Below are positions 1-32,312 of a stretch of 32,312 nt of DNA, piece by piece. The translations under genes were made by a program, and so were the position numbers. Source of the DNA: Thalassotalea sp. (GTDB lineage Bacteria; Pseudomonadota; Gammaproteobacteria; Enterobacterales; Alteromonadaceae); NCBI GenBank assembly GCA_029237915.1, contig JAQWHD010000033.1:1-32312 (forward strand), written 5' to 3'. Position 1 is the stretch's first letter. Each line of letters begins with the position of its first letter. Under the pieces are notes generated by a model that worked only from the letters and a program-made list of their open reading frames with translations, searched no databases and had not been told where the DNA came from.

Positions 1-2
1 CA

Positions 3-374
3 GATTATAACTTTAAAGAGCCAACTTCGATTGGTTATCGACAACAACACACTGAAGATGAGTCCCTTAAAACAAAAAACGGTTACGATCACTGCTTTGT
101 TTTGGATGAAACGCCGTTCGAGCAGCCTAAAGCAATCCTTATCTCACTAAAAAAACAAGTAAGTTTGTCTGTTTATACCAACCAATCAGCAATACAGCTT
201 TATACGGGGTTTTATTTAAGTGGAAAATTCAGCCCTTATCAAGGCGTTTGTTTAGAAGCACAAAATTATACCGATGCGGATAATAATAAACATTTTCCTA
301 GTAATGTACTGTTGCCAAAGCAGAAATATCGGCGAAAAATTGTTTTCGGTTTTGCGTCGACAAATTATAGCTGA
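3..374 (+). CDS. galM: Aldose 1-epimerase (galactose mutarotase), C-terminal part, cut by window edge
   Basis: The reading frame is open from the left edge and ends in a double stop (TGA TAA) at 372-377. The 123 visible residues carry C-terminal landmarks of the aldose 1-epimerase family: a GYDHCFVLD segment, then a VYTNQSAIQLYTG strand, then VCLEAQNYTDADN followed by FPSNVLLPKQKYRRK. In this family the Glu of the LE(A/T)Q segment is the catalytic base and the H of YDH helps hold the sugar. The enzyme interconverts alpha and beta anomers of galactose, which fits the adjoining galactan locus. The N-terminal two thirds lie outside the window. The frame ends close to the usual family end, so the 3' end looks intact although a broken galactanase sequence follows directly. 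Confidence 0.85.
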   Translation, partial: DYNFKEPTSIGYRQQHTEDESLKTKNGYDHCFVLDETPFEQPKAILISLKKQVSLSVYTNQSAIQLYTGFYLSGKFSPYQGVCLEAQNYTDADNNKHFPSNVLLPKQKYRRKIVFGFASTNYS

Positions 375-375
375 T

Positions 376-813
376 AAAAGTTTTATACTTCTATGGCTTT
401 GGGGTGAAGGCTCACATTGGGAAAATGCCAGCTTCTTTGATTTTAATAATAATGTGATCGCTAACGGTGGCATAAAATTCTTAGAAGAGAACTATGGAAA
501 CGTAACTTTCAAAGTCGATATGACAGGTGTCAAAGGTGCTAATGGCGGTTATGTAACCGGAGACTTTACCGGTACTCCTTGGAAAATTATAAAGATGAGA
601 GATGAAGGTAATAATATTTATAGTTATTCTGTAAACATTCCAGAAGGAATTACAGGTGGCTATTACTTCTTAAAAAGAGATAGTTGGGGAAAACGTGAAA
701 CTGTGCCGGCTGAATGTGCTTTATCTTGGGGAGAAAATCGTCAATATTCGATCCCTCAAAGTCAAGGAAACACTACGTTAGCTGTTAACTACGCAAGCTG
801 CGACGAATTCTAG
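376..813 (+). pseudogene. 5'-truncated remnant of a GH53 endo-galactanase with C-terminal carbohydrate-binding-like module
   Basis: The frame runs to a TAG at 811-813. Its start (WGEGSHWENASFFDF, then a short helix) resembles the end of a GH53 catalytic barrel, where a W-E-N-x-x-x-F-D-F segment closes the domain. About 100 residues follow that look like a small beta-sandwich starch-binding-type module: VTFKVDMTG, GGYVTGDFTGTPW, NIYSYSVNIPEG, then W-x-K-R-E-T-V-P with two cysteines. No start codon or ribosome site stands at a sensible place. The open frame upstream only overlaps galM in another frame. The catalytic residues are missing. I infer a deletion that removed the 5' part of a second galactanase gene; a complete GH53 gene lies at 3622-4800. 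It may instead be an in-frame tail whose true start was lost by frameshift. Confidence 0.6.
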
Positions 814-823
814 TTTTTCTAGG

Positions 824-868
824 TAGGAGATTTTAATAACTTTCAAGTTATAAAAACCTCCTATTTTT
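824..868 (+). terminator. Rho-independent terminator after galM/GH53 remnant
   Basis: Arms TAGGAG (824-829) and CTCCTA (858-863) are extended inward by an AT-rich AATAACTT/AAGTTAT pairing and followed by TTTTT. It lies 10 nt after the stop at 813 and would end the plus-strand transcript before the convergent repressor gene. Confidence 0.6.
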
Positions 869-901
869 GAGACAATGTGTTGTTAAATCACCAATAACTC
901 G

Positions 902-940
902 ATTAGGTGTAAAGGCATAAATAAGCAGCCAACACCTAAT
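902..940. repeat. Inverted repeat between convergent units
   Basis: Perfect 9-bp arms ATTAGGTGT (902-910) and ACACCTAAT (932-940) enclose a 21-nt loop, with TTTT next on the plus strand. It lies between the plus-strand terminator and the end of the minus-strand operon. It may serve as a weak terminator, but there is no T run on the minus strand. Confidence 0.35.
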
Positions 941-988
941 TTTATTGGAATAGGATAAATTATTTTCAAACGATTAGTCTTTAAGGAC

Positions 989-1999
989 TTAGTATTTAGA
1001 AATATCTTTTACTGAATCTCGCTCTACTAAATCAGCAATAAATAAATGTGTCTGCTTACTTACAGGCACAGAAGTATCACTTAATTTTATCGCTAAATTA
1101 GTCGCATAATGTGCCATTTCTTCCACAGGGTAATGCATCGTCGTTAAACGAGGACGACAAGCTATACCTACCAGTAAATCATCAAAACCAATTACTGATA
1201 CATCTTCTGGTACCCGTATGCCAGCATCAAAAAGTGCATGAATAGCACCTATAGCCATCAAATCATTATAAGCTAACAAAGCGGTAAATTTTTGTCCTTT
1301 AGCTAGCAATGCTTTAACGGCACTTTCCCCACCTTCAATATTTGCAGTTGATTCTTCTACATTATTAGCATCGAGTTTTAAGTCATTTTTTTCGAGTATA
1401 TTGCTTATCCCTTCAACTCGACAACTCGGATCTCTATTTTGATAAATACTCGTTACTACAGCAAAATTTTTATGGCCCCTTTCAAGTAAATATTTGGTTG
1501 CTAACTGAGAACCCGATAAATTATCTAACCAAACACAGCGATTAGATAATTCAGGAATATATCGATTAATTAAAACTAACCCCGGTATTTCTGAAGCCAA
1601 TTTTATTAACGTTTCTTCATCTGAATATTCGCTATGTAAAATAATCGCTTTACAGTCATGTTCACGTAAAGACTCAATCGCATTAAGTTCTGATTCAGTT
1701 TCATAGAGTGAATTTGCCATCAATAATTTAAAGTTATTTTCTCGAGCACCTTTTTCAACACCACTGGCTAAAGAACCAAAGAATGGCATTGACAGCTTCG
1801 GCGTTACTACGCCAATAGTATTTGAGGTATTACTGGCTAAAGCACTAGCATTACTATTAGGCCGATAACCAAGTTCTACGATAACTTTTTTAACGCGTGC
1901 CCGGCAAACATCACCTACTTTGCCTTTGTTATGAATTACCCTTGACACTGTAGCTATAGAAACACCCGCTACCTTTGCAACATCTTTAATTGTAGCCAT
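989..1999 (-). CDS. GalR/LacI-family transcriptional repressor of the galactan locus
   Basis: This 336-residue protein has the classic LacI-family layout. The N-terminal helix-turn-helix is MATIKDVAKVAGVSIATVSR, the hinge region reads LGYRPNSNASALAS, and a periplasmic-binding-protein-like effector domain begins at NTIGVV near residue 61. Motifs such as PGLVLINRYIPE, GHKNFAVV, GQKFTALLAYNDLMAIGA, DVSVIGFDD and PRLTTMHYP match GalR closely. It probably senses galactose or a galactoside and releases operators. It is the last gene of the locus: its ATG lies one base beyond the stop of the symporter gene, with no clear separate ribosome site, so translation is probably coupled. Two candidate operators upstream of the receptor gene (11060-11073 and 11139-11152) fit its family's recognition pattern. 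The ligand is inferred from neighbours. Confidence 0.9.
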   Translation of the reverse strand: MATIKDVAKVAGVSIATVSRVIHNKGKVGDVCRARVKKVIVELGYRPNSNASALASNTSNTIGVVTPKLSMPFFGSLASGVEKGARENNFKLLMANSLYETESELNAIESLREHDCKAIILHSEYSDEETLIKLASEIPGLVLINRYIPELSNRCVWLDNLSGSQLATKYLLERGHKNFAVVTSIYQNRDPSCRVEGISNILEKNDLKLDANNVEESTANIEGGESAVKALLAKGQKFTALLAYNDLMAIGAIHALFDAGIRVPEDVSVIGFDDLLVGIACRPRLTTMHYPVEEMAHYATNLAIKLSDTSVPVSKQTHLFIADLVERDSVKDISKY

Positions 2000-2000
2000 A

Positions 2001-3440
2001 TTAAATATTCTGCTCTTGTTGTATTTCTCTTAATTGATTTTGGTTAAATCGATCCTGTAACTTTTGTCGTGTTTCTCTACTTTTAGTTTCATCAATTCGA
2101 TAATATTGTAAAAATAATAGAGGAAGTAGGCTAAAGAAAACGGTCCCTAACGACAATATTAGCCTCATAGAATGTATACTCCCTGCTGTTTGAACACTTT
2201 GTTTAGTGGCATCAAAACCTATAACATTCAAACATAAACCAGCAATTAAAACTGCTAAGGCCATGCTAATATTCACCACCCATGTATGCACTGAAACAAA
2301 CAAACCCTCGCGCCTTTTATCATGCTCTAGTTCGTCTTCATCACATAGATCGGCTAACATCGACGGTATTAACATCGTCATTGTTGTCCACAACGCTGTA
2401 CAAAACATCGCATCAACAATAATTAACCATCGAGCATCAGGTGTAAATATAAACCACTTAAGAATACCACCACAGACAGTTAACCAATAAATTATTTTCA
2501 GTGTATTAACTTTACCATAACTAGCTGATAATTTTGATAACAATGGAATACTGAGTAAACCAAAAATGGCATAAGCGCTCGACAATATTCCTTTCCATAT
2601 GGAGCCTTGTGCAACATCACCGTCGTGTATGTAATAAACCAGCAAATAGTAATCCATGCTTGCAGTAAAAGCGCCTCCACATAACTGTAACAAGGTGAGA
2701 ATTAACAATATTAATAAAGGCTTATTCCTTCTTAAAGTCTTTAGACTTTTAAACAAACTTAATCTAGCTACAGAGGCTTTACGATTATGTACTTTTTCAG
2801 TTGAAAATATAGCGGGTAAACAACCTAGCACACCAATAATAAATATACCTACGCCCCAACCGACATATTTTATGCCGATAAAAATACTACTAAAAACGGC
2901 AAGCTGAGCTAATGGAAATAACCACTGATAAAGTAATGAGCCAAATTTAATAAAATAGGAAGTAAAGCCCATAATTTCTGTTCGCTCGTGATGATCGTCT
3001 GTCATTTCATAAGACAGACAGGTCATCGGCACAGATAAAAACATTACGGCAAAATAAAATAAAATTGAAAACAAGGTAAAATAGCTAAGTTGAGTTGCTT
3101 CTGACCAGTGCGGAGATACCATCCAAATCAAACCAAATGTTAACGCACTCAGCCATGCGGCAACAAAGATAAATGGTCGACGACGACCAAATTTACTTTG
3201 ATAATTATCTGATAGGAGCCCAACCCATGGCCCAAAAAAAGTGCTGATTAACATAGGAATGGTTAACGCAATAGCTAACAAAAAAGGATCAACCCCTAAT
3301 GTCATTTGATAAAATGGAATCGCGAGTATTGGTACACTTTGATTAGCGAAATACATAGCAAAAAAGCCAATACCTAATGCAAGTTTTGGCTGTGTTATAC
3401 CTTGTTTATCGTTATTATAATTTCGCAATAATCCCACCAA
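2001..3440 (-). CDS. MFS sugar transporter of the GPH (glycoside-pentoside-hexuronide:cation symporter) type
   Basis: The product is a polytopic inner-membrane protein of about 479 residues with around 12 hydrophobic segments. Near residues 75-92 is the loop GLLSDNYQSKFGRRRPFIF, the D-x-x-x-x-x-GRRRP signature of the major facilitator/GPH group. The later segment LADLCDEDELEHDKRREG also matches the conserved GPH loop. It probably imports galactose or short galactosides from the periplasm. The frame lacks an early ATG: the first internal Met lies in the first membrane segment, so translation must begin at a TTG (3440), the adjacent GTG (3437) or another rare start, and no strong Shine-Dalgarno is visible. 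It sits 181 bases after the galactanase gene and one base before the repressor gene. Confidence 0.85.
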   Translation of the reverse strand: MVGLLRNYNNDKQGITQPKLALGIGFFAMYFANQSVPILAIPFYQMTLGVDPFLLAIALTIPMLISTFFGPWVGLLSDNYQSKFGRRRPFIFVAAWLSALTFGLIWMVSPHWSEATQLSYFTLFSILFYFAVMFLSVPMTCLSYEMTDDHHERTEIMGFTSYFIKFGSLLYQWLFPLAQLAVFSSIFIGIKYVGWGVGIFIIGVLGCLPAIFSTEKVHNRKASVARLSLFKSLKTLRRNKPLLILLILTLLQLCGGAFTASMDYYLLVYYIHDGDVAQGSIWKGILSSAYAIFGLLSIPLLSKLSASYGKVNTLKIIYWLTVCGGILKWFIFTPDARWLIIVDAMFCTALWTTMTMLIPSMLADLCDEDELEHDKRREGLFVSVHTWVVNISMALAVLIAGLCLNVIGFDATKQSVQTAGSIHSMRLILSLGTVFFSLLPLLFLQYYRIDETKSRETRQKLQDRFNQNQLREIQQEQNI

Positions 3441-3621
3441 GGGCTTGAAATAAATAACCTTTCGCTAGTATACCCAATACATCTTTCCCATTGAAGTTTA
3501 AAAAAATAAACCTATGAACCACTTATTTCAAATATATTGATTCTCCACGACAACTAAAAATGATTTTATAGTCCAATTAATTCATCATTAGTGAAAAAGT
3601 TAAAAATCAACCGCTTCACAA

Positions 3622-4800
3622 TTATTCATTGTGGTTTTCCGATAAACCATAATCTTGAACTATTTTATCATAAATTAGAAAGTCTTCCGGCTTGGCTGTA
3701 TATACATTGCCATTTTTAATAAACATTGATTGTCCCCACTCACCTGATAATACAGGTTCCCAGAAAAATGTTCCTAAACCACGTTCATTAGGCAAGTTAA
3801 ACATAATATCATTCAATAAACGCCGCTCTGGATTATACTCAACAATACTAAAACTTAATTCCGTATACGTTTCAGCTAGCAAATTTAAAGTTCCTTGCCA
3901 TTGATTTGAAGGCCCTTGCCACTTCTCGTATGCAGATAACCCTAATACATCAAATTTAACCTCATGTTCGAGTGCTTGGTCAACCCAGTGAGTCAAGCCG
4001 TCCTTGTCGCCAGTATTTTCAATATGCAACATAATAGGGGTTTGTTCGTTAACTTGCTTGACCCCTTTTATGCCGGCGTTGAGTAATGTAGCCAAGTTAT
4101 CCCAATTAGACGTACTACCATTAACGACTTCTTGGGGAGTCGACTTATTACCAAAACAATCACTATTATCAGTGGGTAAATGAATTAGCATACCGGGAGT
4201 GATTTCATTACCAACTTGCACCATATCAGGTATGACACCCGCAGCTTTCATCTCTGACAATACTTCAACAGTATAATTTTCAACCTCTAAAGCTAAATCT
4301 TCTATAGTGTTGATATTACGCCATGAATGAGGAATGACTTGTTTATTGGGATCTGCCCAAGTATCGCTATAATGAAAATCAAGCAATAACTTCATTCCTG
4401 CCGCTTTTACTTGTTGAGCCATTTCAATGATATGCGCCTTATCATTATATGATTCACTTTTCGTCTCACACCACTCTCCTATGCCAGAAGCGTAACCATA
4501 CTCGGCACTAGGGTCAACAAAGGTGCGTAAACGAATATAATTAAAGCCATGATTTTTCAATAACGCCATTAAAGGTTTTTCATTACCGTCGGTATCAATA
4601 AAGACAGCTCCATTGTCAACATACTCAGCGAGACTAGAGACATCAGCACCTAAAATATAGTTATCGCGGGTAGGAGAATTGTCTTTTATAGTCTCACTAG
4701 AACCACCTCCTAATGATTCGTTAGTGCTACTCTCACAGGCACCTAAGAAAGTAAGCACTATAAGCACTATCGTTATGGTAATTTTTGTATTAAAAGTCAT
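3622..4800 (-). CDS. GH53 arabinogalactan endo-beta-1,4-galactanase, lipoprotein
   Basis: This 392-residue enzyme would cut internal beta-1,4 bonds of galactan side chains. The N-terminus has a lipoprotein signal: a hydrophobic stretch ending LTFLGAC, with Cys22 as the acylation site. A Ser/Gly-rich linker (23-45) follows, then a GH53 barrel starting at YILGADVSSLAEY. Family motifs are NYIRLRTFVDP (87-97), LLLDFHYSDTWADP (138-151) and VQVGNEITPGM (195-204), where Glu199 is the predicted acid/base. Glu321 in FSIVEYN is the predicted nucleophile, and FFWEPV (345-350) closes the barrel. The ribosome site AAGGTG lies 5 nt before the ATG. The lipid anchor suggests action at the outer membrane surface or periplasm, upstream of GH2. 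The pairing of GH53 and GH2 is known from galactan loci of Bacteroidetes. Confidence 0.92.
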   Translation of the reverse strand: MTFNTKITITIVLIVLTFLGACESSTNESLGGGSSETIKDNSPTRDNYILGADVSSLAEYVDNGAVFIDTDGNEKPLMALLKNHGFNYIRLRTFVDPSAEYGYASGIGEWCETKSESYNDKAHIIEMAQQVKAAGMKLLLDFHYSDTWADPNKQVIPHSWRNINTIEDLALEVENYTVEVLSEMKAAGVIPDMVQVGNEITPGMLIHLPTDNSDCFGNKSTPQEVVNGSTSNWDNLATLLNAGIKGVKQVNEQTPIMLHIENTGDKDGLTHWVDQALEHEVKFDVLGLSAYEKWQGPSNQWQGTLNLLAETYTELSFSIVEYNPERRLLNDIMFNLPNERGLGTFFWEPVLSGEWGQSMFIKNGNVYTAKPEDFLIYDKIVQDYGLSENHNE

Positions 4801-4895
4801 GGAAACACCTTAATTTTATTTAAACAGCATTAGTGACGAATTAAACCAATAACATCACTTCTAATAGCTAACTCCAGTGTAGAGCGGGTTTATTA

Positions 4896-7298
4896 TTATC
4901 TTCCTTCAACAACATATTCATCCAAAGTCAACGGCTCACTTTTAATATTGAGTGAAGTCGATTTAGCGTGAATACTCGCACCTTTTAAAGACTTACCTAT
5001 ACGCACTAATATTGCCGCCTTTCCTTGCTCTGTATCATGCTTATTTGAATGGATGATCTCAATATTACCTTTACTAACAAACTCAACTTCATGACCATTA
5101 ATAGGAACTTCATTACCCTGTTTATCAATAAACTGCGCATAAACAAAAACAATATCTTTAACACCTTCAACTGGCCTTTTTCCACTAACATCTAACGTCA
5201 ATTTAAGTGCAACAGGCTTTCCTGCTGTTGTAACTTGATGTTCGCTAACTAATTTACCATTTATAAATGCTTTAGCTTGAAGTTGCCCAGGTAAAAATTT
5301 ATTCAGCTTAAACTCAAAAGGCGGATGAGGTAAGTGACTTGAAAACTTATTTTCAGTTGGTGCTTGTCTTGCCACTAGTTTTCCGTTTAACCATAGTTCC
5401 ACTTCTTCAGCATTACTAAAAACACGAACATTGATAGATGATCTTTTATTCCATTCACTAGCAATATAAACCATAGGACCAGATTCATATTGATTCGACT
5501 TTTCTTTAGGGCTTCTTTGACTTTGATAAAAGAAATAACTGTATTTAGGTAAGCGGTAAATACTCATAATACCCGAAGCTTCAAGATCATCTGCGTAGCC
5601 ACGGTTATAATCAAACATCACCCAATAACCATCAGCAAAAGCGGGTATCGTTAAATTATCATTGTGAGCTTCTTGTAAGTTTTTTGCTTGTTGTAACAAA
5701 CGAGCTTCACCTGCTCCCAACAACTGTCGACTAGTACGTTCCTCTTCTTTTAAATCGGCCCAAGAATCCTGATTTAAGCCAGCATTTTGTGCATAATATT
5801 CCCAGTCTCCATATTCAGAAACATTGTAAGGTTGTGTTGGTACTTCATAATGCTTTTGTCTATGTTGTCGAGCTTGCAAATAAAGGTCGTAACCTAATTG
5901 CCAACCAGCAGAAAAGCCATTAGCATATTCCTGTTTTACTGCATCATGTAAATCAGCAATAAACTCCTCTGGCATCTGTGACTCATTCAATGAACACTCC
6001 CAAGCGAGTACGCTGGCATGATTTCTATCTCGACGAATCAAATCATGACAAGTTTGGATAATTTGAGACTTGAACGCTGGGTCTTCTAAATAATATTGCC
6101 AGCCAAGAATAGCATCAATTAAAACAAGACCTAATTCATCTGCAGCATCCATAAACGCTTTTGAATGTGGGTAGTGAGAAAGTCTGACGTAATCAAACCC
6201 TGCTGACTTTATTTTTACCGCATCACGATAATCTGCTTGCGCTGATGTTGCATAACCAACATGGGGATATTCTTGATGACGATTCACCCCTCTTAAAAAA
6301 GTCACTTCACCATTAATTAATAATTGATGCTGTGCGTTAAACTCAAATTTACGCAGCCCTATCCGGGTGCTCTTTTGTTCAATAATTATATTGTCTAAAT
6401 ATATTTCACTCACCAGTTGATATAAGTTTGGCTTTTTCGGGCTCCATAATTGAGCGTTGTTAACAACTAATTGTTGACTAAATTGTTTATCACTATTCGC
6501 CAATAAAGTAGTAATTTTATCTTCTCTTTGACTCACTAAATCATCACCAAAATATAAACTTTGTTTTAGTGTAAATGACTTATTCTCAGCATATTGATTG
6601 GCGATATGTGTTTTAACATCAACAACAGATTTTTCGGTGCTTATTTTCGGGAAAGTAACAAAAACACCACCACTAGCCACTTTATTAGCATGCATTTCAT
6701 CAGTAATATGCAATGGATTTTTAATCAATAAATTAACATCACGGTATAATCCTCCATAAGTATTAAAGTCTAATTTCTCTAATGGCTTAGGACCAATAGT
6801 GGGATTATCAGTGTTACTTAATTTTACTTTTATAATATTCTCATCAGTAAAACTAATATCGTCACTAATATCTAAAGTAAAAGGTAAGTAACCTCCTAAA
6901 TGCTCACCAATTTTTTTATCATTTAACCAAACCTCTGCATGATTCATTGCTGCTTCAAAACGAATGAAAATTTTATTGTTTTTCCACTTTGGCTCAACAA
7001 GTATGGTCTTTTGATACCAAGCAACACCTTGCCACTGCTCATTAACAAGTAAAGGTTCTATTTTTGGCGTATGAGGTAAGTTTACGGTTTGCCACTTAGT
7101 TGTCGTTGATTCTTTATTAAGTTCTGAAAATGATTCAGAATTCGACACAACATTGCCTAAACGTTTTTCTCGTTTAAATTCCCACCCTTTATTAAGGTTT
7201 ATAGTATTTGAAACAATTGCCTTAGCATGTATTTTATTACTGCTAAGCATTATACATATCAGTACAATAGAGATAATGAATGAAAGTGTTTTTAACAC
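4896..7298 (-). CDS. GH2 beta-galactosidase, exported
   Basis: An 800-residue glycoside hydrolase family 2 enzyme that would release galactose from the ends of galacto-oligosaccharides. A signal peptide (hydrophobic to about residue 20, cleavage near IHA-KA) points to the periplasm. Domain order: jelly-roll sugar-binding domain (about 30-195, with HAEVWLNDKKIGEHLGGY and TYGGLYRDVNL), immunoglobulin-like domain (about 196-315), barrel (about 320-600), then two C-terminal beta domains including EVELWLNGK. The barrel has RGVNRHQEYP, YVRLSHYPHS and WECSLNESQMP with Asn438-Glu439 as predicted acid/base. Glu495 in VSEYGDWE is the predicted nucleophile. The start is a GTG at 7298, preceded by AAGGGG at 6-7 nt. 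It lies 95 nt before the GH53 gene in the same operon. Confidence 0.9.
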   Translation of the reverse strand: MLKTLSFIISIVLICIMLSSNKIHAKAIVSNTINLNKGWEFKREKRLGNVVSNSESFSELNKESTTTKWQTVNLPHTPKIEPLLVNEQWQGVAWYQKTILVEPKWKNNKIFIRFEAAMNHAEVWLNDKKIGEHLGGYLPFTLDISDDISFTDENIIKVKLSNTDNPTIGPKPLEKLDFNTYGGLYRDVNLLIKNPLHITDEMHANKVASGGVFVTFPKISTEKSVVDVKTHIANQYAENKSFTLKQSLYFGDDLVSQREDKITTLLANSDKQFSQQLVVNNAQLWSPKKPNLYQLVSEIYLDNIIIEQKSTRIGLRKFEFNAQHQLLINGEVTFLRGVNRHQEYPHVGYATSAQADYRDAVKIKSAGFDYVRLSHYPHSKAFMDAADELGLVLIDAILGWQYYLEDPAFKSQIIQTCHDLIRRDRNHASVLAWECSLNESQMPEEFIADLHDAVKQEYANGFSAGWQLGYDLYLQARQHRQKHYEVPTQPYNVSEYGDWEYYAQNAGLNQDSWADLKEEERTSRQLLGAGEARLLQQAKNLQEAHNDNLTIPAFADGYWVMFDYNRGYADDLEASGIMSIYRLPKYSYFFYQSQRSPKEKSNQYESGPMVYIASEWNKRSSINVRVFSNAEEVELWLNGKLVARQAPTENKFSSHLPHPPFEFKLNKFLPGQLQAKAFINGKLVSEHQVTTAGKPVALKLTLDVSGKRPVEGVKDIVFVYAQFIDKQGNEVPINGHEVEFVSKGNIEIIHSNKHDTEQGKAAILVRIGKSLKGASIHAKSTSLNIKSEPLTLDEYVVEGR

Positions 7299-7378
7299 CA
7301 GAAGCCCCTTTTATCTTTCTTTAAAATCATAAGAAACATCAATTAGTAAACTATTACTTAGTTTTGTATTTGATATAT

Positions 7379-8071
7379 TTAGCAAAAATTATTTTCAATT
7401 TCTGGCCGAACAACCAGTTCGTGAATGTGCACCGTTGAGCGAGTAAAAATCATGTTTTCAATACCATCAGCAACATCTTTTGGATTCAAATATTCTGGTC
7501 TAGCTTCACATCTGAAATCTGTATCAATGCCACCGGGGTATACTGAAAGTACTTTTACGCCCGAAGTTAATAGCTCTTTCCTCAACACTTTTGTATAACT
7601 GTCCAAAGCTGCCTTACTTGCACTGTATTGTGCTGTTTTAGGGTTTGAGAACAAACAAGTCGTAGATAGCACATTGAGAATAATTCCATTTCTATTCTTC
7701 AACATATTCGGTAGTGTTAAATCAATAAGCTGAAGCGGAGCATAAAAGTTTATTTTCATCATCCAATCTAATTGTTGATAGTCAGGTGATGAGGCTAATG
7801 TTCTAGATGAATTTAACCCCGCACAATTAATCAACACATCAATATCACCAAGCTTATTTTGTGCTGCCAAGAAAAAACCTTTAACTTTCTTAGTCTCTGA
7901 TAAACAAAAGCTTTCTGCGTATACGTTATCTTTATTTGAAATATCAGATAAGGTTTCGTTCATCTTGCTGCTACTTCTGCCACATAAACTCAATTTAAGG
8001 TCCTTCGTAGCGAGTTTTATCGCTAAAGCACGGCCTACTCCCGAAGAAGATCCTGTTATTAGAATATGCAT
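7379..8071 (-). CDS. Short-chain dehydrogenase/reductase of unknown substrate
   Basis: This is a classical single-domain SDR of about 230 residues. It has the nucleotide-binding TGSSSGVG motif at the N-terminus, INCAG in the middle and the catalytic Y-S-A-S-K segment, followed by a VYPGGIDTDF loop typical after the active site. The Rossmann fold would bind NAD(P)H. A GTG four codons upstream (8083) overlaps the ribosome site AAGGTG. I therefore choose the ATG at 8071, which has that site 9 nt before it. It has no signal peptide, so it acts in the cytoplasm. Its place between the receptor and beta-galactosidase genes suggests a role in galactose or related sugar oxidation or reduction, but nothing in the sequence fixes the substrate. 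Confidence 0.85.
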   Translation of the reverse strand: MHILITGSSSGVGRALAIKLATKDLKLSLCGRSSSKMNETLSDISNKDNVYAESFCLSETKKVKGFFLAAQNKLGDIDVLINCAGLNSSRTLASSPDYQQLDWMMKINFYAPLQLIDLTLPNMLKNRNGIILNVLSTTCLFSNPKTAQYSASKAALDSYTKVLRKELLTSGVKVLSVYPGGIDTDFRCEARPEYLNPKDVADGIENMIFTRSTVHIHELVVRPEIENNFC

Positions 8072-8132
8072 AGATGTATACACCTTATGAATCTATTAAT
8101 ATCGAATTAAATCAATGTTGGAATAAACAGGT

Positions 8133-8159
8133 ACCGACTTGGCTAGAAGCCAAGCCGGT
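8133..8159 (-). other. Intercistronic hairpin after the TonB receptor gene
   Basis: The arms (8133-8144 and 8148-8159) pair over 12 bp with one G-U in the RNA sense of the minus strand and a 3-nt loop. It starts 9 nt after the receptor stop codon. No T run follows, so it is more likely a partial terminator or RNA 3'-end stabiliser. That would favour a high receptor level over the downstream genes, which is inferred. Confidence 0.5.
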
Positions 8160-8168
8160 CAATTGAGC

Positions 8169-10925
8169 TTACATGTTATATTGGAAGCCAACTAAGATAC
8201 GACGCCCCCACTCAACATTAAATGCAGGTTTTTGAGGATCGTTATCCCAATAACTAACCGAGGCTTCATTGGTAAGGTTTTGTCCTTGAAGTGTTAACTT
8301 AAGATTCTCAGTTACTTGGTAACCAATACTTGCATCAATTGTAGATTCGGCATCATTTAAATTAACTCGTGAAGGTACCCAACTATTAATTCCGGTATAT
8401 TCACTGCGGTAGTTGTATGAAACTCGGACATCGAATCCTTCTTTTTCATACCACAATGTTAAGTTAGCAACATCTTCTGATAAGCCTCCTAAATTATAAG
8501 GATTGCTTTCAGGTTTAAACTCCATAACATCACTATCGGTATAAGAGTAGTTAGCAAAAATCCCTAAACCATCAAATGGGGCTGGTAACATATCGAATGA
8601 TTGTTGATATAAAATTTCAAAACCTTGGATGGTGCCACCATCACCATTTACTGGGCCAGTGAACTGATATTCTGTTCCTTCGAAATCAACTGTCCCACTA
8701 GATAATCCGATATGAGATTCAAGATCTTTATAGAAAAAGTTGATCGTTGCTGCTGATTCATCACCCCAGTAATATTCATAACCTAAATCAATTTGGTTTG
8801 CGACATAAGGGTCAAGTGTAGGGTTACCGCCATTCGCTGTTGGTGGTAATGCGGTAGTGTCTATTGAAAAGCCTGTACGCATTTCTAATAATGGCGGTCT
8901 AGCCATTGTACGCGCCAACCCAAGACGAATTTGAGAGTCATCAGTAATATTAAAGATCATATTTAATGAAGGTAACCATTCGTCATAATCATGATTAACA
9001 ACTATAGGTTCAGGACTAGGTGGATTCCAATTGCCATCACCGTCTTGAGTCCATTCAGTACCTTGCTGATGTCCAATAGATTCAACTTCAGTTTTTGCAT
9101 ATCGCAGGCCTACGTTACCAGTGAAAGGAATATCACCAATATCACCCACCATATTCAACATTACATATGCTGCACTGTTCGTTTCATTTAACTCCCACGA
9201 TGCAATTAAGTCTTTATTGCTTCTATCACCAGGATTGTCAGAGCCACCAAAAGCGACATTAGCCACTTCGTCCCAATTTTTATAGCTATAAATTTCCGGA
9301 ACGTTATATCCACCACCAATATCGTAACTCATACCATAATCACTTAAGCCATGATCTTGTGAGGCAGAACGTGACCAATCGTGAATTTGATTATTTTCTT
9401 TTGTTCTATCAGTATATCGCCCACCAAAACTTAACGTTTCAAAAATCCCCCAGTCAACATCACGCTCAAAATCTAAATTAATGTTGTACATCTCATCTGT
9501 CAGTTCTTTATCACCAATACCGTCCATTGTAGATGGAGCAAACTCTATGGTTGGTTCCCAAACACCTGGAGAAGTTTCGTACCATACTTCAGATTCAGCA
9601 CCAAGAGAGTAATTTTCAGGACTGCTAACGTCACCACTGTGAACTATAATTTCCGGCACACCACTGGTTACATCAAAGCCTAAATCGTAATCTCCCCCTT
9701 GATATGTAGGATTAATTCGTACCCATACAGATTCGATACTTGCTTCCGAGTACCCTACGTCAGCTGTTACTTTCCACGTATCTCCAACATAGATCCCATT
9801 TAAACCTGTACTTAACATTTCATTAGTTTGAAACCAAGTTGGAATTGCTACATTTAAACCTGTATTAAATTGGCTACCCGCAACAATTTGTTCATCGCCA
9901 TTAGCCGTTGCAACTATGGTAGGGTCAATTGATGATGCATCATAAGCACCTGCAGCCCAACCTCTTGGCCCACTTCCATCATCCGCCCAATTACCCAAAT
10001 TTCCTTGACCCATTTGATCATCGCGTTCTTCAATGTCAAATTGAGAATAAAATAAATCACCTTTTAATGAAAAGTTATCTGTTGGCTTCCACTCTACAAT
10101 CGCTAAGCCACCAATTCGCTCATTAGTACCTCTTTTGCTTTTTGCTACAACTCCCCAAGGAGCATCTTCAGGCTTACCATTTTCATTAAGATCGCCACGG
10201 TTATCACCATTGTTATAATCCCAAGACTCTACTCCTCTTTCTAAAGAAGGCTGGTCTTGATAGGTTAAACCGAAGGCGACACCAAAAGTATCAGAGAACT
10301 GATCGATATAACCAAAGCTTAATTTATGACCCTCACCATCTGTACCTGGTAGTTCATCACCCAGCTCGTTGAACATATAATCCCCACTTAGAGATATTTT
10401 TCGTTCATCTTTTGAAAGTGGACTAACAAAGTTCATATTAACAAGTCCTGATATGCCGCCTTCAGCTCGACTAGCAATAGGACTTTTATATACTTGTACT
10501 GAATCTATAAGTTCAGCAGGAAACTGTTCAAAACGTACATCTCTACTTGGCTCGGCAGACACTATTTCTCGGTTATTCATTGTCGCCACATTTAACCTAG
10601 GTCCCATACCACGAATAGAAATACGGCTAGCATTACCTCGATCACGAGAAGCAGCCACACCAGGTAGGCGAACTAAAGAGTCAGTGATACTCACATCAGG
10701 TAAAACACCTAAATCATCAGACGATATAACTTCAACCACAGAATCAGAAAAACGTTTTTCTCTTAGCGCCTTACCTAATGATGCACCAAAGCCTTTAACT
10801 TCAATAACTTCAACTTGCTCTTCTTGTTCTTTATTGGTTGTTTCTTCTTGTGCATGTACCGATTGCACTTGTAAGATTTGCGCAATGCTGAGTGCCAGCA
10901 GTGTCGCTTTGAATTGAGTTTTCAT
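8169..10925 (-). CDS. TonB-dependent receptor, oligosaccharide type (Xanthomonas-type family)
   Basis: A 918-residue outer-membrane receptor that would take up galacto-oligosaccharides with energy from TonB-ExbB-ExbD. A signal peptide ends near VHA-QE (residue 25). A TonB-box-like stretch VEVIEVKGF lies at about 38-46. The plug domain follows, with LGVLPDVSITDSLVRLPG, RGMGPRLNVATMNNREI and a Y-K-S-P-I-A-S-R-A-E-G-G-I-S-G segment, all hallmarks of the family that carries carbohydrate ligands. The rest is a 22-strand barrel ending in NVEWGRRILVGFQYNM. The ribosome site (AGGGG) precedes the ATG by 4 nt. It is the first gene of the minus-strand galactan operon and the one nearest the operators. 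Confidence 0.95.
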   Translation of the reverse strand: MKTQFKATLLALSIAQILQVQSVHAQEETTNKEQEEQVEVIEVKGFGASLGKALREKRFSDSVVEVISSDDLGVLPDVSITDSLVRLPGVAASRDRGNASRISIRGMGPRLNVATMNNREIVSAEPSRDVRFEQFPAELIDSVQVYKSPIASRAEGGISGLVNMNFVSPLSKDERKISLSGDYMFNELGDELPGTDGEGHKLSFGYIDQFSDTFGVAFGLTYQDQPSLERGVESWDYNNGDNRGDLNENGKPEDAPWGVVAKSKRGTNERIGGLAIVEWKPTDNFSLKGDLFYSQFDIEERDDQMGQGNLGNWADDGSGPRGWAAGAYDASSIDPTIVATANGDEQIVAGSQFNTGLNVAIPTWFQTNEMLSTGLNGIYVGDTWKVTADVGYSEASIESVWVRINPTYQGGDYDLGFDVTSGVPEIIVHSGDVSSPENYSLGAESEVWYETSPGVWEPTIEFAPSTMDGIGDKELTDEMYNINLDFERDVDWGIFETLSFGGRYTDRTKENNQIHDWSRSASQDHGLSDYGMSYDIGGGYNVPEIYSYKNWDEVANVAFGGSDNPGDRSNKDLIASWELNETNSAAYVMLNMVGDIGDIPFTGNVGLRYAKTEVESIGHQQGTEWTQDGDGNWNPPSPEPIVVNHDYDEWLPSLNMIFNITDDSQIRLGLARTMARPPLLEMRTGFSIDTTALPPTANGGNPTLDPYVANQIDLGYEYYWGDESAATINFFYKDLESHIGLSSGTVDFEGTEYQFTGPVNGDGGTIQGFEILYQQSFDMLPAPFDGLGIFANYSYTDSDVMEFKPESNPYNLGGLSEDVANLTLWYEKEGFDVRVSYNYRSEYTGINSWVPSRVNLNDAESTIDASIGYQVTENLKLTLQGQNLTNEASVSYWDNDPQKPAFNVEWGRRILVGFQYNM

Positions 10926-11045
10926 ATTTCCCCTACCTTATATTTATAATTTTGCTGATATTCGGCATTTTAAAATTAGAATAATTCCCTACGTTCAAGC
11001 TAATTTCACCTTACGAAAATCATCTTTATCAATTTTTCATATATA

Positions 11046-11075
11046 TTTATAACACTAAAGGTAATCGCTTTCCAA
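11046..11075 (-). promoter_or_regulatory. Predicted sigma-70 promoter of the galactan operon
   Basis: Minus-strand TTGGAA (11070-11075) and TATAAA (11046-11051) are separated by 18 nt. The transcript would start near 11039, leaving a leader of about 114 nt before the receptor ATG. The candidate operator at 11060-11073 overlaps the -35 box and spacer, the expected position for repression. Confidence 0.45.
11060..11073. promoter_or_regulatory. Candidate GalR/LacI operator, proximal
   Basis: GGTAATCGCTTTCC is a near-palindrome around a central CG. It fits the family pattern GnAAnCGnTTnC and overlaps the predicted promoter. Confidence 0.5.
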
Positions 11076-11138
11076 GTAATATATACAAAATACAACACCA
11101 TAACAAATAATGAATTGAAAAATAAAGGGTTTATATTA

Positions 11139-11152
11139 GGTAAACGCTTACC
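11139..11152. promoter_or_regulatory. Candidate GalR/LacI operator, distal
   Basis: GGTAAACGCTTACC is palindromic except at the two positions beside the CG centre. It lies 79 bp, centre to centre, from the proximal site. Two sites upstream of one promoter would allow repression by looping, which is inferred. Confidence 0.6.
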
Positions 11153-11488
11153 CAAAGCAGCTAGCGATTAGCTTTTTTGTCGATCACTTTAATTTACTGG
11201 TATCAAGAAGGTCGATAGCCCAGTTATGCTAATTTGATAACTGGGTTATAAAATGAAAGGGGCTTTTCATTGAATACAAGTGGCTAAATTGAATTAGTTA
11301 TGAAGTACTTTAGACTGTGCTGTTTTTTTTCCGTATTAACCGATACAACCAGTATGTAGTAGCCAGCAATGCTAACCACTAATTTAGAGTGAACTTGGTC
11401 ATATTTTTTATGGCGGAAAGTGCCCCATTGCGAGATAGAAGATGTATGCCTGTTGTATGATCAAAACCTTTGAAGTAGAGCTGAAAAT
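11153..11488. other. Spacer between galactan locus and accessory region, no gene seen
   Basis: No convincing ORF is present. A hairpin with 9-bp arms CCCAGTTAT/ATAACTGGG lies at 11219-11245, with no T run on either side. The best small frame (from ATG at 11411) is only 16 codons. A left element end may lie here, but I see no attachment-site duplication. Confidence 0.5.
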
Positions 11489-11515
11489 AGACACAACCAT
11501 TATTTGGTTGTGTCT
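11489..11515 (-). terminator. Terminator hairpin after the 445-residue unknown gene
   Basis: Perfect 10-bp arms AGACACAACC (11489-11498) and GGTTGTGTCT (11506-11515) enclose a 7-nt loop, followed by ATTTT on the minus strand. It lies about 57 nt downstream of the stop at 11572. Confidence 0.6.
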
Positions 11516-11571
11516 TATTACAAAGTAAATATTATTTATTCAAAACAAAACGTCAACATGTCCTAAGACGA

Positions 11572-12909
11572 TCATTTAACCTTCTTTTGATGCTTTTTTA
11601 TTTTGGCCTCATGAGCCTTGTCGCGCACTTTCATATTAGAATCTATAAATGATCTAGGCATTGAATTATCATCAATTTTAAAGTTCTTGCCTAGAATTTC
11701 GTTCATCAAATCATGTAAATATTCGTTTTCAGAGATTGTTTCACTATTTGACTGCTTTTTGCTGTCAGACAATATTTTAGGTGGTTTATCGTTAGTACTC
11801 GACTTTTTAGGTTTAGGCACACTTCGTTTTTTGTTATTAAGTGGTCGTACAGAACGAATAGCTTTACACCAAAATGGTGGTGCAATAATTGTCGGCGTTG
11901 AAAGCTTCTCTAGCATCATTTTTGCGCCGATTGGTACATTAAGTATAACAGCGGTGCCTGAGGTTTGGCTGAGTAGGTAACTAAGCGTTTTGCGGATCCC
12001 CGTAAGATCCGTTTCTGTTGCCGTTGGTTTTTCATGGTAGAAACTAGAGGGTTCTAAAGTGTCATTTTCAACTCTCTCTATTTTATCAACTAATCGATCG
12101 CTAATAACACAATCAAATTTTTCAACCTTATTGCTAGTAAAATTGACTACAGCAGGATAATCATTGTCATCGACCATAAAAGCATTAACAGGCTTATCAA
12201 CTATAGCGTCGAATTTATCGGCAATGGAGACTAAAGGTGTATCACTTGATTTGTTGCCTTCAATTGCATCAAGCTGCTTTAATAATGGCACGGTAAAACT
12301 ATCTTTCAAACCCAACACTTGAAATAAGCCAATGGTAGCAATCTTAGCTTCCTGCGATGCAAAGTGTGTTTTGTTTATATTGATAACTTTCCAGCTGCCA
12401 GCATCATTTTGTAGTTGTTCATCTGTTCGCTTACCATTTTCTGGCATAAGGATAACTAGTGGTACAGTGTCGTAATGTTCATCTACAACGGGGCAAATAG
12501 TATTAATAAAATCACCTAGTTTTTGAACGTCATCGTCAGTTTCTCCCACGTAAGTTAGAGCATCAAAAGAGCTATAAGTACCTGCTGTTGCGAAGTCGAT
12601 ATTTTTGCCGATTGACCATCCATGTTTAATTAGTGATTTTTCATAAGTTGGGGATAAATTACTAGCGATGTTAAGTAATTCCTCTGGTTGAATATACCTT
12701 ACTTCCAAAGCATCGCTCGCATTAGTAATATGATGGCTGAGGAACTTAACTTTTTTTGTTCGAAATAGTGCTGTTGCTTTTTCTAGTGTTAAGTTGGCAC
12801 CGTTTGTTACACCAAGTAATGTACGAATTAACATACTGAGTTGATCAGGCGTGTTTACATTTAACAATTTTTTGGCAAATTGCTGTGCTGAGTTTGATAA
12901 ATATTTCAT
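11572..12909 (-). CDS. Protein of unknown function, 445 residues, basic C-terminal tail
   Basis: I do not recognise the family. There is no signal peptide or membrane segment, so the protein is probably cytoplasmic. Residues 1-350 are a mixed alpha/beta region with strands such as VPLVILMPE and TAVILNVPIGAK. From about 350 to the end the chain is rich in Lys and Ser, with RPLNNKKRSVPKPKKSS and a final AKIKKHQKKVK, which suggests contact with nucleic acid. It runs away from the integrase gene, shares no operon with it and has its own terminator. A long inverted repeat lies in its leader (12940-12985). Its position at the left side of the accessory region suggests cargo of the element, possibly a defence or accessory gene; that is a guess. 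Confidence 0.7.
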   Translation of the reverse strand: MKYLSNSAQQFAKKLLNVNTPDQLSMLIRTLLGVTNGANLTLEKATALFRTKKVKFLSHHITNASDALEVRYIQPEELLNIASNLSPTYEKSLIKHGWSIGKNIDFATAGTYSSFDALTYVGETDDDVQKLGDFINTICPVVDEHYDTVPLVILMPENGKRTDEQLQNDAGSWKVININKTHFASQEAKIATIGLFQVLGLKDSFTVPLLKQLDAIEGNKSSDTPLVSIADKFDAIVDKPVNAFMVDDNDYPAVVNFTSNKVEKFDCVISDRLVDKIERVENDTLEPSSFYHEKPTATETDLTGIRKTLSYLLSQTSGTAVILNVPIGAKMMLEKLSTPTIIAPPFWCKAIRSVRPLNNKKRSVPKPKKSSTNDKPPKILSDSKKQSNSETISENEYLHDLMNEILGKNFKIDDNSMPRSFIDSNMKVRDKAHEAKIKKHQKKVK

Positions 12910-12939
12910 GGGGGTGTCCTCTTTTAAGTTAAACAGATC

Positions 12940-12985
12940 TAAAGTTTTAAATTAATGCTGAAGACAACATTAATTTGAAACTTTA
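12940..12985. repeat. 18-bp inverted repeat between the unknown gene and integrase 1
   Basis: Arms 12940-12957 and 12968-12985 are complementary at 17 of 18 positions, the odd one allowing a G-U pair, around a 10-nt loop. No T run follows on either strand. It could be an RNA structure in the leader of the minus-strand gene, an operator, or an integrase or replication site. Confidence 0.65.
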
Positions 12986-13165
12986 ATCATCCATTTAACT
13001 CGCACTTACATGTTGTATGTGCCGAGAACTGGTAAGGTTTGCTAGTTCGTATCCAATAACTATGGACAGTGGAATAGATTAACTTACACGAGAACAGGGC
13101 GGGCATAGTAGGAGCAATATTGCCACTTGTAAACACTTATTTATTTATTTTGATAAAAAATTCAT

Positions 13166-13181
13166 TGAAAATCTTATCTGA
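13166..13181 (+). promoter_or_regulatory. Degenerate copy of the element's 16-bp motif, upstream of integrase 1
   Basis: TGAAAATCTTATCTGA shares GAAAATCT with the better copies and ends 60 nt before the integrase ATG, the same spacing as theirs. The right half matches poorly, so it is a weak candidate. Confidence 0.3.
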
Positions 13182-13205
13182 CAAAGTACTTGCTTATGGC
13201 TTTGG

Positions 13206-13232
13206 TAGTGTTTCGCTTTTACACTAAAGCGA
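13206..13232. repeat. Nested inverted repeats just upstream of integrase 1
   Basis: TAGTGT (13206-13211) pairs with ACACTA (13221-13226), and TCGCTTT (13213-13219) pairs with AAAGCGA (13226-13232). The alternative pairings end 9 nt before the ATG, where they could act as an operator or control translation. Confidence 0.4.
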
Positions 13233-13241
13233 GATAATACA

Positions 13242-14375
13242 ATGCCTAAAGCACAACTTACCAAAGCTTATATAGAAGCCAATAAATTAAATATAACCAA
13301 GCAACATGAAGTAACCGACAGTCAAGAGCCAGCATTACGAGTGATTTTTTATGCGAACAAAGTTTCGTATGTAGCGCGAGTTTTTTGGCAAACCAAACGT
13401 TATTACTTATCCATTGGCACATACCCATATGTACCTTTACCTAAAGCACGGCAATTAGCAGCGCAATTTAAATGCGATGTACAAACAGGGGAATATAACC
13501 ACAAGGGACAGATTAAATTTAGTGATTTTGTTTATCAGCACTTCAAACCTCGTGTGTTTGCCACACTAAAATATAATACCGCTTATGAATACATGCAACG
13601 CCTTGAAAGTATGGTCTTACCAACAATGGGTGATACGCCGATGGTACAAGTTGGACGTTCTGACGTTATTAATTATTTAGATAATAAATCGACAACGTTA
13701 AAACCTAGTACGGTAAATCGTTACCATTCTTTATTTGGCAGCGTGTTTAGCCTTGCTGTTGAAAAAGGCTTTATTGATGAAAATAAATCCCCTGTTAAAT
13801 GTATTAAAAAGCGCAAAGAAAATAATACCCACAAGAAGGTATTACCTTCAAAAGAGCAAGTAAAGGCACTAATTAAGTTCTGTAACAGTAACCCGAATCA
13901 AGAGTTAGGCTGTGATTTGATTTTATTACTGCTCTATACAGGGATGCGCTTATCTGAAGCCTTATCGCTTAAGATTAGTGATATTAAAAATGACGGTACA
14001 ATCATATGGATACAAGAAAATAAAGCATCACGCCCCGTTGGTTTACCTGCAAATAGCGAAGCACAAGCCATCATAAAAAGGCTTATAAAAGCAACTTGGA
14101 ACGAGTACCTTTTTCCTTCCCCTGTTTTAGATAATCGTCAGATGGGGGCACCGCGAAGATTATTAACTAAGTTAAAAAATCAGCTTAAGCTAAATGAGTT
14201 TGGCTTTCATTATTGCCGCGCCATCTTCTGTACAGCAGTCGCTAAGAAAAATGTACATATGGCCCAAAAACTCCTAAACCACTCTGATATAAAGACAACT
14301 AACCTTTATATTTACCATGATGATAGCTCACTAATGCAAGCAACAGAATCAGTTGTCGCACACTATAACAACTAA
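13242..14375 (+). CDS. Tyrosine recombinase/integrase 1
   Basis: A complete 377-residue integrase. The N-terminal part (about 1-90) is the arm-binding domain of the type found in island and prophage integrases, with YLSIGTYPYVPLPKAR. A core-binding SAM-like domain (about 90-185) and the catalytic domain follow. Catalytic residues visible are Arg236 (TGMRLSEAL), Lys261, the H-x-x-R pair His323-Arg326, His347 in LLNH and the nucleophile Tyr356. It would catalyse integration and excision of the element by strand exchange. The gene is followed by a strong hairpin at 14389-14419. It faces the AlpA-like gene, a common arrangement of integrase and directionality factor. The target site cannot be read from the sequence. 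Confidence 0.9.
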   Translation: MPKAQLTKAYIEANKLNITKQHEVTDSQEPALRVIFYANKVSYVARVFWQTKRYYLSIGTYPYVPLPKARQLAAQFKCDVQTGEYNHKGQIKFSDFVYQHFKPRVFATLKYNTAYEYMQRLESMVLPTMGDTPMVQVGRSDVINYLDNKSTTLKPSTVNRYHSLFGSVFSLAVEKGFIDENKSPVKCIKKRKENNTHKKVLPSKEQVKALIKFCNSNPNQELGCDLILLLLYTGMRLSEALSLKISDIKNDGTIIWIQENKASRPVGLPANSEAQAIIKRLIKATWNEYLFPSPVLDNRQMGAPRRLLTKLKNQLKLNEFGFHYCRAIFCTAVAKKNVHMAQKLLNHSDIKTTNLYIYHDDSSLMQATESVVAHYNN

Positions 14376-14388
14376 CGCTTTCTAAAAA

Positions 14389-14419
14389 TGCCAATTCAAG
14401 TTTATCGCTTGAATTGGCA
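14389..14419 (+). terminator. Hairpin terminator after integrase 1
   Basis: Perfect 12-bp arms TGCCAATTCAAG (14389-14400) and CTTGAATTGGCA (14408-14419) with a 7-nt loop, followed by a moderately T-rich tail. Confidence 0.6.
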
Positions 14420-14456
14420 CTTACTTTTCATCTGTTAACCCTCACCCCTTATCTCT

Positions 14457-14472
14457 GGAAAATGTACTTACA
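14457..14472 (+). promoter_or_regulatory. Element motif, copy 1
   Basis: GGAAAATGTACTTACA, in the same orientation as copy 2 and 103 bp upstream of it, ahead of the AlpA-like gene. The following bases include ATT at the place where other copies have ATTA. Confidence 0.6.
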
Positions 14473-14559
14473 GCATTCTCCGATTAAATATATTCCTACC
14501 ATACAGCCAAGTAAAAATAGCACGTTAATTTTTACTTCAAACAAGTTAGGTGAACTTCG

Positions 14560-14575
14560 GGAAAATCTAGTTACA
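14560..14575 (+). promoter_or_regulatory. Element motif, copy 2
   Basis: GGAAAATCTAGTTACA, ending 61 nt before the AlpA-like ATG. It also shares the left flank TTAGGTGAA with copy 3 near 19640. Confidence 0.65.
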
Positions 14576-14636
14576 GAATTAAGCTGAAATTAATTAATTT
14601 ACCATTACCGCCTAACTACATTACTAAAGGGGATTT

Positions 14637-14828
14637 ATGAATAACGAGATTTATTTAGACAAGAAAGGGTTATCAAAACGTTTTGGTACTTCACTCTCTT
14701 GGGTTGATAAAGCCATGGCTTACACGCCAGACAAATTACCTGCATTTATACGTTTTGGTCGTTTAGTCAGGTTTCCAATCGCTGAAGTGCTTAAGTTCGA
14801 GCAACAGCAATTATTAAATACAAAATAG
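14637..14828 (+). CDS. AlpA-like small helix-turn-helix protein (likely excisionase or activator)
   Basis: This 63-residue protein fits the AlpA/HTH_17 pattern: LDKKGLSKRFGTSLSWVDKAM as helix-turn-helix, then FIRFGRLVRFPIAEVLKFEQQ, where the F-G-R-L-V-R-F wing is typical. Such proteins act as recombination directionality factors or as activators in satellite phages and islands. The ribosome site AAAGGGG precedes the ATG. It is the first gene of a tight operon with the unknown 179-residue gene, the polymerase and the ATPase. Two copies of the element motif lie upstream, so it may be both a regulated gene and the regulator. The family call is firm, the role inferred. Confidence 0.75.
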   Translation: MNNEIYLDKKGLSKRFGTSLSWVDKAMAYTPDKLPAFIRFGRLVRFPIAEVLKFEQQQLLNTK

Positions 14829-14838
14829 GGGACATACA

Positions 14839-15378
14839 ATGTCTGATGTTATAGAAGAGTTAAGTTTAGATGTTTTTGGTAACAAAGGTTTTTCGCAAGA
14901 GCCTTCATCTGAGGAAAATGATTGGGAAGTGAGATCCTTTCCAGACAAGCCTTTTAGAGCCAATGAAGATCCAGAAAAGTCATTAGTAGCGCATGTATTA
15001 ACAAGTGCTAGCGGTGATATGTATTTGGTTGCTATGGATATTGCCATTCAATTAGGTAGTGACGTTAAAAAACGAGTACTAGTTGAAGCTCAAATGGCAA
15101 AAGGGGATAAATTTTTATTATCAATTTCTGCCATTACACCAAAAAATCATAATAATGATTGGGTGAGCTCTGCTCAGAGCGCATTGAAAAAAAGTATGAG
15201 TAAAATGGTTCGCGTGTCTCGGGCATCTGATTCTTATCGTGTGATTGAAAGTCAGCGCCCTTGTGATAAAGCGATATGGTCTGATTTAACACTGGAAGAG
15301 ATTGTTGAAAAAGCGTTTGGTGATCGGTTAATTACTGATATGGATCACCCCGCGATTATCGAGCTTTTAAGTTTCTAA
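14839..15378 (+). CDS. Unknown protein of the replication operon, 179 residues
   Basis: I do not recognise this family. The chain is soluble, with an acidic N-terminal 45 residues. It then has a beta-rich region (KSLVAHVLTSASGDMYLVAMDIAIQLG, KKRVLVEAQMA, DKFLLSISAITPK) and a helical C-terminus. A ribosome site (GGGG) lies 8 nt before the ATG, 10 nt after the AlpA-like stop. The stop is two bases before the polymerase start, so the two are translationally coupled. That coupling suggests a polymerase accessory factor such as a clamp, single-strand-binding protein or primer-handling protein. This is inference from position only. Confidence 0.75.
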   Translation: MSDVIEELSLDVFGNKGFSQEPSSEENDWEVRSFPDKPFRANEDPEKSLVAHVLTSASGDMYLVAMDIAIQLGSDVKKRVLVEAQMAKGDKFLLSISAITPKNHNNDWVSSAQSALKKSMSKMVRVSRASDSYRVIESQRPCDKAIWSDLTLEEIVEKAFGDRLITDMDHPAIIELLSF

Positions 15379-15380
15379 CC

Positions 15381-16742
15381 GTGGATATAAATAGCATTAA
15401 GAGTATTGGCACTTGCGCCAATACTCTTTCATCATTTGTAATAGTTGATGCTAATGGTACCAACTATCACCATAACGTTTTATCTTCCCAAGACACTTTT
15501 CTATGTTTTGATATAGGGGCTTTGCATCAAACGTTGAGCAAAGCAGACCTTCCTATTCCCGTAAACCTTATTGACTTGAAAAGTGAATTTGGTTTGCTCA
15601 ATAATATCATTGATAAACAAGCTGAATTTTCATGGCTTAAATTGTCACTAAACGAAATGGTTTTGGCAACTAAAGTTGATACTGTTGCGCCCGATGCGAG
15701 TCTTTGGTTGCATCCATGTTTAGAGAGTTCGGCAAAGTATTTAGCAAACCAATCAGCAGAGATCGCTTTACGCCATGCAAACTGGTTAATACAGTTATGG
15801 CAAGAATATCATCAAGCTATCTCTATTGAACAAGCAGTTAACCGTGCTCACTACAGCAAACTTGTCAGCCAAATATCTATGCAGGGAATTCCTGTTGACG
15901 TTAGCGCGATAAAGCAAGTTACGGCAATTGAAGCGCCCGTTGCACGTAATATTCTCAGTTATGTTGATGGAGGGCGATGTTATTGCCCGATAGCGTCCTT
16001 CGGTACGATAACTGGTCGCAACACAACAAGTAGTAGTGCTTACCCACTTTCTATTAAATCTGATTACCGTAAATGGTTTAAACCTGCAAAAGGTCGTTGC
16101 TTTTTGCATCTTGATTATCATCGAGCAGAAATTGGTATCGCAGCAGCCGAAAGCCAAGATAAAAACTTGCTCGATTTATATCTTAATGGCGATCCGTATT
16201 TATGGCTTGCCAATCAATGCACACCTGTAATGGAGCTAAAAAAAGCAAAACGGCTATTTATTGCTTTTCAATATGGAGCAACACCAACACAAGCATTTGT
16301 CAGAAAAATGTCACTACCTGAAAGAATTATTCAGCATTTATATAGCATTCATCAGGCGCACTTTAAACGTTATTGGTCTTGGACTGAAACAGTGATTGAA
16401 GATGCGTGTTTTGATGGTTGTTTAACAATATCTGATGGCTGGCGTGTAGGTATCACTCCAAAGTCATCAGTGTTGAGCATGGTTAACTTCCCAATTCAAG
16501 CTATGGGCGCGCTGATTTTAAGAGATGTTGTTCATCAATTAGGTGAGCAGAATATTTTACCAATTGGGCTTAACCATGATGCCGTGCTACTTGAGTGTGC
16601 TTGTGAAGAAGCCACTGAATTAGTACACAAAACAAAAGTAGTGATGGAAGGCGTATCACAAAATTTATTAGGCATTGCATTGAAAGTATCGGTCGATATT
16701 GGTCAATCAGGCCAAACTTTATTAGAAGTACTGGAGAAATAA
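15381..16742 (+). CDS. Compact family-A DNA polymerase
   Basis: This 453-residue protein has the C-terminal polymerase domain of the DNA polymerase I family. TGRNTTSS (211-218) matches the conserved TGR-x-S-S. Motif A is DYHRAEIGIAA with Asp245. Motif B has Lys290 and Tyr298-Gly299 at the O-helix spacing. NFPIQAMGALILR (369-381) is the conserved NFPIQ segment, and motif C is NHDAVLLE with His399-Asp400. The second acidic residue usual in motif C (HDE) is replaced by Ala, and the O-helix Phe/Tyr is Ile. No 5'-nuclease domain is present. The first 150 residues show no clear proofreading motifs. The start is GTG, two bases after the preceding stop. It probably replicates the element itself. Confidence 0.85.
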   Translation: MDINSIKSIGTCANTLSSFVIVDANGTNYHHNVLSSQDTFLCFDIGALHQTLSKADLPIPVNLIDLKSEFGLLNNIIDKQAEFSWLKLSLNEMVLATKVDTVAPDASLWLHPCLESSAKYLANQSAEIALRHANWLIQLWQEYHQAISIEQAVNRAHYSKLVSQISMQGIPVDVSAIKQVTAIEAPVARNILSYVDGGRCYCPIASFGTITGRNTTSSSAYPLSIKSDYRKWFKPAKGRCFLHLDYHRAEIGIAAAESQDKNLLDLYLNGDPYLWLANQCTPVMELKKAKRLFIAFQYGATPTQAFVRKMSLPERIIQHLYSIHQAHFKRYWSWTETVIEDACFDGCLTISDGWRVGITPKSSVLSMVNFPIQAMGALILRDVVHQLGEQNILPIGLNHDAVLLECACEEATELVHKTKVVMEGVSQNLLGIALKVSVDIGQSGQTLLEVLEK

Positions 16743-16744
16743 AA

Positions 16745-18238
16745 ATGACGAAAAAAGAAAAGAAACCTCAACTGATTGAGTTGATTGAGTTAGTTGAGGA
16801 CATGGCCTCTTTAGTGTTAGACCAACATGGTATGGCGTTTATTAAAATCAGCGTTGATGGTCAACATAAAGTCATCGGTATTAATTCACAAGAATTTGCA
16901 GATTGGCTGCGTCATTATTACTTAGAGGCAACAGGTAAGCCAATTTTAGCGATGAACTTAAAAGACACATGCGAGCACTTTAGTAGTATGGCAAGGAGTA
17001 CAGGTGATAAAATTACTACATCATTGCGTAATGCATACGTTAATAAATGTGCCTATGTCGACTTATCAAATAGTAAAGGCGAAGTTGTTAAGTTGGATGA
17101 AAATGGGTGGGCATTATCCACCGAGCCAGAAATTTACTTTACCAAGTCTGGTCCAATGGCTGAACTGCCATTTGCATTAAAGACATCTGATTCAAATTTG
17201 ACTGAGTTATTAGCACCATATTTAAATCTTTCGGATGAGCATGCTCGTTATCTATTGATAGGGTTTATTGTAGCAAGCTTCTTCGACCTACCTAGCAAAG
17301 CAATGTTGGTTATTAATGGTGAGCAAGGCTCAGCTAAAACCACTACCACACGTATTATTGGTCAACTTATTGATCCTTCAAAAGTGAAAACACAATCGAC
17401 GCCTACATCAATGAATGACTTGATGGTAGCAGCCGCAAATAGTGCGCTGTTATGTTTTGATAATACGAGTAAGTTACCGCCTAAACTGATGAATATGATT
17501 TGTCAGTTGAGTACAGGAGCTGGATTTAGGCGGCGTAAGCTCTACTCTGATCTCGATGAAATCGTTTTTGAAATATCTCGTATGGTTATTATTAATGGAA
17601 TAGATGCAGATATTATCTCAGCCACTGACTTATTAAGCCGTTGTGTTCAAATAGTATTACCAGCAATTACAGGGACGCAACGTATATCTGAATCAAAGCT
17701 ATGGAAAAACTTCTATAACGACCAACCTGTAATATTGGGTGCACTCTATGACGTTGTCGTTAAGGTTATCTCGATCATTGATGATATTGAGCTTGATGAT
17801 GCAACACGTTTAACTGATTTTTGTCGTGTTGGTGTGGCTGTTGAACGTGTATTGAAGTGGCCTGAAGGTGCGTTTATGAAAGCGTTAACAACCATGCAAG
17901 CGGAAGCAATGGAAATTGCGCTTGAGTCTGATGTGACCGCAACGGGTATTCAAAGAGTGATGGAAAATCGCACACGCTGGGATGGAACAGCCGACAGGTT
18001 ACTATCAACAATGAATCAGCTTTGTGGCTTTGATTTAACTAGCCAGCAATTGTGGCCAAAATCGGCACGTTCTTTGGGCATTAGACTTGTTAAAATTATG
18101 CCAGCACTTCGCGAGCAAGGTATAGTGATTGAAAAAACCAAGTCTGGCCCACGAAAAATCACTATAACTAACAACAGTATAGCTGTTAATCGTCCGATGA
18201 AACCTGAATCGCCATTGAATAAGTTTGATGCGGCGTAG
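16745..18238 (+). CDS. P-loop ATPase, likely replicative helicase of the element
   Basis: A 497-residue AAA-like ATPase. The Walker A motif is GEQGSAKTT (192-200), Walker B is LLCFDN (235-240, Asp239), a sensor-like IINGID lies at 282-287 and a probable arginine finger at LSRC (Arg299). The layout, an N-terminal domain of about 150 residues then one ATPase core and a helical tail, resembles the ATPase half of primase-helicase proteins of plasmids, prophages and satellites. No primase catalytic motif is evident in the N-terminal part. The ATG has GGAG 8 nt upstream and lies two bases after the polymerase stop. Together with the polymerase it forms the replication module. Its role as helicase or initiator is inferred. 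Confidence 0.75.
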   Translation: MTKKEKKPQLIELIELVEDMASLVLDQHGMAFIKISVDGQHKVIGINSQEFADWLRHYYLEATGKPILAMNLKDTCEHFSSMARSTGDKITTSLRNAYVNKCAYVDLSNSKGEVVKLDENGWALSTEPEIYFTKSGPMAELPFALKTSDSNLTELLAPYLNLSDEHARYLLIGFIVASFFDLPSKAMLVINGEQGSAKTTTTRIIGQLIDPSKVKTQSTPTSMNDLMVAAANSALLCFDNTSKLPPKLMNMICQLSTGAGFRRRKLYSDLDEIVFEISRMVIINGIDADIISATDLLSRCVQIVLPAITGTQRISESKLWKNFYNDQPVILGALYDVVVKVISIIDDIELDDATRLTDFCRVGVAVERVLKWPEGAFMKALTTMQAEAMEIALESDVTATGIQRVMENRTRWDGTADRLLSTMNQLCGFDLTSQQLWPKSARSLGIRLVKIMPALREQGIVIEKTKSGPRKITITNNSIAVNRPMKPESPLNKFDAA

Positions 18239-18263
18239 TTAGTTTTTTCATTTACATATTAGG

Positions 18264-18286
18264 CCGTACATCAATGTGCGGTTTTT
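18264..18286 (+). terminator. Terminator of the replication operon
   Basis: CCGTACA (18264-18270) pairs with TGTGCGG (18275-18281), with one G-U, and is followed by TTTTT. It starts 25 nt after the ATPase stop. Confidence 0.65.
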
Positions 18287-18326
18287 GTTTCAAGAAAAAG
18301 CCCCTGAGAGACTTGGGCATTAGCAT

Positions 18327-18342
18327 GGAAAATCTCTTTTCA
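18327..18342 (+). promoter_or_regulatory. Element motif, copy 3 (variant)
   Basis: GGAAAATCTCTTTTCA differs from the consensus at one fixed position (T for A in TTACA). It ends 59 nt before the small ORF at 18402, which supports that ORF being a real gene. Confidence 0.5.
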
Positions 18343-18401
18343 ATGCCTCCTTGAAATTAATATCTATATTGTGTTTTTCCTTTTAATCATTAAGTGAAAA
18401 T

Positions 18402-18542
18402 ATGTCAATGAATAATCATCTCAATAAAAAAACTGCTTTAATAATTTGTAATCATACATCACCAAGAATTGAAGTGGGACTAAATATTCCTTATACCTAC
18501 AAAGAGCGCCGAGGGTTCAAGTGGATTGAATCAAGCATTTAA
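18402..18542 (+). CDS. Possible small protein, 46 residues
   Basis: This short frame starts ATG TCA ATG and ends TAA at 18540-18542. It encodes a basic, mixed peptide with TALIICNHTSPRIEVG and YTYKERRGFKWIESSI, which reads like real protein rather than random sequence. The ribosome site is weak (AAGTGA). A copy of the element motif lies at the same distance upstream as for other element genes. No family is recognised. The 13-base match to the tRNA-His T-arm within it is treated as chance. Downstream, 18543-18683 shows no gene. Confidence 0.4.
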   Translation: MSMNNHLNKKTALIICNHTSPRIEVGLNIPYTYKERRGFKWIESSI

Positions 18543-18683
18543 TAAATAAAAACTGTGTTCAATATTACTAACTACTTCATAAATTGGTTGTATATGGTGA
18601 AGTGGATCATTTAACTTGAAAGTTGAATAATAATTCTCTTTAATAAGTTGGACGTTGATCGATTTGGACATTTCAAATCGTAT

Positions 18684-18716
18684 AAGTAAGGTAACCCAAT
18701 ATGGGTTACCTTACTT
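18684..18716. repeat. Perfect 15-bp palindrome beside the partition genes
   Basis: Arms 18684-18698 and 18702-18716 (AAGTAAGGTAACCCA and its complement) surround a 3-nt spacer. It starts 14 nt beyond the stop of the ribbon-helix-helix gene on the minus strand. The minus-strand tail is not T-rich, so besides a terminator it may be a DNA-binding or partition site. Confidence 0.6.
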
Positions 18717-18729
18717 TATTGAACTAACA

Positions 18730-18927
18730 TTAACTGTTAACCATTGGCTTTAATAACTCTCTTACAATTTGGCTAACTGTTACGTCATTAATTTCGGCAT
18801 GTTTTTTTAACAGTGCAGCTTCTTTGATGTTTAAGTAAAAACTCAGTCGTATTTTTTTCTGCCTTAATTTCATTTTAGGTCGGCCACCTATAGCATACTC
18901 AAGTTCACTTAATGTTTGCATCTTCAT
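18730..18927 (-). CDS. Ribbon-helix-helix DNA-binding protein, probable partition partner of ParA
   Basis: A 65-residue protein with a basic N-terminus (GGRPKMKLRQKK). A ribbon-helix-helix core follows: the strand IRLSFYLN, a first helix KEAALLKKHAEIND, then VTVSQIVRELLKPM. This matches CopG/ParG-size proteins. Its start overlaps the ParA-like stop by four bases, so the two are made together. In type Ib partition systems the small ribbon-helix-helix protein binds the centromere site and represses its own operon. That role fits here and is inferred from the pairing. Confidence 0.75.
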   Translation of the reverse strand: MKMQTLSELEYAIGGRPKMKLRQKKIRLSFYLNIKEAALLKKHAEINDVTVSQIVRELLKPMVNS

Positions 18928-19517
18928 TTTTTAGCTCCTAACGCAACGATAGAGTCATATACTTGCTCATGCGTTTTTCTACTTTTATTTAACTGATATT
19001 CGCCTTTATTGTGATGAACATTACTAAACCATTCACTGCCGTCTTTAGCTACGCGTTCAAACAATGTTGTTCTCCGAATACCTAGAATGGTTAGTTGACC
19101 TAAGGTTTCAATTAAATGATTTTTGGCATTGTTAAACTTGCTTTCACTCGTGAAGTTATTAATAACAATGATTGTGGGTTTACCAGCCTCTTTAACTAAA
19201 TTTAAAGTATCAATTGTGCCTTGCAAGCTTCTAGCATCAGTCAATGTCGGTATGATAATGGCATTACTTAATTTAACAGCATGAGCAACTTTCGGATCAA
19301 TGTTGGTCGACATAGCACCAAAATCAAAGACGATGTCTTTTTTGGCTGTGTATTGCAGCGGTATTCTTTTTTTATTAGGCGCTATTTGTGCAACATTACT
19401 CTTTTCACTAATGATCAAGTCAGTTGTTACACATTTAATACCTAAATAAGTCGCTAAGTTAATAGCTAATGAAGTCTTACCAACGCCACCCTTAAGTGAA
19501 AGAAATAAATATCTCAT
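18924..19517 (-). CDS. parA: ParA-like partition ATPase (small, type Ib)
   Basis: The 197-residue protein begins with the deviant Walker A motif KGGVGKTS (9-16), including the signature first Lys. IVFDFGA (Walker B, Asp65) and IIVINNF follow, as in MinD/ParA proteins. It has no N-terminal DNA-binding domain, which is the small type Ib form. It would bind DNA in its ATP state and move the element's centromere complex during segregation. It is the first gene of a two-gene minus-strand unit and diverges from the gene at 19729. The 211-nt region between them holds an inverted repeat (19531-19562) and an element motif. Partition genes imply that the element exists as an extrachromosomal copy at least some of the time. 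Confidence 0.85.
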   Translation of the reverse strand: MRYLFLSLKGGVGKTSLAINLATYLGIKCVTTDLIISEKSNVAQIAPNKKRIPLQYTAKKDIVFDFGAMSTNIDPKVAHAVKLSNAIIIPTLTDARSLQGTIDTLNLVKEAGKPTIIVINNFTSESKFNNAKNHLIETLGQLTILGIRRTTLFERVAKDGSEWFSNVHHNKGEYQLNKSRKTHEQVYDSIVALGAKK

Positions 19518-19530
19518 TGCGACATTCCTT

Positions 19531-19562
19531 TATAGGTTGATGGGTGCTTAATTACACCTATA
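19531..19562. promoter_or_regulatory. Inverted repeat in the parA upstream region (possible operator or centromere)
   Basis: TATAGGT (19531-19537) and ACCTATA (19556-19562) form a perfect 7-bp inverted repeat starting 14 nt before the parA ATG, a common place for autoregulation by ribbon-helix-helix proteins. Confidence 0.4.
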
Positions 19563-19648
19563 AATTTGTTAGCAAAAAGTGGGGCAAGTTTAGTACTTTT
19601 GGAGCACCTTCTTATTTAGATATTTTTGTGAAATTTAGGTGAATATCA

Positions 19649-19664
19649 GGAAAATGTCATTAGC
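19649..19664 (+). promoter_or_regulatory. Element motif, copy 4
   Basis: GGAAAATGTCATTAGC with left flank TTTAGGTGAATATCA resembling copy 2. It ends 64 nt before the ATG at 19729 and is followed by AAATTA at the ATTA position. Confidence 0.6.
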
Positions 19665-19728
19665 AAATTATACGCATTAACACTGCTGTATTTTCTAGTC
19701 TTTATTCATAAACGTACTAGGAAATAAC

Positions 19729-20196
19729 ATGAAATACAGCTCTAATAAAACGCATGCAAGTAACAGCAATCTATCTGAATTAGAATTACAGCTTGAGGAA
19801 AGGCTTACCTTGATTAGTTCAATCGAGCAGAGAAATGATGGCTTATATTTAGATGATAAGTTGATAGCGCCTGTTGTACTTAAATTAAATAGAGATGGTA
19901 ACAACGTTTCAAGCACAGCTTTTGAAGTTAAGCCTGATAAGCCTTATCGAATTAGTTGGACATCTGAGCCTGTTAAATTTGAAAGTATGGACTACTTCCC
20001 GCATGGCCTAAGCAAGACTTGTTTAAGTTTTGCATTTAAATATGATGACAAGTGGGCACAAGATCTATTCTTTTGGCTAATAGCGAAAGAGTTTTTCGAA
20101 AATGATGAGCTAGAACAGAAAAGCTATTGGAAAAAGTTAATGAGAACTCGTCATTTCTTAACCAGAGCAATAGGGTTTAAGTTAATTGAAGCGTAA
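19729..20196 (+). CDS. Unknown element protein, 155 residues
   Basis: No family is recognised. The protein is soluble. Residues 13-35 form a likely helix (LSELELQLEERLTLISSIEQR), a beta-rich part (LIAPVVLKLN, STAFEVKPDKPYRISW) follows, and the C-terminus is aromatic and basic (WAQDLFFWLIAKEFFE, YWKKLMRTRHFLTRAIGFK). The ribosome site AGGAAA lies 5 nt before the ATG. It is divergent from parA, has an element motif upstream and a hairpin terminator downstream, so it is a single-gene unit. Confidence 0.7.
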   Translation: MKYSSNKTHASNSNLSELELQLEERLTLISSIEQRNDGLYLDDKLIAPVVLKLNRDGNNVSSTAFEVKPDKPYRISWTSEPVKFESMDYFPHGLSKTCLSFAFKYDDKWAQDLFFWLIAKEFFENDELEQKSYWKKLMRTRHFLTRAIGFKLIEA

Positions 20197-20229
20197 GCGG
20201 CTTATTTTGTAGTAATTCGTCTTGTATTA

Positions 20230-20262
20230 AAGCCAATCACTTGGCATAGGTGATTGGCTTTT
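20230..20262 (+). terminator. Terminator hairpin between the 155-residue gene and integrase 2
   Basis: Perfect 11-bp arms AAGCCAATCAC (20230-20240) and GTGATTGGCTT (20250-20260) with a short T tail on both strands. Confidence 0.6.
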
Positions 20263-20341
20263 GTGATCAAATAGACTCGCGTATCAAGGTAAAGCATAGC
20301 CATATATTAATTCTTTAGATTTAACCCTTTGGAATTAAGTT

Positions 20342-21514
20342 ATGCAAAAACGTTTCAAGTTTACCGACAAGGCTATCAAAGCCTTACCAAATAATCCGCG
20401 AGATTCAAAATCAACAGAGTTAGAAGTAACCTGCCTAATTACCCCAAATTTAAAATGCATAGTAGGCAAGACTGGCAACAAGCGCTTCCTTTTCCGTTAC
20501 ACCTATAAAGGTCGAAAATTCAGCATGAGCCTTGGCTCTGTTGATATTGGTGTGGCAGCAGCTAGGCGTATCGTTCAAAAACATAAAATGGCCCTAAGCG
20601 AAGGCCAAAACCCAAAAGCAGAGCGTGATAGTCATCAACGCTTAACACTTGATGAGTTTTTCGAGGAACATTATTTACCGAGTATTAAGAAACGTAAAAA
20701 GAGCTGGCGTGATGATGTTTATCGTTATGAGGTAAATATCTCCCCCAAGTTAGGGCGAATACTTTACCAAGATTTACGCACTATTGATGTTCAACAATTA
20801 CATTTAAAAATAACAGATACGGTGAATAAGTACGGTAACTTCTATGCTCCGGCAACAGCTAATCAAGTGTTGATGATACTCAAAAGTATGACGAAGTACG
20901 CGATAAACTTAGATGTCATTGAGGGTGATGTTTGCTTGCCTGTTAAGCTATTTCGATTAAACAATGCCCGAACGCATTTTCTCACGACCTATGAAGTTAA
21001 GCGGTTACTCAATGCTTGCCGTGAATATTCTAATAAAACAATCGCTGGTTATATTGCAATACTTGCCTTAACAGGATTACGCTGTGGTGAGGTATCAAAT
21101 ATTAAAGTAAAAGATGTTGATATTAAAAGGCGAGTCATTGAAATACCCATGACTAAAAATGGCCGAAAAAGGGTAGTGTTTATCACCGATAGCATGCTCG
21201 CCTTTATTGGTAATATCCCCTTAAAGGCTGATAATCCCTACCTATTTGCAGGCCGAGTAAAAGGTCAGCCATTACGTTCAACTCGCAAGACATTCTTTAA
21301 ATTACTTAAACGTGCTCAAGTTAATGCTGATGGTGTTTGCCAACATACCTTGAGGCATTCAGTAGCAAGTAACTTAGTCTCAAATGGCGTTTCGCTTCGA
21401 TTAGTACAAGAACAATTGGCGCATCGCTCAATCATATCGACCCAGCGCTACTCAAAGTTAACGACTGAGTCTATGCGCCAAACCAGTGAAACATTATCAA
21501 ATCTGTTTAGCTAA
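20342..21514 (+). CDS. Tyrosine recombinase/integrase 2
   Basis: A complete 390-residue integrase distinct from integrase 1. The N-terminal arm-binding part (about 1-95) contains FRYTYKGRKFSMSLGSVDIGVAAARR. The core-binding domain runs from about 100 to 200. The catalytic set is intact: Arg247 (TGLRCGEV), Lys272, the H-x-x-R pair His335-Arg338 (HTLRHS), His361 (LAHRS) and the nucleophile Tyr370 (TQRYSK). It has its own strong terminator at 21538-21585. Two intact integrases in 8 kb suggest either a nested or tandem second element (perhaps 20.3-23.5 kb) or one element using two recombinases. The element motif is found on both sides of it but not directly upstream. Confidence 0.92.
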   Translation: MQKRFKFTDKAIKALPNNPRDSKSTELEVTCLITPNLKCIVGKTGNKRFLFRYTYKGRKFSMSLGSVDIGVAAARRIVQKHKMALSEGQNPKAERDSHQRLTLDEFFEEHYLPSIKKRKKSWRDDVYRYEVNISPKLGRILYQDLRTIDVQQLHLKITDTVNKYGNFYAPATANQVLMILKSMTKYAINLDVIEGDVCLPVKLFRLNNARTHFLTTYEVKRLLNACREYSNKTIAGYIAILALTGLRCGEVSNIKVKDVDIKRRVIEIPMTKNGRKRVVFITDSMLAFIGNIPLKADNPYLFAGRVKGQPLRSTRKTFFKLLKRAQVNADGVCQHTLRHSVASNLVSNGVSLRLVQEQLAHRSIISTQRYSKLTTESMRQTSETLSNLFS

Positions 21515-21537
21515 CTCTATTTAACAAAATTCATATA

Positions 21538-21585
21538 AAGCCCACTCCTAAGACCTTAATCGGTTTAAAGGAGCGGGCTTTTTTT
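21538..21585 (+). terminator. Strong terminator after integrase 2
   Basis: AAGCCC (21538-21543) and an inner CTCC pair with GGAG and GGGCTT (21575-21580), ending in seven T residues. It lies 24 nt after the stop. Confidence 0.8.
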
Positions 21586-21605
21586 CATTTATATAAGGAA
21601 ACAGT

Positions 21606-21968
21606 ATGCAAGTGATTAACTATTTACCATCTGCTAATCAATTAGCATTGGCACACTTTACGGCTCAATGCGCCGTTGATTTGTTGTTAGAGCCATTTAG
21701 CACTATTAGCGATGCACGAGATTTTTGGCGTGAATACTCAAGCGTGATTATCTGCTTTAACCGACAAGATGATTTAGCCGCTGCCATGAATACCCTTGAT
21801 GATGCAACGTGCCACTTTATCGAACAAGCTGAGTTGAATCCTGAGTTTGTTGAAAACTTAGCTGATGGTTACCAATTGTCATTAACCATTACCAACGATA
21901 TGGGGACGGGCTTATACCTAATTAAGCCTAAAGAATTAACTATCAGCAACGGTGAGTCTCATGACTAA
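21606..21968 (+). CDS. Unknown protein, 120 residues
   Basis: No family is recognised. The chain is a soluble acidic protein, mostly helical in the first 80 residues (LALAHFTAQCAVDLLLEPF, DARDFWREYSSVIICFN), then a beta strand YQLSLTITNDMGTGLYLIKP. The ribosome site AAGGAAA lies 5 nt before the ATG, 20 nt after the integrase 2 terminator. Its end overlaps the next small gene by eight bases, so they form an operon that continues to about 22652. Confidence 0.65.
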   Translation: MQVINYLPSANQLALAHFTAQCAVDLLLEPFSTISDARDFWREYSSVIICFNRQDDLAAAMNTLDDATCHFIEQAELNPEFVENLADGYQLSLTITNDMGTGLYLIKPKELTISNGESHD

Positions 21969-22059
21969 AAATCAGTTAATTAGCATTATCTGTAATGCTG
22001 ACACACCACTTTCAATTCGTCTCGATGCGCAGAATCTATTAAATCAATTAACAAAATAA
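21961..22059 (+). CDS. Small protein, 32 residues, overlapping its upstream neighbour
   Basis: A short frame ATG...TAA overlaps the end of the 120-residue gene by eight bases. GGTGAG lies upstream at a suitable distance. The peptide is MTKNQLISIICNADTP followed by a helical LDAQNLLNQLTK. Tight overlap and a good ribosome site make translation likely. No function is known. Confidence 0.45.
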   Translation: MTKNQLISIICNADTPLSIRLDAQNLLNQLTK

Positions 22060-22082
22060 CCATTAAAAAAAGGAAAAACACT

Positions 22083-22652
22083 ATGGCTGTGAAAGCTAAG
22101 AATACTAAAACTAGTGAGAAGGCTAGTACTGATAAATCAATTGAGGTTGATGAAAAATCAAACGATGAAGTTATTACGGATTTACCCGTTGAAACAGAAA
22201 TTGTGACGGATGATAAACCAGATATCGACCCTGATAGTCAGTACAAAACAGTATTAGTTGGTCAAGCTAAAACCTTATCAGCAAAATCAAAGAGCTTGAT
22301 TGGTTTTGAACTCGCATTAAACACCGATGATAAATGCCGTTACTTACGAATGACAGCTAACTCAAATGGTGGCTTATTCTCAAAAGAGTGGGTTAGTCTT
22401 GATGAGGTATTTGCGTTACTAGAGCAGCAAGATTTAGATAAACCGTTTAAGTCTTCAATATTCAAGGCGGTAATCAAAGGCGGTTCGGCAAATAATGTTA
22501 GCTTTTTATCAGCTGTGTTTCGCGCTGAGGATTTAAGTTTAATACTGAAATCTGAAAAGAGTCAATTCTTGCACATGGTTAACCCGTTATTAGTGAACCA
22601 ACGTGACAGGCTTTCCAAGCTAAAAGTACTTCCCACACCAGCCCTAAAATAG
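22083..22652 (+). CDS. Unknown protein with disordered acidic N-terminus, 189 residues
   Basis: Residues 1-55 are low-complexity Lys/Ser/Thr then Asp/Glu-rich sequence (DEKSNDEVITDLPVETEIVTD) and are probably disordered. Residues 55-189 form a folded part with KTVLVGQAKTLSAKSK, GFELALN, RYLRMTANSNGGLFSKEWVSLDEVFALLEQ and a helical end with VNPLLVNQRDRLSKL. The ribosome site AAAGGAAAAA lies 6 nt upstream. It is the third gene of the small operon after integrase 2. The family is not recognised. Confidence 0.65.
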   Translation: MAVKAKNTKTSEKASTDKSIEVDEKSNDEVITDLPVETEIVTDDKPDIDPDSQYKTVLVGQAKTLSAKSKSLIGFELALNTDDKCRYLRMTANSNGGLFSKEWVSLDEVFALLEQQDLDKPFKSSIFKAVIKGGSANNVSFLSAVFRAEDLSLILKSEKSQFLHMVNPLLVNQRDRLSKLKVLPTPALK

Positions 22653-22712
22653 ACGTTCATACGTTTACTGCTTGCAGTAATACTCCCTACAAAAACAACT
22701 TAAGGTTTTATT

Positions 22713-23144
22713 ATGAAACTGACTTTTGACAAGAGCCAGTGTTTCACTGTGCCCGAAAAGCTTTACCAAATACTAAACGATGAATTAGCTAACCATTCAT
22801 CACCAGATTGTGACACAGAAGGCATTATTTTTAATTTTCGTGATCCTGATTATTCTAGTGATAATGGTGGATTTCATCCTGTAGAGATACGACTCGTTAA
22901 GCATGTGCTAGCAGGTAAAGTGCAATGGCAATTTGAATACATGACGGACTTTTCTTTTCAGGGTTACCCCTTTGCGGAGCTGACAAAAGAAATTGATGTT
23001 TGTTTCAGAACAAAGCAAGTTTATAACTTATATGGAGGTTGGTTAAGCAAAGCTGCTGGTGATGAACTGATGGCAATGTTTTTAGAAAACTTTATTTCAT
23101 ATATCGAAATGAACGTCTTTACGGTAACTATTAATTTTGACTAA
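22713..23144 (+). CDS. DUF2787-family protein
   Basis: The 143-residue protein matches the pattern I know for DUF2787, a family common in Vibrio and Shewanella islands: FNFRDPDYSSDNGGFHPVEIRL, then WQFEYMTDFSFQGYPFAELTKEIDVCF and GGWLSKAAGDELMAMFLENFISYI. The family has no known function. The gene lies 60 nt after the 189-residue gene and starts with ATG after AAGG. Its presence supports the idea that 21.6-23.5 kb is island cargo. The match is by eye, not by profile search. Confidence 0.75.
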   Translation: MKLTFDKSQCFTVPEKLYQILNDELANHSSPDCDTEGIIFNFRDPDYSSDNGGFHPVEIRLVKHVLAGKVQWQFEYMTDFSFQGYPFAELTKEIDVCFRTKQVYNLYGGWLSKAAGDELMAMFLENFISYIEMNVFTVTINFD

Positions 23145-23195
23145 CCCTGTTATGGACAGGATAAGTAAATTGGATATTTTAATGTTTAACGTGGT

Positions 23196-23283
23196 GGTCA
23201 TTAGGATTAGGAAATTAAGATGTAATGACCTACTTACTGTAAAGGGCTTTGTCTGTTAGCCGGATTAATCATTCGGCTGACAG
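23196..23283. repeat. Two inverted repeats in the space before the glycine-zipper gene
   Basis: GGTCATTA (23196-23203) pairs perfectly with TAATGACC (23223-23230), and CTGTTAGCCG (23253-23262) pairs with CGGCTGACAG (23274-23283) with one G-U. Neither has a T tail. They could be RNA structures or protein sites. Confidence 0.45.
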
Positions 23284-23317
23284 TATTGTTTGAAATTAAT
23301 TGGAGATTTATAGCAAA

Positions 23318-23482
23318 ATGAAAAAATCTAAATTGCCCTTTGATGGTAAATACATCTCAAAAGGTGCGATGAAAGGTGCCGTAACAGGTATGGCAATTGG
23401 CTATCGTTTTGGTCCTTATGGTATTGCTATTGGCGCTACTTTAGGTGGAATTACTGGATATGTCATTGAAGAATTAAAATAG
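23318..23482 (+). CDS. Small glycine-zipper membrane-type protein, 54 residues
   Basis: The ATG at 23318 is chosen over a TTG 18 bases upstream, which has no ribosome site. GGAG lies 13 nt before the ATG, a little far. After a basic N-terminus (MKKSKLPFDGKYISKG) comes a Gly/Ala-rich stretch GAVTGMAIGYRFGPYGIAIG and ATLGGITGYVIEE, with glycines spaced as in glycine-zipper proteins that insert in membranes. Small element-borne proteins of this type may be membrane-active, for example bacteriocin-like or lysis-related, but no function can be assigned. Confidence 0.6.
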   Translation: MKKSKLPFDGKYISKGAMKGAVTGMAIGYRFGPYGIAIGATLGGITGYVIEELK

Positions 23483-23797
23483 GCCAACCAAAAATGGTTA
23501 GCTAATGATGGAGATATTCGGCTTAAAGTGACCTTAAAACCTTATGAATGTTTAGGTCTTATTTCTTTCCTTTTAAATTAATAGGATTTAGTCTGCCCGA
23601 CGAGCTATTTGTATGTTAGTTAAATCACTTACTACTTTATCTCTCTACACAGACTGAGCATTCAAGCCAAAAATTGATGCTTTTTTATTTAATATCTAAG
23701 TGTTATTAATTTGAAATAATGCATATGTCATGGCTGAGTTTTGAAGTTACCCAAACTGTATCTAAGGGTAAAATATATAGTCAAATTTTTAGTTTCT
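23483..23797. other. Space without a convincing gene
   Basis: An imperfect hairpin AACCA/TGGTT follows the glycine-zipper stop at once and may end its transcript. The rest is AT-rich. A 60-codon TTG frame at 23741 has no ribosome site and overlaps the next gene, so it is not called. Confidence 0.5.
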
Positions 23798-23813
23798 GGA
23801 AAATGTTATTACA
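23798..23813 (+). promoter_or_regulatory. Element motif, copy 5
   Basis: GGAAAATGTTATTACA followed by CGATTA. It ends 75 nt before the ATG at 23889. It agrees with copy 1 at all but two of 16 positions. Confidence 0.6.
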
Positions 23814-23888
23814 CGATTAGTCGACCTGTTTTTGGTGATTTAATAGCTTCAACGCATCGGCGTTTAACTTTTTATAGGATACAAAGAT

Positions 23889-24380
23889 ATGATAGATTTA
23901 ATAACAACATTGGGTGGAAGTAAACTTTATAAGCATAAAGAAATCTTTCATTTTGGCAATATGCATAATGGAATAGATGGTGAAGGTTTAGCTCAATCCG
24001 CCAAAGGCATCCATCCATGGGATGGGGATTGCGAAACACCTTATGGCGTACCAGTTCTAGATTTCAATATTGAGTCTTTTAAAGACGGCTCAGTTGTAGT
24101 GGTTGAAGTATATATAGACGGTTCAACAATTTCTTTTCGCAGTTTTAGTAAGGGAAAAAATAAGTTACCTGATTGCTTTTATATTGCAAAGCGCTATATC
24201 AACAGCATTGTACCTGAAAAAGCTGAACTGATAGAGGCAATGCTATTAAGTCTAGTTGGTGTAGCGATACTTAATGATGATATAGGTTGTACATTAACTT
24301 GTCAGGACATAGCGATAGATATGTATAAAAGAGAAAAATTGAAACAAAATTTAAAGTATAATTTAGTTATCCAATCCTAA
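23889..24380 (+). CDS. Unknown element protein, 163 residues
   Basis: No family is recognised. The protein is soluble, with HFGNMHNGIDGEGLAQSAKGIHPWDGDCETPYGVP early on, then strands DGSVVVVEVYIDGSTISFRSFS and a helical C-terminal half with AELIEAMLLSLVGVAILND. The His/Gly/Trp/Asp-rich segment at about 20-50 might hold a metal or active site. The ribosome site is AGGAT, 10 nt upstream. It has its own motif copy upstream and its own terminator. It is the last gene before the tRNA. Confidence 0.65.
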   Translation: MIDLITTLGGSKLYKHKEIFHFGNMHNGIDGEGLAQSAKGIHPWDGDCETPYGVPVLDFNIESFKDGSVVVVEVYIDGSTISFRSFSKGKNKLPDCFYIAKRYINSIVPEKAELIEAMLLSLVGVAILNDDIGCTLTCQDIAIDMYKREKLKQNLKYNLVIQS

Positions 24381-24398
24381 AATAGAAAGGATTGTATT

Positions 24399-24436
24399 AA
24401 AAGATCATTAGCTTTTTGCTTCTGGTCTTTTTTTTT
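24399..24436 (+). terminator. Terminator after the 163-residue gene
   Basis: AAAGATCA (24400-24407) pairs with TGGTCTTT (24423-24430), with one G-U, then a run of T residues to 24436. From here to 24652 no gene is seen. Confidence 0.65.
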
Positions 24437-24652
24437 GTAGAAAACACAGGAATTAGACAGTAAATTTTAATTCTGATCAAAGTTAATCAGTTCCGGTCGA
24501 TGTTGAAGATATGAGTTAGAAGTTGGATATACGTGTAAGTAATTAGACCTAATTAGCTTCAAATACTCACAGAATATGCACAGGAGCGGTTATCAGAAAG
24601 TTCTGATTATAGTAGTGAATTGCCTAGAGGCTTTGATTTAAAAGGGAGAGAA

Positions 24653-24729
24653 TGGGGTGGCTAAAGGGACTTGAACCCTCGACAACCGGAATCACAATCC
24701 GGGGCTCTACCAACTGAGCTATAGCCACC
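24653..24729 (-). tRNA. tRNA-His (GTG anticodon)
   Basis: On the minus strand the cloverleaf is complete. The acceptor arms are GTGGCTA and TAGCCAC, the D arm is GCTCAGTTGGTAGAGC and the anticodon loop TTGTGAT holds GTG. The T arm is GAGGG-TTCAAGT-CCCTT. The 3' end reads C-CCA with CCA encoded, and the extra G-1 typical of tRNA-His is at 24729. Its 3' end points toward the accessory region, as expected if an element used it for integration. The attachment duplicate was not found. Confidence 0.97.
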
Positions 24730-24802
24730 ACTGATATACATAACAGGCGTTATCTATGGGTGTTTCACGTTTACTGCCACAAGTTTGAAACAGTGCGCGG
24801 AT

Positions 24803-24830
24803 TTTATATTAGATACGGCGATCATTTCAA
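24803..24830 (-). promoter_or_regulatory. Promoter of tRNA-His
   Basis: TTGAAA (24825-24830) and TATAAA (24803-24808) are spaced by 16 nt and followed by a GC-rich discriminator CCGCGC, the mark of stringently controlled stable-RNA promoters. Confidence 0.65.
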
Positions 24831-24961
24831 GATGAATTTTAATAAAAATCACAAATAATCTAAGTTTTATGATCTCTGGCAGCAAAGCTTAGGTTTTTAG
24901 TTATAAGGATGTTAATGCATCATTGCTATACCTGGCTAATAATAATTTTATCTAGTACCTA

Positions 24962-25927
24962 TTAAATGCAAGTAGAATCATCATATATATAGTCACTGCC
25001 TTGGTTATTAGCTTTATCAATTAAGGCCTGATTATCAGCACAAGCAATCGCGTTATCTTCTAGGTTTAAACTCAAGGGCAACTCTTGCCAATTCAATATA
25101 GTCGTTACAGAAGTAATACTATTATCTCTTAAGTTCAGATTTATCAATGATGTAATATTCGATAAAGGGGTTAGGTCCTTGACTGAGTTTTTACTTACTT
25201 CCAATTCGCTCAAATTAGTTAAATCCGACAAAGGAGTTATGTTGGATATTGAGTTTTCATTGATAAATAGCCTCTTTAACTGCTGTAATCCCGATAATGG
25301 CGAGATATCACTGATCATATTTTTATTTAAAAATAAAACCTCTAATAGATTAAGGTCTGAAAGTGCATCAATAGAACTCACATCACTGTTTGTAAATCTA
25401 AGTTCAGTTAAAGCATAAAGACTAGTTAACGGGGTTAAGTCGACAATGTTACTTTTGAATGATAACTCTGCATTACCTATATATAGTAACTTCAAATTAG
25501 CTAGACTCGCGACAGGTGTTAAGTCACTAAATGTATTATTATAAAGCACTAGGTTTTGAAGAAAGATTAGTTCATCAATCCCTTCTAGTGAATTAATCTC
25601 CTCTCCAGGACAATAAACAGATTTAATCTGGTTAATTAAAACATCAGGTGCATATACAGCAGCGATACAATCGGCTAAGTTTTGATCGGTAAACGTAATT
25701 GTTTCTAGTTTATAGGCGATAAAATCTGGATCATTTGGGTCCATATCATTTTCATTACTTGCGCCATCGCCATCTATATCGGGATCTTTATCATCACTAA
25801 TACCGTCGCCATCAATATCGGCTATTTTCACAGTCGGTTCGCTTGAGCCGCCCCCACCTCCACAAGCACTTATTACAGAAGTTAAACAAAGTAACAGACA
25901 TATTTTTATTAAGTAATTATTTTTCAT
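24962..25927 (-). CDS. Leucine-rich-repeat lipoprotein with calcium-binding-type repeats
   Basis: A 321-residue surface or periplasmic lipoprotein. The signal ends SVISAC with Cys22 as lipidation site, followed by GGGGGSS. Residues 35-70 hold thrombospondin type 3-like acidic repeats (DIDGDGISDDKDPDIDGDG, then DMDPNDPD), which bind calcium in known proteins. From about 115 there are seven or so leucine-rich repeats of the SDS22/internalin-like type (L-x-x-L-x-x-L-x-L-x-x-N-x-I-x-x-I-x-P-L). Such repeats usually bind proteins. Its ligand is unknown. It is a single gene, separate from the element. Confidence 0.85.
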   Translation of the reverse strand: MKNNYLIKICLLLCLTSVISACGGGGGSSEPTVKIADIDGDGISDDKDPDIDGDGASNENDMDPNDPDFIAYKLETITFTDQNLADCIAAVYAPDVLINQIKSVYCPGEEINSLEGIDELIFLQNLVLYNNTFSDLTPVASLANLKLLYIGNAELSFKSNIVDLTPLTSLYALTELRFTNSDVSSIDALSDLNLLEVLFLNKNMISDISPLSGLQQLKRLFINENSISNITPLSDLTNLSELEVSKNSVKDLTPLSNITSLINLNLRDNSITSVTTILNWQELPLSLNLEDNAIACADNQALIDKANNQGSDYIYDDSTCI

Positions 25928-26159
25928 GCTCGTCCATGCCTCAATAAATTAACCAGTAAGGAAACATACCTCTTCCTTACTAGTTAACTATAGTAAAAAA
26001 AATAGAATATGTTTTTATAGTTAGTTACATTTTTGTTAAAAAATCTGTTAACTTAGTTAAATCAAAAAAAATAATAATACGTATTAAGGACAATTACTTG
26101 CTAAAAGTATTCAGCTGCAGAGGGTATTTGCCTTTTATTGGAAGATTTATTAACTAAAT

Positions 26160-27977
26160 ATGATATTTTTCAAAAATATAAAAAGATCTCTTTTATTTTT
26201 AACTTTAATGCTAATTACTAATATTTGCGTGGCCGCTTCTAATGTAAATGTAGTACAAGTAGACGGTAGTGAAAGTGGAACATCTATCCATGAATCAATT
26301 CAATATTTAGTCGATGTTGAATCTGAGTTAACCGTTCAACAAGTCTCAGCTTCAAATTCTTTTCAATCTGTATCAGGTTTAAACAACGGTAATTCTTGGC
26401 TAGGTAAAATAGAAGGTTCAGTTTGGACTAGAGTCATTCTTAACAACTCAACTGAGAATGTCATCGAAGTTAATTTTGAATATCCTTTTATTCAACCCTC
26501 GACAGTATATTTACACTCAAGAACTTTCTTAACTGACAATGATTTTATTACTAAAGAATCAGACATAAGAAATACCAGTAATAACCGAGCAATAGCTACA
26601 CCTCGCTTGAGTATACCTTTGACTTTAGCGCCTAATGAAAGCAAGGAAGTTATTCTAGAGACCTTTAGTGATATACCTACACCAAGGTTTTCATCTTTTC
26701 GGATATGGTCAACTAAAGCTTTGGTGAAAGCATCAAATATTGAACACATTATTTTTGGTATGGTGATTAGCTTCACCCTATTTTCTGCGATAGTTAGTCT
26801 AATTTTTTATAAGTTTATAAATGAAAAGTTTTTTATTTGGTATAGCTTGTTTGCTGTTAGTTCCATACCTGTTTTGGGCTTAACAACGGGCATTTTAAAC
26901 CTATATATTCCCAACCTGGATTATCACCCTTTAGGTACCATTTCGATGGTTGTAATGATGGCTGCAGGCATTCAGTTTATTCGTGCCTATAGTAATGCAG
27001 CCTACCATTCGATAAAAGCCGATAAGTTATTGCATTTAACTCTTACTCTTGTTTTAGCCGCTCTGCCTTTAGCTATTATTGGTTTCCATGATTTGGCGAT
27101 GCAGATCCAACAATTGGCGATATTTATTTTTCCTGTCGCTATTATTACCGCTATCTACTGCGGAGTACTGGGCGAAAAGCAAATGTCGACAATGGTATTG
27201 GCAAAAATATTATTTTTTATCACTTTAATGGTAACTAATTTACAAGCTTGGGGATGGATAAAACCAAGCTACGGTTTAGTATTTTTACCAACCATAGGTA
27301 TGGTTGCACAGTTAACTTGTTTAATTTGGGCTATGTACTGTAAAGCACGTACTCATCACTTTGAAGGTTCTCTAGAAGATCAAAATACAATAACCGATGC
27401 TTATCAACAAGCATATGCATTACAAGAACAAGTTAAAGAACAAAATCAAATGTTGAAAACGGCGAAGGAGCAAGCTGAATTTGAAGCTAGAACAGATATG
27501 CTTACCCACTTGCCAAATCGTCGAGCTTTTATGAATTTAGCTAAAATGGCTATCGCCCAAGCATCTCGACAAAACAAACCTCTATCTTTTATCGCTTTTG
27601 ATATTGACAACTTTAAGCTGATTAATGACCAATATGGTCACCCTGCAGGTGATGAAACATTAAAGATTTTTGCTGAACTTACTCGTGAAATAATCAGAGC
27701 TAGTGATTTTTGTGGTCGTATTGGCGGGGAAGAATTTATGATCGGTTGTCACAATAATCGTATTGGCGACGCTCACTATTTAGCTGAGCGCCTACGTAAA
27801 TCAATTGAAGAGTGTGTGATTAAATTTGACGGTTGTGAATTCTCAACCACAGTAAGTGTTGGTATAGCTGAAGTAGTTGACGGAGATGATTTAGAAGCAG
27901 TAATTAAGAAATCAGATGAAGCTATGTACATATCTAAAACCCAAGGTAAAAACAAAGTTACTCACTACGCCGCATAA
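26160..27977 (+). CDS. Membrane diguanylate cyclase with 7TMR-DISM sensor
   Basis: A 605-residue enzyme that would make cyclic di-GMP from two GTP. A signal peptide (to about residue 25) precedes an extracytoplasmic 7TMR-DISM sensor domain (about 30-185), where carbohydrate-like ligands are often sensed. Seven membrane spans follow (about 195-395), then a coiled coil (405-440) and a GGDEF domain. The active-site motif is GGEEF (522-526) with metal-binding FDIDNFK at Asp481. The product-inhibition I-site RASD (513-516) lies five residues before it and is intact. The next gene follows after 43 nt, so both are probably cotranscribed. Confidence 0.93.
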   Translation: MIFFKNIKRSLLFLTLMLITNICVAASNVNVVQVDGSESGTSIHESIQYLVDVESELTVQQVSASNSFQSVSGLNNGNSWLGKIEGSVWTRVILNNSTENVIEVNFEYPFIQPSTVYLHSRTFLTDNDFITKESDIRNTSNNRAIATPRLSIPLTLAPNESKEVILETFSDIPTPRFSSFRIWSTKALVKASNIEHIIFGMVISFTLFSAIVSLIFYKFINEKFFIWYSLFAVSSIPVLGLTTGILNLYIPNLDYHPLGTISMVVMMAAGIQFIRAYSNAAYHSIKADKLLHLTLTLVLAALPLAIIGFHDLAMQIQQLAIFIFPVAIITAIYCGVLGEKQMSTMVLAKILFFITLMVTNLQAWGWIKPSYGLVFLPTIGMVAQLTCLIWAMYCKARTHHFEGSLEDQNTITDAYQQAYALQEQVKEQNQMLKTAKEQAEFEARTDMLTHLPNRRAFMNLAKMAIAQASRQNKPLSFIAFDIDNFKLINDQYGHPAGDETLKIFAELTREIIRASDFCGRIGGEEFMIGCHNNRIGDAHYLAERLRKSIEECVIKFDGCEFSTTVSVGIAEVVDGDDLEAVIKKSDEAMYISKTQGKNKVTHYAA

Positions 27978-28020
27978 GCTATAGTTGTAGCTAGATTATT
28001 TACCTAATAGCGGCGCATTT

Positions 28021-28560
28021 ATGTCTCTAGAAGCCATTACTAAACAGTTAAAAGCATTAAACCAATCAATTCCCCCAGTCGAGTTATGGGATCCTCCTTA
28101 TTGCGGAGAAATGGATATCGTTATAAAAGCCAATGGTGATTGGTTTTATAATGGCTCTATCATCAACAGGCTCAGGTTGGTTAAGTTATTCGCCTCTGTT
28201 ATCAAGAAAGAACAAGATGAGTATTTCTTGGTAACTCCCGTTGAAAAAATAAAGATAACCGTTGAAGACCAACCTTTTATTATCAACAATTGGCAGTGGT
28301 TAGAAGGTTTAAGCCCTGCAACAATGCAACTAACTAGCAACCTAGATGATTCGATACTCTTGTGTGACGAACATCCTATGATTTGTGATGCTGAGGGAAA
28401 TTTGTCGGTTAAAATACGCCGAAACTTGTATGCCAGCATACATCGCAACGTATTTTATCAATGGATTGAGATAGCTAAAGAACAAGATCTTGACGAGCAA
28501 AAGCAATTGATACTCACTAGTGCCGGTCAAGATTTTATTATAGGAAGTTATGCCGAGTAG
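28021..28560 (+). CDS. DUF1285-family protein
   Basis: This 179-residue protein fits DUF1285: PPVELWDPPYCGEMDIVIKANGDWFYNGSIINR near the N-terminus, a LVKLFASVIKKE segment, FLVTPVEKIKITVED, and SVKIRRNLYASIHRNVFYQWIEIA near the end. It has no signal or membrane segment. The family is widespread in Proteobacteria and its function is not established. It lies 43 nt after the diguanylate cyclase and ends 6 nt before the convergent hemN stop. No terminator was recognised between them. Confidence 0.85.
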   Translation: MSLEAITKQLKALNQSIPPVELWDPPYCGEMDIVIKANGDWFYNGSIINRLRLVKLFASVIKKEQDEYFLVTPVEKIKITVEDQPFIINNWQWLEGLSPATMQLTSNLDDSILLCDEHPMICDAEGNLSVKIRRNLYASIHRNVFYQWIEIAKEQDLDEQKQLILTSAGQDFIIGSYAE

Positions 28561-28566
28561 GCTTGA

Positions 28567-29949
28567 TTAAATTACTCGAGAAAATCGTTGCTGGCTTAGT
28601 TTACTCTTCATATAAATATCGAATGACATACAAATATTGCGGATCAATAATCTACCTTTCGGTGCCACGACTATTTCGTTGTCAGTATCGGTTAGTAAGC
28701 CATCTAGTTTGAATGTTTCTAAACTTAATAAATCTTGTGCAAAATACTCAGCAAAGTTGATGTTATATTGCTTTTCAATTATCGATTTATCTAATCTAAA
28801 ATTACACATTAACTCTTTAATAACAGTCGCCCTGATCACGTCATCCTGAGATGTTACTATGCCTTTTTCAAGTGCATGACCTTGCTCACTCACCGCGTGA
28901 TAATACTCTTTTAAGGTTTTACTGTTTTGGCTGAAACTTTTGCCTATAGCACTTATAGAGGAAACTCCCAGTGCTAATAAGTCACAGTCGCCTAAAGTGG
29001 TATAACCTTGGAAGTTACGATGCAATGTACCCTCTTTTTGGGCTATCGCTAATTCATCTGTAGGTTTTGCGAAGTGGTCCATGCCAATAAATTCATAACC
29101 GTGGTCAATAAACGATTCTATCGCATATTGCATTAGTTCAAATTTTTGCTCTGCATTTGGTAACCACTCATCTCTAATTTTACGCTGAGCAGCAAAGCGA
29201 CTTGGCATGTGTGCATAGCTGAATAATGAGATACGGTCAGGGTCCATAACCTTTACCGCTTTCATCGTGTTTGCAAAAGTTGCAACAGTTTGATGTGGCA
29301 AGCCATATATCAGGTCTAGATTAATCGATTTAAAGCCAACTGCTCGTGCTCGTTTAACTAAGTCAGTTATAAACTCGGTACTTTGTTCACGGTTAATCGC
29401 TTTTTGTACCTTGCTGTCCGTATCTTGCACGCCAATACTAAGACGATTGAAGCCTTCGCTTACTAAGTGATCCATCAAATCGAGTTCGATTTCTCTTGGG
29501 TCAACTTCGATACTCATTTCGACATGGTCAGAGAAAGTAAAAACAGATTTGAGTTTATTAACTAATGAGCTAATTTGCTGTTTGGTTAGAAACGTCGGTG
29601 TGCCACCGCCCCAATGCAATTGTTTAACGGTATGACCTTTAAAAGACAGAGCTCTTAATTCTATCTCTTTAAATAAGTATTGCAGATATTCATCTGCTTT
29701 ATCTGAATGTCTAGTGACTATCTTGTTACAACCACAGTAGTAACAAAGGCTATGACAAAAAGGGATATGCACATAAAGAGATAAATCGTCATTATCAGAT
29801 TGCTCAATAGCTTGCAGCAAATCGTCATTTAAAAAATTATCGCTGAACTCTAAAGCTGTTGGGTAAGATGTATATCTAGGACCACTAACGTTATATTTAG
29901 TTAATAATTCCGGAGCAAACATTTCAGAGTGTTGTTGGGTTTGTGACAT
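28567..29949 (-). CDS. hemN: Oxygen-independent coproporphyrinogen III oxidase
   Basis: A radical-SAM enzyme of 460 residues (E. coli HemN has 457) that converts coproporphyrinogen III to protoporphyrinogen IX in haem synthesis without oxygen. The cluster motif CHSLCYYCGC gives Cys65, Cys69, Cys72 and Cys74, the C-x3-C-x2-C-x-C form specific to HemN. The SAM-binding LHWGGGTPTFL and the GFNRLSIGVQD segment follow, and the C-terminal HemN domain is complete. Its neighbourhood with yihI matches E. coli. A perfect inverted repeat with a CCUCCU loop lies in its leader (29959-29988), which may control expression. Confidence 0.95.
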   Translation of the reverse strand: MSQTQQHSEMFAPELLTKYNVSGPRYTSYPTALEFSDNFLNDDLLQAIEQSDNDDLSLYVHIPFCHSLCYYCGCNKIVTRHSDKADEYLQYLFKEIELRALSFKGHTVKQLHWGGGTPTFLTKQQISSLVNKLKSVFTFSDHVEMSIEVDPREIELDLMDHLVSEGFNRLSIGVQDTDSKVQKAINREQSTEFITDLVKRARAVGFKSINLDLIYGLPHQTVATFANTMKAVKVMDPDRISLFSYAHMPSRFAAQRKIRDEWLPNAEQKFELMQYAIESFIDHGYEFIGMDHFAKPTDELAIAQKEGTLHRNFQGYTTLGDCDLLALGVSSISAIGKSFSQNSKTLKEYYHAVSEQGHALEKGIVTSQDDVIRATVIKELMCNFRLDKSIIEKQYNINFAEYFAQDLLSLETFKLDGLLTDTDNEIVVAPKGRLLIRNICMSFDIYMKSKLSQQRFSRVI

Positions 29950-29958
29950 ATTAAGAGC

Positions 29959-29988
29959 CTTTTATACTTTAGGAGGAAAGTATAAAAG
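29959..29988 (-). promoter_or_regulatory. Perfect 12-bp inverted repeat with pyrimidine loop in the hemN leader
   Basis: CTTTTATACTTT (29959-29970 and its complement at 29977-29988) encloses AGGAGG, read CCTCCT on the hemN strand. It lies 9 nt before the ATG. It may be a protein operator or an RNA hairpin whose loop resembles anti-Shine-Dalgarno sequence. Confidence 0.5.
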
Positions 29989-30068
29989 AATACGCCTAAT
30001 AAAGTTTGATCAGGCGCAACCATTTAGCAATCAGTTAACAATTGATGTGAGCTATAAATGTATCTTTT

Positions 30069-30380
30069 CTAATCAGCACACTGTATGCATTTTAACGCAG
30101 CTGTTTGTACTTTGAGTCTAGCCCCAGCAATGTCATCACCGCACGCGTCACAAACACCGTAGCTACCATTATCTATTCGTGTAATGGCATTAGAAAGCAT
30201 TTGTATTTCAACTTTAGCTTCTGACTCTAATGCATTTAACACTTCATCATTTTCGCGTTCTCGAGCTTGTTCTGCCCAATCAGCATCACGACCAGCGGCA
30301 AAGTCACCATGAATAGAGCTAACTCGTGCCTGTAATTCAATTATTCTATCTGTAAACTCTTTTTTTAATTGTTTAGACAT
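30069..30380 (-). CDS. DksA/TraR-family zinc-finger protein
   Basis: A 103-residue small member of the family, shorter than DksA (about 150), closer in size to YbiI. It has a helical N-terminal half with an acidic middle (GRDADWAEQARERENDEVLNALESEA). The zinc finger has Cys77, Cys80, Cys98 and Cys101 (CDACGDDI, then CIQC). The family binds RNA polymerase in its secondary channel. For this short form that role is inferred. The ribosome site AGAGGTG precedes the ATG, 19 nt after the DUF2489 gene, so it belongs to the yihI operon. Confidence 0.85.
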   Translation of the reverse strand: MSKQLKKEFTDRIIELQARVSSIHGDFAAGRDADWAEQARERENDEVLNALESEAKVEIQMLSNAITRIDNGSYGVCDACGDDIAGARLKVQTAALKCIQCAD

Positions 30381-30399
30381 AAGTCACCTCTAAAATGCT

Positions 30400-30885
30400 T
30401 TATTTTTGTTGTTTAACTAACTCATCTTTAATCGAAGTAGAATAAGTAACTAGCAGCTTAATATCTGCGAGTACTTTTGGTTCTAATTCTTGTTCTATAC
30501 CCATTCTTTCTAGATCTAATTGTAGACGCTGTTTTTTAGACAAAGCCTTTCTTGCCTCTAGAATTGGCATATGACTGATTTCATTGTATAAGTTAAATAT
30601 AGCAGGAAATTTAGAGTTCATTAGTTCTTTATGCTCTGGCATCGAATCCATGAGCACAGATAAACGCCAACAGCCTTCAGATATCTCACATTGCTGCTCA
30701 CTAACAGCTTTACTAATAAGAGCTATACTTTCGATTGTTTTAATATCACGAGCTATTTGTTTTTGTTGCTGCTGTTCAAGAATAAGCTGTTGCGTGCGGT
30801 TTTGGGCGCGCAACTTAAACATTAAGAAGGCCGCATAAGCGGCCAATATAAAAATAATAACCGAAGCTAAAATAAACCAAGCCAT
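30400..30885 (-). CDS. DUF2489-family membrane-anchored protein
   Basis: A 161-residue protein with one N-terminal membrane span (FILASVIIFILAAYAAFLMF), then a Gln-rich coiled coil (QQLILEQQQQKQIARDIKTIE). The cytoplasmic helical domain holds GCWRLSVLMD, FPAIFNLYNEISHMPILEARKAL and KKQRLQLDLERMG, the pattern I associate with DUF2489. No function is established. It starts 11 nt after the yihI stop and shares its operon. Confidence 0.85.
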   Translation of the reverse strand: MAWFILASVIIFILAAYAAFLMFKLRAQNRTQQLILEQQQQKQIARDIKTIESIALISKAVSEQQCEISEGCWRLSVLMDSMPEHKELMNSKFPAIFNLYNEISHMPILEARKALSKKQRLQLDLERMGIEQELEPKVLADIKLLVTYSTSIKDELVKQQK

Positions 30886-30896
30886 TTTACTGAAAC

Positions 30897-31457
30897 CTAT
30901 TCTTTAAAGTCTGAAAAATCATCTTTTTCTAAATGGCTCCAAAGCTCATCTTCTTCATCTGCTTCATTTTCAGCTGCAGATTCGCTTTCATCTTCAAGAC
31001 CAAGTTTATTAATCAACTCTTGATAACGAGCTAGGCTAGACGCAAGTAATGCCTGCTCTTCCTCAGTTAACACTTCGCCATCGTCTTGACGCTCTGCTAA
31101 TAGCTGCAATTGAGGGTTGTTTTCAATAGCTAGTAACTCTTGTTCAAACGATTCAGTGTCATCCACAACTTTAATTGGCGCAACTAGCGGGCGAGTATCT
31201 TTGGCTTTCTTCTGCACTGGCTTAACTTTTTTAGTTGCAACGCCTAAGTCGATAGGCTTCTTACTGCCAATTCTTGGATCCCTAGTTTCGGTCTCTGCTA
31301 CAACTTCACGCGGTACATTAGCTACTTGCTGGCGAGTACCTGCTTTATTACCTGTAGATTTACGAGCTCTAGGCTCTTTTGGCTCTACAATTTCTTTCTT
31401 ATCCGCTTTAACTGGATTTATACGGCCTGGCTTACGAGATTTTTTTGAACGTGACAT
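30897..31457 (-). CDS. yihI: YihI, GTPase-activating protein of Der
   Basis: The 186-residue protein (E. coli about 169) has a very basic N-terminus (MSRSKKSRKPGRINPVKADKKE) and an acidic C-terminus ending DELWSHLEKDDFSDFKE. The middle has QLLAERQDDGEVLTEEEQ and RYQELINKLGLED, typical for YihI. It stimulates GTP hydrolysis by Der and so tunes late 50S ribosome assembly. It is the first gene of the operon with DUF2489 and the zinc-finger protein. The CsrC-like RNA gene lies directly upstream, as csrC does in E. coli. Confidence 0.9.
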   Translation of the reverse strand: MSRSKKSRKPGRINPVKADKKEIVEPKEPRARKSTGNKAGTRQQVANVPREVVAETETRDPRIGSKKPIDLGVATKKVKPVQKKAKDTRPLVAPIKVVDDTESFEQELLAIENNPQLQLLAERQDDGEVLTEEEQALLASSLARYQELINKLGLEDESESAAENEADEEDELWSHLEKDDFSDFKE

Positions 31458-31551
31458 AGATATTCTTTCATATAATATAATTGCTTATATTTTACGCTAA
31501 AAATTAAACAAACTGTTAGTTAATGATCAAATTCTTACAAGAAAAATAAGC

Positions 31552-31860
31552 AAAAAAAAAGAGAGCAATAAATGCTCTCTCTTTTCGACAAATCTTTTGT
31601 CTATGTTCTGGATTATCCAGCCCTGAACCTATCCTTGATCACTATCCATATCGTTAGTTACGTTTCCATACCTTGTTTTTTATTTTCGGTCGTCCTGACA
31701 CATTATGTGCTATCCATAAAGCCATTAAAGGCAAACTATCCATTGTCTTAAGGTTATCCTAACCTTGTACTAGCACTCCATTGTGCAGTCCCTTTAGCAT
31801 CCGTACTTGATATTCCGTTGTGTAAATTTGATTTCTATATAAAGCTACATCCTGTAACTG
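31552..31860 (-). ncRNA. csrC: CsrB/CsrC-type small RNA (CsrA-sequestering)
   Basis: No ORF is present, but the minus strand shows 13 GGA motifs in about 310 nt, mostly as ATGGA, AAGGA, CAGGA or TAGGA. Several sit in hairpin loops: AAGGTT-AGGAT-AACCTT at 31750-31766, TAC-AGGAT-GTA near the 5' end, and CTGGATAATCCAG near the 3' end. The RNA ends in the terminator GAGAGCA/TGCTCTC (31561-31567 with 31573-31579), then nine T residues. In CsrB/CsrC RNAs such loops bind and titrate the translation regulator CsrA. The position upstream of yihI equals that of csrC in E. coli. The 5' end is set from the promoter at 31867-31894; ends are approximate. Confidence 0.88.
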
Positions 31861-31866
31861 AAACTA

Positions 31867-31894
31867 ATTCTACCTTAGTTACATATGGTTACAA
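31867..31894 (-). promoter_or_regulatory. Promoter of the CsrC-like RNA
   Basis: Minus-strand TTGTAA (31889-31894) and TAGAAT (31867-31872) are spaced by 16 nt, giving a start near 31860. Three TGTAAC repeats overlap the promoter, which might reflect a regulator site. Confidence 0.55.
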
Positions 31895-32254
31895 TGTACT
31901 AAAGTTACATTTTATATATAAATAACACAACAAAACGATAACCAACTGATATTAGTGGGTTTTATATAAAATTACAGGTTATTAACCAACAAAGGAATGC
32001 TCAATGTCTTACAAAAAAAATCACCATTAAGACATTTTTGAGCTACATTTTGTAAACATCGGATAAATTTGGTAAGTAGTGATTCATTGTAATGAATAAA
32101 AGTAAGCATTTATCAATGAATACAGGATGAATATAAGTGCTGTGTCTTGGCTATGAGATAAGTTAATGGGGTAAAAACTGTTTGAATTAAATTAGGGTAG
32201 ACACACTTATTGGGACGGTACCACAGTTCACTTGTACACATTAAATTTGGATAC
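31895..32254. other. Upstream region of the CsrC-like RNA, no gene seen
   Basis: AT-rich, no convincing ORF. A minus-strand TGTAAG half-site at 32008-32013, about 150 nt upstream of the RNA start, resembles half of the GacA/UvrY box (TGTAAG-N6-CTTACA). The second half does not match, so it is only a hint. Confidence 0.4.
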
Positions 32255-32282
32255 AAAAAAGCCTGCTAACTAAGCAGGCTTT
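32255..32282 (-). terminator. Terminator of a minus-strand transcript entering from the right
   Basis: GCCTGCT (32261-32267) pairs with AGCAGGC (32273-32279), followed on the minus strand by six T residues. The gene it serves lies outside the window. Confidence 0.7.
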
Positions 32283-32312
32283 AATAATGATGGTGGCATA
32301 TGAGCGTGGATC

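Follow-up and report, generated by a model that had tools for sequence, protein, structure and literature searches.

A tRNA-His genomic island of about 36 kb with a short family-A DNA polymerase and partition genes in a marine Thalassotalea genome

Genes and boundaries of the island

The window, the whole stretch of DNA analyzed here, is the 32,312-nucleotide contig JAQWHD010000033.1 (contig C56) of a Thalassotalea sp. assembly (GCA_029237915.1); its features are collected in Table 1. Its first 101 bp repeat the terminal bases of contig C70 without a difference; no other match of this kind is listed, and a single galM reading frame runs across both contigs. Across this join, foreign DNA of approximately 36 kb, running from position 40034 of C70 to position 24699 of the window, parts the flanks in this marine host genome and is bounded by a 49-bp repeat of the 3' half of tRNA-His, identical at 46 of 49 positions. 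The next best place matches at 30 of 49 positions in 12.5 kb of C70 and at 25 of 49 in the window, and the repeat is therefore judged not to have arisen by chance. In the nearest relative, G481, the site is empty, and both flanks meet within tRNA-His: C70:26973-39999 matches, in pieces, the DNA on one side of that gene, and positions 24651-32296 of the window match the other. As read from the alignment, the 3' half of the tRNA is supplied by the island, with a paired T-A to A-T swap. With a tyrosine integrase, a tRNA 3' repeat and an empty site, this is a tRNA-targeted genomic island, an assignment that rests on the joining of C70 and C56.

A sequence-only reading had placed a candidate integrative replicon at 13242-24380 and had suggested a search for empty sites. 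The attachment repeats and the uninterrupted site in G481 bear out its integrated nature, it is equipped as a replicon and has syntenic relatives, and the genes named do lie there, but the element has roughly three times that length, with galactan and galactose cargo included. The region first described is the right half of an island of a known general kind that has an unusual replication module.

Cargo occupies the left part of the island and comprises GH53 and GH2 enzymes, a TonB receptor, transporters and galT-K-E-M, a set that fits the use of galactan and galactose; to judge from their families, these genes look made for galactan consumption. The mobile backbone forms the right part, in the order int1, AlpA-like gene, p179, short family-A polymerase, helicase-like ATPase, ParA/ribbon-helix-helix (RHH) pair, int2, p120, p189 and DUF2787. 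No capsid, terminase, relaxase or type IV secretion (T4SS) family was found among the island proteins scanned with Pfam, a set that leaves out several small ORFs, and none of the 12 window proteins given to PHROGs matched a packaging gene, in keeping with the earlier statement that capsid, packaging and conjugation genes are missing. A 16-bp repeat at 12271 and 18430 was treated as chance: its copies differ at one position, and the one on the left falls within the open p445 frame.

Table 1. Features of the window, with the one motif copy that lies on C70
Feature	Position	Strand	Basis or remark
galM (aldose 1-epimerase), C-terminal part	3..374	+	rest on C70, same frame; Aldose_epim 1.3e-66 on C70 part
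LacI-family regulator, cargo	989..1999	-	LacI 1e-18
Sugar transporter MFS_2, cargo	2001..3440	-	2.7e-56
GH53 endo-galactanase-type enzyme, cargo	3622..4800	-	Glyco_hydro_53 5e-75
GH2 beta-galactosidase-type enzyme, cargo	4896..7298	-	family match
Short-chain dehydrogenase, cargo	7379..8083	-	family match
TonB-dependent receptor, cargo	8169..10925	-	family match
p445, unknown	11572..12909	-	no family found
int1, tyrosine integrase	13242..14375	+	Phage_integrase match
AlpA-like small HTH/excisionase candidate, 63 aa	14637..14828	+	sequence reading; phrog_9848 E 0.056
p179, likely polymerase partner	14839..15378	+	homologue immediately upstream of PolA in G582
Short family-A DNA polymerase, no exonuclease domain detected	15381..16742	+	DNA_pol_A 7e-12
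ATPase, putative replicative helicase	16745..18238	+	Walker A/B-like motifs read by eye
RHH-like protein, 65 aa, likely ParB-type partner	18730..18927	-	4-bp overlap with parA
ParA-family ATPase	18924..19517	-	Pfam match
p155, unknown	19729..20196	+	
int2, tyrosine integrase	20342..21514	+	Phage_integrase match
p120 (phrog_32947), island backbone gene	21606..21968	+	PHROGs match
p189 (phrog_28971), island backbone gene	22083..22652	+	PHROGs match
DUF2787 protein, island backbone gene	22713..23144	+	6e-40
p163, unknown	23889..24380	+	
Right attachment site	24651..24699		tRNA-His 3' half, 46/49 vs C70:40034-40082
tRNA-His, integration target	24653..24728	-	tRNA detected at right end
24-nt motif, copy 1 of 5	C70 near 40234
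24-nt motif, copy 2 of 5	14454..14477	+	int1-alpA intergenic
24-nt motif, copy 3 of 5	14557..14580	+	int1-alpA intergenic
24-nt motif, copy 4 of 5	19646..19669	+	parA/p155 intergenic; 3 mismatches in 19
24-nt motif, copy 5 of 5	23795..23818	+	~0.85 kb inside right end

The backbone and its relatives

Both genes called as tyrosine integrases match Phage_integrase (1e-24 and 3e-30). For int1, a search of 294 other genomes of the family gave no relative at E<=1e-50, and plasmids gave none at E<=1e-20. Relatives of int2 are 71-77% identical in five family genomes and reach E<=1e-60 in seven; they lie now on one side of tRNA-His, now on the other, and their orientation varies, so that either integrase may have made the insertion, a point that counts against the explanation preferred below. 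The AlpA call is weak: it is a reading of the sequence, for which Pfam gave nothing up to E<=1, NCBIfam gave nothing either, and phrog_9848 was the sole match. Upstream of this gene lie two copies of a 24-nt motif for which two sites were found beyond the defining three, at 3 mismatches, against 0.03 expected; 0 of 200 shuffles gave two. Neither 21.6 kb of the island's own flanks nor 153 kb from relatives in the genus contains a copy, and a search of 794 kb of other loci recovered only the same two own-genome sites. Lying near both ends and in the predicted int1-alpA and parA control regions, the motif ties the island together.

The polymerase was correctly recognized as a family-A enzyme. Its family profile matches polymerases of solved structure, namely Taq, Bst and Klenow (best 2e-22). 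Across 8 sequences D245, E250, K290, Y298, G299, H399 and D400 do not vary, and we assign these residues to motifs A, B and C of Pol I. In a tree built without G582 and without host_L079 (not a Pol I, with a branch length of 10), the island polymerases form one group, separate from 11 host Pol I rows. The A1 profile, run over 369 genomes of the class, returned mostly long frames, taken as host Pol I, and two shorter ones, in G582 and G650. No relative of the short polymerase was found in 72,556 plasmid records (tblastn, E<=1e-5), five phage records gave partial matches (best 1e-8), and scans of viral_contigs with the polymerase, ATPase, A1 profile, p189 and int1 yielded none.

The downstream protein, rightly called an ATPase, matches no Pfam model at E<=0.001; its homologues are plasmid proteins and one phage protein, annotated as helicase or primase. 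Some of the plasmids are of 12-48 kb, and one relative adjoins an annotated primase/polymerase. Polymerase and ATPase genes are adjacent in all seven non-self genomes with a short polymerase, Shewanella, two Vibrio and Psychromonas among them, and this pairing is accordingly judged not to be due to chance. The contig carrying the pair also has p189 in six of the seven, and four of those six have an int2-like integrase on it as well. Three such islands are flanked by tRNA-Met 3' repeats: G001 (20.8 kb, 76-bp repeat), G049 (21.1 kb, 18 bp) and G182 (Shewanella gelidimarina ATCC 700752; 15.1 kb, 49 bp). For the G335 island a left attachment copy could not be located, and the repeat search likewise gave none for G328, G554 C5 or G554 C30. 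In a tree (support 96/92, long branches) the ATPase of the window falls among primase-linked and other helicases, apart from the other polymerase-linked ATPases, so that the pair here may have been separately assembled; this, too, counts against the preferred explanation.

The proposal that the same gene order would recur is upheld for this pair, and in part for p179, which matches G582 at 8.9e-5 (in 2377 ORFs) and there directly precedes a longer polymerase relative; that relative has no ATPase with it, which counts against the preferred explanation. A p179 profile of the window and G335 rows finds G582 at 4e-10 and G154/G167 at 1-2e-3, in line with weaker similarity in G335, G154 and G167. 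The reciprocal profile is weak, a further count against: that of G182/G154/G167 reaches the window protein at 0.086, and after the G335 row was added the protein was not listed at 0.1.

The ParA/RHH pair is confirmed by a Pfam match for ParA, the best matches of its 65-aa partner (DUF6290, 0.0009; RHH_1, 0.006) being below curated cutoffs; a similar small ORF directly follows parA in G328, G375, G440 and G403. As a set, however, polymerase and partition genes hold only for this locus: none of the other seven polymerase loci, as far as they were fetched, showed a ParA, which counts against the preferred explanation. ParA accompanies int2, and its combination with the polymerase is thus seen once, here. 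The int2-p120-p189-DUF2787 backbone is also present, without the polymerase, in stretches fetched from other genomes. For p189, two partial matches were found in plasmids and none in phages.

Comparison with known mobile elements

Tycheposons and VEIMEs are marine tRNA-targeted islands with metabolic cargo, and known satellites mostly borrow a polymerase. Our search of the literature found no named family with this gene combination, in agreement with the view of the element as undescribed. Membership of the phage-inducible chromosomal minimalist islands (PICMI), integrative and conjugative elements and DRT systems fails.

PICMIs of the Vibrionaceae require int, alpA and prim, lie at fis and average 6.7 kb, and a primase is present in the vast majority of known satellites (PMC10803314). 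The island shares with them the order of int, alpA, one gene and a replication gene, the lack of capsid or transfer genes, and a marine gammaproteobacterial host (PMC10803314), whereas it has a family-A polymerase with an ATPase, tRNA-His, 36 kb, ParA/RHH and catabolic cargo. Although int is present, alpA is recognized by eye only, no primase family occurs in the backbone proteins, and integration is in tRNA-His, not next to fis. An integrative and conjugative element would carry relaxase, coupling protein and T4SS Pfam families, of which the island proteins scanned (small ORFs left out) have none; likewise, a prophage or capsid-encoding satellite is rejected by the lack of capsid, terminase and packaging matches (Pfam; PHROGs for 12 window proteins).

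The tmRNA-linked islands I23, I44 and I55, of under 20 to over 70 kb and including one, I55, moved by jumbo phages, are similar in having a tyrosine integrase with alpA, an RNA-gene site and no recognized autonomous transfer genes (PMC12595487). They differ in their tmRNA site and frequent RadC, YqaJ and Gp2-like genes, and a polymerase-helicase pair is not among the genes described in the available part of that report (PMC12595487). SXT/R391 (srpMRC) and PAPI-1 (Soj) are likewise integrated and replicate and partition their excised circle themselves, as the genes of this island would allow; they are conjugative, whereas no conjugation gene was found here, and SXT/R391 uses ParM-type partition and replication that depends on TraI/oriT (PMC4489591). 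A homologous ATPase, 26-32% identical across 81-95% of the protein, is carried by Streptomyces pFP11, Methanothrix pH6Ac and Methylobacterium plasmids. An annotated ParA is likewise present on pFP11, but beside its ATPase stands an annotated primase/polymerase, the short polymerase having no relative in the plasmid records searched.

A probable mode of maintenance and its alternatives

We consider it probable, from the genes present, that the roughly 36-kb tRNA-His island excises, replicates by means of p179, the polymerase and the ATPase, and is partitioned. In essence, a tyrosine integrase would release a circle, with the AlpA-like protein serving in excision, and leave tRNA-His intact; the circle would be copied by the short polymerase together with p179 and the helicase-like ATPase, replacing the primase of known satellites; and ParA with its RHH partner would spread the copies until one reintegrates. 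The 24-nt motif may provide sites for one DNA-binding protein linking excision with control of alpA and parA, and the phenotype carried would be growth on galactan and galactose. As no transfer or packaging gene was found, movement between cells would probably be via phage, vesicles, a conjugative helper or natural competence.

It is unlikely that the segment from int1 through AlpA, p179 and PolA to the ATPase is a 5-kb PICMI-like satellite nested in an ordinary int2-type tRNA-His island that itself has no polymerase. Its order and size do resemble the PICMI plan int-alpA-up1-prim (PMC10803314), int1 has no relative at E<=1e-50 among those 294 genomes whereas int2 has relatives at E<=1e-60 in seven, and no int1-like gene stands beside the module in other polymerase loci; a G709 island, moreover, has a Toprim-domain protein before the ATPase and an integrase upstream in the same order. 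Against this, no flanking repeat was found, the longest exact word common to 12500-13242 and 18238-19000 being 10 bp, the pair shares a contig with p189, and often an int2-like integrase, in other genomes, and the motif of the int1-alpA region recurs near both ends of the large island.

We also doubt that the locus is an immobile relic of a single integration, kept for its galactan genes, with polymerase and partition genes left over. The IS110 and IS1595 transposases at the left end of the island and the gene-poor DNA of about 1.2 kb at its right end (23.1-24.6 kb), both of which count against the preferred explanation, would fit such a history, as would an int1 without close relatives. Against this, the backbone ORFs are open, the catalytic columns of the polymerase are kept and both attachment sites are present. 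A role of the polymerase in defense is highly improbable: PADLOC assigns it to RTasPolA, the reverse-transcriptase-associated PolA of DRT systems (E 9e-33), but no reverse-transcriptase domain was found among the window proteins scanned, so that DRT membership fails, and the ATPase lies directly downstream in all seven relatives.

If the island does replicate and partition itself, such elements blur the line between island and plasmid, and an own polymerase with partition genes could account for the persistence of large cargo islands in the excised state. We put forward more tentatively, as a possibility to which we give a minority chance, that marine gammaproteobacteria harbor a lineage of integrative replicons whose primase was replaced by a stripped-down family-A polymerase, p179 and a plasmid-type helicase. 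Copying of the excised island would then be largely independent of host polymerase, partition would be plasmid-like, and whole polysaccharide-degrading pathways would travel between species in borrowed vehicles. The locus also offers a small family-A polymerase, which may act together with p179 and a helicase, and its cargo illustrates how a genome can acquire a galactan and galactose gene set through a single tRNA site.

Borders and gene content of the island

The island extends from position 40034 of contig C70, which is joined to the left end of the window, to window position 24699. Its length of ~36.0 kb follows from the flank matches, the join between the contigs, a 49-bp repeat, and the junction in the nearest relative, G481. 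Window 24651 to 32296 matches G481 with one short gap, and C70:26973-39999 corresponds, in pieces and with a 4-kb gap, to the DNA beside tRNA-His on its other side in that genome. C70 and the window share 101 identical bp, which end the former and form positions 1-101 of the latter; among the matches listed, no other of this kind occurs in the genome, and the galM frame is continuous across the overlap. The repeat copies (C70:40034-40082 and window 24651-24699) share 46/49 identities; the next best matches reach 30/49 in C70 and 25/49 in the window. G481 is an empty site of the kind that the sequence-only reading had proposed to look for, because both flanks meet there within tRNA-His. The genes assigned by that reading to an element at 13242-24380 are present, but these limits are not the ends of the element, which lie at the tRNA-His repeats. 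The T-arm bases of the C70 copy are of the G481 type, and those of the window copy differ by a paired swap; we read the C70 copy as the host 3' end that was displaced and the window copy as one that the island would have supplied. In both genomes, a decayed second tRNA-His 3' end lies ~100 bp past the first and may be the remnant of an earlier integration.

The left 24 kb carry cargo: polysaccharide genes (two GH53, one shorter, GH2, and a TonB receptor), MFS and SSF transporters, two LacI regulators, galactose genes (galT, galK, a galE-type gene, and galM), and IS110 and IS1595 transposases. A search with the first 13.2 kb of the window, in which 20 of 56 candidates were scored, yielded a single 86-bp match in G481. 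It also yielded some match, mostly short, in 12 of 15 genus genomes including its own, and, for the GH2 gene, ~1.7 kb at 69% identity at other loci of G332 and G449. By these matches, the cargo gene families are not new to the genus, and the block is absent at the site in G481.

The mobile backbone lies to the right, within 13242-24380. It begins with a tyrosine integrase (int1), a 63-aa AlpA-like protein, p179 (named, like others below, by length), a 453-aa family-A polymerase, and a 497-aa helicase-like ATPase, and continues with RHH and parA on the minus strand, p155, a second tyrosine integrase (int2), p120, p189, DUF2787, and p163. The RHH gene, a 65-aa ORF, shares 4 bp with the end of parA. 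The small protein named AlpA in the sequence-only reading exists, but that label was assigned by eye, with a phrog_9848 match at E 0.056 and none in Pfam or NCBIfam.

The 24-nt motif TCNGGAAAATNTANTTACANNATT was defined from three sites seen as a repeat family (14454, 14557, and 23795). At 3 mismatches, it recurs at C70 ~40234, 200 bp inside the left end, and at 19646, between parA and p155, all five sites being on the + strand. Dinucleotide shuffles predict 0.03 sites per island at 3 mismatches, and two sites arose in 0/200. Neither the island's own flanks (21.6 kb) nor the genus relatives (153 kb) contain the motif. A scan of 47 further loci, some of them duplicates and together 794 kb long, gave just 14454 and 14557 again, in the own locus re-fetched as L113. 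We infer that one putative regulator acts through it on both island ends, alpA, and parA.

Relatives of the polymerase-ATPase pair

The window (contig C56) comes from a 3.2-Mb genome of the same order as Shewanella gelidimarina (G182), Vibrio renipiscarius (G154), Vibrio sp. PID17_43 (G167), and Psychromonas ossibalaenae (G217). Polymerase matches were found in 23 of 295 genomes of the order. Besides its own, six of these have a short polymerase, with an open frame of 355-461 aa; in the remaining sixteen, the open frames span 925-983 aa, and we take them to be host Pol I. ATPase matches in 3 of 295 family genomes led to a seventh short-polymerase genome, G335; the third match (G395) is weak, partial, and without polymerase. 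The ATPase directly follows the polymerase in all seven other genomes, which provides syntenic relatives for the last two genes of the order (AlpA-179 aa-PolA-ATPase) that the sequence-only reading had proposed to search for. Across 369 class genomes, the ATPase matched in 11, own included, and the polymerase is absent from the fetched locus of each of the other ten; two of five tested neighbors (G709 and G639) hold a Toprim domain.

The polymerase shares its contig with p189 in six of the seven, and p120, DUF2787, and an int2-like integrase each occur in four of those six. The seventh, G217, has a 5.9-kb contig whose perfect 175-bp inverted ends contain the tRNA-Met attachment core; this arrangement may stem from the assembly or represent an unusual form of the element. 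A third copy of the repeat ends contig C62, which has a weak p189-like match (5e-5). Just upstream of the polymerase module, four islands (G154, G167, G001, and G049) encode a 385-419 aa protein, a possible replication initiator, with identities of 98.5% (G154-G167), 57% (G154-G001), and 29.5% (G001-G049); the G001 copy had no Pfam match.

Locations of features in the window and in related loci
Feature	Location	Strand	Remark
Polymerase island	G001		20.8 kb; 76-bp tRNA-Met 3'-end repeat at bounds
Polymerase island	G049		21.1 kb; 18-bp tRNA-Met 3'-end repeat at bounds
Polymerase island	G182		15.1 kb; 49-bp tRNA-Met 3'-end repeat at bounds
385-419 aa protein	L048 5551-6801	-	
385-419 aa protein	L050 4272-5486	-	
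385-419 aa protein	L049 7678-8937	+	
385-419 aa protein	L051 7931-9088	+	
Inverted-repeat contig	L046 (G217:C94)		5941 bp
ATPase-family relative	Methanothrix harundinacea plasmid pH6Ac (L028) 1608-4982		within 1124-aa protein, archaeal plasmid
G582 module	G582:C31 (L186) 5733-10479		integrase, p179 homologue, 577-aa family-A polymerase in row, without ATPase
Decayed tRNA-His 3' end	L077 ~8210-8235; C70 ~39918-39945		
Leucine-rich-repeat protein	window 24962-25927	-	host flank, just past tRNA-His
tRNA-His with partial 3'-half copies	G440:C34 253647-265910 (L180)		copies at 257300, 263205, 265880
tRNA-Met-like 5' halves	G335:C1 (L187) ~301670, ~301840		

Lineages of the replication genes

The 11 host Pol I rows stand apart from the island polymerases, which form one group (100/100) on long branches. 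The window ATPase groups with helicases that have no link to a polymerase of this type; the other seven polymerase-linked ATPases fall elsewhere, with the polymerase-less helicase of G908 (96/92). In G582, a p179 homologue (8.9e-5 in 2377 ORFs) directly precedes a longer polymerase, with an integrase nearby, and a p179 profile of the window and G335 rows matches it at 4e-10; this replication module is related to, but different from, that of the window. For the G154 and G167 proteins, similarity to p179 is at the borderline (1-2e-3). The profile built in the reverse direction found the window protein at 0.086 only, losing it once the G335 row was added. On these sequence comparisons, p179-polymerase would be the older core, to which the helicase may have been added on more than one occasion.

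Placement among known elements

Given the C70/window join, this is a tRNA-targeted genomic island. It probably works like ICEs and islands whose excised circle is both replicated and partitioned, such as PAPI-1 with Soj and SXT with srpMRC (PMC4489591). Unlike ICEs, it has no conjugation genes detectable with Pfam among the island proteins scanned, as the sequence-only reading had held. The order int1-alpA-p179-PolA resembles the int-alpA-up1-prim of phage-inducible chromosomal minimalist islands (PICMIs; PMC10803314). It is nevertheless not a PICMI, because a polymerase and helicase replace the primase and a tRNA site replaces fis. Full-text literature searches, which leave out most subscription papers, found no description of polymerase islands of this kind, in line with the sequence-only reading of a candidate undescribed element.

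The pairing of polymerase with partition genes, a hallmark of the element as first conceived, is seen once, in the window, ParA being found in 0/7 of the other polymerase loci as fetched. ParA accompanies an int2-type module in G328, G375, G440, and G403, where parA is again followed by a small ORF similar to RHH (G328 and G375 being the same there) and where the annotated stretches contain no polymerase. Two further points count against the reading given above: no int1 relatives at E<=1e-50 were found in the other 294 family genomes, and int2 relatives vary both in orientation and in the side of tRNA-His on which they lie. Three partial 3'-half copies follow tRNA-His in G440, probably reflecting stacked integrations at one tRNA. 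In G335, two tRNA-Met-like 5' halves, neither with a matching 3' half, adjoin an int2-p120-p189-DUF2787 module, at a place where ARAGORN calls no tRNA.
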